From positions 1-55,086 of the IMG/VR virus record IMGVR_UViG_3300017783_003926: 55,086 bases of DNA. One strand, 5' to 3'. The position numbers and the translations under genes are program-made. Position 1 is the first letter of the stretch; each line of letters opens with the position of its first letter. Positions 1 to 55,086 of the stretch are shown here, in pieces. Source of the DNA: a virus. The notes under the pieces are model-generated. The model searched no databases and was not told the origin of the DNA. It saw nothing but the letters and a program-made list of their open reading frames with translations.

Positions 1-2
1 AT

Positions 3-1364
3 ATTCTTGTACTTAAAAATAACAAAGGTACTGAAGACAACCGTGTACGTAAATTAGATTATTCAATTCAGTTAAACAAAACTATGTATGAAAGATTGTT
101 GGCCGGCGCCAATATAACTCTTTTCTCGCCACATGATGTGCCAGGTTTATACGAAGCATATTTTGGTGACCAAGATGCGTTTAATGAACTATACGAAAAG
201 TATGAACGTGCTACAAGTATTAAGAAGAAGACTATACCAGCAATGGAATTATTTTCTGCTCTAATTAAAGAACGTGCAGAAACAGGACGTATATATGTAA
301 TGAACGTGGATCATTGTAATACACACAGTTCATTTAAAGACACAGTTTACATGAGCAATCTTTGCCAAGAGATCACATTGCCTACAAAACCATTACAGCA
401 CATTGATGACCCAGAAGGTGAGATTGCTCTATGTATTTTAAGTGCTATTAATGTAGGTATTATTAGAAGTTTAGATGATTTAGATGAACTATGTGATTTG
501 GCTGTAAGAGCATTAGAGGAAATTATTGATTATCAAAAGTATCCTATTTTAGCTGCAGAGAAGTCAACTAAAGCAAGACGTTCATTAGGAGTAGGCTACA
601 TTGGGTTAGCACATTATCTTGCGAAGAATAAAACAAAATACGAAGACCCAGAAAGTTGGAAGGCTGTACACGAATTGACAGAAGCATTTCAATACTATTT
701 GCTTAAAGCCAGTAACAATTTAGCACAGGAACGAGGTGCATGTGAATACTTCGATCGTACTAAATACTCAGAAGGCATACTTCCAATTGATACTTATAAA
801 AAGGAAGTTGATGATATTGTAAAGGTTAAACTTAACTATGATTGGGATAGTTTACGCAATGACATTAAGGAACACGGGCTACGACACTCAACGTTGTCCG
901 CACAGATGCCATCGGAGAGCAGTTCTGTTGTGTCAAACGCAACAAACGGAATTGAGCCACCTAGAGGATACTTGTCCGTTAAGAAAAGCAAGAAAGGGCC
1001 TCTTAAGCAAATTGTTCCACAGTATCAGACGTTAAAGAATAATTACAGTTTACTATGGGATATGCCTAGTAACGAAGGCTATATCAATATTGTTGCTGTA
1101 ATGCAAAAGTTCTTTGATCAAGCGATTAGTGGTAACTGGAGTTACAATCCAACACACTTTGAGAACAACGAAGTTCCAATGAGTGTTATGTTAAAAGATT
1201 TGTTAACAACTTATAAACTAGGTTGGAAGACATCATACTATCAAAACACGTATGATTACAAAACAGATCCAAGTGAACTAGAACTAGAAGAAAAAGAAGT
1301 AGAGTTACAGCCATCAGAAAATGACTACGAAGATGGCGAAGAATGTGAGGCATGTGCAATTTAG
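3..1364 (+). CDS. nrdA: Ribonucleoside-diphosphate reductase, class I alpha subunit (5' truncated)
   Basis: Catalytic subunit that reduces ribonucleotides to deoxyribonucleotides in the cytosol. The frame is open from base 3, so the gene begins upstream of the window; an internal ATG at 84 is not the start. The catalytic N-x-C-x-E signature (SNLCQEI) lies near bases 354-374, and the SESSSVVSNATNG/GIEPPRG active-site loop follows. The C-terminus ends ECEACAI, the redox-active Cys pair reloaded by glutaredoxin or thioredoxin. About 453 residues are present of the usual 750 or so, so the ATP-cone end is outside the window. nrdB and a glutaredoxin follow directly, completing a self-sufficient reductase module as in T4-like phages. 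Confidence 0.96.
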   Translation: MLVLKNNKGTEDNRVRKLDYSIQLNKTMYERLLAGANITLFSPHDVPGLYEAYFGDQDAFNELYEKYERATSIKKKTIPAMELFSALIKERAETGRIYVMNVDHCNTHSSFKDTVYMSNLCQEITLPTKPLQHIDDPEGEIALCILSAINVGIIRSLDDLDELCDLAVRALEEIIDYQKYPILAAEKSTKARRSLGVGYIGLAHYLAKNKTKYEDPESWKAVHELTEAFQYYLLKASNNLAQERGACEYFDRTKYSEGILPIDTYKKEVDDIVKVKLNYDWDSLRNDIKEHGLRHSTLSAQMPSESSSVVSNATNGIEPPRGYLSVKKSKKGPLKQIVPQYQTLKNNYSLLWDMPSNEGYINIVAVMQKFFDQAISGNWSYNPTHFENNEVPMSVMLKDLLTTYKLGWKTSYYQNTYDYKTDPSELELEEKEVELQPSENDYEDGEECEACAI

Positions 1365-1367
1365 TTG

Positions 1368-1396
1368 TTGACATTCAGTCAAAACTATAGTATTGT
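1368..1396 (+). promoter_or_regulatory. Sigma70-like promoter for nrdB
   Basis: TTGACA at 1368-1373 and TATTGT at 1391-1396, 17-base spacer, 28 bases upstream of the nrdB ATG. It lies in the short gap after the nrdA stop, so nrdB can be transcribed independently as well as by read-through. Confidence 0.55.
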
Positions 1397-1423
1397 ATAT
1401 TAGAGATATAAGGAATCAAACAG

Positions 1424-2527
1424 ATGGCAAAGACAGTTTTTAATCAAGACAAGGTGGACTTCACCAAACAGAACATGTTCTTCGGAGCAGATCAAAATAC
1501 ACAGCGTTACGATACATTTCGTTTCCCTGTGTTTGACAAACTTAATCAAACAATGCTTGGTTACTTTTGGCGCCCAGAAGAAGTTAGCCTACAAAAAGAC
1601 AGAGCTGACTTTGCAAACTTCCGCCCTGAGCAGAAGCATATCTTTACAAGTAACCTAAAGTATCAAACTCTACTTGATAGTGTACAAGGACGTGGTCCAT
1701 GTTTAGCATTTTTGCCGCATGTATCATTGCCTGAACTAGAAGGTTGTATTGTTACTTGGGATTTCTTTGAAACAATTCACTCACGTTCTTATACACACAT
1801 TATGAAAAATGTGTACGCCGATCCAGCAGAAGTATTTGACACTATCTTAGATGATAAAGAAATTATCAAACGTGCAACAGCCGTTACTAAGAACTATGAT
1901 GCATTTACTGAAGCCGCTGATGCGTTTATACATCGTAAAGAAGGCAATATGCGTGATGTGAAAAAGAAACTGTACCTTGCAATGATGAATGTAAACATTC
2001 TTGAAGGGTTACGTTTCTATGTGTCATTTGCTTGCACCTTTGGTTTTGGTGAATTAAAACTAATGGAAGGTAGTGCTAAGATTATTAGTCTTATCGCTAG
2101 GGATGAAGCACAGCATTTAGCACTTAGTACTCACGTTCTTAAACTTTGGGCTCAAGGCAAAGACGATCCAGAAATGAAGAAGATTGCTAAAGAGTGTGAA
2201 GAAGAAGTATATGATATGTGGCGTGAATGTGTTGCAGAAGAAAAGGCATGGGCTGAGTACTTGTTTAAAGATGGTTCTATGATTGGTTTGAACGCACAGT
2301 TACTTAATCAATATGTAGAGTACATTGCTAATCGTAGGTTAAAAGCATTAGGATACAATGCTATCTTTGATGCACCTATTAATACTAACCCGCTACCTTG
2401 GACACAACATTGGCTATCTAGCTCAGGCTTGCAAGTTGCACCTCAAGAGACAGAAGTTGAAAGTTATATCATTGGTGGCATTAAGCAGGATGTTGATACA
2501 GACAGCCTCAAAGGATTTTCATTATGA
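1424..2527 (+). CDS. nrdB: Ribonucleoside-diphosphate reductase, class I beta subunit
   Basis: Radical-generating di-iron subunit of class I RNR, partner of the upstream NrdA. Residues matching E. coli NrdB are visible at nearly the same numbers: metal ligands D85, E116 and H119, and radical tyrosine Y123 in the ETIHSRSYTH motif. The EGLRFYVSFACTFGF helix carries the next glutamate ligand. The C-terminal tail DTDSLKGFSL resembles the E. coli tail that docks on NrdA. At 367 residues it is full length (E. coli 376). Its stop overlaps the start of the glutaredoxin gene (ATGA), indicating translational coupling. Confidence 0.97.
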   Translation: MAKTVFNQDKVDFTKQNMFFGADQNTQRYDTFRFPVFDKLNQTMLGYFWRPEEVSLQKDRADFANFRPEQKHIFTSNLKYQTLLDSVQGRGPCLAFLPHVSLPELEGCIVTWDFFETIHSRSYTHIMKNVYADPAEVFDTILDDKEIIKRATAVTKNYDAFTEAADAFIHRKEGNMRDVKKKLYLAMMNVNILEGLRFYVSFACTFGFGELKLMEGSAKIISLIARDEAQHLALSTHVLKLWAQGKDDPEMKKIAKECEEEVYDMWRECVAEEKAWAEYLFKDGSMIGLNAQLLNQYVEYIANRRLKALGYNAIFDAPINTNPLPWTQHWLSSSGLQVAPQETEVESYIIGGIKQDVDTDSLKGFSL

Positions 2528-2775
2528 TAGAAATTTATGGCAAACCACAATGCCCAAGTTGCGTTAAAGCAAAACAACTTTGCGAAATGCGTCAACTTAG
2601 TTTTGAATACAAGCAACTAGGAACAGACTTTGATAGAGAAGAAATCATGGAAATGTTTCCAGGTGCAAGAACTTTCCCACAAATTAAAGTTAGTGGCAAA
2701 GCAGTTGGCGGCTACGAGCAATTTGCCGCTTATTTAGACGATACCGGATATAACGGTACCGGACACACACTTTAG
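2524..2775 (+). CDS. Glutaredoxin
   Basis: Small thiol-disulfide oxidoreductase of 83 residues, the likely electron donor to the adjacent ribonucleotide reductase. The N-terminal strand is followed by the active-site motif CPSC at residues 10-13. A TFP cis-proline loop lies at residues 50-52 and a VGGYEQF glutathione-binding motif at about 61-67. The ATGA overlap with nrdB places it in the same operon, as with T4 nrdC-type genes, although in T4 the gene is not adjacent. It could equally be called NrdH-like; the glutathione-binding pattern favours a glutaredoxin. Confidence 0.93.
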   Translation: MIEIYGKPQCPSCVKAKQLCEMRQLSFEYKQLGTDFDREEIMEMFPGARTFPQIKVSGKAVGGYEQFAAYLDDTGYNGTGHTL

Positions 2776-2786
2776 AGATAAAAAAT

Positions 2787-3074
2787 ATGTTATTAGAAAC
2801 ACCATACAAAATTGGAGACACAGTGTCTTTTAAACTAAGTTCGGGCGAAGAATTAGTAGCTCGATTAGAAGAAGAGACGGCTACTTCATATAAGTTACAC
2901 AAACCAATGGTTCTTATTGCACAACAGCAAGGACTAGGTCTAGCACCATTCATGTTTGGCGTATCCCCTGATGCAAAATTTGTATTACAAGCACACTCTG
3001 TAAGTTGTCTTGCTAAGACAGAAACAGAGATTGCAAAACAATACACATCACAAACAACTGGCATCGCACTTTAA
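2787..3074 (+). CDS. Conserved phage protein, small beta-rich
   Basis: 95-residue protein of unknown function, 11 bases after the glutaredoxin gene. The N-terminal half (YKIGDTVSFKLSSGEELVARLEEE) has alternating strands and a glycine turn suggestive of an SH3- or Sm-like barrel. No catalytic motif or signal peptide is visible. Its position between the nucleotide-reduction genes and the structural block gives no firm hint. I recall similar small proteins in T4-like marine phages but cannot name a family. Confidence 0.8.
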   Translation: MLLETPYKIGDTVSFKLSSGEELVARLEEETATSYKLHKPMVLIAQQQGLGLAPFMFGVSPDAKFVLQAHSVSCLAKTETEIAKQYTSQTTGIAL

Positions 3075-3094
3075 AAACTCTCTCGTCTAAAAGT

Positions 3095-3102
3095 AATAAA
3101 TA
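3095..3102 (+). promoter_or_regulatory. Late-promoter-like box (AATAAATA)
   Basis: AATAAATA matches the T4 late promoter core TATAAATA at seven of eight positions. It lies 22 bases before the first gene of the structural block, with an AAGGA ribosome-binding site between. There is no TTGACA upstream at the right distance. Confidence 0.5.
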
Positions 3103-3116
3103 TACAAAAGGATAGT

Positions 3117-3362
3117 ATGTTTATGGCTATAAGACGAGGAGCACCATTTGATGAGAATAACTTCTTTAATATCCCACCAATAGACGGTGGTGAAATTAAT
3201 CAAGCCTCATATGTTGCTGTTAAAATTTCCGATATAGAAGGCGGCGCTATTGCCGCACCCCCTGCATCATACTTTGATGGCGGAGCAATACCATTAAAAG
3301 GTACCGCATCATATGATCCTAATGTTACTTACGGACCCGACAGTCCAATAATTGGAGATTAA
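3117..3362 (+). CDS. Small protein before the giant fibre gene
   Basis: 81-residue protein of unknown function, low in charge and rich in Gly, Pro, Ala and Asn (IDGGEINQASY, SYFDGGAIPLKG). This is the composition of a small virion or neck/fibre accessory protein. A second in-frame ATG at 3123 is also possible because the AAGGA ribosome-binding site near 3108 suits either. It sits 3 bases upstream of the giant fibre gene and behind a late-type promoter box, so a structural role is inferred from context only. Confidence 0.7.
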   Translation: MFMAIRRGAPFDENNFFNIPPIDGGEINQASYVAVKISDIEGGAIAAPPASYFDGGAIPLKGTASYDPNVTYGPDSPIIGD

Positions 3363-3365
3363 TTA

Positions 3366-6300
3366 ATGTCAAGTGAAAATGGTAGTATTCTTGTAAGACG
3401 TGGTCCTACAACTGACAGAGATGCGTTTACTCCTCTTAATGGTGAAATAATATATGACACTACTACAGGTCAACTACATGTAGGTGATGCAGTAACCGCA
3501 GGTGGTACTACAGTATTTGGTGACAAAGTTAAAGTTGATTCTGCTGGTAACTTATCAGAAATTTACATGCGAGGTGAAGAACCTAGACCGGCTCCGGTTG
3601 AAGGATTATTTCGTTATAATGCATTAACACAAAGTCTAGAATATTCCGACGGTAATACATTTTATCAAGTAGCATCAAGTCCTTTTACAGGATCGTCAAA
3701 TGTGATGTATGTTTCGACAAATGGTAAAGATGATAACACATACGGATCAAAAAGAGGTCGTACTCCAGGTACAGCATTTAGAACACTAAACGCAGCTTGT
3801 AGAGAAGCTCAACGTGTTATGGACAAAGCCTCTTTAGGACTAGGTCCGTATCAAAAATGGATTACATATACTAATGCAGCAGATGCACAAGTAAGGTCAG
3901 TAATATCGTCAGTAACTGATAGCGGACCATATAAAAATATCCAGATGTCTAAAGAGACATACGAGTTAGATGCTACAACTGAACTAAGAAGCGGCATGCG
4001 TATTGTTGGACAGAATAGCGGTGCTGTTGGACTTATAGAAGAATATACTAAGAACGTTGGCGGTACATCTGATACACTTATTATTGATGTAGAGAACGGT
4101 GAATTTTTACAAGGCGAACAAATTAAATTTGGTAATGCTATTCCTAGTTTACCATATCAAACATTTGAAGCAGGAAACAATGAATCACCAGAAATAACCA
4201 TTAGGCTTGAAACAGGTATTTACTACGAACACTTTCCGATTAAAGTTCCAAACAATGTTTCCATCAAAGGTGATGAATTTAGAAGAAGCATTATTCGACC
4301 AAAACCAGGTGCAAGTGCAAGTCCGTATTCAGAAATAAAATTTAAACGTAACGCTGATAAACTAGAACTTGATCCTGCTGTTGTTGGAGAGCGTCCGTTT
4401 GGTGCTCACTACTTAACAGATCGTGCTAACCTAATATATACCTTTGTTAACAATCCAGGTGCTTATGTTGATGATTACAATGTATTGTTTTCTAGTAAAG
4501 CAACACTTCAAGATGCTGTAATTACTTTTATAACAAGTACATATCCTAGTTTAACATATGATGTAGATAAGTGTAGACGTGACGTTGGCTACATTGTTGA
4601 TGCTCTTTCAATAGACTTAAGAGATGGCGGCAAATTAGAAACACTAAACAATGCACTAATGTATCAAGGACAACTGCCAGCAAATCAGGTAACTGAAACT
4701 GCCGCGGCGCTTGATTATCTAGCAACACAGATAGCGCCTTTACTAACTACAGACGCACAAGTAATATCAAATAGTTTTATTGGCGGTATTGCAAATATTA
4801 TACGCGGTACAGGCTTTAATGCTCCTAAAGATAATGATACACTTGATGTATTCTTAATGAATGATGCTACAATTATTAGAAACTTGTCAGTACAAGGACA
4901 TGGCGGATTTATGGAAGTGCTTGACCCAGAAGGGCAAATACTTACTAAATCACCTTACACACAAACTTGTTCAAGTTTTAGTAAATCATTAGCACCCAAA
5001 GTAAGTTTTGCAGGTGGTATGTTTGTTGATGGATTCTGTGGTAACCAAGATGCAAGAATTGTTCAAGCAAATAGTACAACTGAAATTGTTATAGACAATA
5101 TATACAGAGAGCCACAAACTCCAACTAGTTTCTTTATTGATGGTGTTAGGTGGCAAATTAACAAAGTAGATAAAGTTGGTGTATCAGCAGACCAGTGGAG
5201 ATGTGTACTGTCAGAAGATACTCCATGGACTGATGCACATTACGAAGTAATTAATCCAGGGCAAACTTTACCAACACTGCCTTATGATATAGAAATATTA
5301 ACAGCAGGTAATATATCCATGCTGTCAAATGACTTTACACAAATTAACGATTTGGGTTATGGACTGTATACTACAAACGGTTCACGTGCAGAAGCAGTTA
5401 GTGTATTCTGTTACTATTGCCATGTAAGTTATCTTGCAGAAAACGGCTCAGATATTAGATCACTCAACGGTTCAACTGCATACGGTGACTATGCATTATT
5501 AGCAAGAGGTAGTGATCCTTTAGAAGTCAGTGATGATGTAGTACTAGCTGATGATATGATCCAAACTGGTACAGCAATGACTGATGCTACCTATACAAAC
5601 ATACAAGGTGGCACAGTTATCTATGTTGACAATCTTTCATACGCACCGTATAACATCAGTGAAGTTGATGTTGATCACAATGGAGCAAATAACGTATTAG
5701 GCGACCCAACTTATCTTACTAGATATGAAGTTATTAGTGTTAGTGCCGTTGAAGCAACTTCGCCTCAATTATATCAACTTAACATTGCAGCAGGAGAAGC
5801 AAGTAACCCTGGTGTTCAAATTACTATACCAGACGGAACTCCTGTAGTCCTACGTAATAACCAAGTAATTAAATATGACGACATATTAGATATCAACCCT
5901 ACTAGACCTAGTACAGCATTACAATATGACGATGACCCAACTAAAGTATATCGTGTGTTAGCATATGATGTTGCTGACTTGCCTGATAACGTAGCAAGGA
6001 TTACATTGCGTGAATCATATGACTATGTTAAATTAGTAGTTGACGACACAGCAGGTAGTACAGCAGGATCAGGACAAGTAGGTGATACTACTATTAGACT
6101 TGATACTAACTTAGATCCTAATGAGCAATCAAGAATTGAAAACGGAATTAGTGTTGGACCAAAATACATCTTTGGATTTAATGACACTATCCACCAAGTA
6201 ACAGCATACAGAGATAAAACCGCAACAGGACAAACATATGCAGAGGTAGATATTACTCCTGCTCTTACTAAGTCACTCGGCGGGTATCCAGATAAGCCTA

Positions 6301-9300
6301 CACTACGAGCAGGTTTACCAGCAGGTGGTCAAGCAGACATTACAGTAGGTATCAGTACACTTAGAGTTACTGGACATGACTTACTTGACATTGGTACAGG
6401 AAGTTACCAGACATCAAGTTATCCAAGAGAAATTTACGGTAAACCTGAGATTGCTAAAAACCAAGCAAGAGAAGTAGTTGAAGAAGGTAAAGGGCGTGTG
6501 TTCTTTGTAACAACTGACCAAGATGGTAACTTTAGAGTAGGAGATTATTTTAAAGTTGACCAAGGAACAGGTACAGTTACTTTTGCCGCAAGTATTGCTC
6601 TTTCAAACTTAGACGGCATTGGATTTAAACGTGGTGTTGCTGTAAGTGAATTTAGTACAGACGACGGCATGACTGATAATGCAACAGACACAGTACCAGT
6701 AGAAAGTGCTGTAAGAAACTATGTAAATCGTAGACTAGGGATTAACCATGCTGGTGCAACAGTTCCAGGTATTATAGGACCAGGCTTCTTAGATCTAAAT
6801 GGCACAAAGGCTATGGCCGGCAATTTAGATATGGATAGCAATAACATTGACAATATCAGTGTGTTAACTGTGGCAACACTTGATGCAACATCAAGACTAA
6901 GTGTTCCGTCAGCAGGAACTGTAGCAAGTGGAAACGTTGGTGATATAAAATACAATACTGATACACAAAGATTTGAAGGTTACTTATCATCCAATCAATG
7001 GGGTTCGTTAGGCGGAGTAAGTGATGTCGATGGTGACACTTATGTACAAGGCGAAACAACACCAGGTAATGACAATGATGACTTAGATTTCTATACAGCA
7101 GGAACACAAAGATTACAACTTGATGAGACTGGTGATTTTAAATTTGGTGATGGACTAAACAAAGTTACTATGGACTTTACAACAGGTGATATTGTAACGC
7201 CTGGGGACATAGACGTTGCTACACTTGATGTAGGAACATCAGCAGAAATTGCAACACTAAAAGTTGAGGACTTAACCGCAGGTCGAGTATTACTAGCAGG
7301 CACTGACGGAGAGATAGAAGATAGTGCAAACTTAACATTCAACGGAACTAAACTAACAGTTGACGGCAATGCTGAGATTACTGGTAATGTGGTTATTGGT
7401 GGAAACATTACAATTGGTGATGCAGATACAGATTCAATTATAGTATCAGCAGACTTTGAAGGCAATCTTATACCTGATACAGACGATTTATATGACCTAG
7501 GTACAAATACAAAACGTTGGAGTGAGCTGTTCCTAAATGATAAGTTAACTTTAAACGATTATGTATTACCTTTACAAGACGGAACTAAAGGACAACTAGT
7601 AAGTACAGATGGACTAGGACAACTAGGATTTAGTGATAGTGATATATTTGGTGGTAAAAGAGTTTATGTAAGTGCTGAAAAAGGTAATGATGTAAATGAC
7701 GGTGTAACAGCACCTGTAGCAACTATCAAACGTGCTATGCAAATTGCATCAGGCATGGTATACAATGTATCTAAAGATGTTGTAGACAGAGCTACAGTAA
7801 TGGTTGCAACAGGCGAGTACATACTTGATAACCCTGTAATTATTCCAGACAATGTTTCAATTGTAGGCGACAGTATTAGAACTGTAATTTTAAGACCAGC
7901 AAATGAAAACGAAGACATGTTTAGAGTGCGTAATGCTTCTTACATGTTTAACATGACATTTAGAGATGCACTATCAGGAACTGTACCTATAGCGGCATTT
8001 AGATTTGCTGTAGCATTTGATAATCCAAATGACTCTGCTACAAGTAGAGCAGGATATACAAACTTGCCTAACACACGAGTGTTAATAACTACTTCACCAT
8101 ATTTACAAAACTGTTCAGTAATCAGCTTCTTAGGTGCTAATGGTGTTGAAATAGACGGTGACCTTGTTGTTACTCCTAACACACCAGGTAATGCTATTGA
8201 AGCAGAGAATCCTGTAACACCAGAAGATGGACAGCCTGAACAAGGTAAGAGTATGGTTGCTAATGCATTTACTATTCTATCCTTTGGAGGTGTAGCATGG
8301 CGTGTAATGAACGATGCGTATGCACAGTTGGTTAGTTGTTTTGTTATTTTTGCAGAACAAGGATGTTTAACACAAAACGGTGGTTATCTATCTATTACAA
8401 ACTCAGCAACAAACTTTGGTTACTTTGCACTAAGGTCAACAGGTTATTCACCAAGAGTATTTAATACTGACAAAGGTATTATTGGTAATGTTGGTGTTGT
8501 AGACAATGTACAGAATGTTAACATTGTAGGACTTCAACGTGATACTGTAAACCAATATGTAATGCGAGTAATGAACTTAGCAAGCCAAGACGTTACTAAT
8601 ACATTTAATAATGACACAGCAAGAGGTGTAACAGTATCGTTTACAGCAGGTAATGCATCAGGTAATAGTATTGCTACAACTGGCAATCATGGATTATCTA
8701 CAGGTGATCTAGTACAATATAATAAAAATGGTAATTTAGAAATAGTAGGATTACTTAACGAAGCAACTTATTATGTTTCTGTTGTTAATGCAAGTTCACT
8801 ACAATTATTCCATGATGCTGATCTAACTAAACCTGTAACAGGTGTTAATGGTGGATCAAGCACAGGCACTCATCAACTGTTACATGACTTTGAAGAAATA
8901 TTCATTGACGAAGTTTTATCAAGTCATAATAACTATCAGGATGTTTATTTGCCAGCAGGCTCTTATACTGTTACTAAAGGATCATTAATATCAGCAACAT
9001 CAGGTAGTGATAATATTAGTGCAACTGTTGTAAACTTTGATAATAATATATTAACAGTTTCAGTTGAAAAAGTACAAGAAGGTAGTGTTTCAGTAACTAA
9101 CTTCTTTAGTACAGGTGCTGTTATAGATGCAGGAGAAATTAGTGTTAGTTCTGTAACAGTCAGTAATGTAGTTAATAGAACAGATTTAATTACAATTAAT
9201 GCTGCTGTTAAGACTACTAAAGATAGAGAAGTACAAAGTTTTGGTTTACTACAAGGTAACCAAGCATGGTTACACCGTCCAAGTATTACAAACTCATCAG

Positions 9301-12300
9301 CACACACTTGGGAATATAGTGGTAGTGGTGTTGACTATAATGCGTTGCCAGAGAATGGCGGTGTAGGTGTTGACACATTTGAACAATACAGTGACTTACC
9401 AGGTAGAGTATATACATCAGGTACTAACGAACTTGGTGACTTTAAGATTGGTGACTTTATTGTAGCATTTAACAGAACTGGTAACATCATATTTAGAAAC
9501 CAAGTTAGTATTGGTGAGTTAGACAGTTTGGCACTTAGCCTAAGTGGCGGTGTAAGAGTTACAGCAATTAGTAATGATCCAGACCTCGGTGACAACGATG
9601 TTGACGGAGCATTAGATTCAAGACTTGTAACACAGTTAGCAGTTAAATCGTTTATGAACGATAGACTAGGAAACTTCATTGATAGAAATGTAAGTACTAA
9701 TGCTGTACCAAGTGCTGTTGTTCAACTTAACAGTCAAGGTTTAATTAATCAAGATCTTATTCCTCCAACAGGTGCATTTGAAAGTTTCACTGTAGACGAA
9801 TACGGCGGACGATTAACTGTATCACAGGATATACCTGCTCCAAATATTAGTGCAGGTGATATTGTTGTAGAAACTTACCCTGAAATTGTTTTAAACCTTA
9901 CAGGTAGTGTAACAGTTACAGCAGGTGATACTATTACACAGGCAACATCAGGTGCAACTGGTATTGTAAAAGAGAGTGGTACAACATCAACTCTTAAATT
10001 AGTAAACACAATTACAGGAACGTTTAATACAACAGACACTCTTAGTAGTAGCGGAACAGGAAACTTAGGTGCAAGTAGTGTACCTACTATTGTTTCAACA
10101 GTAAACACAATTAATGATAACTACTTCTTAAAAACAGACAAAATAAGTCAGTTCTTAGTATTACAAGACGGTGGCACACCGAGTTTCACAAGTATAATTT
10201 CTAACAGTACACCAATTCAAGGTGCAACAAGTAAAGCAGTAGCAACTGTAACTAGCCATGTTGTTGGTGTTCTTAATGCTGTTGATGTAGCAACGTTACC
10301 AGGAGGCAGTGGATATACTACACCAGGTACATATGAAAATGTAAGCATACAAGGCGGAAGTGGTTCTGGTGCAAAAGCAAACATCATTGTTGGTGCAACT
10401 GGAGTAATTACTAGTTTTGATGTTACAGTAGGCGGGTCGTACTATACCGAGTCTGACAATGTTACAGTTAATGATGCAGATGTAGGAGGTCGTTCAGGTG
10501 GTAGTGCAATAAGCATTGGTGTAACTGACATACAAAATAGATTATATGTTGATCTAAATGCAGATACAGGATTACAATTTACAGCAAGTAATATAAACTT
10601 AGACTTTATAGTTGATGACAATCCTCCAACAGATACACTAGCACAGCAAGGACAGGCAATTAAAGCATTCGTAGCCACAAGTACAGGTAGTGGCGGAGAT
10701 GTTGATGTTATTAATGATAAAATTGTTTTCCAATCAGCACACGGATTACAAAACGGAGATCCTTTGTATTATGATAGTAATGCAAATACACCTTTAGGCG
10801 GTCTTCTTAACAATACTACATACTATGCAAAAGTTCTTACAACTACAGAAATTGAACTGTTTGCAAATTACGGTTTAACAGCCGCTGGGAAAGTAGACAT
10901 AACAGCATCAAGTAGCGGAACACATAACTTTAAAGTGTTCAATGTTAACCAATATGCTAATACTTTCTTCGTACCGATCCATGGGCTATCCACTGGTGAT
11001 GCGATCAAGTTTGAATCATCATCTCCACCTACTGGAATCGACAGCGGCGACTTTTTCTTTGTTGGCTCTGTAACACTAAACAGTTTTACACTACACGAAG
11101 CAAGAGGTGCGGCACTAGACAGCGTTGGCGGGTTGACAGTATCGCCTGTTAACATAACTAGTCAAGGTGGTGCTGTAAACGGAACACTAACAGAACAAAA
11201 TGTTATTATAGTAGACGATGTTAATACTAGTGGCGACTTAGAATCAAGTTGGAGTAGTTTAAGTACAACAACTATTGATGCAGGAAATATTATTAGTGGT
11301 GTAGTAGATACATCTAGACTTGCTAGTGGAAATGCAAATGACAAATCATTCTTAAGAGGAGACCAAACTTGGGCAACGGCTGTACAGTCTATTACAAATA
11401 GCACAGTAGGTGATCCAATAACCTTAACAAGTACTGATGTTAACGGCACTAACTTTTATAACAATGTAGACATTAAAATTGAAAAAGCAAGTTACACTAA
11501 CCCGGCGGCACCAAGTGTAGGAACAGAAACATTAGGTATTGCTAGTTACCACTTTGATCACTTTGAAATTGACGCCAATGGACGAGTAACTACTAAAGCA
11601 TCGGGCAACGGTGGTGTTATTGATGCTGATAAACTTGATAATCAAACAGGTGCTTATTACTTAAACCCAGTTAACTTATCAAGAGGAGTTCCAATACAAC
11701 GAGGTGGAACAAACTTAATTAGTTATGCACAAGGTGATTTATTATATGCTGGTTCAGTACTAGGAGGCGCACCAGCAGACTATGACGAGACATTAACAAA
11801 ATTAACTATTGGTAGTGCTAGAAATGTACTACAAGTTAAAGCAGACGGAACAGCACCTCAATGGACAAACGCCTTAAGTGTTTCAACTATTGAAACAAGT
11901 AGTAATGTAACTATTGGTGGTGACTTAACTGTTAATGGTACAACAACTACTGTTAATACAGAAACAATTAACCTTGCTGATAATATTATTTTACTTAATA
12001 GTAATCTTGCAGGTAACGTTGCACCAACACAAAATTCAGGTATTGAAATTGAAAGAGGTAATGCGGCCAATAAAACATTAATTTGGAACGAAACAGACGA
12101 CAAGTGGACTGTTGGTTCTGAGACATTCGTTGCAGGAACACTTGAAGGAGACTTAGACTGGTCATACTTACAAAATGTAGTAGACCCTGTAATTACAGTA
12201 ACACTAACAGGTGACGTAACGGGTACAGGCACAGCAACAATGACCGACTTAGGTAGTGCAACAGCAAGTTTTGCAACTACTATTGAAGCAAACAGTGTTG

Positions 12301-14288
12301 AACTTGGTACAGACACAAGTGGGCAATATGCAGAAACACTTACTGCAGGTGACGGCATAGCCGCTCTAACTGCTAATGCAACTGACGGAACAGCATATAC
12401 TATATCACATGCTGACACATCACCTGATATAGCAAATGTAGATCTTGGTGCTGAAGAGTTTGTAAATGAAATTACCTTTGATGATTTTGGTCACGTTCTA
12501 ACTGTAGGAAGTGCTACTGTTACAGCACCAAGCAATGCAGAAATTACAATATCAGCAGGCACCGACCTTTCAACAGGCGGAGCATTTACGCTTAATCAAG
12601 CCGACGCAGAAACAATTACAATTGACCACTCGGATATTACTAGATCCGATACAACGGCTAGTGATAGTTTATCATATGCAGGAACGTTTGATGTAATAGA
12701 CAGCGTTACATCAAATGCTAGAGGCCATATAACAGCGGTCAATGTTAAAACACTTACAATGCCAAGTGCTGGTGCTAACGACAATACTACATATACAACA
12801 AGTGTAGTACAATCTACCACAGGTAATGACAGCAATCCAATAATACGTTTAACAGACAGTGATGGCACCGAAGATGATATTACAATTAGTGGTGGAGGCG
12901 ATGTAAGTGTAACTAGAACAAGTGCATCAGCATTTAAAGTAGAGGCCACTTTCCCAACTGACGACGATACAACTTACGATTTAAGTTTAGTTGATAACCT
13001 ATCAACTAATGACTCAGTTGATATTAAACTTAATCCTAGTAGCGGTACCGCAGACCTAGTAACAATTGAAGCAGGTACAAATATATCTATAGAGGTTGAC
13101 GGCGACAATGCTAACGGATTTATAATTAGCTCAACTGATAATACAGTTGATGTAGATGATACTCCAGTAGATAATGCAACTGGATCAGCAATATCAAGTA
13201 ATTGGGCGTTTGACAATGTTAAAACAGCAGTACCAGAAAATGCATTGTTTACAGATACTAATACGAACCAACTTACTACTTGGACCTTAAGAGACAGTGG
13301 TGATGATGATGTAACTATTGGTCAGAGTAAATTTGTTAAGTTTGTAACGGCTACAGGAGCATTAGGCACTAATACAGCAGGATCTGGAACAACCGCAGAT
13401 CCTTACGTAGTAACACTTACATCTCCAAATGATAATACGGTAACGACTGTATCTTCTACTCCAACCGATGGAGCAACAACTACAGCAATTAGCTCAGGCT
13501 GGGCATTTGACAATGTTAAAACAGCAGTACCAGAAAATGCGTTATTTACTGATAACAATACAGAATATGATGTTGCAACAGATAGTACAGCAGGCCTTGT
13601 TAAAATAGGTGCTCAACCAAGTGCTTCTAATTATTATGCAATTGAATTAGACAGCAATGACAGAATGTATGTTAATGTACCTTGGACTGATACTGATAAT
13701 AAATCATATACTAGTTTCATTGAAGGTAATCAAAGTTCTACTGCAGAGTGGAATTTAGTATTTGTTAATGGGTCATCAGCTAATACTTCTGCAGCACAAT
13801 TAAAAGAATTAACTGTAGACGAACATAGTAGTGGTACTGGTGGATTAACTTATATACCTAGTTCAGCAACACTAAGGACAACTAAGTTTCAAGGTACAGC
13901 GACATCAGCAGAATATGCGGATTTGGCGGAGGTTTATTCAAGTGATATAAACTATAAGGCAGGCACTGTTGTAATGTTCGGCGGCGAGCAGGAAGTTACT
14001 ACAGCAACAGGTTTAGCAACAACTAAAGTAGCAGGTGTTGTATCAACTGACCCTGCATATTTAATGAACTCAGAGGCAAAAGGTGTTGCTGTTGCACTTA
14101 AAGGACGAGTACCATGTTATGTAGTAGGACCAATTAAGAAAGGCGACCTACTAGTAACTAGTTCAATTCCGGGTGTTGCATGTAGAACTGAGTCGTGGGT
14201 AGGCGGCGCCGTTATTGGTAAGTCAATTGAAGACTGTCCAAAAGAGTTTGAAGTAAGATTAATAGAAATAGCAATAGGATCAATATAA
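3366..14288 (+). CDS. Giant tail-fibre / virion structural protein
   Basis: 3640-residue protein, the largest in the window. The N-terminus (ILVRRGPTTDRDAFTPLNGE to QLHVGD) resembles receptor-binding protein N-domains of the Mtd type. Two parallel-beta-helix-like starts (YVSTNGKDDN near residue 116; YVSAEKGNDVNDG near 1434) are followed by NNVSIKGD/DNVSIVGD strands. HGL-x-x-GD modules recur near residues 1773, 2459 and 2539. A GDLTVNGTTTTVNTETINL segment with IWNETDDKW lies near 2855-2920. Two near-identical WAFDNVKTAVPENALFTD repeats lie near 3280 and 3379. The end, from SAEYADLAEVYSSD (about 3513), resembles the autoproteolytic chaperone-type C-terminus (Peptidase_G2-like) of phage fibres. 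Composition is Thr/Asn/Gly/Ser-rich with very few Cys. A PAAR gene follows with a one-base overlap, placing it in the tail-tip/baseplate module. Confidence 0.88.
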   Translation: MSSENGSILVRRGPTTDRDAFTPLNGEIIYDTTTGQLHVGDAVTAGGTTVFGDKVKVDSAGNLSEIYMRGEEPRPAPVEGLFRYNALTQSLEYSDGNTFYQVASSPFTGSSNVMYVSTNGKDDNTYGSKRGRTPGTAFRTLNAACREAQRVMDKASLGLGPYQKWITYTNAADAQVRSVISSVTDSGPYKNIQMSKETYELDATTELRSGMRIVGQNSGAVGLIEEYTKNVGGTSDTLIIDVENGEFLQGEQIKFGNAIPSLPYQTFEAGNNESPEITIRLETGIYYEHFPIKVPNNVSIKGDEFRRSIIRPKPGASASPYSEIKFKRNADKLELDPAVVGERPFGAHYLTDRANLIYTFVNNPGAYVDDYNVLFSSKATLQDAVITFITSTYPSLTYDVDKCRRDVGYIVDALSIDLRDGGKLETLNNALMYQGQLPANQVTETAAALDYLATQIAPLLTTDAQVISNSFIGGIANIIRGTGFNAPKDNDTLDVFLMNDATIIRNLSVQGHGGFMEVLDPEGQILTKSPYTQTCSSFSKSLAPKVSFAGGMFVDGFCGNQDARIVQANSTTEIVIDNIYREPQTPTSFFIDGVRWQINKVDKVGVSADQWRCVLSEDTPWTDAHYEVINPGQTLPTLPYDIEILTAGNISMLSNDFTQINDLGYGLYTTNGSRAEAVSVFCYYCHVSYLAENGSDIRSLNGSTAYGDYALLARGSDPLEVSDDVVLADDMIQTGTAMTDATYTNIQGGTVIYVDNLSYAPYNISEVDVDHNGANNVLGDPTYLTRYEVISVSAVEATSPQLYQLNIAAGEASNPGVQITIPDGTPVVLRNNQVIKYDDILDINPTRPSTALQYDDDPTKVYRVLAYDVADLPDNVARITLRESYDYVKLVVDDTAGSTAGSGQVGDTTIRLDTNLDPNEQSRIENGISVGPKYIFGFNDTIHQVTAYRDKTATGQTYAEVDITPALTKSLGGYPDKPTLRAGLPAGGQADITVGISTLRVTGHDLLDIGTGSYQTSSYPREIYGKPEIAKNQAREVVEEGKGRVFFVTTDQDGNFRVGDYFKVDQGTGTVTFAASIALSNLDGIGFKRGVAVSEFSTDDGMTDNATDTVPVESAVRNYVNRRLGINHAGATVPGIIGPGFLDLNGTKAMAGNLDMDSNNIDNISVLTVATLDATSRLSVPSAGTVASGNVGDIKYNTDTQRFEGYLSSNQWGSLGGVSDVDGDTYVQGETTPGNDNDDLDFYTAGTQRLQLDETGDFKFGDGLNKVTMDFTTGDIVTPGDIDVATLDVGTSAEIATLKVEDLTAGRVLLAGTDGEIEDSANLTFNGTKLTVDGNAEITGNVVIGGNITIGDADTDSIIVSADFEGNLIPDTDDLYDLGTNTKRWSELFLNDKLTLNDYVLPLQDGTKGQLVSTDGLGQLGFSDSDIFGGKRVYVSAEKGNDVNDGVTAPVATIKRAMQIASGMVYNVSKDVVDRATVMVATGEYILDNPVIIPDNVSIVGDSIRTVILRPANENEDMFRVRNASYMFNMTFRDALSGTVPIAAFRFAVAFDNPNDSATSRAGYTNLPNTRVLITTSPYLQNCSVISFLGANGVEIDGDLVVTPNTPGNAIEAENPVTPEDGQPEQGKSMVANAFTILSFGGVAWRVMNDAYAQLVSCFVIFAEQGCLTQNGGYLSITNSATNFGYFALRSTGYSPRVFNTDKGIIGNVGVVDNVQNVNIVGLQRDTVNQYVMRVMNLASQDVTNTFNNDTARGVTVSFTAGNASGNSIATTGNHGLSTGDLVQYNKNGNLEIVGLLNEATYYVSVVNASSLQLFHDADLTKPVTGVNGGSSTGTHQLLHDFEEIFIDEVLSSHNNYQDVYLPAGSYTVTKGSLISATSGSDNISATVVNFDNNILTVSVEKVQEGSVSVTNFFSTGAVIDAGEISVSSVTVSNVVNRTDLITINAAVKTTKDREVQSFGLLQGNQAWLHRPSITNSSAHTWEYSGSGVDYNALPENGGVGVDTFEQYSDLPGRVYTSGTNELGDFKIGDFIVAFNRTGNIIFRNQVSIGELDSLALSLSGGVRVTAISNDPDLGDNDVDGALDSRLVTQLAVKSFMNDRLGNFIDRNVSTNAVPSAVVQLNSQGLINQDLIPPTGAFESFTVDEYGGRLTVSQDIPAPNISAGDIVVETYPEIVLNLTGSVTVTAGDTITQATSGATGIVKESGTTSTLKLVNTITGTFNTTDTLSSSGTGNLGASSVPTIVSTVNTINDNYFLKTDKISQFLVLQDGGTPSFTSIISNSTPIQGATSKAVATVTSHVVGVLNAVDVATLPGGSGYTTPGTYENVSIQGGSGSGAKANIIVGATGVITSFDVTVGGSYYTESDNVTVNDADVGGRSGGSAISIGVTDIQNRLYVDLNADTGLQFTASNINLDFIVDDNPPTDTLAQQGQAIKAFVATSTGSGGDVDVINDKIVFQSAHGLQNGDPLYYDSNANTPLGGLLNNTTYYAKVLTTTEIELFANYGLTAAGKVDITASSSGTHNFKVFNVNQYANTFFVPIHGLSTGDAIKFESSSPPTGIDSGDFFFVGSVTLNSFTLHEARGAALDSVGGLTVSPVNITSQGGAVNGTLTEQNVIIVDDVNTSGDLESSWSSLSTTTIDAGNIISGVVDTSRLASGNANDKSFLRGDQTWATAVQSITNSTVGDPITLTSTDVNGTNFYNNVDIKIEKASYTNPAAPSVGTETLGIASYHFDHFEIDANGRVTTKASGNGGVIDADKLDNQTGAYYLNPVNLSRGVPIQRGGTNLISYAQGDLLYAGSVLGGAPADYDETLTKLTIGSARNVLQVKADGTAPQWTNALSVSTIETSSNVTIGGDLTVNGTTTTVNTETINLADNIILLNSNLAGNVAPTQNSGIEIERGNAANKTLIWNETDDKWTVGSETFVAGTLEGDLDWSYLQNVVDPVITVTLTGDVTGTGTATMTDLGSATASFATTIEANSVELGTDTSGQYAETLTAGDGIAALTANATDGTAYTISHADTSPDIANVDLGAEEFVNEITFDDFGHVLTVGSATVTAPSNAEITISAGTDLSTGGAFTLNQADAETITIDHSDITRSDTTASDSLSYAGTFDVIDSVTSNARGHITAVNVKTLTMPSAGANDNTTYTTSVVQSTTGNDSNPIIRLTDSDGTEDDITISGGGDVSVTRTSASAFKVEATFPTDDDTTYDLSLVDNLSTNDSVDIKLNPSSGTADLVTIEAGTNISIEVDGDNANGFIISSTDNTVDVDDTPVDNATGSAISSNWAFDNVKTAVPENALFTDTNTNQLTTWTLRDSGDDDVTIGQSKFVKFVTATGALGTNTAGSGTTADPYVVTLTSPNDNTVTTVSSTPTDGATTTAISSGWAFDNVKTAVPENALFTDNNTEYDVATDSTAGLVKIGAQPSASNYYAIELDSNDRMYVNVPWTDTDNKSYTSFIEGNQSSTAEWNLVFVNGSSANTSAAQLKELTVDEHSSGTGGLTYIPSSATLRTTKFQGTATSAEYADLAEVYSSDINYKAGTVVMFGGEQEVTTATGLATTKVAGVVSTDPAYLMNSEAKGVAVALKGRVPCYVVGPIKKGDLLVTSSIPGVACRTESWVGGAVIGKSIEDCPKEFEVRLIEIAIGSI
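13203..13556 (+). repeat. Pair of coding direct repeats in the fibre gene
   Basis: Two nearly identical stretches of about 55 bases at 13203-13258 and 13501-13556, 298 bases apart. Both encode WAFDNVKTAVPENALFTD and differ mostly at third codon positions. They mark duplicated fibre modules and offer a site for intragenic recombination. Confidence 0.8.
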
Positions 14289-14584
14289 TGCCAGAAGTAG
14301 TAAGAAAAAATTTAGATGTTCATGAAGGGCATGCCTCAGATACACCTAACCCATTTCATCAAACTAGTTATAATGACGGATCACCTGACGTATTTACTAA
14401 CAATGAATCAACTGTAAGAATAGGTGACACTACTATTTGTGGTGATGGTGCAGCCGCAGGATCGGCAACTGTGTTTGCAAATAACATAGCAGTACATAGA
14501 AAAACTGATGCTACTACAGGACACGGAAGTTGGGGAGCAAATGCGGCTAAAACTGGAAGTCCTGACGTTTTTGCTGATTCATAA
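14288..14584 (+). CDS. PAAR-like tail spike tip protein (T4 gp5.4-like)
   Basis: 98-residue protein matching T4 gp5.4 in size (97). PAAR proteins form a sharp metal-stabilised cone on the central tail spike that first contacts the membrane. Visible features are repeated GSPDVFTNN / SATVFANN / GSPDVFADS strands, a VRIGDTTICGDG loop, and histidines (VHRKTDATTGHGSWG) suited to metal binding. Its start overlaps the stop of the giant fibre gene (TAATG), so the two are probably co-translated late proteins. Confidence 0.85.
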   Translation: MPEVVRKNLDVHEGHASDTPNPFHQTSYNDGSPDVFTNNESTVRIGDTTICGDGAAAGSATVFANNIAVHRKTDATTGHGSWGANAAKTGSPDVFADS

Positions 14585-14617
14585 TAACCACATTTAAGAC
14601 CCCTAAGACATAGATTA

Positions 14618-14625
14618 TTTAAATA
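14618..14625 (+). promoter_or_regulatory. Late-promoter-like box (TTTAAATA)
   Basis: TTTAAATA within TATTTAAATACTGCG, 31 bases upstream of the next ATG. It has the shape of the T4 late core but is a weaker match than the GATAAATA boxes elsewhere. Confidence 0.35.
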
Positions 14626-14656
14626 CTGCGTAATTAAAACTTAATAGGAGACAATT

Positions 14657-14842
14657 ATGTCAGAACAAACATTACACGAACAAATCGTTCAAGCATACAA
14701 TTTATACATGGCAGAGCATTCTACATTCGAAGAAAAGAATGTAAAAGCGGCTGCTGCAAGAGCTCGTAAAGCATTAGGTGACATTGGTAAATTATCAAAA
14801 TCACGTCGAGCTGAAATTCAAGAACGCAAGAACTCTATGTAA
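14657..14842 (+). CDS. Small basic helical protein
   Basis: 61-residue, lysine/arginine/alanine-rich protein predicted to be almost entirely helical (AAAARARKALGDIGKLSKSRRAEIQERK). The basic helical content could suit nucleic acid binding, but no specific fold is recognisable. A clear AGGAG ribosome-binding site precedes the ATG. The stop overlaps the next start (TAATG). I recall similar short proteins from marine T4-like phages; function unknown. Confidence 0.8.
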   Translation: MSEQTLHEQIVQAYNLYMAEHSTFEEKNVKAAAARARKALGDIGKLSKSRRAEIQERKNSM

Positions 14843-15051
14843 TGAGCGGCCAGCGGCGTTGGCTCAGAACATGGGCACGAACTGTTGGTATGCCCATTGG
14901 CATTACAGACGACGATAAGCCAGAATTCCTTCCTATATCTCAATCGAGTGTAAAGAAGGCTCTGGCTTTTCGCACCTTTTGGATAGTGTTACATGTCGTA
15001 ACCTGTTTTAGCATTATTGCCGGTAACGGCAGAAACTTAGGAATCTGGTAG
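14842..15051 (+). CDS. Small membrane protein
   Basis: 69-residue protein with a basic N-terminus (SGQRRWLRTWARTVG) and one hydrophobic segment at roughly residues 41-60 (ALAFRTFWIVLHVVTCFSII), followed by a short AGNGRNLGIW tail. Probably a single-pass inner membrane protein. It overlaps the previous stop by one base and ends one base before the SHMT start, so it is in one operon with both. Function unknown. Confidence 0.75.
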   Translation: MSGQRRWLRTWARTVGMPIGITDDDKPEFLPISQSSVKKALAFRTFWIVLHVVTCFSIIAGNGRNLGIW

Positions 15052-15052
15052 A

Positions 15053-16198
15053 GTGGATCAAAGAATATACGAAATTTTAGACAAAGAGGTTGATAGGCAA
15101 GCAACCACAATAGAATTAATTGCAAGTGAAAACTTTGCAAGTGATGCTGTAAGAGACTTGTCAGGAAGCGTGTTTACTAACAAATACGCAGAAGGTTACC
15201 CAGGTAATAGATATTACAACGGTTGTGATCATATGGACGAAATTGAAACATTGGCCATAGAAGAACTAAAAAAGTTGTATGGCTGTGAATTTGCAAATGT
15301 ACAACCGCATTGCGGAGCAAATGCTAACACCGCAGTTTATCAAGCATTTTTAAAGCCCGGTGATACAATACTAGGTATGGATCTAGCAAGTGGCGGTCAT
15401 TTAAGTCACGGTAGTAAACCAAACATATCTGGTAAGATCTATAACGCACACACTTATGGTGTTGACGAAATAACAGGGTTATTAGACTATGGTGCTATAA
15501 TGGCACAGGCTAAAGAAGTACAACCTAAAATGATTGTTGCTGGTGCAAGTGCATATCCAAGATCTATTGATTGGAGTTTATTCCGTGAGATTGCAGATAG
15601 CGTAGGAGCATTACTATTAGTTGATATGGCACACTATTCAGGACTTATTGCAGGTAATGCATATCCTAGTCCGTTACCATATGCAGACATAGTAACAAGT
15701 ACAACACACAAGACTCTTAGAGGCCCACGTGGCGGTATTATACTATGGAATAACCCGGATTATACAAAACGAATTAATAGTGCAATATTTCCAGGAACAC
15801 AAGGCGGACCGTTGATGCATATCATTGCCGCTAAAGCACAATGTTTTGCTGAAGCAAATACAGATGAGTTTAAAGAATATGCTCAACAAGTAGTACAGAA
15901 TGCAAAGGCAATGTGTAGAGTGTTTTTACAAAATGGATTAGAAGTGCAAACTAACGGAACTGATAGTCACATTATTTTAATGGACTTGTCATCAAGTAAG
16001 TTTAGTGGTAGACAAGCAGCTGACTTGTTAGAAGAAAATGGTATTACTGTGAATAAAAACGGAGTTCCAAATGATCCTAGATCGTTTATTGAAACCAGTG
16101 GTATTAGAATAGGAACTGCAGCTGAAACTACACGAGGCCATGATGAAGCATGGTTTGTACACTTAGCACAACGAATATCAGACCTCTTAAAACAATAG
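15053..16198 (+). CDS. glyA: Serine hydroxymethyltransferase
   Basis: PLP enzyme converting serine plus tetrahydrofolate to glycine plus methylene-tetrahydrofolate, the one-carbon donor for dTMP synthesis. Family landmarks are ELIASENFAS at residues 21-30, NKYAEGYPGNRYY at 43-55, DMAH at 191-194, and the PLP lysine K220 in STTHKTLRGPRGG. At 381 residues it is shorter than typical GlyA (about 417), with a trimmed N-terminus and C-terminal region, but the active-site motifs are intact. GTG start at 15053, one base after the preceding stop. Together with NrdAB it could support thymidylate supply during infection. Confidence 0.95.
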   Translation: MDQRIYEILDKEVDRQATTIELIASENFASDAVRDLSGSVFTNKYAEGYPGNRYYNGCDHMDEIETLAIEELKKLYGCEFANVQPHCGANANTAVYQAFLKPGDTILGMDLASGGHLSHGSKPNISGKIYNAHTYGVDEITGLLDYGAIMAQAKEVQPKMIVAGASAYPRSIDWSLFREIADSVGALLLVDMAHYSGLIAGNAYPSPLPYADIVTSTTHKTLRGPRGGIILWNNPDYTKRINSAIFPGTQGGPLMHIIAAKAQCFAEANTDEFKEYAQQVVQNAKAMCRVFLQNGLEVQTNGTDSHIILMDLSSSKFSGRQAADLLEENGITVNKNGVPNDPRSFIETSGIRIGTAAETTRGHDEAWFVHLAQRISDLLKQ

Positions 16199-16210
16199 GA
16201 AAGGAACACA

Positions 16211-16435
16211 ATGCTGTGGGTAGATTACAATATTGAAAGTTTTCCGGACGGAAGTTTTACTGTAAAAGGAGAATGGCCCGGAGAAGTAATGGGTCGTCAA
16301 GTAAATGGCGATGAAAAAGACCATTGGTTATACAAGCCGGGTGATGTTTTTATAGTAGATGAAAACGGAATCTTACGTAAGTCGGATCAGTTATCTGCAT
16401 TAATAACGAAATACGAAAAAAATAATGAAGTGTAA
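16211..16435 (+). CDS. Conserved hypothetical protein
   Basis: 74-residue acidic protein with an AAAGGA ribosome-binding site. It is rich in Trp, Gly and Asp (DYNIESFPDGSFTVKGEWPGE; HWLYKPGDVFIVDENG), suggesting a small beta-sheet domain. No motif or signal peptide is visible. It overlaps the next start by 11 bases. Function unknown. Confidence 0.7.
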   Translation: MLWVDYNIESFPDGSFTVKGEWPGEVMGRQVNGDEKDHWLYKPGDVFIVDENGILRKSDQLSALITKYEKNNEV

Positions 16436-16724
16436 ACAAGGCGACTTAGCCGTTATAAAATTTAGCATACGCCCAGAGAACATCGGGCGTATTGTTAAAG
16501 TAGCGGAACTTATAGGTCGCTATGAAGCCGGAACACAATTTGCATATAGAGGCATGCCCTGCCAAGCCGTTGTTACAGACACTTATTGGTGGATTGAAGC
16601 AGACGATCTAAGCATACAATTAGGACCATCGCCTCGTGCATACATTCCGGATACATGGTTAGAACCAATAAAACCAGAAGAAGAAAAAGCAGAAACAAAA
16701 GCTGAATTAGAATTCGAACTGTAG
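16425..16724 (+). CDS. Conserved hypothetical protein
   Basis: 99-residue protein beginning MKCKQGDLAVIKFS, with a predicted beta-rich core (NIGRIVKVAELIG; YWWIEADD) and an acidic low-complexity tail (KPEEEKAETKAELEFEL). The pattern of a QGDLAVI start and a later PDTWLEPI recurs in small proteobacterial and phage proteins of unknown function that I have seen, so it is probably genuine. Co-transcribed with its neighbours. Confidence 0.75.
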   Translation: MKCKQGDLAVIKFSIRPENIGRIVKVAELIGRYEAGTQFAYRGMPCQAVVTDTYWWIEADDLSIQLGPSPRAYIPDTWLEPIKPEEEKAETKAELEFEL

Positions 16725-16736
16725 AAAGGATAGGCC

Positions 16737-16952
16737 ATGAAGCCTAACAAAAATTTTAGTCTTGAAGTACGAGACATAGAGATTATTGAACAAGCATTAA
16801 GAGCTAAGGCAGGACGTAGAGGACTTGCTATTGCACAAGGCGAAACATCACCACAGCTCAAAGAAGAAATGCACGAAATACAAGAACTGCTAGGACGCAT
16901 ACATAATCAAAAGAATTGGTATACTCCAAAAGAATTTGTTCCGGGTGGTTGA
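16737..16952 (+). CDS. Small helical protein
   Basis: 71-residue protein with two probable amphipathic helices (SLEVRDIEIIEQALRAKAG; SPQLKEEMHEIQELLGRIHNQ) and a short tail NWYTPKEFVPGG. AAAGGA ribosome-binding site. The TGA stop lies inside the TTGACA -35 element of the tmRNA promoter, so coding and promoter sequence overlap. Function unknown. Confidence 0.75.
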   Translation: MKPNKNFSLEVRDIEIIEQALRAKAGRRGLAIAQGETSPQLKEEMHEIQELLGRIHNQKNWYTPKEFVPGG

Positions 16953-16979
16953 CAAACACCTAAAATGACTGTATAAATA
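16949..16979 (+). promoter_or_regulatory. tmRNA promoter, composite sigma70 / late-like
   Basis: TTGACA at 16949-16954 and TATAAA at 16972-16977, 17-base spacer. The -10 reads TATAAATA (16972-16979), an exact T4 late promoter core, so one site could serve host-type and late-type polymerase. The expected start site is a few bases before the acceptor piece of the tmRNA. Confidence 0.75.
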
Positions 16980-16984
16980 TAACT

Positions 16985-17270
16985 GTAACGTTGAAGCAAA
17001 TCAAACGCTATACAGGACCCGGGGGCGGTACCCGGCGACTCCACCAAAAATACATTCTGCTTACTGTATAGCAGAAGCAACAGACTGATAAACTGGGAAT
17101 GTATTTTTGATGGGGTCGAAATAGGATCGACTGGTAGTTAATAGATAAGTGGAGTTGCCCGGCGCAAGCACGGTTATCGCAAGAAAACAAATAGAAGCAA
17201 ACGAAAACTTCGCATTAGCAGCCTAGGCTGTTACGAGGTAGTTAGACCTTGTTACCAAACATAGCAGGAA
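16985..17270 (+). ncRNA. ssrA: Circularly permuted (two-piece) tmRNA, alphaproteobacterial type
   Basis: Rescues stalled ribosomes and tags the nascent chain for proteolysis. The gene order is permuted. The acceptor piece comes first, with a T-arm at 17019-17035 (stem CCGGG/CCCGG, loop GGCGGTA), acceptor strand CGACTCC at 17036-17042, then A and an encoded CCA at 17044-17046. An intervening segment follows, closed by a perfect 12-base inverted repeat (17046-17057 with 17097-17108). The coding piece starts GGGGTCG at 17112-17118, which pairs over seven bases with the acceptor strand, then GGATCGACTGG, the conserved tmRNA D-loop region. The tag frame runs 17197-17226 (GCA resume codon to TAG), encoding ANENFALAA. 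Outer ends are approximate. A terminator hairpin follows. Confidence 0.93.
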
Positions 17271-17303
17271 AGGTGTTGCAGAGATGTAACACCTTTTTCT
17301 TTT
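17271..17303 (+). terminator. Intrinsic terminator of the tmRNA
   Basis: Ten-base-pair stem (17271-17280 with 17285-17294, one G-U) capped by a GAGA tetraloop and followed by TTTTTCTTTT. Strong rho-independent terminator. Confidence 0.9.
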
Positions 17304-17408
17304 ATCCTTCCACTCTTGCACAATAAGGGTGCATAAATGATAACTATTAATGTGAGCAACACAATCCCACCCCGCTCACTAATAAGAATAATAAAAGGAA
17401 ACTAATCA

Positions 17409-17816
17409 ATGCGTACAACCGTACTAGCAATCGTAGCCGCTCTGGCTACTACATCAGTAAGTGCAGCAGATCTAGGTATAGCCGGACTGTCACTTAACAC
17501 AGAAGTAAAAGCATTTCACAAAGTAGATGCAGAAACTAATCACATTACAATAGAGCCAGAATTACGTTGGACACCTAATGCAGGTCCGTTATCAATGTAT
17601 GGCGAAGTTCCATTAACAATGTATGAAACAAATCACGCATCAGGCGATGATTTTGCTGTAACAAACATTTGGGACGAAGGTCACAAGCCAACACTAGAAC
17701 TTGGTGTTGATTATACTATCAATTCAAGTACAATGGCATATGCCGAAACAACATACGACTATAATAAAGACAAAGGTCGTGGTGAAATTGAAATCGGTGT
17801 AGCATTTAACTTCTAA
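17409..17816 (+). CDS. Small outer-membrane beta-barrel-like protein
   Basis: 135-residue exported protein. It has a clear signal peptide (MRTTVLAIVAALATTSVSAA, cleavage after SVSA). Alternating-residue strands follow (HITIEPELRW, LSMYGEVPLTMYE, PTLELGVDYTI, TMAYAETTYDY, GEIEIGVAFNF). It ends in an aromatic Phe, the outer-membrane barrel C-terminal signature. It is too short for a closed barrel of more than eight strands; an OmpA-like or oligomeric barrel is possible. The leader between the tmRNA terminator and the ATG contains an inverted repeat GTGAGC/GCTCAC (17352-17357, 17374-17379). Role on an infected cell is unknown; receptor masking is one speculation. Confidence 0.8.
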   Translation: MRTTVLAIVAALATTSVSAADLGIAGLSLNTEVKAFHKVDAETNHITIEPELRWTPNAGPLSMYGEVPLTMYETNHASGDDFAVTNIWDEGHKPTLELGVDYTINSSTMAYAETTYDYNKDKGRGEIEIGVAFNF

Positions 17817-17833
17817 GTAAAATACTGTAACTT

Positions 17834-17862
17834 AAAAGGTCGCTTTATGCGGCCTTTTTTTA
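17834..17862 (+). terminator. Intrinsic terminator after the barrel gene
   Basis: Ten-base-pair stem AAAAGGTCGC/GCGGCCTTTT (17834-17843 with 17849-17858, one T-G), loop TTTAT, followed by a run of T. Confidence 0.9.
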
Positions 17863-17864
17863 TG

Positions 17865-17872
17865 GCTAAATA
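17865..17872 (+). promoter_or_regulatory. Late-promoter-like box (GCTAAATA)
   Basis: GCTAAATA immediately downstream of a terminator and 36 bases upstream of the nuclease gene. No TTGACA lies at a suitable distance, so this is the only promoter candidate for that gene. Confidence 0.45.
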
Positions 17873-17908
17873 ATACGGGCATATAATTATTACAAAGCGA
17901 GGGCAAGT

Positions 17909-18364
17909 ATGTACGAATATAAATGTAAAGTATTAAGAGTAGTCGATGGAGACACTGTTGATATAGATATTGATTTAGGGTTTGGAATGTGGATGCACAA
18001 AGAGCGTGTTCGTATAATGGGCATAGATACGCCTGAGTCAAGAACAAGAGATAAAGTAGAAAAAGCATTTGGATTAGCATCAAAAGCAAGACTAAAAGAA
18101 ATGTTACCAATTGGATCAATTCAACATCTTAAAACAGAAATTGATAGAAGTGGCGAAGATAAAAGAGGAAAGTTTGGAAGAATCCTCGGAGACTTTATTA
18201 TAGACGATAAGCGAGTTACTGAAGTACTTGTTGAAGAAGGATATGCTGTAGCATATTTTGGCGGATCAAAAGAAGAAGTTGAAATGAAGCACATGGCAAA
18301 TAGAGAAAAACTTCTACGTGAAGGTAAAGTAACATTACCAAAGTCAAAAAAATCAAAAAAGTAA
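17909..18364 (+). CDS. Staphylococcal-nuclease-like (TNase) protein
   Basis: 151-residue thermonuclease-fold protein. The catalytic pattern aligns with staphylococcal nuclease at nearly the same numbering: VVDGDTVDID at 11-20 with Asp ligands, R35, D40, T41 and E43 in RVRIMGIDTPES, and the second arginine in KFGRILGDF (about 85-92). Family members cleave DNA and RNA in a Ca-dependent way. No signal peptide is present, so it acts in the cytoplasm, perhaps on host nucleic acid. The C-terminus is a lysine-rich tail (LPKSKKSKK). Confidence 0.92.
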   Translation: MYEYKCKVLRVVDGDTVDIDIDLGFGMWMHKERVRIMGIDTPESRTRDKVEKAFGLASKARLKEMLPIGSIQHLKTEIDRSGEDKRGKFGRILGDFIIDDKRVTEVLVEEGYAVAYFGGSKEEVEMKHMANREKLLREGKVTLPKSKKSKK

Positions 18365-18379
18365 AATCACCAAAATAGA

Positions 18380-18408
18380 TTGACATTCGTGTCTACCTGT
18401 GTTATAGT
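18380..18408 (+). promoter_or_regulatory. Sigma70-like promoter
   Basis: TTGACA 18380-18385, 17-base spacer, TATAGT 18403-18408, upstream of the gene at 18440. Confidence 0.75.
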
Positions 18409-18439
18409 ATTACTATAATATAGGCACGAGGTAGGCACA

Positions 18440-18892
18440 ATGACAATGCATTTAGCAAGAGGACTTAGTACTATCAGTACTAAGAAGCGTAAGAAAAAAC
18501 CTCTTACACAAAAAGATATCGAAAGGTATACTGTCGAATGGCGTAAACACAATAAAGCGATGCGTCGAAATCATAATCATGCACTACAATATGCAACTGT
18601 TGAAGATTACATTGCATATGTAAGGGGCGAGTATAAAGCACCTGAACGTAGTCGTGGCACATATACACCAGACACATCGTGGCATAGAGAACAACCAAAA
18701 ATTCCTTCTGCAATGGAAGAAGCAATTAAGAATGGTACATTCAATAGAGGTTGTTCGGGCGGTACTAAAAAAGAATCACCTAAATATACAGGTGACCTTA
18801 TTGTAGGTATTGCAACTATGCATAAATCAAATGCTGTTCCTGTTATGCGTGGCACTAAACAGGCAGAAGAAATCGCAAAGATGCGGAGGTAA
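18440..18892 (+). CDS. Conserved T4-like marine phage protein
   Basis: 150-residue basic protein. The N-terminus MTMHLARGLSTISTKKRKKK, followed by helices (TQKDIERYTVEWRKHNKAMRR) and a YATVEDYIAYVRG segment, recalls a protein recurrent in marine T4-like phages. The second half is Gly/Ser/Pro-rich and ends in a short helix (TKQAEEIAKMRR). No enzymatic motif is seen. It ends 2 bases before the wall hydrolase gene, in the same transcript. Confidence 0.82.
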   Translation: MTMHLARGLSTISTKKRKKKPLTQKDIERYTVEWRKHNKAMRRNHNHALQYATVEDYIAYVRGEYKAPERSRGTYTPDTSWHREQPKIPSAMEEAIKNGTFNRGCSGGTKKESPKYTGDLIVGIATMHKSNAVPVMRGTKQAEEIAKMRR

Positions 18893-18894
18893 TA

Positions 18895-19476
18895 ATGAGT
18901 AAAATCTTTAATTGGGTAGTTGGAACTTTTATTTTTACATTTGGAATTGTTGGGGCAACTATAGCATACCCTTCAACTTTCCAAGATCCAGTACCAGGCG
19001 AACTTTTTACAGAAAGAGACCAGCCTGAGTTATATTGTTTAGCAATGAATATCTATCATGAAGCAAGAGCAGACAACTTAGCAGGTCAGTATGCTGTTGC
19101 TGATGTAGTTTTGAATCGTGTAAAGGATACACGTTATCCGAATACTATTTGTGAAGTAGTAAAGGACGGAAAGTATAAGGAAAGTTGGAAAACAAAACAA
19201 TATCCTGAACTGCTTGATAGCGAACGTAAGTATATTCCTATTAGAAATAAATGTCAATTTAGTTGGTGGTGTGATGGCAGAAGCGACACAGCATTTGATA
19301 TTGATTCGTGGATGCGAGCTCAAGACATTGCTGAGAGATTAGTATATATAGGTTCTTATAGAGGTATCACTGAAGGTGCTACTCACTATCATGCAACGTA
19401 TGTTTCACCTAGATGGGCGTCCGAACTTGATCAGATTGGTCGAATTGGATCACACATTTTTTATAGGTGGCACTAG
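18895..19476 (+). CDS. SleB-type cell wall hydrolase, probable endolysin
   Basis: 193-residue peptidoglycan hydrolase of the SleB/CwlJ (Hydrolase_2) family. An N-terminal hydrophobic segment (residues 5-25, WVVGTFIFTFGIVGATIAY) could be a signal-anchor-release or signal sequence. The domain begins ELYCLAMNIYHEARADNLAGQYAVADVVLNRV (about 42-73), including the catalytic HEA glutamate. It continues with YPNTICEVV and QFSWWCDGRSD. It is the best lysis enzyme candidate in this window. The three lipoproteins that follow could cooperate at the outer envelope, though no canonical spanin pair is obvious. Confidence 0.88.
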   Translation: MSKIFNWVVGTFIFTFGIVGATIAYPSTFQDPVPGELFTERDQPELYCLAMNIYHEARADNLAGQYAVADVVLNRVKDTRYPNTICEVVKDGKYKESWKTKQYPELLDSERKYIPIRNKCQFSWWCDGRSDTAFDIDSWMRAQDIAERLVYIGSYRGITEGATHYHATYVSPRWASELDQIGRIGSHIFYRWH

Positions 19477-19491
19477 GTTAACCAAAAGTGG

Positions 19492-19520
19492 TTGACTAAT
19501 CTACTATACGATAGTATAGT
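19492..19520 (+). promoter_or_regulatory. Sigma70-like promoter for the lipoprotein cluster
   Basis: TTGACT 19492-19497, 17-base spacer, TATAGT 19515-19520, 36 bases before the first lipoprotein ATG. Confidence 0.7.
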
Positions 19521-19556
19521 ATAACAATAAACTAATAGGCTAATGGAGGCTATAAA

Positions 19557-20072
19557 ATGAAAGGCGTAATTCAAAAGGCAACACTAGTAGGTATGATAAT
19601 TACCCTAGGTGCATGTTCATCAATGACAACCATTGATGTACGAGAAACTAAGGCAAATCCAAAATGGTACGCAGATTGCGAACAAATTGGCAAAGAAGGT
19701 TTTCTATTTTGGAGAGACAAGTATGCTTATGCATGTGGCATGGGCGAAAGCAAATACGAACAAGCAAGTGAATCACAAGCGTATGCATTTGCTGTAAAAG
19801 GTTTTGCTGAACGTATTAATGGCGTTGTAAACAGTTCAACAGTAGTTGACATCTCAGGCGATACTAGAAAGGATAGAACTCGAGTAGAGCATCTTGTTAA
19901 AGATACAACTATTAGAGAACATCTTGAAGTTAAAAAGTATTCATATGAACTTGCAAGTACAGGTAGAGTACATACCTATGTAAGAATCAAGATGCCACTA
20001 GAAACTTTTGATCAACTAATTGCTGAGGCCAATAATGCTCAAGTATCTTCTACTCAGTCTAATAGTAATTAG
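19557..20072 (+). CDS. Lipoprotein, LPP20-like
   Basis: 171-residue lipoprotein. The signal sequence ends in the lipobox LGAC (Cys 20), giving a diacylated N-terminus. The mature part has an alternating helix/strand region (KYEQASESQAYAFAVKGFAERING; STVVDISGDTRKD; SYELASTGRVHTYVRIKMPLE) similar to the LPP20/flagellar-associated lipoprotein pattern. The tail is Ser/Asn/Gln-rich. First of three consecutive lipoproteins; it overlaps the next by 38 bases. Outer-membrane location likely; role unknown. Confidence 0.82.
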   Translation: MKGVIQKATLVGMIITLGACSSMTTIDVRETKANPKWYADCEQIGKEGFLFWRDKYAYACGMGESKYEQASESQAYAFAVKGFAERINGVVNSSTVVDISGDTRKDRTRVEHLVKDTTIREHLEVKKYSYELASTGRVHTYVRIKMPLETFDQLIAEANNAQVSSTQSNSN

Positions 20073-20367
20073 TAGTGCAGGGTGTTCAATCACCCCTGAC
20101 TATTATGACTATCAAGCACCGTATTGTTACACTGATGAAACTACAAAAATAGTAGACGGTCAGACAGTTGACAGTGAAGTTCAACTGGAATGTACAGATC
20201 GTCCTGGTAAGCAAATGGAAATTGCTAGGGCAGGTATCGATACAAGTTGCGAAGAATTTTGGTATAATGAAACCCGTTGGGGTAAACTAACAAAAGTAAG
20301 AGGAGTAAGATGTGAGAAACTTGACGGCAGTTGGGAAATTCTTAACATTAACGGTACTGTTAGGTAG
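20035..20367 (+). CDS. Small lipoprotein
   Basis: 110-residue lipoprotein starting at ATG 20035 (an upstream TTG at 20020 would spoil the signal peptide). The signal MLKYLLLSLIVISSAGC ends in the lipobox SAGC. The mature part is Cys-containing (CYTDE, LECTD, TSCEEFWYNE, VRCEKLDGSW) and ends in a GSWEILNING strand reminiscent of the surface-antigen C-terminal domain of alphaproteobacteria. It overlaps both neighbours, so the three lipoproteins are translated as a coupled set. Function unknown. Confidence 0.78.
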   Translation: MLKYLLLSLIVISSAGCSITPDYYDYQAPYCYTDETTKIVDGQTVDSEVQLECTDRPGKQMEIARAGIDTSCEEFWYNETRWGKLTKVRGVRCEKLDGSWEILNINGTVR

Positions 20368-20749
20368 TTTAGGAGCCTGTTCTACAACTACACCCTATCA
20401 GCAAAGTAAAAGCATTTCACATAGTGCTGAAATGAATTATACAAATGGTGGCGTAGTTAGTACTGTTATTAACCTTAGTAAGTATCAGTGGTTTCGTTTA
20501 ACTGACGAACAAAAGCGTAAACAAAGTGGTGCTGTACATGCCGCACTTGAAAGTGAATACGGTACAGTATACAACTGGTTTGAAAGTACGGCTAAAGGTA
20601 GTGTAAAAGCGGTACATGGATATCCTATGAGTAGTGGGTTTTGTAAAGTAATTTACAGCACTATTACAGTTAAAGGAAAGACACGTAACTTTGAAGAAAC
20701 AGCGTGTCAAGACGTAGGACATAATGGCTGGAGGTTTATTGTTAGATAA
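20312..20749 (+). CDS. Lipoprotein with surface-antigen-like C-terminus
   Basis: 145-residue lipoprotein with GTG start at 20312, supported by AGGAG at 20301-20305. The signal peptide ends in lipobox LGAC (Cys 23). The C-terminal stretch (FCKVIYSTITVKGKTRNFEE, then TACQDVGHNGWRFI) resembles the C-terminus of the 17-kDa surface antigen family common in Rickettsiales and other alphaproteobacteria. In that family the domain follows a glycine zipper, which is absent here. Third and last of the lipoprotein set. Confidence 0.8.
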   Translation: MRNLTAVGKFLTLTVLLGSLGACSTTTPYQQSKSISHSAEMNYTNGGVVSTVINLSKYQWFRLTDEQKRKQSGAVHAALESEYGTVYNWFESTAKGSVKAVHGYPMSSGFCKVIYSTITVKGKTRNFEETACQDVGHNGWRFIVR

Positions 20750-20778
20750 CACAACACTTTATTATGAGCCAAAATACC

Positions 20779-20786
20779 GATAAATA
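20779..20786 (+). promoter_or_regulatory. Late-promoter-like box (GATAAATA)
   Basis: GATAAATA lies between two candidate starts of the next gene. A transcript initiated here would begin about 20792, downstream of ATG 20764 but upstream of the strong ribosome-binding site at 20803. This supports the 20815 start. Confidence 0.5.
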
Positions 20787-20814
20787 CAACATAGAGATCT
20801 CCAGGAGAGGAAAC

Positions 20815-22494
20815 ATGCTGTTAGCGATTCTAACATTAATCACTGCTCTAAGTATTTCAGCGGTGGCAATATACTATTCAGTAGCAGGATTGGTTGCTAT
20901 TTTCGCGGCCGCCGCACTTCCTATTATGATTATGGGCGGGGTACTAGAAGTTGGTAAACTAGTAACGGCTGTTTGGTTACACAAATATTGGAAGAAGGCT
21001 TCCTGGTGGCTTAAAGGTTATCTAAGTGTAGCCGTTTTTGTACTCATGCTTATAACAAGTATGGGTATTTTCGGCTTTTTAAGTAAAGCACATATTGAAC
21101 AAACAAGTGCTGGCGAAGAAAGTGTTGCTCAAGTAGAACGCATTGATGATGAAATAACAAGATACATTAGTGTTATTGGTCGTGCTGAAAACAAAATTAG
21201 AGAACTAGAGTCAAGCACATTCAACAACGACTCACAAATACAAGAACAGATTGATAAAGAACAGACACGTATTGACACAGCATACGATCGTATTAATCCT
21301 GCAATTAAAGAACAGAATGATATAATTGCAAACGTAACACAGTTATTCCAAAACGAATTAGATAAAATTGATGCAGACCTAGAAACACTTCAAGGTTATG
21401 TAGACAATGGCGAAGTTAAAAAAGCACAACAAATGATTGGTGCTAGTGCAGATGGTATCTTTGGTAAAAAGACAGCAGAAAAGATTGGCGACTGGAAAGA
21501 CGAAAAGAAAGAAGAACGTGCAGAATGGGTAGTAAAGATTCAAGAAGCCGCAAGTTCGCCTACAGTAATAGCGGCACGTGAAGAAATTAAAAGATTAAGA
21601 ACTGTTGCAGAAGATAACATTAAACAGTCAAACGAACTTATTAATAGACTAAGAAGTAAACTAGGAACAGACGATGTTAATCTTGACGAGTTACTAGATG
21701 AACAGTTTGAAAGAGTTCGTACAGCAAACGCAGAAATTGAAGTCCTAACTGATGAAAAGTTTGAACTAGAAGCAGAATACAGAAAACTAGAAGCAGAAGT
21801 AGGACCTATCAAATACATTGCTGAGTTTGTATACGGTGAACAAGCAGACCGTAATATGTTAGAAGAAGCGGTACGTTGGGTTATTATTACAATTATATTT
21901 GTATTTGATCCACTTGCTGTACTATTGCTTATAGCAAGTCAGTATACATTTGAATGGGGCAGAAAACGTAAGCCCGCACTTGATAACGATGAATGGAAAG
22001 ACTACGAACGAATGAGAGCAGAAGTAATATCGTCTAATGTTCCTCCATCGTTTGAGCCAGAAAAAGAACCAGAAGAGATTATAGGTGATACTGAGGATAA
22101 ACTTCCTGAAGTAGAAGATCTAAAAGAAGTAGATCCAGAACCGAAAAAAAAAGATATAAAATTATCGGAAGAATCAGTAGAGGATCGTCAAAAGAAACTT
22201 GATGAACAAGATACACAAGATTGGGAAAATGCTAAACAAGCATGGAAAGACGAGAATCCTGCATTAACTTTAAAGATATATAAACAATTATATCTAGAAG
22301 GTAAGATAGACGAGTTACCGTGGGAAAAGCATTTTACTCCACAAAAGTTTATGATTAAAGATAACAACAAACAAATCAAACTGGAAACAGAACCACAACA
22401 AGAACAACCATCCGAGGGCCAAGGATATATACAAAACGAAGAACAAAACTCTTCAGACAGTAAATGGAAAAACATCAGGCCCAAAGATGAGTGA
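20815..22494 (+). CDS. Membrane-anchored coiled-coil protein
   Basis: 559-residue protein from ATG 20815, chosen because AGGAG (20803-20807) precedes it at good spacing and a late-type box lies just upstream; a longer form from ATG 20764 (576 residues) has a poor ribosome-binding site. Three N-terminal membrane helices occupy roughly residues 1-95 (LAILTLITALSISAVAIYYS; ALPIMIMGGVLEVGKLV; LSVAVFVLMLITSMGIFGFL). A long coiled coil of about 250 residues follows, then another membrane segment (WVIITIIFVFDPLAVLLLIA) and an acidic, Pro/Glu/Lys-rich C-terminal tail. This topology recurs in marine T4-like phages. Function unknown; a scaffold at the membrane is plausible. Confidence 0.82.
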   Translation: MLLAILTLITALSISAVAIYYSVAGLVAIFAAAALPIMIMGGVLEVGKLVTAVWLHKYWKKASWWLKGYLSVAVFVLMLITSMGIFGFLSKAHIEQTSAGEESVAQVERIDDEITRYISVIGRAENKIRELESSTFNNDSQIQEQIDKEQTRIDTAYDRINPAIKEQNDIIANVTQLFQNELDKIDADLETLQGYVDNGEVKKAQQMIGASADGIFGKKTAEKIGDWKDEKKEERAEWVVKIQEAASSPTVIAAREEIKRLRTVAEDNIKQSNELINRLRSKLGTDDVNLDELLDEQFERVRTANAEIEVLTDEKFELEAEYRKLEAEVGPIKYIAEFVYGEQADRNMLEEAVRWVIITIIFVFDPLAVLLLIASQYTFEWGRKRKPALDNDEWKDYERMRAEVISSNVPPSFEPEKEPEEIIGDTEDKLPEVEDLKEVDPEPKKKDIKLSEESVEDRQKKLDEQDTQDWENAKQAWKDENPALTLKIYKQLYLEGKIDELPWEKHFTPQKFMIKDNNKQIKLETEPQQEQPSEGQGYIQNEEQNSSDSKWKNIRPKDE

Positions 22495-22885
22495 TATAAC
22501 ATTAGTTACACCACCAGACAAATACTACACTAGCGAACCAAGTTTTCTTTTAGTGTATCCTAGTGAAGTTGTTAAAGAACAGTTTAACGACTTTGTTCAG
22601 CAATACAACATTCCATTTGTAGTTTACCTATACGAACAGAAAGAACCCAATCATGAACCAGAATGGCTTATGGATACCTTTCATGCCGCGGACTATGTTA
22701 TTATAGATATTGATAACTGTGACCCAAAAGTAAGAGATTTTACATCATATTTTATTTCCAAAAACAAAACTTTTTGGTTGACAAACAGTGGTGAAAACAT
22801 GTATAATGTATTATCAAAGAATAGATTATATAATTTAGACTTTTTAACTGAAACAATCGGAGGACAGTTTGAGAAGAAACAATAG
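22487..22885 (+). CDS. Conserved hypothetical protein
   Basis: 132-residue soluble protein overlapping the previous gene by 8 bases. It has an alternating beta/alpha pattern (FLLVYPSEVVKEQFNDFVQQ; FVVYLYEQKE; ADYVIIDIDNCDPKVRDF; KTFWLTNSGENMYNVLSKN) consistent with a Rossmann- or toprim-like small domain. No catalytic signature can be assigned. The promoter for the S21 gene lies within its 3' part. Confidence 0.72.
   Translation: MSDITLVTPPDKYYTSEPSFLLVYPSEVVKEQFNDFVQQYNIPFVVYLYEQKEPNHEPEWLMDTFHAADYVIIDIDNCDPKVRDFTSYFISKNKTFWLTNSGENMYNVLSKNRLYNLDFLTETIGGQFEKKQ
22778..22807 (+). promoter_or_regulatory. Sigma70-like promoter inside the upstream gene, for S21
   Basis: TTGACA 22778-22783 and TATAAT 22802-22807, 18-base spacer. 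Located in the coding sequence of the preceding gene, about 62 bases before the S21 start. Confidence 0.6.
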
Positions 22886-23150
22886 AAAAAACGACAATAG
22901 TCAATCATTTGGAAATGGTTTAACTGTTGAAGTAAGAAACGGCGATTTTAATAAAGCACTAAGAATTTTCAAAAAGAAAGTTATGGAGGCTGGAATTATT
23001 CAAGAAGTCCGTGACAGACAAGAATACACAAAGCCTAGTGAAAAACGTGCAAAAGCAAAAGCGGCGGGCAGAGCTCGTTGGATGAAGAAACAACGTCAAA
23101 TGGAAATGGACGGGAAATTACCTCCGTCACAGATTAAACGTAGGAAGTAG
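22869..23150 (+). CDS. rpsU: Ribosomal protein bS21 homologue
   Basis: 93-residue protein with TTG start at 22869 preceded by GGAGGA. Core residues match bS21: GLTVEVRNGDFNKALRIFKK, KVMEAGIIQEVRDRQEYTKPSEKRAKAKAAGRARW. This is the conserved R-x-F-K-K / G-(I/V)-(I/L)-x-E-V-R / Y-x-K-P layout with a basic C-terminal extension. bS21 sits at the 30S platform near the anti-Shine-Dalgarno sequence and aids initiation, so a phage copy could bias ribosomes toward phage messages. The N-terminal extension (RRNNRKNDNSQSFGN) is unlike the short bacterial form. Phage S21 genes are known from marine phages. Confidence 0.9.
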   Translation: MRRNNRKNDNSQSFGNGLTVEVRNGDFNKALRIFKKKVMEAGIIQEVRDRQEYTKPSEKRAKAKAAGRARWMKKQRQMEMDGKLPPSQIKRRK

Positions 23151-23152
23151 TC

Positions 23153-23728
23153 ATGGCAATGCATACGGAACTATGGTTTCCGAGTGTTATCTGGAGCTCG
23201 ATCATTCACGTAGTTAATAACGATGAACTTAAGAAGTTTGCGTATCAACGTAAGCAGACTGATAAAGGTAGGGTTATTAGTAACTACGGAGGCTGGCAAA
23301 GTAGCGATATAAGGCCAGGCGAGTCTGAGCAAATTGATCGTTTAGTAAAAACCCTCAACGAAGAAATGAAAACTTGTGCCACACAAGTTGGTTTAAAAGA
23401 ATGTGAAATATATAACATTTGGATAAACATTAATCCCCCACACAGTTATAATCACTTACACAACCATATAGGTAGTGTATTAAGTGGAGTGTATTATGTT
23501 GATGCAGAGAATCAAGGTAATATACAATTTGAAAGAAATGATGGCGGCGAATATCATATCCCCTATGATATTGCACAAGAAACCTACTATACAAGTACAA
23601 GAGCAACATATGCCGCTAAGACTAATGCCTTGTACATTTTTCCTGGATGGCTTAAACACAGTGTTCAAGGAAACATTGGAACAACTGACAGAATCAGTGT
23701 TTCATTTAATTACGGCGAAAAAAAGTAA
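23153..23728 (+). CDS. 2-oxoglutarate/Fe(II)-dependent oxygenase-like protein
   Basis: 191-residue protein resembling the phage/marine 2OG-Fe(II) oxygenase family. The double-stranded-helix core is visible as SYNHLHNHIGSVLSGVYYVD (His cluster for iron), NIQFERND, and the distal block NALYIFPGWLKHSVQGN with the second His, followed by RISVSFNYG with the 2OG-binding Arg. Substrate unknown. A second, divergent member is at 39278-39820. Start either ATG 23153 or 23159. It ends 12 bases before guaC. Confidence 0.85.
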   Translation: MAMHTELWFPSVIWSSIIHVVNNDELKKFAYQRKQTDKGRVISNYGGWQSSDIRPGESEQIDRLVKTLNEEMKTCATQVGLKECEIYNIWININPPHSYNHLHNHIGSVLSGVYYVDAENQGNIQFERNDGGEYHIPYDIAQETYYTSTRATYAAKTNALYIFPGWLKHSVQGNIGTTDRISVSFNYGEKK

Positions 23729-23740
23729 AAAGGTAGAATA

Positions 23741-24883
23741 ATGCGAATTGAACAAGATATAAAACTTGACTACAAAGATGTTCTGATTAGACCTAAACGA
23801 TCCACATTAGGTAGTCGCAAGGAAGTAAACTTAGATCGTAAATTTACATATAGGAATTATAATCCACCATTTCCGGATAACGCTTCCTCATATCATTATA
23901 GTGGTATTCCAATTATTGCAAGTAACATGGATGGTGTTGGTACAATGGAAATGGCAGATACACTTGCACAACAAAACATTCTAACTTGTCTTGTTAAAAC
24001 ATATAGTGAAGAAGAACTTGTAAATTACTTCAACGGTGATGTACTAGTTAATAACAACAGAGTAGAACGTACAGAGTATGTTGCTATGAGCATTGGCATT
24101 ACAGATAATGATTATAGTAAGTTCAGAGAAGTATACGATCAAGTTAAAGATAATTTAAAGTATGTTTGTGTTGATGTAGCAAATGGCTATTCAGAAAGGT
24201 TTGCAACATTTGTAAGAGGGTTGCGTAATAATTATCCACATATTGTTATTATTGCAGGCAACGTAGTTACAGGAGAAATGACGGAGGAATTGATTCTTGC
24301 AGGAGCAGATATTGTTAAGGTTGGCATTGGTCCTGGTAGTGTTTGTACTACTCGGATACAAACTGGTGTGGGGTATCCGCAACTATCGGCGGTTATCGAA
24401 TGTGCCGATGCAGCACATGGCCTCGGTGGTCATATTATCGCTGACGGCGGATGTACTTGCCCTGGCGATGTTGCCAAGGCTTTTGCCGGAGGCGCTGATT
24501 TTGTTATGCTGGGAGGTATGTTAGCAGGACACGATGAAGGCGGTGGTGAAGTAATTGTAAAGCAATTTGAAACAAACGAAATTATTCAAACACAGAAAAA
24601 AATTGTACAAGAAAAATTTGTACAGTTTTACGGAATGAGCTCAAATGCCGCAAACGAAAAACACTTTGGCGGATTAAAAGAATACCGTAGTAGCGAAGGA
24701 CGAGAAGTATTGGTTCCTTATCGCGGCAAGGTAAAGCACACAGTACAAGACCTCTTAGGCGGTGTAAGAAGCACTTGTACGTATGCAGGCGCAATAGGAC
24801 TTAAACAACTGAGTAAGTGTACTACATTTGTACGTTGCACTCAGCAGTTCAACGGGATTTACGCTAACAACGTAAATAGATAG
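23741..24883 (+). CDS. guaC: GMP reductase
   Basis: 380-residue IMPDH/GMPR-superfamily barrel. The resemblance to E. coli GuaC is strong throughout: [16 protein letters not shown] at 11-26, [12 protein letters not shown]-like segment at 141-152, [20 protein letters not shown] near 172-191, and the catalytic Cys202 in [31 protein letters not shown] and FYGMSS follow. No CBS domain pair is present, which with the KDVLIRPK start distinguishes GMP reductase from IMP dehydrogenase. It converts GMP to IMP with NADPH, opening a path to AMP. About 30 residues longer than the E. coli enzyme. Unusual for a phage. Confidence 0.93.
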
Positions 24884-24960
24884 TTGAAAGAAATAATTCT
24901 TTTAACTTACATAATAAGAAATCAATCTTGTTGTGCAATAAATTATAGGAGAAAATTACC

Positions 24961-26010
24961 TTGGAAAATATAAACTTGCTGTACAAGGGGCAAGAATACC
25001 TATTGTTTATTGCGTTCATTATGATGATTGCTGGCTTGATAAAAGAAAAGAATTTGTTTGCAGGTGCTTATGCCTACATTCAAAAAGTCTTTAAGTCAAA
25101 ACGAGTAATTGTTGCACTAATGAGTGCATTTACAGGTATCCTCCCCGTATCTGGTCGAGTTACAATCTCGGCTGGAATGCTAGATACTATCGCTCCTCCG
25201 AAAGGAACAAAAGGACGAGAGAAATTTGGCATCATCGACTATTTGTCGACACACCACTACTATGTGTGGTCACCACTGGAAAAGACTATTCTTATTCCAA
25301 TGGCCGCATTTAGCATCACATACGGTGCTGTAGTATATTCACTACTGCCACTGTTAATCGTATCTTTAGGATTAGTATTTGCGTATATTATTTTCTTTAT
25401 CAAAGAAGACGATATTGAACTTAATATTCAAAAAACTCATTTTAAAGTCTCTAATGTTTTAAGAAATGTAGTACCTTTCTTATTTGCTATCGCACTAGCA
25501 CTTAAACCAATTGCGGGCTTAGATCCGTGGTTAGTGTTTGGCGGTTTGTTATTCTATTACATGGTTTTAACTATGACATGGGATTACAAAAAGTTACTGA
25601 GCTATGTTGACTTTAGGTTAATTGCTTGGGTTGCTGTTATTATCATAATGGCTAACTTTGCAAGAGAATATACTGACGTTGTTAAAGCATACTTAGAAAA
25701 CTCGGCGTTTGATATTAATACCACTCAGGGTTTCATTACTCTTAGTGCTATTGCATTTGGTTCAGCCTTTGCGTTTGGATCAAGCAGTAGGTTCGCGGCT
25801 ATCACAACAATCTTATCATTAGTATACGGAGTTGAATACTTTGTATGGTTCTTTGCTTTAGATTATGCAGGATACTTAGTATCGCCTATGCATAAATGTA
25901 TGGCAATTGGTAAGATGTACTTTGGTACACCGTGGCGTAAGTACGCCAGTGCTCTTGGTGTCTGGATGCTACTATTAGTAGGTGCAGGTGGAGCAACCTT
26001 AATTTTATAA
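24961..26010 (+). CDS. Multi-pass membrane protein, transporter-like (resembles DUF401)
   Basis: 349-residue inner membrane protein with about nine hydrophobic segments. TTG start at 24961, supported by AGGAG about ten bases upstream. The segment GILPVSGRVTISAGMLDTIA followed by YLSTHHYYVWSPLEKTILIP recalls the LPMPGGAL...NYWFRHIWE motif pair of DUF401-type permeases. The C-terminal part (FITLSAIAFGSAFAFGSSSR, DYAGYLVSPMHKC) fits the second half of such carriers. Substrate unknown. A hairpin terminator follows, so it is the end of a transcription unit. Confidence 0.75.
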   Translation: MENINLLYKGQEYLLFIAFIMMIAGLIKEKNLFAGAYAYIQKVFKSKRVIVALMSAFTGILPVSGRVTISAGMLDTIAPPKGTKGREKFGIIDYLSTHHYYVWSPLEKTILIPMAAFSITYGAVVYSLLPLLIVSLGLVFAYIIFFIKEDDIELNIQKTHFKVSNVLRNVVPFLFAIALALKPIAGLDPWLVFGGLLFYYMVLTMTWDYKKLLSYVDFRLIAWVAVIIIMANFAREYTDVVKAYLENSAFDINTTQGFITLSAIAFGSAFAFGSSSRFAAITTILSLVYGVEYFVWFFALDYAGYLVSPMHKCMAIGKMYFGTPWRKYASALGVWMLLLVGAGGATLIL

Positions 26011-26028
26011 AAATTACGGGAACTAGTG

Positions 26029-26060
26029 TTGGTAGCGTAGGTTCGCTACCAATTATTTTG
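26029..26060 (+). terminator. Intrinsic terminator
   Basis: Nine-base-pair stem TTGGTAGCG/CGCTACCAA (26029-26037 with 26044-26052), loop TAGGTT, then TTATTTTG. It separates the transporter from the barrel gene. Confidence 0.8.
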
Positions 26061-26087
26061 ACTAATTTTATTTTATAGGAGAAAAAA

Positions 26088-26684
26088 ATGAAATTTATTA
26101 TAACAGCATTTATGGCAAGCATTTTAATGTTCGCTGGCACAAGTAATGCAAGTGCAGATGATTTTGATTATACAGAAGTAAACACTTTTGTGTCTAAAGA
26201 CAATTGGACCTTTGGTGTAAGAGAGTATGCTGATAAAGATGTTTCTCAGCGTATCTTAAGATATGATTTTGAAGGAAATCCATATCGTATAGAGTATAGA
26301 AAAATCGATCGTGCAGGCGTGGGAGAAGATTGGATTCGCTTTCAGGTCAAGCAGATTAAAAATGGAGCGTTCTTTTTCAACTCAAGATTTGAACATAGAT
26401 CAAGAGAAGGTAGAGAAAACGTTATGCGTTATCGCCCACAGTTTGGTTTAGAAGCACAAGGACAGCCTAACTTATTGTTTGGTTCGCCGTTCTTAATCTT
26501 TGAACCACATGTACAATATACGTATGATGGTAGTAATTTAGATTACAGCCATTTACAAACGTTTATAGGTACAAAATACAAGTTTGGATCATTCTCAGTG
26601 TCGCCTTTTGTTGAAGTCGATTTTGACGATGATTTTAAGAAAGATACAGCATTCTTTGGGGTTGACTTTAAACTCAATCTATAA
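26088..26684 (+). CDS. Outer-membrane beta-barrel-like protein
   Basis: 198-residue exported protein. Signal peptide MKFIITAFMASILMFAGTSNASA, cleavage after ASA. The mature part is a series of alternating strands with aromatic girdle residues (TFVSKDNWTFGVREYA, RILRYDFEGNPYRIEYRKID, FFFNSRFEHRSREGR, LQTFIGTKYKFGSFSVSPFV, FFGVDFKLNL). The C-terminal Leu/Phe-rich strand fits barrel assembly. Possibly an 8-10-stranded barrel of the OmpX/KdgM type. Preceded by its own AGGAG site after a terminator and followed by another terminator, so it is a single-gene unit. Confidence 0.8.
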   Translation: MKFIITAFMASILMFAGTSNASADDFDYTEVNTFVSKDNWTFGVREYADKDVSQRILRYDFEGNPYRIEYRKIDRAGVGEDWIRFQVKQIKNGAFFFNSRFEHRSREGRENVMRYRPQFGLEAQGQPNLLFGSPFLIFEPHVQYTYDGSNLDYSHLQTFIGTKYKFGSFSVSPFVEVDFDDDFKKDTAFFGVDFKLNL

Positions 26685-26702
26685 TATACTTGTATTATAA
26701 AT

Positions 26703-26710
26703 GATAAATA
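26703..26710 (+). promoter_or_regulatory. GATAAATA box
   Basis: Late-core-like GATAAATA located just before a terminator stem. If used, the transcript would be cut short by the hairpin at 26715, so its activity is doubtful. Confidence 0.25.
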
Positions 26711-26714
26711 AATG

Positions 26715-26746
26715 TGTAGGGAGATTGATTCTCCTTACATATTTTT
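26715..26746 (+). terminator. Intrinsic terminator after the barrel gene
   Basis: Ten-base-pair stem TGTAGGGAGA/TCTCCTTACA (26715-26724 with 26730-26739, one G-T), loop TTGAT, followed by TATTTTT. Confidence 0.85.
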
Positions 26747-26780
26747 AAATAAACTGAAACGCCGAAAGGGTTTCAATAGT

Positions 26781-26805
26781 TAACTTGCTTATTAAAGGAG
26801 GAAAC
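26781..26805 (+). promoter_or_regulatory. Candidate ROSE-like RNA thermometer at the hsp20 ribosome-binding site
   Basis: Directly before hsp20, CTTGCTT (26784-26790) faces the AAGGAG Shine-Dalgarno across a short A/T loop. The TTGCT opposite AGGA with a possible G-G mismatch is the signature of ROSE elements, which control small heat shock genes in alpha- and gammaproteobacteria. A second upstream hairpin (GAAAC/GTTTC, about 26756-26775) precedes it. Assigned by eye; no folding was computed. Confidence 0.45.
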
Positions 26806-26808
26806 ATT

Positions 26809-27270
26809 ATGACAAGACTAACTACCTTAGACATCCCATCACTACACAGAGCTACTATCGGCTTCGATAGAATTTTCAACGAGCTAGAACGCCAGTTTGA
26901 AAATAGCCCTAATAAGAATGGGTATCCACCATACAACATTGCACAAATCAACGACGATGAGTATATGATCTCATTGGCTGTTGCTGGCTTTGGTATGGAT
27001 AATCTTTCAATTGAGAAGGATAACAAACTTTTAACAATTGAAGGTACGGCTCCTAAAGGAGATGAAGACGTTAATTACCTACATAAAGGTATTGGCGGAC
27101 GCAACTTCCGTAGGGAGTTTACACTTGCTGATCACGTAGAAGTAAAAAGTGCAGGCCTTGAACTAGGTATGCTAAACATTCATTTGGCACGTGAAGTTCC
27201 AGAAGAACTACAGCCTAAGAAAATTAAGATCAATGAAGGTCTTACTATTGAAGGCGAAACAGGCGAGTAA
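26809..27270 (+). CDS. Small heat shock protein, Hsp20/IbpA family
   Basis: 153-residue alpha-crystallin-type holdase, ATG 26809 behind AAAGGAGG (a TTG at 26785 is in frame but lies upstream of this site). The N-terminal arm (PSLHRATIGFDRIFNELERQ) is IbpA-like. The alpha-crystallin domain spans about 40-135: PPYNIAQINDDEYMISLAVAG, LSIEKDNKLLTIEG, NFRREFTLADHVEVKSAGLE and GMLNIHLAREVPEE with the L-x-I-x-L strand. It prevents aggregation of unfolded proteins. Hsp20 genes are common in marine T4-like phages, possibly aiding virion assembly. It is followed by ClpS in the same orientation. Confidence 0.94.
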   Translation: MTRLTTLDIPSLHRATIGFDRIFNELERQFENSPNKNGYPPYNIAQINDDEYMISLAVAGFGMDNLSIEKDNKLLTIEGTAPKGDEDVNYLHKGIGGRNFRREFTLADHVEVKSAGLELGMLNIHLAREVPEELQPKKIKINEGLTIEGETGE

Positions 27271-27278
27271 ATTGTCTA

Positions 27279-27301
27279 GGGGGAGTGGGAAACCCTCCCC
27301 C
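27279..27301 (+). other. GC-rich hairpin between hsp20 and clpS
   Basis: Stem GGGGGAG/CTCCCCC (27279-27285 with 27295-27301). No T-run follows, so it is more likely a transcript-stabilising or attenuating hairpin than a terminator. Confidence 0.6.
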
Positions 27302-27318
27302 ACTTAACGGAGAAAGAA

Positions 27319-27630
27319 ATGAGCGAAGAAGTAATTTTAGATGTAAAGATAGATGAGAAATTATCTAAACAAATATCTGAGCCACCAAAGTTTAAAGTAG
27401 TATTACTGAATGATGATGTTACGCCTATTGATTGGGTAATAAAAGTTTTAGTAGAAATATTTAGACATTCAAACGAGAATGCTGAAAAAATAACATTAAC
27501 CATTCATACCGATGGTTCAGGCGTTGCTGGCATATATACTTATGAGATAGCAGAACAGAAAGCACTTGAAGCACAAGACCAAAGTAGAAGCCAAGGCTTT
27601 CCATTACAAATTAAACTAGAGAAAGAGTAA
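27319..27630 (+). CDS. clpS: ClpS-like N-degron adaptor
   Basis: 103-residue adaptor that delivers N-end-rule substrates to ClpAP. After a flexible N-terminal arm, the core motif KFKVVLLNDDVTPIDWVIKVL (about 25-45) contains the NDD-x-T-P substrate pocket. It is followed by the helix pair VEIFRHSNENAEKITLTIHTDGSGVAGIYTYEIAE (the usual H-x-x-G...VGxYxxExAE pattern) and QGFPLQIKLEKE. Usual ClpS length is about 106. No ClpA is in the window; a phage ClpP lies at 49221. It may redirect host ClpAP or protect phage proteins. Confidence 0.93.
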   Translation: MSEEVILDVKIDEKLSKQISEPPKFKVVLLNDDVTPIDWVIKVLVEIFRHSNENAEKITLTIHTDGSGVAGIYTYEIAEQKALEAQDQSRSQGFPLQIKLEKE

Positions 27631-27632
27631 AT

Positions 27633-28199
27633 ATGAGCCTAAAAGATCTTACATGGGAACACCATAAAGACGCAGAAAGACAAGAATTTGTAAAAGTTAT
27701 GATGAGTGGTAAGATCAATCCAGAATTATACGCAATCTACTTATGGAATCAACATAAGAAGTATGACCTGCTTGAAGCAATAGCAGGAGCAAATGGCGTA
27801 TTAGACGACCTTCCAGGTATCAGACGTAAACAAGAAATTGAAAAAGATTTCTTTGAGTTGTGGACTAAAAAAGAAGAAGAGCCACCAATACTACCTAGTA
27901 CAGAAAAATACATCGAACATATGCGTAGTATAATGGCTGACCCCGAAGCACTGATGGCACACATTTATACGTTACACATGGGCGACCTAAGTGGCGGACA
28001 AATGATTAAGAAACGTATTCCAGGCACGGGTAATATGTATAACTTTAAAGTTGACACACAAGAATTAAAAGAAGCCATACGTAATAAAATTCATGACGGC
28101 ATGGCAGACGAAGCAAAGTTTTGTTTCGAAACAGCAACCAACTTATTTAAAGAACTAATGGAGTTAGACATTGAGCGTTATATGGAACCGGCTAATTGA
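27633..28199 (+). CDS. Heme oxygenase
   Basis: 188-residue alpha-helical heme oxygenase that opens heme to biliverdin, releasing CO and iron. The proximal ligand is His11 in the T-x-x-x-H-x-x-A-E motif at 7-15. The distal helix signature GDLSGGQ lies at 117-123 within HIYTLHMGDLSGGQMIKKRI. It overlaps the downstream bilin reductase by 29 bases, so biliverdin can be passed on directly. Such HO plus reductase pairs are known from cyanophages and from oceanic phage sequences. In a non-photosynthetic host the product's role is unknown. Confidence 0.94.
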   Translation: MSLKDLTWEHHKDAERQEFVKVMMSGKINPELYAIYLWNQHKKYDLLEAIAGANGVLDDLPGIRRKQEIEKDFFELWTKKEEEPPILPSTEKYIEHMRSIMADPEALMAHIYTLHMGDLSGGQMIKKRIPGTGNMYNFKVDTQELKEAIRNKIHDGMADEAKFCFETATNLFKELMELDIERYMEPAN

Positions 28200-28863
28200 A
28201 TGCCAAGATGAAATTATAAGCATCTTTGACAGTCGAGCAAAAGAAATAGAAGAACCAGGGTTATCACATTTTAATCAACCAGAGAACGGGTGGATCAATC
28301 GTGTATGGGCAAATGATAGTGTTCGTAGAGCACACATTGATGTTGTAGATGCACGTGAGTCTAGAGGCTTATGGATGATGCATGTATGTTGTTTTCCAGT
28401 CCTTAACAATGATGCACCAATATACGGCTTTGATGTTATTGCAGGCAAAAACAAAATGACTGGAGCCTTTCATGACTTTAGTCCTAGCTCTAATCCAGAC
28501 CATCCTATGATTGACGGATACAGAGAAAGTGTTGAAGAATTTATTCCTAGCAAACAAAGACAACTACCTGAATGGGCAACAAATATTTTTACAGATAAAA
28601 TGCTTGCCGCAGGTAATGTTAAAACAGAAGAAGAAGCAGTTGCTATTATCGATATTGCTATTGCTAATCTTAATGCTTGGTTCGACGAAGTACCATTATC
28701 TGATGGAGACGGTAATTCTGATATAGTTGCAGCAAGTCAAAACTATTACTGTCATAACCAGCAACAAAATCCACATACGCCTAATGTTATGAAAACACTT
28801 GGTCTTGCAGAAGAAGATGTAGACAAGTTCTGCACAGACATGCTGTTTCCTAAAATAGTATAA
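28171..28863 (+). CDS. Ferredoxin-dependent bilin reductase (PcyA/PebS/PcyX family)
   Basis: 230-residue reductase of the FDBR fold that reduces biliverdin to a phycobilin using ferredoxin. TTG start at 28171 preceded by GGAG at 28160-28163. Family landmarks are RRAHIDVVDARESRGLWMMH (53-71, ending in a conserved His), YGFDVIAGKNKMTGAFHDFSP (85-105) with the central Asp102 expected to donate protons, and a C-terminal NYYCHNQQQNPHTPNVM segment. Placement outside a cyanophage suggests the PcyX type described from oceanic phages, but subfamily and product (for example phycoerythrobilin) cannot be decided by eye. Confidence 0.9.
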   Translation: MSVIWNRLIECQDEIISIFDSRAKEIEEPGLSHFNQPENGWINRVWANDSVRRAHIDVVDARESRGLWMMHVCCFPVLNNDAPIYGFDVIAGKNKMTGAFHDFSPSSNPDHPMIDGYRESVEEFIPSKQRQLPEWATNIFTDKMLAAGNVKTEEEAVAIIDIAIANLNAWFDEVPLSDGDGNSDIVAASQNYYCHNQQQNPHTPNVMKTLGLAEEDVDKFCTDMLFPKIV

Positions 28864-28866
28864 ATA
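28859..28866 (+). promoter_or_regulatory. Late promoter core TATAAATA
   Basis: Exact T4 late core, 27 bases before the next ATG and overlapping the bilin reductase stop. No TTGACA is at a suitable distance. Best late promoter match in the window along with 16972. Confidence 0.65.
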
Positions 28867-28893
28867 CTATTAATAATTTAGGAACAACTAATA

Positions 28894-30492
28894 ATGCGTT
28901 ATAGCGACTTTAAACTTATAGAATCAGTAAAATTATTTGAAACAGCAAACGCTGGACTAGAGGCTCAACATGCAATGCATGACATTGATGCTATTAGCAA
29001 TGCTGTTGCTACTATGGACCCAACTGTTAAGTCTAACGTAGTAAGTAATTTAACAAGTCTTGCTCAAAAGGTTAGAGACTTTGTTACTAAGAATATTAAG
29101 AAAACTCCAGAACCGCAAACAGAAGCATTAGGTAGTGAAGATCAAGAAGCAGAATCTGCATTACAAAGATTAAAAACTGATATTGCTACTATCGAAGCAA
29201 GTGATATTGACGAAAACATAAAAGCATCTTTCTTAGCAAGTTTGAACGAAACATTAGACAAACTTACTAAAGCATCTGAAAATATAAAAACATCAAGAGA
29301 CTCTGCACGTACTGAGCGTGACGAAGCAATTAACTTTGTTAAAGACGTAACAGGTGTATTAGTTACACTAGGTAACAAAGTACAAGGTTATACAGCAGAC
29401 TTAGACACAAGTGATATGACAGCAAGAGATAGAGCTTCATATAAGAAAATGTCTATTAACGCAGATAAGTTTACTAAAACTCTAAAGCAGGCACTGTTTG
29501 GAAAAATACTTGATATGCAGGAAGAAAGTGATATTAAGGCTGAAGAGATTAAAGAGTTTTTACAAGCCTGTGTTGATGGTAAAGTAATTAACATGCTAAG
29601 ACTTATTTCTGTAGACAGAGGTAATGTTAAAGATTTTGTAAACCCAAACTATCAAAAAGTATTTGACGTATTTGTAAAAGAAAACATCTTTAGTTATGCA
29701 CCAGGTACAACATCAGGTGCTATTGGTCCAGGCGAAATGGCATTGTCAATGATGGGTAACCCTGCAGAAAAAGGCAAGAAGGGCGATCTAAAAATTGGCG
29801 ATGAAGAAGTTGAAATTAAAGCAAGTGCAAAGACTGGTGGACGTTTCAATAGTAAGGCTATTGCAAAAGCAACTACAGGTTGGCAAACATGGTCAAACAA
29901 AATTAACGAAATTATGCAATCAGCACCAAAGGGTGCAACTATTCCAGTAATGCAAAAAGATGGAACATTCCAAAAAATTGATGCACAAAGTTACGATGGT
30001 AACCAATACAATGTTATTAAAGGCAAGGCCAAAAAAGGTAGCAAGTATAACTGGAACAAGAAAGGCTTCGACGCACTAAACAACGAAGTGTTAGAACCGT
30101 ATGCAAATAAAAAACAAACTGCTGACTTGTTTATTTCAACAATTAAAGCTCTTGTACAAAACTACGAGAAACTAAGTCAAGAACAAGCAGGTAATTCACA
30201 TCATAAACCATTTAAGCCAGCAGAACTAATTATTGATGCAATTAATAATGATGGTACTGTTGACATGAAGAAGATGAATGTTGCATATTCTAAAATTGCA
30301 TATGCAAGTTATCACTTAGCAGACGGCATTACAACTGTTATGTTACTTAGAACAGATACATTAGACTACACTATCTTTAAAGATGCCGACGATTTAGTTG
30401 GACAAATGAATAACGAACGGGTTATTACTGGCGGCGGCTTCAATTGGAATGACGACCAGCAAACACCTACCCCTGGCTACACAGCCGCATAA
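28894..30492 (+). CDS. Large late protein with a possible PD-(D/E)XK nuclease-like core
   Basis: 532-residue soluble protein of unknown function. The N-terminus MRYSDFKLIE is typical of a set of marine T4-like phage proteins. Residues 20-200 are helical and coiled-coil. A conserved-looking block at about 265-325 (GAIGPGEMALSMMG, KGDLKIGDEEVEIKASAKTGGRF) contains E...D-x(n)-E-x-K spaced as in PD-(D/E)XK nucleases. The C-terminal part includes ELIIDAINNDGTVDMKK and ends in a Gly/Pro/Thr-rich tail. A TATAAATA box in front suggests late expression, so a virion-associated enzyme is possible. The nuclease idea rests only on the motif spacing. Confidence 0.75.
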   Translation: MRYSDFKLIESVKLFETANAGLEAQHAMHDIDAISNAVATMDPTVKSNVVSNLTSLAQKVRDFVTKNIKKTPEPQTEALGSEDQEAESALQRLKTDIATIEASDIDENIKASFLASLNETLDKLTKASENIKTSRDSARTERDEAINFVKDVTGVLVTLGNKVQGYTADLDTSDMTARDRASYKKMSINADKFTKTLKQALFGKILDMQEESDIKAEEIKEFLQACVDGKVINMLRLISVDRGNVKDFVNPNYQKVFDVFVKENIFSYAPGTTSGAIGPGEMALSMMGNPAEKGKKGDLKIGDEEVEIKASAKTGGRFNSKAIAKATTGWQTWSNKINEIMQSAPKGATIPVMQKDGTFQKIDAQSYDGNQYNVIKGKAKKGSKYNWNKKGFDALNNEVLEPYANKKQTADLFISTIKALVQNYEKLSQEQAGNSHHKPFKPAELIIDAINNDGTVDMKKMNVAYSKIAYASYHLADGITTVMLLRTDTLDYTIFKDADDLVGQMNNERVITGGGFNWNDDQQTPTPGYTAA

Positions 30493-30505
30493 CTGTCAAA
30501 ATAAC

Positions 30506-30540
30506 AACACTTGCATCTGTCAAATTTTTGCAAGAGTGTT
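30506..30540 (+). other. Hairpin after the late protein, possible weak terminator
   Basis: Inverted repeat AACACTTGCA / TGCAAGAGTGTT with one bulge (30506-30515 with 30529-30540). No T-run follows, so termination strength is uncertain. It separates the preceding gene from the curli operon. Confidence 0.5.
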
Positions 30541-30575
30541 ACTCGTTTACACATAATTATTATCACACCTCCCTA

Positions 30576-30583
30576 GATAAATA
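30576..30583 (+). promoter_or_regulatory. Late-promoter-like box of the curli operon (GATAAATA)
   Basis: GATAAATA 59 bases upstream of csgF and the only promoter candidate for the operon. The downstream leader contains the purine-rich stretch AGAGTGTGAGG, which also appears in the leader of the minus-strand operon near 38605. Confidence 0.5.
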
Positions 30584-30641
30584 CAACGAGAAGGATATAT
30601 TATAGAATAAGAGTGTGAGGGCTCTAACTTCGGAGATTATT

Positions 30642-31133
30642 ATGACAAAATATGGTTTAGGTGCTTTCCTTGTATTACTAACTTTTACTAATGCAGGGGC
30701 GACAGAGATTCTATGGGGTTTTAAGAATCCCGCTTTCCATTATGGTAACGGTTATTCAACCCATGTACTAAGTGTAGAGCAATTACAATATAATCGTAAA
30801 AAAGAAATTGCTGATTTTCAAAGATCAGAGGCACTAAGAATTGAAAGAGAACTTGAGAATACAACACTCAACAAGTTCTTAAAAAACTTAGAGTCAAGAA
30901 TTTACGCACAGATATCAAAACAGATGGTAGACAGTATGTTTAGCTCATGTGATGATGCTGCGGCAGCCGCTGGAACTTGTTCACAAGCAACAACAGGAAC
31001 AGCAACAATAGAAGGATCTACAATTACGTGGATCAGAGATCCATTAACAGGATCTATTACCCTTCAAATATTAAATGAAGATGGTACGTACACAGAAATT
31101 ACAATTCCGGGATCAGGGGAGTTTGGATTTTAG
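30642..31133 (+). CDS. csgF: CsgF-like curli assembly factor
   Basis: 163-residue periplasmic/outer-surface protein, ATG 30642 behind GGAG. Signal peptide ends near NAGA/TEILW. The mature N-terminus (ILWGFKNPAFHYGNGYSTHV) matches the CsgF region that inserts into the CsgG pore (F-x-N-P-x-F-x-G-x). The helical middle (LSVEQLQYNRKKEIADFQRS; LNKFLKNLESRIYAQISKQM) and the C-terminal strand pair ending DPLTGSITLQILNEDGTYTE and ITIP also fit. In bacteria CsgF forms the second constriction of the curli channel and anchors the nucleator. csgG follows immediately. Longer than E. coli CsgF (138). Confidence 0.88.
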   Translation: MTKYGLGAFLVLLTFTNAGATEILWGFKNPAFHYGNGYSTHVLSVEQLQYNRKKEIADFQRSEALRIERELENTTLNKFLKNLESRIYAQISKQMVDSMFSSCDDAAAAAGTCSQATTGTATIEGSTITWIRDPLTGSITLQILNEDGTYTEITIPGSGEFGF

Positions 31134-32072
31134 ATGATACGTTCACTTTCAATTATTGCTATGACATTGTTAGCAACTGGGTGTGCTATGTCACCCTCCA
31201 TGGTAGATTATTCAAAAGAGTCCAGTTGGAAGCCAACTGTACAGACAGCTCCTTTAGTAAATGAACTAAGAGATGTACCTGAATTACAAGGCCCAGTAAT
31301 AACAATAGCAGTTTATAACTTTTTAGATAAAACAGGTCAAAGAAAACCAGCAAGTAATATCGCTAATCTTTCTTCGGCAGTTTCTCAAGGCAGTGAAGTA
31401 TGGGTAATAAAGGCATTACAAGAGGCAGGTAACGGCACGTGGTTTCAAGTTGTGGAGCGTGTAGGCCTAGACAATTTAGTTAAAGAGCGTCAACTGATTC
31501 GTTCCACAAGGGAACAGTATGAACGCACAAAAGAGAAAGGACCAACCCCTTTAAAACCTATGCTATTTGCAGGTTTACTTTTAGAGGGCGGCATTGTAGG
31601 TTATGATAGCAATGTTGCAGCAGGGGGTGTAGGAGCCAGATATTTAGGTATTGGAGCACAAACTGAATATCGAATAGACACAGTAACCGTGGTGATGAGA
31701 ATTGTATCAGTAAGTACCGGCAAGGTTTTATTATCTGTCGCTACCGAAAAGGTCATCGCATCATCGCGATCCGGAGCGGACGTATTTAAGTTTTTAGATA
31801 TGGGTACAAAAGCTGTCGAAGCAGAGAGTGGATACTCTGTAAATGAACCGGTCAATTATGCCGTGAGAGCAGCTATAGAAGCTGGCATAATTGAAATAAT
31901 AAATCAAGGCGAAAAGGAAGGGCTTTGGAAGTTCAAGGAACAACGGGTAACTGGAACTGCATCAGAAGTAATAGACAACACTCAAGAAGGGGTTTCTATT
32001 TATTGTGAAGCAGAAGACAACTGTTACACCTCAGAAGAACTGGACAAGAAAGCACAATCTTTGGACCGATAA
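31134..32072 (+). CDS. csgG: CsgG-like curli secretion channel lipoprotein
   Basis: 312-residue lipoprotein, lipobox ATGC (Cys 17). Very similar in layout to E. coli CsgG: GPVITIAVYNFLDKTGQRKP at about 52-71, WFQVVERVGLDNLVKERQLI, then the pore-lining region GGIVGYDSNVAAGGVGARYL and GIGAQTEYRIDTVTVVMRIV. The transmembrane hairpins follow (VSTGKVLLSVATEKVI; ADVFKFLDMGTKAVEAESGY; NEPVNYAVRAAIEAGI). In bacteria nine subunits form an ungated outer-membrane pore for curlin export. The C-terminus is about 35 residues longer than usual and contains Cys pairs. Starts one base after the csgF stop. Confidence 0.95.
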   Translation: MIRSLSIIAMTLLATGCAMSPSMVDYSKESSWKPTVQTAPLVNELRDVPELQGPVITIAVYNFLDKTGQRKPASNIANLSSAVSQGSEVWVIKALQEAGNGTWFQVVERVGLDNLVKERQLIRSTREQYERTKEKGPTPLKPMLFAGLLLEGGIVGYDSNVAAGGVGARYLGIGAQTEYRIDTVTVVMRIVSVSTGKVLLSVATEKVIASSRSGADVFKFLDMGTKAVEAESGYSVNEPVNYAVRAAIEAGIIEIINQGEKEGLWKFKEQRVTGTASEVIDNTQEGVSIYCEAEDNCYTSEELDKKAQSLDR

Positions 32073-32084
32073 AGAGGGATGATT

Positions 32085-32795
32085 ATGAAAAAGATATATA
32101 CAGGACTTACAGTTCTATTATTATCTAGTTTTGTAAACTTTGCGTCCGCAAATGATATCTATATTGAGCAAGTAGGTGATACTTTAGATTTAGATATTGT
32201 TCAGGACGGTACAGGAAATAAAATTGGTGATGCAGTTACAGGCGTAGACCTGGATGGTGCATCCATGACATTTAGTATATCTCAAGTTGGAAATACCAAC
32301 ATCGTTGCAGCACTTATCAAAGGTGCCTCGTACACTGGTACGTGGGACGTAAATGGTAGTGGTAACGATATCGACTTCAAATGTTCTAGTACATCTGCAG
32401 GTAACTGTGAAGATGTAACAGCAACAATTGATATCGACGGTGACAACACTAACTTAGATTTATACATAGGTGAAAATGGTGATGCCGATGATACTAATGT
32501 TACGTTAGACATTGACGGAAATGGAAACATTCTAGCAATGGCTTTAGACGGAACAGACCTGGCGCTAAACTATACTATTGACAATAGTGCTAATAGTGGT
32601 GGAAGTTCAACACTAGCAAACACCTTTACGATTAATGTTGATGATTCAGGTTTAACTGGACACAATCAAACTATTAGTCTAATTGGTGGTGGTAATACAG
32701 TAGACATCACACAAAGTGGTACAGCTCAAGATCAAACAATAAATCTTGACTTACAAACTAGTGGCAGTGATATCGACATTACGCAGAGCGACTAA
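32085..32795 (+). CDS. Curlin-like secreted repeat protein (first)
   Basis: 236-residue secreted protein. ATG 32085 is preferred because GAGGG lies six bases upstream; ATG 32079 would abut it. Signal peptide ends near FASA/NDIY. The mature protein carries curlin-type repeats of the form (I/Y)-x-Q-x-G-x-x-(N/D)-x-(L/I) (YIEQVGDTLDLDIVQDG, FSISQVGNTNIVAALI, VDITQSGTAQDQTINL, DIDITQSD) and degenerate Asp/Asn-rich repeats between them. This composition suits a functional amyloid or its nucleator. Immediately downstream of csgG. Confidence 0.82.
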   Translation: MKKIYTGLTVLLLSSFVNFASANDIYIEQVGDTLDLDIVQDGTGNKIGDAVTGVDLDGASMTFSISQVGNTNIVAALIKGASYTGTWDVNGSGNDIDFKCSSTSAGNCEDVTATIDIDGDNTNLDLYIGENGDADDTNVTLDIDGNGNILAMALDGTDLALNYTIDNSANSGGSSTLANTFTINVDDSGLTGHNQTISLIGGGNTVDITQSGTAQDQTINLDLQTSGSDIDITQSD

Positions 32796-32797
32796 AG

Positions 32798-33922
32798 ATG
32801 CAGTTTGCTAGGTATATCCTTACTGCACTACTTTGGTTACCAATTACAGCATATGCAAATATTGGACAAGTAGCTGATCAAAAGGGTAATGGTGCGATTG
32901 AAAGAGGTAGAGATCTAGTTGGTAGTGGCGTTGGCACTGAAATACAAAGTATGGATGCTGCTGTCACTACTAACGGAACTATGCGAATCGACTTTATTGA
33001 CGATACTCGAGTAGATATCACACAACATAGTAAACTTATTATTGACGAATTTGTGTTTGATCCAGCAAATGATATCGGATCACTAAGTCTAAAAGCGTCA
33101 TTAGGAACAGTAAGGTACGCATCTGGACAAATTGCAAAGAAGTATAAGCAAAATGTTAAGATTCGTACGCCAAGTGCAACAATCGGTGTACGTGGTACTG
33201 ATTTCGTAATGGTTGTAGACGAAGTTGGCGGAAGTTTAATTACGCTTCTACCAAGTTGTGACTCTGCTGGAAACTGTTATACTGGAGAGATAACAGTGGA
33301 AACAGACGCAGGAATGGTTATTATGAATCAAGCATTCCAAGCAACGGCAACACAGACTTCTTCACAGCCTCCGACACCACCCAGACTGTTAGACTTACCA
33401 GAAGATATGATTGATGCTCTTTTAATTGTAAGAAAGAAAACACCGTGGGTTGAAGACGAGGAAGAATGGAAAAAGGCAAAGAAACAAACAGCAGATATTT
33501 TAGGTATTGATTATTTAGAGTTTGAAGGATTGGATGTTGAAGTATTTCAAAACCAAGAAGAAATATGGCACACTGAACTTGACGAAACAGACTTTATGTT
33601 AGGCGACTTATTAATAGATATTTTAGAACAACTTAATATTCAATTAGCAGAACTATTTAAAGATGAATTTGAAAAACAAAAAACAGACTTTAGCGGAGTT
33701 AAGTTAGGGTTTGATCCGACAACAGGGGTAAAAATTACAGACGTAGATCCATCATATCTATTTGAAAGATATGACAATGTAGGAACTAACAATGTATACC
33801 TAAAGTTGCATAAAGGAAGCGGAGGATATACTATCAATTTACAACAGGGCGATTTCGAATTAATAGATTATAGAATCGGAACTGGTCCTAATAGTATTGA
33901 CATATATCAAAATAGCCAATGA
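32798..33922 (+). CDS. Secreted FecR-domain protein
   Basis: 374-residue exported protein, signal peptide ending AYA/NIGQ. A FecR-like beta domain spans about residues 30-180: GRDLVGSGVGTEIQSMDAAV, DFIDDTRVDITQHSKLIIDE, GTVRYASGQIAKK and the diagnostic TPSATIGVRGTDFVM near 125-139. The C-terminal half is acidic and helical and ends in a curlin-like strand (GPNSIDIYQNSQ). No membrane segment follows, so it is not a FecR sigma regulator but a surface/periplasmic version, as found beside surface-structure operons. It overlaps the next curlin gene (ATGA). Confidence 0.8.
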   Translation: MQFARYILTALLWLPITAYANIGQVADQKGNGAIERGRDLVGSGVGTEIQSMDAAVTTNGTMRIDFIDDTRVDITQHSKLIIDEFVFDPANDIGSLSLKASLGTVRYASGQIAKKYKQNVKIRTPSATIGVRGTDFVMVVDEVGGSLITLLPSCDSAGNCYTGEITVETDAGMVIMNQAFQATATQTSSQPPTPPRLLDLPEDMIDALLIVRKKTPWVEDEEEWKKAKKQTADILGIDYLEFEGLDVEVFQNQEEIWHTELDETDFMLGDLLIDILEQLNIQLAELFKDEFEKQKTDFSGVKLGFDPTTGVKITDVDPSYLFERYDNVGTNNVYLKLHKGSGGYTINLQQGDFELIDYRIGTGPNSIDIYQNSQ

Positions 33923-35115
33923 AGATAACAGGAACACATTTAGGAATCTTAGTTATAGCATTATACTTTAGTGCCCAGGTGTGTTATGCAAATGAAATAT
34001 ACGTATCTCAAGTTGGTGACAATATTGACTTGACTATATCACAAGACGGTGAAGATAATTTAGTAAGTGGTATGAATGGCGGTACTAGTGATGCAATAAT
34101 TAATGGCAATAATACTAGTACAACATACACACAAACAGGCGATCGTAATGCTGTAAAAGTTTATACGTATGCCGGTAATGGTACTAGTAACGCAACTCAA
34201 ACAGGCAACGACAATACAGCAGTTTTAGATTGTCACGGTAATAATTGTGTAGTTAGTATTACACAAACAGGCGACGATAACTATGCTTCAGCTGAAGTTG
34301 GCAATGGTGGCGACTATGATCAAAGCATAACAATCACACAAGACGGTGATGATAACACAGCGATTGTTGAAGCAAATGGCGATGACAACACTATTGTTGT
34401 CGACCAAGACGGTAACAATCATATGGTATATGGGTACGGTAACACACCTATTACTGGTGATAGAAATACACTAACACTTACACAAAACGGATCACAATAC
34501 GAACAAGCAGAAGTCAAAATTGTAGGCAATGACAACACAGTAGATGGTTATCAAGGTGGCGGAGGCGAAAGTAACTTTGGTAGACTAATACTAACTGGCG
34601 ACGATAACAACGTAAAAATATGGCAAGGCAAGCAGATAGACGGTACTACTGACTCAACAGAAGGTGGCGACCACGACGCATTTGTAACTATTACAGGTGA
34701 CGATAATATTTTCCATTCAGCACAAACAGATCAAGCCACACACTGCTGTTGGGCATCACACGAACTTACAGCAACCATAGATGGCGACTCTAATGAGGTA
34801 GAGTTATCACAACGTAAAAATGGTGCTCATACTATGAACATTGACATAGACGGAGACTATAACGATGTTGAAGCATATCAAAAAGGACAATCAAACACAG
34901 TAAGTCTTGACCTTGATCTAACAGGCAACAGTAACTTAGTTGATATACTACAACACGGTGGAGGAGGACATAGTGCAACTATTGATCTATCTAGTGCATA
35001 TGGACCGGCATATAGTTATAGTTTAGAACAACATAGTACAAGCGATATGTCAATTTCAGTTACAAGTACATGCACCAATCCTAACGGGTGTGGTATTATA
35101 ATTACCCAAAACTAA
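33919..35115 (+). CDS. Curlin-repeat protein (second, major)
   Basis: 398-residue secreted protein, signal peptide ending CYA/NEIY. It has about a dozen curlin-type repeats of roughly 20-24 residues built on (I/T)-x-Q-x-G-(D/N)-x-N-x-(A/V): YVSQVGDNIDLTISQDGED, TYTQTGDRNAVKVYTY, NATQTGNDNTAVLDC, SITQTGDDNYASAEV, TITQDGDDNTAIVEA, VVDQDGNNHMVYG and later degenerate copies. It ends GCGIIITQN. It is the best candidate for the exported amyloid subunit of the CsgG/CsgF system. Contains a few Cys pairs, unusual for curlins. Confidence 0.87.
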   Translation: MKITGTHLGILVIALYFSAQVCYANEIYVSQVGDNIDLTISQDGEDNLVSGMNGGTSDAIINGNNTSTTYTQTGDRNAVKVYTYAGNGTSNATQTGNDNTAVLDCHGNNCVVSITQTGDDNYASAEVGNGGDYDQSITITQDGDDNTAIVEANGDDNTIVVDQDGNNHMVYGYGNTPITGDRNTLTLTQNGSQYEQAEVKIVGNDNTVDGYQGGGGESNFGRLILTGDDNNVKIWQGKQIDGTTDSTEGGDHDAFVTITGDDNIFHSAQTDQATHCCWASHELTATIDGDSNEVELSQRKNGAHTMNIDIDGDYNDVEAYQKGQSNTVSLDLDLTGNSNLVDILQHGGGGHSATIDLSSAYGPAYSYSLEQHSTSDMSISVTSTCTNPNGCGIIITQN

Positions 35116-35128
35116 GAAAGAAACACAA

Positions 35129-35347
35129 ATGGAGTATAGGTATAAAGAATATACTTTTTATCACGAATACGGAAAAGGAAAACTGTTTAAAGGTGATACT
35201 CTATTATTCAAAGGCAATGCCTGGTCTGGCATATTGCAATTCATTAATGTAACTAACAATGCTCCTGAGGTACAAGAAATGTTTAAAACTTATCTTGAAC
35301 ACAATAAAAAATATCAATCACAGTACATGGAAATAAATACAGTATGA
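35129..35347 (+). CDS. Small hypothetical protein
   Basis: 72-residue soluble protein, Tyr- and Lys-rich (YRYKEYTFYHEYGKGKLFKG), with a strand-helix pattern and no signal peptide or recognisable motif. It overlaps the adenylate cyclase start (ATGA), so it is part of the curli-cyclase operon. Function unknown. Confidence 0.7.
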   Translation: MEYRYKEYTFYHEYGKGKLFKGDTLLFKGNAWSGILQFINVTNNAPEVQEMFKTYLEHNKKYQSQYMEINTV

Positions 35348-37395
35348 CGAAGTATATCACACACTGGTCAGTAGCATTTGTTACTGCCTTTATAATGATA
35401 ATGTTACACTACGGTGATAGTACTGTAGTGCAAACAGCTCGGCTCAAGCAATTTGATTTACTTCAACAAACTGACGAGCCCCAACTCTCCCAAGATATTG
35501 TAGTAGTCACTATCGACGAACCAGCTATTGAAAAGTACGGTCAATGGCCTTGGAGGCGTGATCAGATTGCAGATATAATCTGGAAGCTGCGCGAGGCAGG
35601 TGCTGGTATTATTGTAATACCTATTATGTTTTCTGAACCTGATAGATTAGGTGGAGATAATATTTTATCCGAAGCACTTGTAAATAACGGAGTAGTAATT
35701 GCACAAACAGGAACTACCTCTGTTAATAAGAATCCTGTTCCTAGAGGCGTAGCCAAAATAGGAGATCCTTTACCATACATGTTTGAATGGCCGGGGATGT
35801 TAGGACCAATTCCATTGCTAGGTGAAGCGGCAGACGGTGTAGGTGTTTTAAACACAGCACCAGAAATAGACGGTGTAGTAAGACGTGTTCCGCTCATCAT
35901 GCGTATCGGTGAAGATACGTATCCTGCTTTAGCAGTGGAAGTAATTAGGACAGCGACAGGAAATCCTAGTTACCAAGTAAAGGCGAATCAAGGCGGCATT
36001 GAAGCAGTACGTGTTCCGGGTTACCCGATTATCAAAACCGATCCTAATGCACAAATATGGTTACGTTGGAATAAACAGTTTGAAGAAATTAGTTTAGTTG
36101 ACGAAGATCAATTTTGGGCTGTGGAAGGTAAGACAGTAATCCTTGGAATGACTGCAGAAGGAATTGGTGGACTTATTGCAAGTCCAACTGGACCGCAATA
36201 TAATTACATACCAGCGGCAGTAACCTTACAAACAGTAATGGACGGAGATCAAATACAACGTCCATTCTGGGCACTCTTAGCAGAAATGATCACAACAGGA
36301 ATCTTGGGCATAGCCCTTGTGCTAGTTGGACGTTTTGCACCTTATTGGTTAGTTGGTACAAAGATAGTTGCATTTAGTGGAGCGTTAGTGTATGGTGCAT
36401 ACTATGCATGGACAAACTACTTGTATCTACTTGACATAACTATGCCGCTGGCTACTGTAATACTTGTAGGCTTGCATTCTGTGTTTAATAGATTTGTAAG
36501 TGAATACCTACAAAAGCAAGAAATTAAAAAGCAATTTGCAGGATATGCATCACCTACTATTGTACGTATGTTACAGGAAAATCCTGCACTGATCAAAGAC
36601 GGTATGAAGAAAGAAGTTAGTATATGTTTTAGTGACCTTAGAGGGTTTACCCCTTTAGGTGAAAGTTTTGGCGACGATGTCAAAGGCTTAACAAAAATAA
36701 TGAATGGCTACATGGATGCTATTACACAGCCAGTACTAGACGCCGACGGTATGATTATTAAGTATATTGGTGATGCTAGTATGCATGTACACAATGCTCC
36801 AATTGATGATCCTAATCATCCTAAGAGTGCTGTACAATGTGGACTAGATATGTTAAAAGCAGTGGAGAAATTTAATGAAACATTACAACGAGATAACCGT
36901 CCTCCAGTGGGTATGGGTGCTGGCATTAATACTGGTTTGGGGTACCTTGGTGAAATGGGTAGCACAAGGAGACATTCGTATGACGTTCTTGGCGACTCAG
37001 TATCTACAGCAGCAAGGATTGAATCAAAGTGTAAGGAGTACGGGTGTACCTTACTAGTAGGAGACGCTACATATCAACGTACTAAGTCAGACTTCTTTTA
37101 CTTAAAAATAGATGACTTAGCAGTAAAAGGAAAGACTGTTGGTATAACAATATGGACAGTGTTGGACAATAGACGTCCGGCTTGGCGTGTAGCACAACGT
37201 AAACACGAGGATATGCACAAAGCATATAAAGCTCAAGAGTTTGACAAAGCAATAGAGTTATGTAATACACTACACAATCACTTTGATGGCAAAATGTCTG
37301 GCTATTACGATATGTGGATAGAACGTTGCAAATTCCAAAAAACTCAAGACCTACCTAAAGATTGGAATGGAGTATTCATTGCCACAACAAAATGA
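35344..37395 (+). CDS. CHASE2-domain class III adenylate cyclase
   Basis: 683-residue membrane sensor cyclase making cAMP from ATP. An N-terminal membrane helix is followed by an extracytoplasmic CHASE2 domain at about 25-305 (DIVVVTIDEPAIEKYGQWPW, then RR), three membrane helices at about 310-390, and a catalytic domain at about 415-595. Metal-binding D431 (FSDLRGFT) and D477 (KYIGDA), adenine-selecting K473 and D547 (YDVLGD), and transition-state R558 are present. The ribose-orienting Asn normally four residues before that Arg is Ser554. The C-terminal tail has a TPR-like helix pair. Placement after the curli genes suggests cAMP signalling coupled to them, as curli is CRP-controlled in enterics. 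Confidence 0.92.
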   Translation: MTKYITHWSVAFVTAFIMIMLHYGDSTVVQTARLKQFDLLQQTDEPQLSQDIVVVTIDEPAIEKYGQWPWRRDQIADIIWKLREAGAGIIVIPIMFSEPDRLGGDNILSEALVNNGVVIAQTGTTSVNKNPVPRGVAKIGDPLPYMFEWPGMLGPIPLLGEAADGVGVLNTAPEIDGVVRRVPLIMRIGEDTYPALAVEVIRTATGNPSYQVKANQGGIEAVRVPGYPIIKTDPNAQIWLRWNKQFEEISLVDEDQFWAVEGKTVILGMTAEGIGGLIASPTGPQYNYIPAAVTLQTVMDGDQIQRPFWALLAEMITTGILGIALVLVGRFAPYWLVGTKIVAFSGALVYGAYYAWTNYLYLLDITMPLATVILVGLHSVFNRFVSEYLQKQEIKKQFAGYASPTIVRMLQENPALIKDGMKKEVSICFSDLRGFTPLGESFGDDVKGLTKIMNGYMDAITQPVLDADGMIIKYIGDASMHVHNAPIDDPNHPKSAVQCGLDMLKAVEKFNETLQRDNRPPVGMGAGINTGLGYLGEMGSTRRHSYDVLGDSVSTAARIESKCKEYGCTLLVGDATYQRTKSDFFYLKIDDLAVKGKTVGITIWTVLDNRRPAWRVAQRKHEDMHKAYKAQEFDKAIELCNTLHNHFDGKMSGYYDMWIERCKFQKTQDLPKDWNGVFIATTK

Positions 37396-37445
37396 TTTTA
37401 GTAGTTTAAGTATTGAAGAAAAAGTAATTAATATTAAAAGAAGAA

Positions 37446-37811
37446 TTAGTGAAATGCAACTAAGGCTACGATTGCAAAATACGTCGAAAAGTGCAAGGCC
37501 TGATCCAATGTTTGAACACGAAAGAACGTTGGACTTGAACGAGAAATACCAAGCAACTTCACACACGTCGACTTCCAAAAATCAATATGCCAGTGCGCCA
37601 AATGATCTAAAAGCGAAACTACTAAAGCACACTCAACAGAAGTAAAGTTTAAAGTTATTAAAAACGTAAGTAAACTATGCTGAGCATAGTGTATTTGACC
37701 GTTACCTAAGTATTTTGTTTTGTCAATATTCTTGTTAAATGTCTGAAGGAACAAGTCTGCAAAAGTATGCTTTATTACTAATAAAAATAATAAAACAACC
37801 TCGGGACTCAT
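37446..37811 (-). CDS. DUF3307-like membrane protein
   Basis: 121-residue protein, last gene of the minus-strand operon. Motifs of the DUF3307 family are visible: LLFLLVIKHTFADLFLQT near the N-terminus, NGQIHYAQHSLLTFLIT, LLDHLAHWHIDFWKS and LDQALHFSTYFAIVAL near the end, with conserved His and Asp in the membrane segments. About four hydrophobic segments. Function of the family is unknown. The start overlaps the stop of the upstream minus-strand gene (ATGA). Confidence 0.8.
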   Translation of the reverse strand: MSPEVVLLFLLVIKHTFADLFLQTFNKNIDKTKYLGNGQIHYAQHSLLTFLITLNFTSVECALVVSLLDHLAHWHIDFWKSTCVKLLGISRSSPTFFRVQTLDQALHFSTYFAIVALVAFH

Positions 37812-38137
37812 TTGACTGACTTCTTATTCTTTTTAGACTGAGAAATGGCGTCTTCGATTTCATCTAGATCAAGATCAAAACTTTTGCCAGTGAGCTTTTC
37901 ATACTGTTCTTTAAATTCCAGTATCATATTAATCTTTTGATTAAGTCTAATCATATCGTTATCAAGCATACGTATACGATCAATTAGTGCAATTAGTGTA
38001 CTGTTTGCTTCACCTAGTACAGGTTTAATTTCTGTTGTAACCCATTTCCATACGTAGTAGACAAAGTATCCAAGACCCATGGCTGCAATAATGGGAAAGC
38101 CGTATTGGTTTATTGCGTCAATTAAGTCTTGAGACAT
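37808..38137 (-). CDS. Membrane protein with cytoplasmic coiled coil
   Basis: 109-residue protein: short N-terminal helix, one membrane segment (YGFPIIAAMGLGYFVYYVWKWV, about residues 12-33), then a coiled-coil (LIALIDRIRMLDNDMIRLNQ) and a basic tail (SQSKKNKKSVK). It has the same plan as the gene at 38312-38590 and resembles small phage holin-like proteins in topology. Holin function is not demonstrated. Confidence 0.78.
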   Translation of the reverse strand: MSQDLIDAINQYGFPIIAAMGLGYFVYYVWKWVTTEIKPVLGEANSTLIALIDRIRMLDNDMIRLNQKINMILEFKEQYEKLTGKSFDLDLDEIEDAISQSKKNKKSVK

Positions 38138-38146
38138 GCATTACTC

Positions 38147-38311
38147 CTATATTGCTAGACTAAGTCCTATTACTAGTCCAAATATTGCGCCAATCAAAAA
38201 TAAAGGTGTTCCTATTGCAAAAACATCTCTATAAAAATCTTTTGCTTGGGCGTCTAGCCATGCCTGGGTTGTTGGATTTTGATTGTTGTAGAATTTATCC
38301 CACTTGGTCAT
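38147..38311 (-). CDS. Small membrane protein
   Basis: 54-residue protein starting ATG at 38311 with AGGAG upstream. The N-terminal half is hydrophilic (TKWDKFYNNQNPTTQAWLDA); the C-terminal half is a single long hydrophobic helix (IGTPLFLIGAIFGLVIGLSLAI). Its start directly follows the previous stop, and the next gene starts nine bases after it ends. Function unknown. Confidence 0.7.
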   Translation of the reverse strand: MTKWDKFYNNQNPTTQAWLDAQAKDFYRDVFAIGTPLFLIGAIFGLVIGLSLAI

Positions 38312-38590
38312 TTAATCTCTCCTAGCGTCTTCTTTGCCTTCGTTAGCGGCTATACGTTCAACGTTAGGTTTTACGTTAAGTGCATAACTCATAAGAGCGT
38401 CGATCTTAACTAGATCATTGTTCATTGTTTGAACTCGATTGTTTAGAGCGGTAATCATACCTTTAAGTCCATTGACACTTCCAGTAACACTATCGAGAAT
38501 AAATCTTAATGTAGTAAACACAAATAGTCCACTTGCTAATGCCCCAGCAATTGGAAAACCTACGTCTCCTACTATTTTTAAAAATTCCAT
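38312..38590 (-). CDS. Membrane protein with coiled coil, first gene of the minus operon
   Basis: 92-residue protein: MEFLKIVGDVGFPIAGALAS membrane segment (about 5-33), a middle coiled-coil (MITALNNRVQTMNNDLVKID) and an acidic/basic tail (NEGKEDARRD). Same architecture as the gene at 37808-38137 (G-F-P-I-A/I-A-A/G start and N-x-R/M-x-M-x-N-D helix), so the two are probable paralogues. Function unknown; topology compatible with a holin or membrane regulator. Confidence 0.78.
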   Translation of the reverse strand: MEFLKIVGDVGFPIAGALASGLFVFTTLRFILDSVTGSVNGLKGMITALNNRVQTMNNDLVKIDALMSYALNVKPNVERIAANEGKEDARRD

Positions 38591-38625
38591 TGTACTATAT
38601 TAGTTCCTCACACTCTCGCTATAAG

Positions 38626-38633
38626 TATTTACC
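38626..38633 (-). promoter_or_regulatory. Late-promoter-like box of the minus operon (GGTAAATA)
   Basis: On the minus strand, GGTAAATA lies 35 bases upstream of the first minus-strand ATG. The leader that follows contains GAGAGTGTGAGGA, close to the AGAGTGTGAGG of the curli operon leader. Confidence 0.4.
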
Positions 38634-38654
38634 ATTTTTACTTTCGTTTATAGG

Positions 38655-38683
38655 TTGACAATTATAAGTAATGATGCTATTAT
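38655..38683 (+). promoter_or_regulatory. Sigma70-like promoter for the peroxiredoxin gene
   Basis: TTGACA 38655-38660, 17-base spacer, TATTAT 38678-38683, divergent from the minus-strand operon. Confidence 0.75.
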
Positions 38684-38713
38684 AACTGAACAATAGAAAT
38701 TTAAGGAGTTTTT

Positions 38714-39277
38714 ATGAAAGAAGGCGTACAAGTCCCAGCAGTTGATTTTAAATATAGAGTTAGAACTGACGGACAACCAATTACGTTTGTAAATACATCA
38801 AACGGTCAAGCAAATCCATTTGAATGGAAAACTGTTACATCATCAGAAATTTTTGATGGGAAAAGAGTTGTAGTATTTTCACTACCCGGTGCATTTACTC
38901 CAACATGTAGTACATACCAAGTACCAGGATTTGAAGAACTATATGATCAAATTCGTAACTTAGACGTAGACGAAATTTATGTTGTTAGTGTTAACGACAC
39001 ATTTGTTATGCGTAAGTGGATGATTGATCAAGACGTAAAGAATATTAAATTTATTCCAGACGGAGCAGGTGAGTTTACTCAAATGATGGGTATGCTTGTT
39101 TGTAAACCTGAGCAAGGCTTTGGTAATAGATCGTGGCGTTATGCAATGGTAGTTAAAAATGGCGTAGTAGAAAAGTTCTTTGAAGAGCCAGGACGTAACA
39201 ATCATAGTGACGACAATGATCCATACGGTGAAACAGATCCGAAAAAAGTATTAGAGTATTTAAAGACTGTTGCCTAA
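38714..39277 (+). CDS. Peroxiredoxin (Prx5-like / AhpC-TSA superfamily)
   Basis: 187-residue thiol peroxidase. The peroxidatic Cys lies in PGAFTPTCST (about 58-67), the Prx5 signature. It is followed by DEIYVVSVNDTFVMRKWMID, a second Cys in GMLVCKPEQGFGNRSWRYAM that could act as resolving Cys, and the conserved Arg. An N-terminal extension VNTSNGQANPFEWKTVTSSE precedes it. It detoxifies peroxides during infection; similar genes occur in marine T4-like phages. ATG of the next gene follows the stop directly. Confidence 0.92.
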   Translation: MKEGVQVPAVDFKYRVRTDGQPITFVNTSNGQANPFEWKTVTSSEIFDGKRVVVFSLPGAFTPTCSTYQVPGFEELYDQIRNLDVDEIYVVSVNDTFVMRKWMIDQDVKNIKFIPDGAGEFTQMMGMLVCKPEQGFGNRSWRYAMVVKNGVVEKFFEEPGRNNHSDDNDPYGETDPKKVLEYLKTVA

Positions 39278-39820
39278 ATGAAAGTACATGAATTTTATGA
39301 TTGGGGTAATCTAATTACACCAGATCAACGATTCGAAATGTGTAAAGATATTAGTAATCTTATTGCACAAGGAAAGTACTGGGACAATAGTCCTCCCTAT
39401 CAGACTAACGTAAACATCTTTGGTGAGTCAGGAGAACACTGGACTAATTTAAAGATGAGTTTTATCTGGAGTTGTTTCGCTTACATGAAACAAGAAAGAC
39501 AGATAAAGAGCGTTAAGAGTTGGGGATATAGAACTAATATAAAAACCCAAGAAAATCGTGATACGTATTGGCATCAGCATAATAGAGAAGGCTCTACTAC
39601 AATAAGTGGAGTATACTATTTGCACCTACCAATAGCAGAAGAAAACGATTTAGAAACATCTGGTACAGAACTTGCACCTAATGGAATATCATCTGATACT
39701 TATTATGCTCCGTGGCGTAAAGGTAATTGGATGATATTTCCAGGCAAGACATGGCACCGTCCGGGCATACTAGCGTGTGACGAAGATAGATTTATTGTTG
39801 CCGCGGATATGGAGTTTTAA
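39278..39820 (+). CDS. 2OG-Fe(II) oxygenase-like protein (second)
   Basis: 180-residue protein. The jelly-roll oxygenase core is visible as YWHQHNREGSTTISGVYYLH (His-x-His cluster, about 103-122), then GNWMIFPGKTWHRPGI with the distal His, then DRFIVAADMEF with the Arg expected to hold 2-oxoglutarate. Only distantly similar to the oxygenase at 23153. Substrate unknown. It overlaps the next small gene by one base (TAATG). Confidence 0.8.
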   Translation: MKVHEFYDWGNLITPDQRFEMCKDISNLIAQGKYWDNSPPYQTNVNIFGESGEHWTNLKMSFIWSCFAYMKQERQIKSVKSWGYRTNIKTQENRDTYWHQHNREGSTTISGVYYLHLPIAEENDLETSGTELAPNGISSDTYYAPWRKGNWMIFPGKTWHRPGILACDEDRFIVAADMEF

Positions 39821-39972
39821 TGGGTTATCCAACACAAGGTCACATAGCTAAAGACGTAGCAGAACTTAAGAAGCTCGTACAAGAGTGTGAATCTGAAATT
39901 GATAGAATTAAACAACTAGCCGTAAGAAACGGTGAATTAATTAGAGAAGTTTTAAAGAAATTGGAATCCTAA
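39820..39972 (+). CDS. Small coiled-coil protein
   Basis: 50-residue protein beginning MGYPTQGHIAKDVAELKKLV, almost wholly helical with heptad-like Leu/Val/Ile spacing to the end (LIREVLKKLES). It starts in the stop codon of the oxygenase gene (TAATG) and ends just before the tRNA-Arg promoter. Function unknown. Confidence 0.65.
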   Translation: MGYPTQGHIAKDVAELKKLVQECESEIDRIKQLAVRNGELIREVLKKLES

Positions 39973-39975
39973 TGG

Positions 39976-40004
39976 TTGACACAAGAGGTAAGATCAACTA
40001 TAAT
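39976..40004 (+). promoter_or_regulatory. Consensus sigma70 promoter for tRNA-Arg
   Basis: TTGACA 39976-39981, 17-base spacer, TATAAT 39999-40004, both hexamers perfect. Predicted start just before the tRNA at 40020. Confidence 0.85.
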
Positions 40005-40019
40005 AATTTTATATTATAC

Positions 40020-40096
40020 GCGGCTGTAGCTCAGCTGGATAGAGCATTGGTCTACGAAACCAAGGGTCAGGAGTTCGAATCTCTTCAGCCGCGCCA
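40020..40096 (+). tRNA. tRNA-Arg (anticodon ACG)
   Basis: Complete cloverleaf: acceptor GCGGCTG/CAGCCGC, anticodon loop CTACGAA, T-loop TTCGAAT, encoded CCA at 40094-40096. The ACG anticodon would need host TadA to deaminate A34 to inosine. Confidence 0.95.
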
Positions 40097-40119
40097 AAGA
40101 GTCTTAAGGAGGACCTATT

Positions 40120-40863
40120 ATGGCAAAACGTAGATTTAGAATTGATGCCGGTCGATATGGCGGCGAACTTGTAATTGGTAAAATTAATGCTGACTTTGTA
40201 GAACACATGCGTGACTATGATGAGTCAGATCTTATTGATACTATAACAGGGTATGAATGGGAAGATGAAGAAATGGGCGTTGCTGACGCACCTAAACCTA
40301 AGGATGAATTTTATGCTTGGTTTGAGTGCGATGACATCGAACATCTAAACAATGCATATGCTGACGGAGGCTTTGTAATTAACGAAGTTCCTGCAGATGG
40401 CTCAGATGATTTTAACTGGGACGAAAACGAAATCAATACAGATGGTTATCATTTGTATGGTAGAGAAGCATATCATGATGATGAACTTCCTGAACCAAGT
40501 GAGTACCTGTCAGAAGAGGACATTGAAAACATGTTCCCAGTACTTGTATTCCACAGTGGTGAGAAAGGTGGCTTTGCATCTTACTTTGTAGAAACAGATG
40601 GTGAGGACTTTGATCCTAAGAAACTTGCATTTAGTTCTGTTGAAACTAACGTTTCAGAAATTATTGAAAATGTATATTACGATAAAGTAGAACTAGAAGC
40701 AAACTATGATTACAACGATACAAATGGTAAAGGATACTATGCACAAGTAGGCTATATGAATCCTAAGTTTCGTGATGATCCTAATCAATACACAGATGAG
40801 TATCTAGAAGAAGAAGGATACTGGGAGTGTTACGAGGACCATTTGCTAGAGGAAGATGAATAA
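40120..40863 (+). CDS. Acidic conserved phage protein
   Basis: 247-residue strongly acidic protein with AAGGAGG upstream. The N-terminus MAKRRFRIDAGRYGGELVIG is basic; the remainder is dense in Asp/Glu (YDESDLIDTITGYEWEDEEM; EPSEYLSEEDIENMFPVLVF). An alternating strand pattern is visible but no catalytic motif. Acidity could point to DNA mimicry or to binding a basic partner, but this is only suggestive. Probably made from the tRNA-Arg transcript. Confidence 0.75.
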   Translation: MAKRRFRIDAGRYGGELVIGKINADFVEHMRDYDESDLIDTITGYEWEDEEMGVADAPKPKDEFYAWFECDDIEHLNNAYADGGFVINEVPADGSDDFNWDENEINTDGYHLYGREAYHDDELPEPSEYLSEEDIENMFPVLVFHSGEKGGFASYFVETDGEDFDPKKLAFSSVETNVSEIIENVYYDKVELEANYDYNDTNGKGYYAQVGYMNPKFRDDPNQYTDEYLEEEGYWECYEDHLLEEDE

Positions 40864-40871
40864 ATATATGC

Positions 40872-40976
40872 ATGGATACTAAAGAATTCGTGCCATATTC
40901 CTTTTCTAAGGATTTTATATTAGTTTGTTCAATAGGACTTAATATAGGATTCGTGGTAGGTTTACTTTTATTATAA
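40872..40976 (+). CDS. Tiny membrane peptide
   Basis: 34-codon frame from ATG 40872: hydrophilic start MDTKEFVPYSFSKDF, then a single membrane helix (ILVCSIGLNIGFVVGLLLL) to the stop. It fits neatly between two genes and ends 15 bases before the next ATG. The ribosome-binding site is not clear, so this is tentative. Confidence 0.4.
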   Translation: MDTKEFVPYSFSKDFILVCSIGLNIGFVVGLLLL

Positions 40977-40991
40977 TTGGAGACAACATTA

Positions 40992-41219
40992 ATGTCAGAT
41001 AAAAACGTATATGAATTTAAAGCAGATGACATCTTTGAAGATATTAAAGATGATCCAAACAATGTGCTAATGAATATCCCTCCAGAGATATCTGAAAAGA
41101 TGGGCTGGAAAGAAGGTGACGTTTTAGATATTAAACTCATGCATGACACCAAATCAATATCAATTAAGAAAATAGAAGATGCTGATGATTTGATTCCTAA
41201 TTTGGAGAAAGATGTCTAA
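40992..41219 (+). CDS. SpoVT/AbrB-like (MazE-type) small protein
   Basis: 75-residue protein from ATG 40992. The segment [22 protein letters not shown] followed by SISIKKI has the AbrB/MazE swapped-hairpin pattern (I-P-x-x-(I/L)-x-x-x-x-G-W-x-x-G-D-x-L-x-(I/V)). Such domains bind DNA as antitoxins or regulators. No toxin gene is adjacent; instead its end overlaps the IF-1 gene by 8 bases. Likely a transcription regulator or an orphan antitoxin. Confidence 0.75.
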
Positions 41220-41427
41220 AGACGGATTACTAGAGTTAGAGGGTAAAATATTACAAGTTTTACCCAATCAAATTTACAAAGTTGAACTTGAAAACGGACA
41301 CGTAATAACTTGTTATACAGGTGGTAGATTGCGTAAGAACAAGATCCGAATGATATTGAACGACAAAGTTAGGGTAGAAATGACCCCATACGATCTGTCC
41401 AAAGGACGAATTACCTTTAGATTATAA
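41212..41427 (+). CDS. infA: Translation initiation factor IF-1
   Basis: 71-residue protein nearly colinear with bacterial IF-1 (E. coli 72). Visible signatures are [40 protein letters not shown] and [20 protein letters not shown], the S1/OB-fold core ending in the near-invariant [12 protein letters not shown]-1 binds the 30S A site and works with IF-2 and IF-3. Residue changes such as C-Y-T-G-G in place of the usual A-H-I-S-G are compatible with function. The ATG overlaps the AbrB-like gene. A phage copy could favour initiation on phage mRNA together with the phage S21. Confidence 0.95.
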
Positions 41428-41428
41428 G

Positions 41429-41457
41429 TTGACATCAGTAGTATATGATGCTATAAT
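41429..41457 (+). promoter_or_regulatory. Consensus sigma70 promoter
   Basis: TTGACA 41429-41434, 17-base spacer, TATAAT 41452-41457, 30 bases before the SprT-like gene. Confidence 0.85.
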
Positions 41458-41486
41458 ATACATATAACCTAAAAAAGAAGGCGTGT

Positions 41487-41921
41487 ATGTTTATTACAGT
41501 TACAGGTGGCAAACCTAATCAACGCAAGTATGTAGAAAGCATGGCAGAGTTTTGTGTTAAAACTTTAATGCCTCGTATGCGTACTCTTGAAATTACTGTA
41601 AAACTAAAGAAGCCCAAAGGCGCTATGGGTTATTGCCTAGAAGGTGATAGCAATAGAGAGTTTGAAATAGAACTTGATTGTACTCAAAAATTACGTCCTT
41701 TATTAGAAACACTTGCTCACGAGATGGTTCACGTTAAACAGTTTGCTCGTAGAGAGTTGCACCCTGCAACAGACACTTGGTATGGTAAAACATATAATCC
41801 TAAGAAAATCAGTTACTGGGACCTTCCATGGGAAATAGAAGCACACGGTAGAGAGTGTGGATTGTTTATCCGTTGGGCTGAACAAAAAGGTTTTGCCAAA
41901 TATAAGTGGACACAGTTATAG
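41487..41921 (+). CDS. SprT-like zinc metalloprotease-fold protein
   Basis: 144-residue protein with the zinc-binding HExxH motif at 78-82 (LAHEMVHVKQFA) and a downstream WEIEAHGRE helix (about 115-123) supplying the third ligand. The N-terminal half is a short beta-alpha segment (GGKPNQRKYVESMAEFCVK; LEITVKLKKPKG). It resembles the SprT/SprT-like fold, whose eukaryotic relatives cleave DNA-protein crosslinks; bacterial roles are unclear. It overlaps the methyltransferase start. Confidence 0.82.
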   Translation: MFITVTGGKPNQRKYVESMAEFCVKTLMPRMRTLEITVKLKKPKGAMGYCLEGDSNREFEIELDCTQKLRPLLETLAHEMVHVKQFARRELHPATDTWYGKTYNPKKISYWDLPWEIEAHGRECGLFIRWAEQKGFAKYKWTQL

Positions 41922-43069
41922 TGGATATTGAAACTTATTACAATCATATTTGCAAAGAATGGAATGTTAATCCAACCACAGATGTGTACACAGGGTACGA
42001 ACATGTACACGACAAACTAACATCTTATTCAAAAGAGCAATGGAGTTCTGCAGACGAAGCAGGCAAACAAAAGATAGAAGATGAAATATTTGATATCTAT
42101 CGAAGTGTAAATGTTATCCCAATTACATACTTTAGTCTTGAAGGGTGTAAAAAAGAATTAAAAAAAATAAGTCTAAAACATCACAAAGTAGTAGATGATA
42201 AAATTGCTGTGGGTAATACAGCAGGGCAGAACTTTAGCAGGTTTTGGTTTCCTAATATGCAAGAAGCATACTCTAGAAATGATAAGATGGTTAGTATGCG
42301 AGCAAGGTTTTATGACGACAAAAGATTAAAAAGAGCTATCTCTTTTTGCTTTAAATACAGAGACGAGGGTAGTAATAGTGTACTACCTGCCAACATTAGA
42401 AGGGCGTTAGATCTAGTTAGCGGAGGAACTATTGCTAACTTTAAGCCTATGAATGCTAGAGCTGTATACGAATACATATGCCCTACCTTTATGGGTAACG
42501 TATTGGACTTTAGTTCAGGTTATGGCGGACGCATGTTAGGCGGGCTTACAAGCAATCTAAGATACCACTACACAGGCATTGACCCTAATACTAAAACGTA
42601 TAACGGTCTTGTAGCATTGGGCGAACTTATGACTAGTTTAGGACTAGGTAGCGGATATGAAATGCACCATTTACCAAGTGAACAGTTTACACCCGAACCT
42701 GGATACTATGATGCCGCATTTAGTAGTCCACCGTACTTTAACTTAGAAACTTATACTGACGAGCCTACACAATGTATGAACAGTTGTTCTAATTTAGATC
42801 AGTGGTTTGAACACTATGTTACGCCTACTATACAAATGTTACACACAGCTCTTGCTAAAGACGGACTGTATGCTGTAAACATAGCAGACTACAAAGATGG
42901 TAAAGAAGAATTTAAAATTGTTGATCGCTGGAAAGAACTTAGCGAAAGTATAGGATTCAAGTATGTTAAGCAACTAGATATGTTGTTGAACGTCCGACCA
43001 GGTGTAGGCAATAATAAATTAGAAAATAGTTATAAGTCTGAAGGCATTTATATTTTCAAAAAGACTTGA
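41921..43069 (+). CDS. DNA methyltransferase, SPPY-type
   Basis: About 382 residues. GTG 41921 overlaps the previous TAG stop; a longer start at GTG 41906 is possible. A SAM-binding block VLDFSSGYGGRMLGG (motif I, near base 42500) is followed by the catalytic motif FSSPPYFNLETY (near 42718-42753). This order, with an SPPY catalytic motif, is typical of N4-cytosine or some N6-adenine DNA methyltransferases. The N-terminal 150 residues form an uncharacterised domain. It may protect phage DNA or mark it for regulation; no cognate endonuclease is adjacent, though a GIY-YIG-like gene lies 1.2 kb downstream. Confidence 0.85.
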   Translation: MDIETYYNHICKEWNVNPTTDVYTGYEHVHDKLTSYSKEQWSSADEAGKQKIEDEIFDIYRSVNVIPITYFSLEGCKKELKKISLKHHKVVDDKIAVGNTAGQNFSRFWFPNMQEAYSRNDKMVSMRARFYDDKRLKRAISFCFKYRDEGSNSVLPANIRRALDLVSGGTIANFKPMNARAVYEYICPTFMGNVLDFSSGYGGRMLGGLTSNLRYHYTGIDPNTKTYNGLVALGELMTSLGLGSGYEMHHLPSEQFTPEPGYYDAAFSSPPYFNLETYTDEPTQCMNSCSNLDQWFEHYVTPTIQMLHTALAKDGLYAVNIADYKDGKEEFKIVDRWKELSESIGFKYVKQLDMLLNVRPGVGNNKLENSYKSEGIYIFKKT

Positions 43070-43094
43070 CACTTAGTAGACTAGGTGTTATATT
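43066..43094 (+). promoter_or_regulatory. Sigma70-like promoter of the ParB-like gene
   Basis: TTGACA 43066-43071 (overlapping the methyltransferase stop), 17-base spacer, TATATT 43089-43094. Predicted start near 43101, exactly at the base of the first leader hairpin. Confidence 0.8.
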
Positions 43095-43100
43095 AATAGA

Positions 43101-43163
43101 GTAGTCCAGTAATTCGTTACGCAACTACTTAAACTTAACGCCCCAGTATTTCGATACGCAGGC
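43101..43163 (+). ncRNA. Tandem UUCG-capped leader hairpins
   Basis: Two hairpins of identical design. First: outer GTAGT/ACTAC, internal loop CCA against GCA, inner GTAA/TTAC, loop TTCG (43101-43128). Second: outer GCC/GGC, the same CCA/GCA internal loop, inner GTAT/ATAC, loop TTCG (43140-43163). Loop and internal-loop bases are conserved while both stems vary with compensating changes. The second hairpin ends just before the ribosome-binding site of the next gene. Probable leader regulatory RNA. Confidence 0.7.
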
Positions 43164-43179
43164 ATATTTGGAGAAGAAC

Positions 43180-44283
43180 ATGAAAGTTAAACCTTATAAT
43201 CGTCAGACTGAAATTAATAAGTTTCTGGCAAAATATAAAACACCATTCGAAATGAAAGACGATGCTATTGACACTCGTACAATGGCAGACAATTACGAAA
43301 ACGGAATAATTCCACTACAAGATATTGCTGAAGCAATTGACGTAGTATTAGGTCCACAAAAGAAACCAAACAATCCTGATCCATTTGATCCTAAAGTAGG
43401 TATTGTAAAGTTTGGATATGTAGAGTGGACAGATTGCTACTTATGGCCTAGGTTCCAACGAGATGTAGCACCTAATCATTTATATAAAATTGAACTAGAT
43501 TTTGAACATACATCTGTGTTACTGCCTACAGCAATTTTAGTTGACGGCATGTATATGCTTTGGGACGGACATCATACAGCACAGGAAATGAAACGTCAAA
43601 ACTATACTAGTATTCCTATGTGGTATATTGATACCGCAATGATTACAGACGAAACTGTAGAAGAAGCAGGATTTACTGACAGAGTAGAATATGCTGTTTG
43701 GCTTGCTGGACAAAACATGATTCGTATTAATAGTCGTAACAAACGTAAGTTACATGCATATGACGAATTTATGATTTTGCTAGAAACTAAAGACGGTCCT
43801 ACAACAGCAATGCATAATATTTTAAAAGCAACAGGATTTGTTCCGAAGCGTAATGCAAACACACCAAATGCATTTAGTCAGATTAAAAGTGGCCAGACAA
43901 TTTTTGAAATGTCAGATGACTACGGAGTAAAAGGCAAATACTTCAAACGTGCATTAGCATTTCATAACAAGACTTGGAAAAAGGCTGCCGCAGAACTTGA
44001 AGTTTGGAGACCTATTGCATTATTGTATAAAATGGCAGAAGTAGAAAGTTTTGTTATTGATGAAGAATTTGATAAAGAACTAGGCAAACTGTTTATTCAA
44101 GAATGGGGAGATCCTGCATCAGTACAACTTGGTCTTAAGGAACAGTATGATAATGCTTTACATACTAAAGGGTTTACTAATCCAAGAGACCACGATCAAT
44201 GGCGTGTGTACGATGCTATTGTAAACTTATATAATAGTAAAGTTGGTCGTATACAACTTCCACAAGCACAGTGTAGGTGGTAA
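43180..44283 (+). CDS. ParB/Srx-like nuclease-fold domain protein
   Basis: 367-residue protein from ATG 43180 (TTG 43168 is in frame, but its GGAG site suits the ATG). The block TAILVDGMYMLWDGHHTAQE, then MKRQNYTSIPMWYID (about 110-145), matches the ParB/sulfiredoxin-like pattern (D-G-H-H/R-R...A...G...I-P). Upstream helices and a long helical C-terminal domain (KAAAELEVWRPIALLYKMAE; KELGKLFIQEWGDP) follow. Such phage proteins can bind or nick DNA; the specific role is unknown. It is expressed from its own promoter behind a structured leader. Confidence 0.8.
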   Translation: MKVKPYNRQTEINKFLAKYKTPFEMKDDAIDTRTMADNYENGIIPLQDIAEAIDVVLGPQKKPNNPDPFDPKVGIVKFGYVEWTDCYLWPRFQRDVAPNHLYKIELDFEHTSVLLPTAILVDGMYMLWDGHHTAQEMKRQNYTSIPMWYIDTAMITDETVEEAGFTDRVEYAVWLAGQNMIRINSRNKRKLHAYDEFMILLETKDGPTTAMHNILKATGFVPKRNANTPNAFSQIKSGQTIFEMSDDYGVKGKYFKRALAFHNKTWKKAAAELEVWRPIALLYKMAEVESFVIDEEFDKELGKLFIQEWGDPASVQLGLKEQYDNALHTKGFTNPRDHDQWRVYDAIVNLYNSKVGRIQLPQAQCRW

Positions 44284-44284
44284 A

Positions 44285-44695
44285 ATGAAATTTCTATATT
44301 TAATGAAAGATCCGCTTGGTGCCAAGGCTTGTAAAATTGGTATTACAAGTGTAACAAAGGCAAAGGTAAGACTAGGTGTTTACCAAAACAGTTATAGTTC
44401 TGAAAGCCATATGGCAACTTTTGATTACTTGTGGTATGGTAAGAACAGTCCGATTGCTCGTTTAGAAGGTGTCCTAAAAGATACCTTCGGCTATGCTATT
44501 ACAATGGAAGGTAGAGGTTTTTCAGAATGGATATCTGAGCCGCCAGTAGTTATCTTAGAAAAGATAAAAGAAACTATTGAAGACTATCATTTTCATGTAT
44601 ATGAAGCAGGCAAAAATCATAACATTTATACACTAGATGATGTAATAAATCAGTTGACAGTTACTGGAAAAGGTGCTATAATTAAACATAATTAG
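44285..44695 (+). CDS. GIY-YIG-like (T5orf172/MUG113-type) protein
   Basis: 136-residue protein from ATG 44285. The N-terminus FLYLMKDPLGAKACKIGITS, VTKAKVRLGVYQNSY has the strand-turn-strand plus K-I-G-x-(T/S) and R-x-x-x-(Y/L)-Q layout of the MUG113/T5orf172 branch of GIY-YIG nucleases. The later ARLEGVLKDTFGYAI...GFSEWI supplies the conserved helix and Glu. It may be a small endonuclease; partial motif conservation leaves activity uncertain. The promoter for the next gene sits in its 3' end. Confidence 0.75.
   Translation: MKFLYLMKDPLGAKACKIGITSVTKAKVRLGVYQNSYSSESHMATFDYLWYGKNSPIARLEGVLKDTFGYAITMEGRGFSEWISEPPVVILEKIKETIEDYHFHVYEAGKNHNIYTLDDVINQLTVTGKGAIIKHN
44654..44682 (+). promoter_or_regulatory. 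Consensus sigma70 promoter inside the GIY-YIG-like gene
   Basis: TTGACA 44654-44659, 17-base spacer, TATAAT 44677-44682, driving the gene at 44717. Confidence 0.8.
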
Positions 44696-44716
44696 GCAAA
44701 CAGATAGAGGCACACA

Positions 44717-45457
44717 ATGTACGTAACAGCAAAACCAAGTTACTCTCGTAAGACTTTTACTCATAAGGATCGTGTCCCATTGCGAACAGTACCTACACAA
44801 GAAGCACTTGCCTATGCGTGTGCCGCACAGCGTATTAATGGTTCTTATGTTAAGGACACTAGACGCTTTTCAGAACAAGAAAACAAAACACAATTTAGTA
44901 ACAAAGATATTGTAAAGTTTGCATATGCTAGTACTGACAATCACGCACCTGAAGATTACATAAAGCCTACACCTACTGAACAAGACTACGAAATGGTAGC
45001 AGAGATTCAAAAATGGATGCGCCGATATGTAATGCTAGGCTTAGGTGATCTTAATGAGTTCAAACGTGATATGGTTAATTGTGTATCACAAGATACTGTA
45101 GCATTTAATAATTTAGGTCGTATTGCATTTATACCTGAATTTGTAAATCGTGATAGACATGAAACAGGATTAACTAAAGATATCCGTGTTGAGTATCGTG
45201 ACTCACAATACTTAGGTAATGAAAAAGATGTAGTTGAAGGTGTAATTAAAATCCTTGACAAGCGTTTTAGTAGTCAATGGGAGAGCTATAACTACACAGC
45301 AGTTATGGACGGCAACCTTGTTAGTTTTATGAACAAGTTTGAACATGAAATAGGTACGATGAAACGTATCAAAGCAAAAGTTAAGGCACAAACAAAAAAT
45401 AAATTGTTTAGTGCAAACGAAACTAGACTTAATTACGTTAAACTCTATAAGGTGTAA
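44717..45457 (+). CDS. Conserved phage protein
   Basis: 246-residue soluble protein of unknown function. Notable segments are TPTEQDYEMVAEIQKWMRRYV, a central NLGRIAFIPEFVNRDRHE, and a basic C-terminal region (MKRIKAKVKAQTKNKLFSAN). No catalytic motif is recognised. It has its own consensus promoter and is followed one base later by the TilS-like gene, so the two are co-expressed. Confidence 0.78.
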   Translation: MYVTAKPSYSRKTFTHKDRVPLRTVPTQEALAYACAAQRINGSYVKDTRRFSEQENKTQFSNKDIVKFAYASTDNHAPEDYIKPTPTEQDYEMVAEIQKWMRRYVMLGLGDLNEFKRDMVNCVSQDTVAFNNLGRIAFIPEFVNRDRHETGLTKDIRVEYRDSQYLGNEKDVVEGVIKILDKRFSSQWESYNYTAVMDGNLVSFMNKFEHEIGTMKRIKAKVKAQTKNKLFSANETRLNYVKLYKV

Positions 45458-45458
45458 C

Positions 45459-46073
45459 ATGATTCGGTTACAAGGTAAGTTGCCTTACTACTTGCATGTA
45501 GCATGTTCCGGCGGCGTCGACAGTATGGCTATTGTTGACTTTTTGTCAAACAATCATCATGCTAATATTTTGTTTTTTGATCACCAAACTGAAACTAGTA
45601 AAGACGCATATAGGTTTATTGCTCATTATGTAGGTGAAAAGAAAATGGGTATTATATATGGTAAGCCTCGCTATTCAAAAGAGAAGAGTCAAAGTTGGGA
45701 AGAGTATTGGCGCACCGAAAGATATCATTTCTTTCATAGTGTAGATGCACCTGTTGTAACAGCACATCATTTAGATGATTGTGTAGAAACTTGGTTATGG
45801 AGTAGTATGCATGGTAAAGGAAAAATTATTCCGTATAGTAATCGTAATGTTGTTCGTCCTTTTCGCCTTACCCGCAAACGGGATTTAGAACTTTGGTGCA
45901 ATCTTAAAAATGTACCTTATATTGAAGATGAAACTAACAAAGATACTCGTTACATACGTAATTATGTTAGACATGAAATGATGCCACATGCACTTCGTGT
46001 AAATCCAGGCATTCACAAAACAATTTTTAAGAAGGTAAAACAAGATGAACATTCAACACCAATCACTGTTTGA
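45459..46073 (+). CDS. tilS: TilS-like tRNA(Ile)-lysidine synthetase, minimal form
   Basis: 204-residue N-type PP-loop ATPase, ATG 45459. The ATP pyrophosphatase loop SGGVDS is at 17-22 and the substrate block TAHHLDDCVETWLW at about 105-118. The TilS signature RPFRLTRKRDLELWCNLKNV...IEDETNKDTRYIRNYVRHEM follows at about 138-185. It lacks the C-terminal tRNA-binding domains of E. coli TilS (432), as do some short bacterial TilS. It converts C34 of tRNA-Ile(CAT) to lysidine so that AUA is read, useful for an AT-rich genome. No tRNA-Ile(CAT) gene lies in this window. Confidence 0.9.
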   Translation: MIRLQGKLPYYLHVACSGGVDSMAIVDFLSNNHHANILFFDHQTETSKDAYRFIAHYVGEKKMGIIYGKPRYSKEKSQSWEEYWRTERYHFFHSVDAPVVTAHHLDDCVETWLWSSMHGKGKIIPYSNRNVVRPFRLTRKRDLELWCNLKNVPYIEDETNKDTRYIRNYVRHEMMPHALRVNPGIHKTIFKKVKQDEHSTPITV

Positions 46074-46485
46074 CATAGCACAGTTAGAAGAACACTATTC
46101 AAATAAAGACGGTGTACCAGTAAAGTATGTTTGTACTTCAGACTTGCGTGTAAGTGATATTCCTATGGATATTTTTTATAGAGAAACGCCACATCCTGAG
46201 TTTGGCAATTATTACTTTGGTGTGTACAAACATCCAGTAACTAAAGATATTTTCATTACAAACGCAGATGAGATAGAGTCACTTGAGTTTGGCATGATCG
46301 AACACGAAGGTAAGTACTATTACAGTCAGTCACATCACGATTACAAATCTATAGGTGGCAAAATGATTGATGGTGGAAGAGCGTATATTAAGAGTAGCGG
46401 CGGTGCTGTTACAATGCATATAAAAAATGGAAAGTTTTATATCAACAACATACAAGACTTGATAAGGAGCAAGGATCATGGCTGA
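46045..46485 (+). CDS. Conserved phage protein
   Basis: 146-residue protein overlapping the tilS end by 29 bases. Aromatic-rich and beta-patterned (FGNYYFGVYKHPVTKDIFIT; GMIEHEGKYYYSQSHHDYKS), ending in GAVTMHIKNGKFYINNIQDL. No signal or catalytic motif. It overlaps the next gene by 8 bases. Function unknown. Confidence 0.73.
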   Translation: MNIQHQSLFDIAQLEEHYSNKDGVPVKYVCTSDLRVSDIPMDIFYRETPHPEFGNYYFGVYKHPVTKDIFITNADEIESLEFGMIEHEGKYYYSQSHHDYKSIGGKMIDGGRAYIKSSGGAVTMHIKNGKFYINNIQDLIRSKDHG

Positions 46486-46681
46486 ACAAAAAATTACATT
46501 TGAAGAATCTCTTGAAGATGATGATTGGGGTTTGATTGTCAGTAATACTGGCGAACTTAAAGGATTATTCATTCCTGATGGCAAAGACGAAGATGACGTA
46601 CCAGAGGCCATTGTAAAACTATGTGCTACATACTTTGGAGTGTCTGAAGAAGAATTTTATGAAGGACCGACGATACACTAA
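46478..46681 (+). CDS. Small acidic protein
   Basis: 67-residue acidic protein (FEESLEDDDWGLIVSNTGEL, LFIPDGKDEDDVPEAIVKLC), probably a strand pair followed by a helix. Its last base is the first base of the next start codon. No family recognised. Confidence 0.7.
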   Translation: MAEQKITFEESLEDDDWGLIVSNTGELKGLFIPDGKDEDDVPEAIVKLCATYFGVSEEEFYEGPTIH

Positions 46682-46920
46682 TGACTCCGCAAGAAATTTT
46701 TGAATATAAGCAACGTTGGATGCCAGGCTACCCTGTAAGGCTACATAGTGACCTACGATCAAGAGGAAAGGACTGGTGTAAAAAATTAGATAAATGGGAA
46801 TGGAATTTTAAGCAATATACTAATAACTATGAAGATACTTATTATTTCGAAAACATATATGCATCTCAAAATTTTGAGATGGAACATTCAAGGTGGGTGA
46901 TACGTGACGATGCCGATTGA
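46681..46920 (+). CDS. Small hypothetical protein
   Basis: 79-residue protein rich in Trp and Tyr (KQRWMPGYPVRLHSDLRSRG, DKWEWNFKQYTNNYEDTYYF). Starts within the previous stop (TAATG) and overlaps the next gene. No motif recognised. Confidence 0.68.
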   Translation: MTPQEIFEYKQRWMPGYPVRLHSDLRSRGKDWCKKLDKWEWNFKQYTNNYEDTYYFENIYASQNFEMEHSRWVIRDDAD

Positions 46921-47107
46921 AAGAACATGGGCAATTAAGAATACTAAGCAATTCTTGCTCGACTTAATGGACCCTAAGAAAACACCACGAGTCCCAAAGG
47001 CAATAAGACTAGAAGCATATCGTTGCCTAAGACATTATCCAGGTGATTATTATATGGAACAAGCACAACAACTTGCTCCAGAAGTATTTGGGGAGCATAG
47101 TGGCTAA
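46910..47107 (+). CDS. Small protein, BPSL0761-like
   Basis: 65-residue protein from ATG 46910 (GTG 46904 also possible). The sequence pattern ERTWAIKNTKQFLLDLMDPK, KTPRVPKAIRLEAYRCLRHY, PGDYYMEQA...APEVFG closely follows a small proteobacterial family (BPSL0761-type) of unknown function, with its DPKKTPRVPK and LRHYP cores. Finding a cellular family in this run of phage-specific genes is a hint of host origin. Confidence 0.75.
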   Translation: MPIERTWAIKNTKQFLLDLMDPKKTPRVPKAIRLEAYRCLRHYPGDYYMEQAQQLAPEVFGEHSG

Positions 47108-47276
47108 GAAAGCACCTAAGATAGGAGACAAAGTCGAACACACTTGCACGTTGAACGGAACGTTTCAAGGTGTTGTAATAGAAGTGTTGTCAACACAATT
47201 TATATACAAGACCGCAGATGGTCATGATAGATTTTGTTTGTTTAGAGAGATATGGAAAAAACTAGATGAAAGTTAG
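47100..47276 (+). CDS. Small beta-rich protein
   Basis: 58-residue protein, GTG start at 47100 behind GGGGAG (47090-47095). Pattern KIGDKVEHTCTLNGTFQGVV, IEVLSTQFIYKTADGHDRFC suggests a small SH3/KOW-like barrel. Overlaps both neighbours by about 10 bases. Function unknown. Confidence 0.65.
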   Translation: MAKKAPKIGDKVEHTCTLNGTFQGVVIEVLSTQFIYKTADGHDRFCLFREIWKKLDES

Positions 47277-47688
47277 GATAGGACCTTACAGAAAGAATAG
47301 AGCGTTCAATATAGAAATTGAACCTTTTGATACATGGAGCATGGACCATACACTTGCTCCTATTATTTTACCTATGTTAATTCAACTACAAGAAACTAAA
47401 CACGGTTCACCATTTGTAGATAACGATGATGTGCCAGAAGAACTTCGTATGCCTGATGGCTGGTACGAATCCGAGTACAACAAGAACGGTGAAACAGATG
47501 AAAAGTTTCACGAGCGTTGGGACTGGGTATTAAAAGAAATGATATATGCTTTCGATTGTAAAGCAAACAAGGATGAAATATATATGCGTTTTGATGTAAA
47601 AGATCGAGACGCAATGGACAAAGAACAAGAAAGAATATCTAACGGATTTAGATTATTCGGAAAGTATTATGAAAACCTCTGGGATTGA
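47266..47688 (+). CDS. Conserved T4-like phage protein
   Basis: 140-residue protein. The N-terminal block KVRIGPYRKNRAFNIEIEPF, DTWSMDHTLAPIILPMLIQL, and the later HERWDWVLKEMIYAFDCKAN are patterns I recognise from many T4-like and marine phages, where the protein is highly conserved but uncharacterised. The strict conservation suggests binding to a host or replication factor; this is inference. Overlaps the next gene by 20 bases. Confidence 0.83.
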   Translation: MKVRIGPYRKNRAFNIEIEPFDTWSMDHTLAPIILPMLIQLQETKHGSPFVDNDDVPEELRMPDGWYESEYNKNGETDEKFHERWDWVLKEMIYAFDCKANKDEIYMRFDVKDRDAMDKEQERISNGFRLFGKYYENLWD

Positions 47689-48079
47689 TTTGGAAAATTT
47701 AGACAATACTACAACGCAAGACGAATACAATAAAGTCTCTTCTGAAAGTAGAGCTCGTAATCTTGCGATGGAATTATCTAAAGAGAAAAAACGTTTAAAG
47801 CGAGAGCTTGCAGAATTACAACAGGAAAACGAGGAACTTACTCCTACTACTCCAACTGGCACACCTGACTGGTATGTTAAATGGTTTAGCATGGTAGCGG
47901 CTGTTATAGGTGTGTTTTCTATTAGTGCAGGCTTTACAATGTTTGGACAAGTAGCATATGTACTCAGTAGTGGTGGTTGGGTATATGTAGGTATGGCCTG
48001 GGGTGATAGAGCAATCATGATAGGTAGTGCTATAAGCGGAACAGCAGTAATGATGAATATAGTAACGAGTTTAACATGA
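47669..48079 (+). CDS. Membrane protein with N-terminal coiled coil
   Basis: 136-residue protein: acidic N-terminus, coiled coil (SRARNLAMELSKEKKRLKRE, LAELQQENEEL, about 28-57), a TPTTPTGTPDW linker, then two membrane helices (FSMVAAVIGVFSISAGFTMF; IMIGSAISGTAVMMNIV). Paired with the next membrane protein through a 4-base overlap. Function unknown. Confidence 0.72.
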   Translation: MKTSGIDLENLDNTTTQDEYNKVSSESRARNLAMELSKEKKRLKRELAELQQENEELTPTTPTGTPDWYVKWFSMVAAVIGVFSISAGFTMFGQVAYVLSSGGWVYVGMAWGDRAIMIGSAISGTAVMMNIVTSLT

Positions 48080-48510
48080 AAAAGTATTACATACTAGCAG
48101 GCATAGTTTACACCAGCATTGTAATATTCCTTACAACCACAATACACTATAGATTTGTACAGGAAGAAATCAAAGCACACTACCAAGAGGAATACTGTGA
48201 AGTTGTGAATACTTACACAGGCGAAGTGGGCGGAGAAGAATGGGAAGAACTGTTCCTCGTAATGGAAGAAATTGCAGAAGAACGAGACGAACTACAAGAG
48301 CAGATAGACGAGGGATTAGACGAGTTACTAAAAGAAGATGGCGGCAGTGATGCTGATGCATATATTAGTTTATTCTATAACTTGTCAGATCCTATTAATT
48401 GGTTATTTACATTTTTAATTGCTACATTTATAGCAAGTTTCTATCTAGTATTTTATAGTTGTAAACTTGCAATCGAAAGACACTTTAAAGGAAACAATAA
48501 AGATGACTGA
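48076..48510 (+). CDS. Two-helix membrane protein with acidic loop
   Basis: 144-residue protein: N-terminal membrane helix (YYILAGIVYTSIVIFLTTTI), a long highly acidic coiled-coil region (EEWEELFLVMEEIAEERDEL, about 55-90), and a C-terminal helix (WLFTFLIATFIASFYLVFYS). Start overlaps the previous stop (ATGA). Both ends are membrane-embedded with an acidic segment between. Function unknown. Confidence 0.72.
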   Translation: MKKYYILAGIVYTSIVIFLTTTIHYRFVQEEIKAHYQEEYCEVVNTYTGEVGGEEWEELFLVMEEIAEERDELQEQIDEGLDELLKEDGGSDADAYISLFYNLSDPINWLFTFLIATFIASFYLVFYSCKLAIERHFKGNNKDD

Positions 48511-48748
48511 TATGTTTGAAGCAACAAATCCAGACGTTAAAATTATTGCAGAGTTAGCAAAAGAAACCGAAATTGCCGATCCGATAGATTGGGGCAACTT
48601 AAATATTAGTGAAGAACAAGCATACATTATGATGGCTAGTCATGCCGCTGAAATGGAAGTTGAGCCGTTGGTAATGAAATCATTAATAACAAAATTGTTG
48701 GTTGAAAACTTTGTTCTTAATGTTAAACTAATGCAAAGTAAAGGTTGA
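48503..48748 (+). CDS. Small helical protein
   Basis: 81-residue protein from ATG 48503 with AAAGGA upstream, overlapping the previous gene by 8 bases. Acidic helical start (MTDMFEATNPDVKIIAELAK) and a hydrophobic helical C-terminus (MKSLITKLLVENFVLNVKLM). No motif recognised. Confidence 0.68.
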   Translation: MTDMFEATNPDVKIIAELAKETEIADPIDWGNLNISEEQAYIMMASHAAEMEVEPLVMKSLITKLLVENFVLNVKLMQSKG

Positions 48749-48773
48749 CACGTAATACGTTTTACTATATAAT
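48745..48773 (+). promoter_or_regulatory. Consensus sigma70 promoter of the clpP operon
   Basis: TTGACA 48745-48750, 17-base spacer, TATAAT 48768-48773. It starts at the stop codon of the preceding gene and would drive 48795 through clpP. Confidence 0.87.
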
Positions 48774-48794
48774 AGTTTTAAATTAGGAGGATAT

Positions 48795-49028
48795 ATGTCT
48801 ACTGTCTACGAAGATAGAGTTGAAATTTTATGCACAGACAACGGAAAAACCGTTGAAGCTGAAATAGATAACTTTAGAGAAAAACAATCGTTAAATGCAT
48901 TTATTGCAGGTAACAAAATTCACATGGTATACAACGGTAAGGTGTATGTCGGAAATCAAATAGGATTAGAGTTTCAAACTACTGGTCCAAAGCAAATTGC
49001 AAAACTAAGAGGTAGATATGAAAGATAA
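48795..49028 (+). CDS. Small conserved protein
   Basis: 77-residue protein with TAGGAGG upstream. Beta-rich (YEDRVEILCTDNGKTVEAEI; NKIHMVYNGKVYVGNQIGLE), no motif recognised. First gene of the clpP transcript. Function unknown. Confidence 0.72.
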   Translation: MSTVYEDRVEILCTDNGKTVEAEIDNFREKQSLNAFIAGNKIHMVYNGKVYVGNQIGLEFQTTGPKQIAKLRGRYER

Positions 49029-49221
49029 TATTGAAGTCATGGAAGGACCATATGCAAAGGCTTTGACAGAAGATGTCGAAGGTGTTCTTTATCGAGAAAT
49101 TAAAACTGTACGTGTAAAAGATGGCATGCTAACTGAGTATGTTACAAAACGTAGTTATCATGAAAGTGGCGATTATAATGATACGTCATCAATTTCACCA
49201 ATTATAAAGGTAGGATCATAA
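49019..49221 (+). CDS. Small hypothetical protein
   Basis: About 67 residues, start ATG overlapping the previous gene end. Pattern [40 protein letters not shown] suggests a small beta-hairpin domain. Its last base begins the clpP start codon (TAATG). Function unknown. Confidence 0.68.
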
Positions 49222-49808
49222 TGCCGTTAGTACCTATGGTAGTAGAGCAAGAGTCACGTGGCGAACGTTCATATGACATTTATAGCCGATTACTTAAAGA
49301 CCGTATTGTAATGCTTAATGGTCCTGTTGAAGATAATGTTGCTAACTTAGTTGTTGCTCAAATGTTATTTTTAGAAAGTGAAAATCCTGATAAGCCTATT
49401 AATTTTTATATTAATAGTCCGGGCGGTGTAATTACAAGTGGCATGAGCATTTATGACACTATGCAATATATTAAATCGCCTGTTCATACTATTGTAATGG
49501 GCCAAGCATGTTCAATGGGTTCATTCCTTGCTCAAGCAGGTGAAGCAGGCAAACGTAAGATGTTGCCATATGCTCGTCATATGATTCATCAGCCAAGCGG
49601 TGGTTCACGTGGTATGCAAAGTGATATTGAAATTCAATATCAAGAAATAACTAAAATGAAAACTATCCTTACTGAGTTGTATGTTAAACATAATTCAAAA
49701 GGTAAGACATACGAAGACTTTGAAAGAGACATGGATCGTGATACATTTATGTCTGCTCAAGAAGCACTTGACTATGGATTAGTTGATCAAATTGTGGAGA
49801 AAAAATAA
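49221..49808 (+). CDS. clpP: ClpP-like serine protease
   Basis: 195-residue caseinolytic protease subunit. The catalytic triad is intact: Ser98 in [10 protein letters not shown], His123 in MIHQP, Asp172 in MDRDTFM. Substrate-groove and oligomerisation motifs are present ([29 protein letters not shown]). Cys replaces the usual Ala before the catalytic Ser (GQACSMG for GQAASMG). The N-terminal [20 protein letters not shown] is typical, including the axial loop. No Clp ATPase is encoded here, so it would rely on host ClpX/ClpA, with the phage ClpS and tmRNA tag feeding substrates. Confidence 0.95.
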
Positions 49809-49993
49809 TGCCTATTCCGGAAAGAGTAACAGTACCAGAACCTAGAGACCCAAGCAAGAAACATTTTTATATAAGTCTTGTAAAAAGTGGGGTTAGAATT
49901 GTAGCAGGAATTGCTCTTTTTATGGGTGGCTATGCAGCCGCTGGTGTGTTGTTTATCGGAGCAGAACTTTTAGGTATTGCGGAGGAATTATAA
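49808..49993 (+). CDS. Small membrane protein
   Basis: 61-residue protein: N-terminal Pro/Glu-rich segment (PIPERVTVPEPRDPSKKHFY), then two closely spaced hydrophobic stretches (SGVRIVAGIALFMGGYAAAG; VLFIGAELLGIA). Start and stop each overlap neighbours by one base (TAATG). Function unknown. Confidence 0.7.
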   Translation: MPIPERVTVPEPRDPSKKHFYISLVKSGVRIVAGIALFMGGYAAAGVLFIGAELLGIAEEL

Positions 49994-50301
49994 TGAGTGC
50001 AGCCGCTATGAGAGTTGACGAACTAAAAGAGTTTGTTGCTGAGAAAAAAGGTATTCCAACTGAGGAAGCACTAACTAAAATGTTACAAGAAAATGTTTTA
50101 GTAGTAACATTCAATAAACTTGATGGTGCTGAAAGAATAATGACTTGTACTAAGTCGTTCAAAGTTATTCCGGAAGAACATCAACCTAAAGACAGTAATT
50201 CAAAGCCTAAACTAGGTACTGTCACAGTTTGGGACACAAATGCCAAAGGTTGGCGTAGTTTCAAATACGAGCGTGTAACAAAAGTAGAAGGAATCATTTA
50301 A
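49993..50301 (+). CDS. Conserved phage protein, possible DUF2693-like
   Basis: 102-residue protein. An N-terminal helix (MRVDELKEFVAEKKGIPTEE) is followed by a beta domain (VLVVTFNKLDGAERIMTCTK, then GTVTVWDTNAKGWRSFKYER) of the type seen in T4-like phage proteins annotated as DUF2693/WYL-like; the assignment is tentative. Last protein gene before the main tRNA cluster. Function unknown. Confidence 0.75.
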   Translation: MSAAAMRVDELKEFVAEKKGIPTEEALTKMLQENVLVVTFNKLDGAERIMTCTKSFKVIPEEHQPKDSNSKPKLGTVTVWDTNAKGWRSFKYERVTKVEGII

Positions 50302-50308
50302 CCCATTC

Positions 50309-50395
50309 GGAGAGTTGCCAGAGAGGTCGATCGGGGCTCCCTGCTAAGGAGTTGAACGCGTGAGCGTTCCGAGGGTTCGATTCCCTCACTCTCCG
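50309..50395 (+). tRNA. tRNA-Ser (anticodon GCT)
   Basis: Acceptor GGAGAGT/ACTCTCC, anticodon arm CTCCCTGCTAAGGAG with GCT, long class II variable arm (GAACGCGTGAGCGTTC), T-loop TTCGATT. The 3' end reads GTCA, so CCA is not encoded, unlike the other tRNAs here. Confidence 0.93.
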
Positions 50396-50404
50396 TCAAT
50401 GACG

Positions 50405-50575
50405 TGTTGAGGTTGCTCCTCGACTAGTATAGGTTACCAAGTCCTATATGATGAGAAGTGATGTCGCAATCACAACAAAAGGGTCGATGCAAGTATGCCG
50501 GCATGTGTATGCCGTTAGCGTGACGGGGCCGAGCAGGAGGGAATCCTGTGTTGAGAACTCCCCATGCATACACAT
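50405..50575 (+). ncRNA. Unassigned structured RNA region between tRNA-Ser and tRNA-Gly
   Basis: No open reading frame, but several perfect or near-perfect stems. They are GTTGAGG/CCTCGAC (50406-50412, 50418-50424); TATAGG/CCTATA (50428-50433, 50443-50448); GTGAT/ATCAC (50458-50462, 50469-50473); a closing helix ATGTGTATGC/GCATACACAT (50503-50512, 50566-50575); and inside it CAGGA/TCCTG (50534-50538, 50544-50548) with a possible GGGG/CCCC helix. It does not fit a tRNA cloverleaf or any RNA family I can name. Confidence 0.6.
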
Positions 50576-50580
50576 TAATT

Positions 50581-50654
50581 GCGGGTGTTGTGTAATGGTA
50601 AGACCTTAGGTTTCCAACCTAAAGATAGGAGTTCGATTCTCCTCACCCGCTCCA
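50581..50654 (+). tRNA. tRNA-Gly (anticodon TCC)
   Basis: Acceptor GCGGGTG/CACCCGC, anticodon arm TTAGG-TTTCCAA-CCTAA, T-loop TTCGATT, encoded CCA at 50652-50654. Confidence 0.95.
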
Positions 50655-50668
50655 AACTTTAACGGCAT

Positions 50669-50743
50669 TGGGTCGTAGCATAATGGTAAAGCAACGCTTT
50701 TTGGTAGAGAAGAGTATAGGTTAGAGTCCTATCGACCCAGCCA
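50669..50743 (+). tRNA. tRNA-Gln-like (anticodon TTG), degenerate
   Basis: Acceptor TGGGTCG/CGACCCA with G73 and encoded CCA, and T-stem ATAGG/CCTAT, are sound. The anticodon loop TTTTGGT gives TTG. However, the anticodon stem ACGCT/AGAGA has only three pairs of five, the D-stem GCAT/AAGC has an A-A mismatch, and the T-loop is TTAGAGT, lacking the conserved C56. Either a decaying or a specialised tRNA. Confidence 0.7.
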
Positions 50744-50781
50744 TTAAAGTACAAACTAATAAGTACTCAGAGGTTACATTT

Positions 50782-51072
50782 ATGAAGATTCGCCCATTAC
50801 ACGATCGAGTGATCGTACGTCGTGAGGAAGAAGAAAAGAAAACAGCAGGTGGAATTTTCCTACCTGGTACAGCACAAGAAAAACCTAACCAAGGAGAAGT
50901 AATTGCCGTCGGTAGTGGAAGGGTTTTAGAAAACGGAGAAGTTACTCCAGTTGATGTTAATATCGGTGACATTATTGTATTTGGTCAATTTGCCGGTAGT
51001 GACAAGATTGATGCAGACGGTGAAGAACTAATTATTCTTAGCGAAGGCGATATTAAAGCCGTAATTGAATAG
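50782..51072 (+). CDS. groES: GroES-like co-chaperonin
   Basis: 96-residue Cpn10. It starts [20 protein letters not shown], with the mobile loop [20 protein letters not shown] (about 19-38) that docks on Gro[13 protein letters not shown] follows, then the roof region and the C-terminal strand [17 protein letters not shown]. It is much closer to bacterial GroES than to T4 gp31. It would cap host GroEL to fold phage proteins such as the major capsid protein. It lies between tRNA genes with no obvious promoter of its own. Confidence 0.95.
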
Positions 51073-51087
51073 AAAGGAGTTGCAAGG

Positions 51088-51237
51088 ATGCAACAAAGCA
51101 AAGAAGAGCGTGATGCAATTATTGCCACTGTAGTAGCAGAAGTAAATGCAAACGTTAAAAAGTTAAATTCAGGTCCAATGGCTCATACATTAAAGCGTAG
51201 GGCCGCTTTAGAAAAGAAGGCAAGTAAGCGTCGATAA
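51088..51237 (+). CDS. Small basic protein
   Basis: 49-residue protein from ATG 51088 with AAAGGAG upstream, too short for many gene finders. Helical acidic N-terminal half (QQSKEERDAIIATVVAEVNA) and a strongly basic C-terminus (TLKRRAALEKKASKRR) suggesting RNA or DNA contact. Follows GroES by 15 bases. Function unknown. Confidence 0.6.
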   Translation: MQQSKEERDAIIATVVAEVNANVKKLNSGPMAHTLKRRAALEKKASKRR

Positions 51238-51240
51238 ATA
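51233..51240 (+). promoter_or_regulatory. Late-promoter-like box (GATAAATA) before tRNA-Thr
   Basis: GATAAATA overlapping the stop of the small basic gene, 14 bases upstream of tRNA-Thr. Could start a tRNA-Thr/tRNA-Asn transcript late in infection. Confidence 0.4.
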
Positions 51241-51254
51241 AATGACGCAATTAT

Positions 51255-51330
51255 GCTCCCGTAGCTCAGCAGGCAGAGCAACTGATTTGTAATCAGTAGG
51301 TCGTTGGTTCGATTCCGACCGGGAGCTCCA
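51255..51330 (+). tRNA. tRNA-Thr (anticodon TGT)
   Basis: Acceptor GCTCCCG/CGGGAGC, anticodon arm CTGAT-TTGTA-ATCAG with TGT, T-loop TTCGATT, encoded CCA. Confidence 0.95.
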
Positions 51331-51336
51331 CTTTTT

Positions 51337-51411
51337 TCCGCAGTAGCTCAGTGGTAGAGCAGTTGACTGTTAATCAATTGGTCGTAGGTTCGACCCCTAC
51401 CTGCGGAGCCA
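51337..51411 (+). tRNA. tRNA-Asn (anticodon GTT)
   Basis: Acceptor TCCGCAG/CTGCGGA, anticodon arm TTGA-CTGTTAA-TCAA with GTT, T-loop TTCGACC, encoded CCA. Six bases after tRNA-Thr. Confidence 0.95.
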
Positions 51412-51420
51412 TCTTTTTAC

Positions 51421-51449
51421 TTGACACATCTATTATTAGGTGTTATGTT
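51421..51449 (+). promoter_or_regulatory. Sigma70-like promoter
   Basis: TTGACA 51421-51426, 17-base spacer, TATGTT 51444-51449, before the membrane protein gene at 51481. Confidence 0.65.
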
Positions 51450-51480
51450 AGTATAGTAGAAACAAAGAAAGGACCCTAAG

Positions 51481-51774
51481 ATGAGAGAATGGGTATACAA
51501 CTGTTGGAATGTAGTAATGGATCACGAAAAGAATCCACTAAGTAATATTCCGGATTTTAGTACACGACATATGATTATGCAAGTATTAGCATGGATGTGG
51601 TGTATTATCTTTGCTATCATTGTAGGTAGTATGTGGGCAGGTATTTTTAGTATGGTGCTTCATGCATTATTGCTAGGTGCGATTGCAGTTACAGTAGCAA
51701 CATTTGAAACTGCAAAACGTAAGCCACAATACTTTGGCGGCTTTGGTCGTGGACAAGGTGGCGAACACGAATAA
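51481..51774 (+). CDS. Membrane protein
   Basis: 97-residue protein with AAAGGA upstream. Cytoplasmic-type N-terminus (REWVYNCWNVVMDHEKNPLS), two membrane helices (IMQVLAWMWCIIFAIIVGSM; IFSMVLHALLLGAIAVTVAT) and a Gly-rich tail (PQYFGGFGRGQGGEHE). Its stop overlaps the next start (TAATG). Function unknown. Confidence 0.75.
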   Translation: MREWVYNCWNVVMDHEKNPLSNIPDFSTRHMIMQVLAWMWCIIFAIIVGSMWAGIFSMVLHALLLGAIAVTVATFETAKRKPQYFGGFGRGQGGEHE

Positions 51775-51926
51775 TGTTTTATGTAGTGAATATAAAGTCC
51801 GGAGGCATCATAGATGTCTATGACAGTTTAGGTGAAGCAAGTGAACTTGTTGATAAACACCCAGAATGGACGATCATGATAAAATACAATGATCGATCAA
51901 GACTTAGAAACAAATACGGAGATTGA
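51774..51926 (+). CDS. Small hypothetical protein
   Basis: 50-residue protein beginning MFYVVNIKSGGIIDVYDSLG, with a strand-strand-helix-strand pattern (EASELVDKHPEWTIMIKYND). Starts in the previous stop codon and is followed two bases later by another small gene. No motif recognised. Confidence 0.62.
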   Translation: MFYVVNIKSGGIIDVYDSLGEASELVDKHPEWTIMIKYNDRSRLRNKYGD

Positions 51927-51928
51927 AC

Positions 51929-52069
51929 ATGAGTAATCCAAACGAAGCAGGCGATACAAAAGGTGCCATTCTAGCATTTTTAATTATTGCTATAATGATG
52001 ATTGGCACACCTGTTGCAATCGGAACCGCAATGGGTTGGTTCAATCTATTTGGTATACTAGGATTCTAA
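51929..52069 (+). CDS. Small single-pass membrane protein
   Basis: 46-residue protein: hydrophilic start (MSNPNEAGDTKG) and a long hydrophobic stretch (AILAFLIIAIMMIGTPVAIG) ending AMGWFNLFGILGF. Third gene of a small membrane-protein operon that ends at tRNA-Trp. Function unknown. Confidence 0.6.
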   Translation: MSNPNEAGDTKGAILAFLIIAIMMIGTPVAIGTAMGWFNLFGILGF

Positions 52070-52078
52070 ATTTAATAT

Positions 52079-52153
52079 AGGCGAGTGGTGTTAACGGTAG
52101 CACATGGGTCTCCAAAACCTAAAGTCGCGGTTCGAATCCGTGCTCGTCTGCCA
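52079..52153 (+). tRNA. tRNA-Trp (anticodon CCA)
   Basis: Acceptor AGGCGAG/CTCGTCT (one G-T), anticodon arm GGGT-CTCCAAA-ACCT with CCA, T-loop TTCGAAT, encoded CCA. Confidence 0.93.
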
Positions 52154-52165
52154 TTTACCACTTTC

Positions 52166-52193
52166 TTGACTTTTAATTAAAAAGAAGTATAAT
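52166..52193 (+). promoter_or_regulatory. Sigma70-like promoter of tRNA-Ala
   Basis: TTGACT 52166-52171, 16-base spacer, TATAAT 52188-52193. Predicted start about 52200, immediately at the tRNA 5' end. Confidence 0.75.
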
Positions 52194-52203
52194 TATATTA
52201 TAT

Positions 52204-52279
52204 GGGGCTGTAGCTCAGTTGGGAGAGCGACTGGTTTGCAACCAGTAGGTCGTAGGTTCGATCCCTATCAGCTCCACCA
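52204..52279 (+). tRNA. tRNA-Ala (anticodon TGC)
   Basis: Acceptor GGGGCTG/CAGCTCC, anticodon arm CTGGT-TTGCA-ACCAG with TGC, T-loop TTCGATC, encoded CCA. Confidence 0.95.
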
Positions 52280-52287
52280 TTTTAATT

Positions 52288-52743
52288 ATGAAAGAATTAG
52301 TAGTTTTAGTAGGAGCACTTTTGTTAGCAAGAGTGTTACCTATATTAGATCCAAGTTACGCAAACTTTACCCCATTGTTTGCTGTAGCAATATTCTTTCC
52401 GTTAACACAAAGTAAACTATTATCTTATTCTGTACCGCTAGGAGTAATGTTTTTAACAGACTTATTCTTAGGATTTAGTGCAATAAATTTAGTAGTGTAT
52501 TTTGTGTTAGCACTTATCATATCATTATCACGTAGCATTAACAATTATGTTTATACTAGTATTATTGGTATAGGACTGTGGCATGTTATTGTAAACTTCT
52601 TTGTGTGGTTATCAAATCCTAGTATGTCATTATTACAAACTTATGCAATGGCTATACCATTTGACTTTAAACTGTTACTAAGCACATTAGTATATGGTAC
52701 AGCATTGTCATTACTATTACAAAGGAAACATGCTTACACTTAA
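52288..52743 (+). CDS. DUF6580-like membrane protein (possible vitamin-uptake component)
   Basis: 151-residue protein with five or six membrane helices. The sequence VLPILDPSYANFTPLFAVAI, then PLGVMFLTDLFLGFSAINLV, VYFVLALIISLS, WHVIVNFFVWLSNP and AIPFDFKLLLSTLVYG follows the DUF6580 pattern (N-F-(T/S)-P, (S/T)-D-x-x-L-G, N-F-x-V-W, A-(I/L)-P-F). That family looks like the substrate-binding unit of ECF-type vitamin transporters and can lie beside TonB receptors. It starts 8 bases after the tRNA-Ala CCA and overlaps the receptor gene by 14 bases, so the two are coupled. Substrate unproven. Confidence 0.75.
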   Translation: MKELVVLVGALLLARVLPILDPSYANFTPLFAVAIFFPLTQSKLLSYSVPLGVMFLTDLFLGFSAINLVVYFVLALIISLSRSINNYVYTSIIGIGLWHVIVNFFVWLSNPSMSLLQTYAMAIPFDFKLLLSTLVYGTALSLLLQRKHAYT

Positions 52744-54547
52744 AAAAGGAAGAATCAAGAAAGATTTAAAAAGATTACTTAGAATTGACAATATTATAAC
52801 CATGGGCTTAATAGCACTACTGTTTTTTGGATTACGGGCCAATGCAGATGACCATTTAACATATCATGGACATACAGTTGACCCATTAGAAATTACAATA
52901 TATGCATACCGTACAGCAAGTGATCACAGAGCAAAAACATACAGTTCAAATGTAATAGAAGCAGACGAACTAGACGATATAGAAGTATCTGGAGTTGACT
53001 TACAAACAACTGGACCTAAAGGACAACAAACAAGTTTGTTTATTAGAGGCACAAATAGCAATCATTCATTAATTGCTATTAACGGTATTAGCATTAAAGA
53101 CCATAGTACAATTTCTGGAAATGACGATCTAGGACAAATAGGAATATTAGGTTTTGATCAAATTGAAATTATAAAAGGACCGGCTGGTTCATTATATGGA
53201 CCTGATGCCATTGGAGGTGTAATTAACTTACAATCAGGTATTAATTATAATAATGAATTAAAGTATACACTAGGATCAAACAACTTAAAGAAACAAAATT
53301 TAAGTCTTGGTGAAAGTGTAGGTGCTCATCTTTTTAGCCTTGATGTTGAAAAAGAATCTAGTGATAGTATCAGTGTAGCAGAAGGTCCTGAAACTGATCC
53401 ATATGTATTTCGTAACTACAACTTTGTATACGAAACATATTTAGATAATGGATACGTATTAACTGGAAATTTAATCGGTAGAAATAACGATAGCAATCTT
53501 GACGGAGGTGGTGTTGACGATCTTGACTATACAGGTAATTGGAAATTTAACAATAGACAAATAGCACTAAAGAATAAAACTACTGCGTTTGTTTATAATA
53601 ATTCAGAACATAAAAGACAATACACAGACGACGGATTGGTTAGTAACTATAACAGTATTAGCGATACATTTTTAACACATAAAACATCTACAATAAACGA
53701 AATAGACTTTACATATGGACTAGAGTACGTAACTTCTAAAGCAGATTTCGAAGTTAATTTGCCATATTATACTTCATTAGTAAATGCAACACGTAATAAT
53801 ACAGGACTATTCTTTGGTAGTGATTATGTAATAGACGGTACTGTTGGGTCGTTTGGTGTAAGATACGACAATGCTAGTAACTTCAAAAACGAATGGACAT
53901 ATAGAGTTGGTATAGCAAGAGGCAACTATAGATTAAGTCATTCAACTGGATTTAAAACTCCTACCGTTTACGAAATGTATGGTATAGACAATTATGGATT
54001 TGAAGGCAACCCAAACTTATTTTCTGAAACTAGTAAGTCTTATGAAATTGGATATAATGACGGAGCATTAGATGTTGCGGTGTTTACTACTTCAGTTAAA
54101 GATACATTGACATACGAAGGTTCAACATATAACAATAAAGGTACAAGTAGACACAATGGTGTAGAAATACAATATACAAATACATTTGGTCCAGTAACTC
54201 TAGTAAACGGTTATACATTATTGTTTACAGAAGATACAAACGGACAGGATCTTTTGCGTCGACCAAAACATAGTTACAACGGTAATATATATTATGATGT
54301 TGACAGTACTACTAGACTAAAACTTAATGCAAGGTATGACGGAAAGTATGACGATATTCACAGTTCGACTTGGCAAAGAACAGAAATGCCGTCAGTATCA
54401 CTTTTTGATGTGTCATACCAAAAATATGTGGACAACATTTTATTTGAAATAAAGGTTGACAACGTAACTAATAAGCGTTATAATAAACCACATGGATACA
54501 AGCAGACCGGTAGAACATACCTTGCTAGTATTGCATATAAGTTTTAA
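52730..54547 (+). CDS. BtuB-like TonB-dependent outer membrane receptor
   Basis: 605-residue receptor from ATG 52730; a long basic n-region precedes the signal core (IITMGLIALLFFGLRANA). A possible TonB box (DPLEITIYA) lies just after cleavage. The plug domain is clear: TGPKGQQTSLFIRGTNSNHS, LIAINGISIKD, FDQIEIIKGPAGSLYGPDAI and GGVINL, closely following E. coli BtuB. The 22-stranded barrel includes SHSTGFKTPTVYEMYG, NPNLFSETSKSYEIGYNDGA, HNGVEIQYTNTFGPVTLVNG and LKLNARYDGK. It ends VTNKRYNKPHGYKQTGRTYL, ASIAYKF with terminal Phe. BtuB binds cobalamin; here the substrate is inferred. Very unusual in a phage. Confidence 0.9.
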   Translation: MLTLKKGRIKKDLKRLLRIDNIITMGLIALLFFGLRANADDHLTYHGHTVDPLEITIYAYRTASDHRAKTYSSNVIEADELDDIEVSGVDLQTTGPKGQQTSLFIRGTNSNHSLIAINGISIKDHSTISGNDDLGQIGILGFDQIEIIKGPAGSLYGPDAIGGVINLQSGINYNNELKYTLGSNNLKKQNLSLGESVGAHLFSLDVEKESSDSISVAEGPETDPYVFRNYNFVYETYLDNGYVLTGNLIGRNNDSNLDGGGVDDLDYTGNWKFNNRQIALKNKTTAFVYNNSEHKRQYTDDGLVSNYNSISDTFLTHKTSTINEIDFTYGLEYVTSKADFEVNLPYYTSLVNATRNNTGLFFGSDYVIDGTVGSFGVRYDNASNFKNEWTYRVGIARGNYRLSHSTGFKTPTVYEMYGIDNYGFEGNPNLFSETSKSYEIGYNDGALDVAVFTTSVKDTLTYEGSTYNNKGTSRHNGVEIQYTNTFGPVTLVNGYTLLFTEDTNGQDLLRRPKHSYNGNIYYDVDSTTRLKLNARYDGKYDDIHSSTWQRTEMPSVSLFDVSYQKYVDNILFEIKVDNVTNKRYNKPHGYKQTGRTYLASIAYKF

Positions 54548-54551
54548 CAAT

Positions 54552-54626
54552 GGCCCGTTCGTCTAGTGGTTAGGACACATGGTTTTCATCCATGCAACAG
54601 GAGTTCGATTCTCCTACGGGCTACCA
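54552..54626 (+). tRNA. tRNA-Glu (anticodon TTC)
   Basis: Acceptor GGCCCGT/ACGGGCT (first pair G-T), anticodon arm CATGG-TTTTCAT-CCATG with TTC, T-loop TTCGATT, encoded CCA. Begins four bases after the receptor stop. Confidence 0.94.
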
Positions 54627-54632
54627 TTTTAC

Positions 54633-54707
54633 GGTCTGGTAGTTAAACGGTTATAATTCCGCCCTGTCACGGCGGCGTTCGGGGTTCGATTCCCCGTCAG
54701 ACCGCCA
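54633..54707 (+). tRNA. tRNA-Asp (anticodon GTC)
   Basis: Acceptor GGTCTGG/TCAGACC, anticodon arm CCGCC-CTGTCAC-GGCGG with GTC, T-loop TTCGATT, encoded CCA. Six bases after tRNA-Glu. Confidence 0.95.
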
Positions 54708-54714
54708 TTAGTGG

Positions 54715-54743
54715 TTGACATTTAATCTATTAGAGGTTATAAT
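54715..54743 (+). promoter_or_regulatory. Consensus sigma70 promoter of the DNA ligase gene
   Basis: TTGACA 54715-54720, 17-base spacer, TATAAT 54738-54743, 36 bases before the ligase ATG. Confidence 0.88.
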
Positions 54744-54779
54744 GTATATAACAATTAGGCAAATACAAAGAGGCAACAT

Positions 54780-55086
54780 ATGCGAACACAACCACAAGAT
54801 ATAATTGCAAGGCTAGAAGCTGACAATAGTAAGCTCGCCAAACAAGCAATCTTAAAAGAAGCACTTGAAGAAGGTGTACCAGAGTTTTTCGAAGGTATTA
54901 CAATGGCACTTGATGCTCTTGTTACTTTTGGCGTTAAGCAAGTACCTGAGCGTTCAGATGTACTAACCGGACAAGGTCTTTCATGGCCAGTGTTCAAAGA
55001 GCTTGCTGATAAACTTGCCAATCGTGAACTAACAGGACATGCGGCACGTGATGCTATCGAACTTGCAATGGGTGTTGCTACTACAG
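54780..55086 (+). CDS. ATP-dependent DNA ligase, N-terminal part (3' truncated)
   Basis: The first 102 codons of a gene that runs off the window. ATG 54780 follows a consensus promoter and GAGG. The helical N-terminal DNA-binding domain of T4-type ligases is recognisable: IIARLEADNSKLAKQAILKE, FFEGITMALDALVTFGVKQV, GQGLSWPVFKELADKLANRE and LTGHAARDAIELAMGVAT. The nucleotidyltransferase lysine motif lies beyond the end. It would seal nicks in phage replication and repair. Confidence 0.82.
   Translation, partial: MRTQPQDIIARLEADNSKLAKQAILKEALEEGVPEFFEGITMALDALVTFGVKQVPERSDVLTGQGLSWPVFKELADKLANRELTGHAARDAIELAMGVATT

Follow-up and report, generated by a model that had tools for sequence, protein, structure and literature searches.

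The window, the whole stretch of 55,086 nucleotides analysed here, is a 55-kb contig of 37.3% G+C, from a virus of marine bacteria, that carries a permuted tmRNA gene. Two Rfam covariance models match it above their gathering cut-offs, RF04321 at 16985-17226 (101.9 bits, E 8.7e-19, cut-off 47) and RF01849 at 16945-17300 (93.2 bits, E 4e-24, cut-off 50), the latter being the only RF01849 match in a search of the whole record. A preliminary description, made from the letters alone, had called the feature a complete permuted ssrA gene in a phage genome and had proposed covariance models as the check; the matches to the permuted tmRNA models bear it out. ARAGORN listed ten tRNAs on the window and missed the permuted tmRNA gene. 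The locus is composed of the following elements.

16949-16977, + strand: sigma70-like promoter, TTGACA-17-TATAAA, read by eye; overlaps the stop codon of the ORF at 16737-16952
16985-17046, + strand: acceptor piece, with the T arm, the 3′ acceptor strand (17036-17042) and the CCA (17044-17046); from sequence reading and covariance models
17047-17111, + strand: linker, 65 nt, closed by the inverted repeat 17046-17057/17097-17108; no protein-coding ORF
17112-17298, + strand: coding piece, with the 5′ acceptor strand (17112-17118), the tag frame and a 3′ part up to the terminator
17197-17226, + strand: tag reading frame, ANENFALAA plus stop TAG
17267-17298, + strand: intrinsic terminator, from the terminator scan

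The acceptor strand and the CCA stand upstream of the 5′ strand, which gives the permuted order of the pieces. Over seven bases, CGACTCC of the acceptor strand pairs with GGGGTCG of the coding piece, and the third pair is a G-U (G3-U70). The CCA, read from the sequence, ends the acceptor piece, and its A is the first base of the 12-base inverted repeat that closes the linker. Both the seven-base pairing and the repeat had been reported in the preliminary description and were confirmed in the sequence. The tag frame, GCA AAC GAA AAC TTC GCA TTA GCA GCC TAG, has the alanine resume codon GCA and a C-terminal Ala-Ala (codons 17197-17223). The folding of the window RNA beats each of 100 dinucleotide shuffles (z −4.96).

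The gene was also said to have signals of its own. Its terminator is listed by the scan, while promoter-like elements, TTGACA at 16949-16954 and TATAAA at 16972-16977 with a 17-nt spacer, are recognizable by eye; the promoter scan does not list them because its rule requires a T at position 6 of the −10 element. The same promoter arrangement precedes the tmRNA of locus L018 (by eye).

Comparison to the bacterial alphaproteobacterial permuted tmRNA (RF01849) supports a permuted, two-piece-type form of that kind: the order of the pieces, the G3-U70 acceptor stem, the T arm, the GCA resume codon and the Ala-Ala tag end are held in common. However, the window scores 93 bits with RF01849, compared to 227-307 bits for the genes of 15 named bacterial contigs and 143-255 bits in 40 small-genome bacteria, so the window RNA is reduced or diverged. 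Its linker of 65 nt also differs from the bacterial median of 24 nt (178 loci).

Phage group and origin of the gene

The window is a member of the Melnitz/pelagimyophage group. Its CHASE2-cyclase (35344-37395) shares 65.2% identity, along its entire length, with the cyclase of Methylophilales phage Melnitz and 46.6% with that of Pelagibacter phage HTVC008M. It adjoins a curlin-repeat gene (33919-35115), an arrangement that marks membership of this group. The curlin-repeat gene, the ribonucleotide reductases, and the endonuclease and endolysin (17909-19476) correspond by name and order to genes annotated in Melnitz. Relatives of the cyclase, a CHASE2-domain adenylate/guanylate cyclase, are encoded on at least 592 IMG/VR stretches. 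The window also encodes a serine hydroxymethyltransferase (15053-16198), a GroES-like co-chaperonin (50782-51072) and a TonB-dependent receptor-like beta-barrel (52694-54547), and a single ORF of 3640 codons occupies 3366-14288.

Two-piece tmRNA was reported in 2022 for the window's own group (PMC9004378), so the chief surprise of the preliminary description was already in print. According to that paper, Melnitz has a two-piece ssrA, 53 of 133 phage tmRNA structures are two-piece, and 17 of 47 Melnitz-cluster contigs have a permuted tmRNA; these counts contradict the view that phage tmRNAs are of the one-piece kind. PMC11915505 counts 79 unique bacteriophage tmRNA sequences and describes RF04321. 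The window gene is real, and it adds one more example of a tmRNA type that its own phage group was known to carry. Both Melnitz and Pelagibacter phage Mosig (PMC9004378) fall in this group and have the same alphaproteobacterial-type permuted tmRNA. The tags of the window (ANENFALAA) and of Melnitz (ANDNYVPVDYALAA) both end in LAA, whereas the window linker is non-coding and that of Melnitz contains an ORF lacking a CDS annotation.

In Melnitz and Mosig the tmRNA precedes a late-transcription gene, whereas in the window, judged by gene names and order, it is positioned upstream of the endonuclease/endolysin cluster and not beside the late-transcription gene. Within the group, the gene has therefore either changed place or been acquired on more than one occasion. 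A search of 16000-18000 for the glutamine riboswitch that Melnitz has gave no match, even at E 10. Among 90 distinct related records, 33 have RF04321 matches (15/50 in one set and 19/46 in another, six records being common to both and one of these a match). The set of 50 represents 50 of the 80 loci of one search, and the set of 46 represents 40 of the 80 cyclase-relative loci listed together with six of the first search. The other 57 records, in a collection made up mostly of fragments, gave no RF04321 match, and the tmRNA gene is probably not universal in the phage group.

A tree was built with FastTree from 99 short sequences, 64 from bacteria and 35 from phages, with the linkers removed. 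It places the window among 28 sequences that form a clade made up of phages only (support 0.84) and that include an inner clade of 13 (support 0.96). The nearest sampled bacterial sequence is 0.92 substitutions per site from the window. Deep nodes are weak, and the node next after the phage clade has a support of 0.07. The tree suggests that the tmRNA has long been resident in phages, and it names no donor. The gene had been taken as a pointer to the host group, a reading left unsupported by the position of the window inside the phage clade and by its distance from the nearest sampled bacterium. Melnitz itself has an alpha-type ssrA, yet infects the gammaproteobacterial OM43 clade (PMC9004378). 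Regarding the proposed capture from the host group, some alphaproteobacterium remains a plausible source, while the phage clade speaks against a recent event. Exact copies of the first 20 bases of the coding piece are present in many Rhodobacteraceae (at least 120 stretches, 80 of them listed). A Rhodobacteraceae host on the basis of these matches was rejected, because acceptor stems vary among the phage relatives and the tree places the window in the phage clade.

Linkers and their reading frames

In 112 viral loci picked by a tmRNA motif, which may include prophages, the linker has a median length of 79 nt and is at least 100 nt long in 40, compared to a median of 24 nt and 2 of 178 for bacterial loci. 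The bacterial control is composed of two sets, picks by a Rhodobacteraceae-typical motif and the best covariance-model scores of each search, and loci were dropped when both pieces were unparsed (7/119 viral, 7/120 and 9/74 bacterial). Counts from scans of the collections hold among the matches listed and are not frequencies. On sequence comparison, linkers vary widely in this phage group and are exchanged between tmRNA bodies. The window's linker, the same or nearly so, is also found in L289, L290, L291 and L293, and in L289 and L290 this linker type accompanies a different acceptor stem; the Mosig linker is nearly that of L282 and L284. Bacterial locus L432, which may be a phage contig inside a genome bin, starts with nearly the linker sequence of viral contig L022. 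Isolates were fetched for 5 of 9 matches, and DSS3P8, among the isolates, was unparsed. In RcXuper, DSS3_MAL1, RcSimone-Hastad and Cp1R7A-A1 the linkers measure 93-109 nt and lack a 27-codon ORF, so that a long linker is not always coding.

ORFs of at least 27 codons are present in 32 of the 41 distinct viral linkers of at least 100 nt, a set assembled without regard to ribosome-binding sites. In 27/32 the ORF starts no further than 24 nt into the linker, and a purine-rich, ribosome-binding-like stretch precedes 20 of the ORFs and is missing from 12. Eleven stop at +13, on the TAG of the GGGGNCGAAATAG sequence with which the coding piece commonly begins, and eight at −1, where the final base of the stop codon is one base before the coding piece; with 13 stopping elsewhere, 19/32 stop at two fixed positions of the tmRNA boundary. 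The longest ORF exceeded that of dinucleotide shuffles at p<0.05 in 23 of 49 distinct linkers of at least 100 nt (combined p 7e-22), a set that includes loci chosen for a Shine-Dalgarno-like start and in which 26 linkers are individually non-significant. A loose ORF rule was satisfied by 36/112 viral loci, 5/35 relatives, 0/5 isolates and 3/178 bacterial loci. Both covariance models span the linker in all 12 long-linker loci tested.

Coding linkers among the 35 nearest genes parsed are those of Melnitz, L294, L305 and L306; L298, with an ORF in a 68-nt linker that is probably due to chance, was left out. The Melnitz ORF lies inside the annotated SsrA and is present in each of the four deposited strains, themselves nearly identical (longest-ORF p 0.003). 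The window's own linker holds no cargo ORF, the longest being 5 codons, and was rejected as a protein-coding slot on that ground. Among the matches listed in a search of openly licensed papers, we found no report of linker ORFs in phage two-piece tmRNA.

The 113 distinct linker proteins from all phage sets form 26 clusters, including singletons that are possibly chance ORFs. For two families in three length classes, pN/pS was 0.29, 0.29 and 0.18 in frame, compared to 0.96, 0.94 and 1.27 in the +1 frame (41, 8 and 10 distinct sequences, start codon and search motif masked). Unmasked values of 0.24, 0.21 and 0.13 are biased downwards, as conserved protein motifs had served to find most of the sequences. 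Sequences not found via the protein gave 0.24, 0.22 and 0.19 in frame versus 0.87, 0.89 and 0.81 (9, 4 and 2 sequences). These ratios show purifying selection on both linker families. In the smaller families d and e, the latter including the Melnitz ORF, synonymous changes are saturated and there was no firm selection signal.

IMG/VR was scanned with the degenerate codons of the two proteins alone. Among the matches listed, 76 of 104 new matches of the ..WSICAD.. family and 48 of 78 of the ..YICINNYS.. family are inside a tmRNA linker; of the remainder, some are unrelated, some are on contigs cut near the tmRNA and some are in other operons. Copies of the linker proteins also stand just upstream of a tmRNA (L677, L700, L703, L721) or, by eye, directly behind a tRNA (L747, L757, L759, L647). 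The commonest cargo family had no homologues in phage isolates, and PHROGs and Pfam gave only weak matches for the cargo proteins. The pattern CTCCACCANAAGGAG was rejected, as it found mostly other genes, with a parsed tmRNA in 20 of 110 new loci among the matches listed. In the WSICAD family, a second, overlapping short ORF in another frame precedes the gene in L040, L054, L063, L088 and similar loci. The same second ORF accompanies copies outside linkers in L708 and L718 (by eye), as either two cistrons or a frameshift.

L018 (1982-2668) has a 499-nt linker with two ORFs. The first has the motif IPKYLSG in common with the Melnitz linker protein, and the second is homologous to a protein of the window (55% over 84 aa, E 5.8e-29).

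51481-51774, + strand: gene of a 97-aa protein, behind tRNA-Asn; homologue in the L018 linker, ordinary gene in Melnitz (86.6%)

One family, at least, thus occurs both in a linker and at an ordinary place.

Function of the RNA and its linker

The window, 33 relatives, Melnitz and Mosig make up 36 phage sequences, several of them identical copies. They contain 8 different acceptor stems and 12 different T stems, all fully paired, and G3-U70 is present in 36/36. The 33 relatives were picked by covariance model, and only this set bears on covariation: the parser requires a complementary acceptor stem, so that pairing in motif-picked sets holds by construction. It then accepted 33/33 of the covariance-model relatives. 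Tags of all 35 genes read end in [LM]AA, mostly ALAA, an ending of the sort that the search pattern asks for. The compensated stem changes and the kept degron-like tag end would be the trace expected of selection on a working tmRNA.

The feature is very probably a functional, phage-encoded two-piece tmRNA that feeds host trans-translation. One precursor would be transcribed from the gene's own host-type promoter to its own terminator, and its linker would fold back on itself, lengthening the acceptor stem. RNase P and 3′ processing enzymes are expected to remove the linker, which would be absent from the mature RNA, leaving an acceptor RNA with a CCA end and a coding RNA joined by the acceptor stem. 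By established tmRNA biology, the G3-U70 pair would direct alanine loading, host SmpB would carry the RNA to stalled ribosomes, and the tag A-ANENFALAA would route the unfinished protein to ClpXP-type proteases. A likely use is that ribosome recycling is maintained when phage takeover breaks mRNAs.

Divergence from the bacterial forms would also suit a decoy or inhibitor, a phage RNA that ties up SmpB and alanyl-tRNA synthetase and blocks host trans-translation. This has a precedent in mycobacteriophage DS6A, whose tmRNA, according to PMC11915505, is without a tag frame and inhibits endogenous tmRNA in E. coli. Both RNAs are phage-encoded, but the window keeps a complete, LAA-ended tag and [LM]AA ends the tags of all 35 genes read, which an inhibitor would not need, and the analogy to the tag-less RNA of DS6A is unlikely to extend to the window. 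That the gene is a passive relic, host DNA captured via imprecise excision or at a tmRNA integration site, is highly improbable. tmRNA genes do serve as integration sites, and such an origin is discussed in PMC9004378. However, stem changes are compensated across the phage group, the promoter-like sequence and the terminator are retained, the phage clade is apart from the sampled bacteria, and a PHROGs scan of 30 window proteins at E 0.001 yielded no integrase.

The selected product could instead be the linker RNA, as a small regulatory RNA or decoy that the tmRNA pieces merely process. Sampled viral linkers are three times longer than bacterial ones, the window linker is common to tmRNAs with different bodies, and the four isolates named above have linkers of 93-109 nt without a 27-codon ORF. 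Linkers go down to 29 nt among the relatives, however, and by eye appear unrelated to one another, which makes this reading improbable.

Compared to the tmRNA pieces, the linker looks like the new part, being, in the sampled loci, longer in viruses than in bacteria, exchanged and often coding. The linker of the phage permuted tmRNA is probably a cargo slot that holds a small protein gene in many related viruses, with one precursor acting as both messenger and source of the two-piece tmRNA and translation coming before processing; the window would be a short, non-coding allele. The slot gene would usually start no more than 24 nt past the CCA, in many cases preceded by a ribosome-binding site, and would often borrow its stop codon from the boundary of the tmRNA itself. 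Folding predicts this ribosome-binding site to be open on the unfinished transcript and sealed once the linker stem closes. With the coding piece and the final 25 nt of the linker removed, it was predicted to be more open in 38 of 40 linkers, with a median unpaired probability of 0.44 in the truncated transcript compared to 0.00 in the full precursor; these were the first 40 linkers in which a ribosome-binding site comes early, many of them from a single family, and they were folded with no shuffled control. The predicted openness fits translation of the nascent transcript before linker-stem closure and processing. Should the linker be a slot for protein genes, a structured non-coding RNA gene also serves as a messenger, and annotation of the whole gene as RNA misses such proteins; the SsrA annotated in cultured Melnitz is an example. 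Such a gene would also provide a simple case of translation, folding and processing in competition on a single transcript.

The tags in these phages range from 9 to about 31 residues, and their variety offers natural tests of the requirements of trans-translation. L285 has the tag ANANYSLAA. The tag of L295 and L296 is NNENYKLAA, in which an apparent AAC resume codon (by alignment) replaces the alanine codon. In L313 and L314 the tags are very long, at about 31 residues, yet keep the ending EDFALAA.
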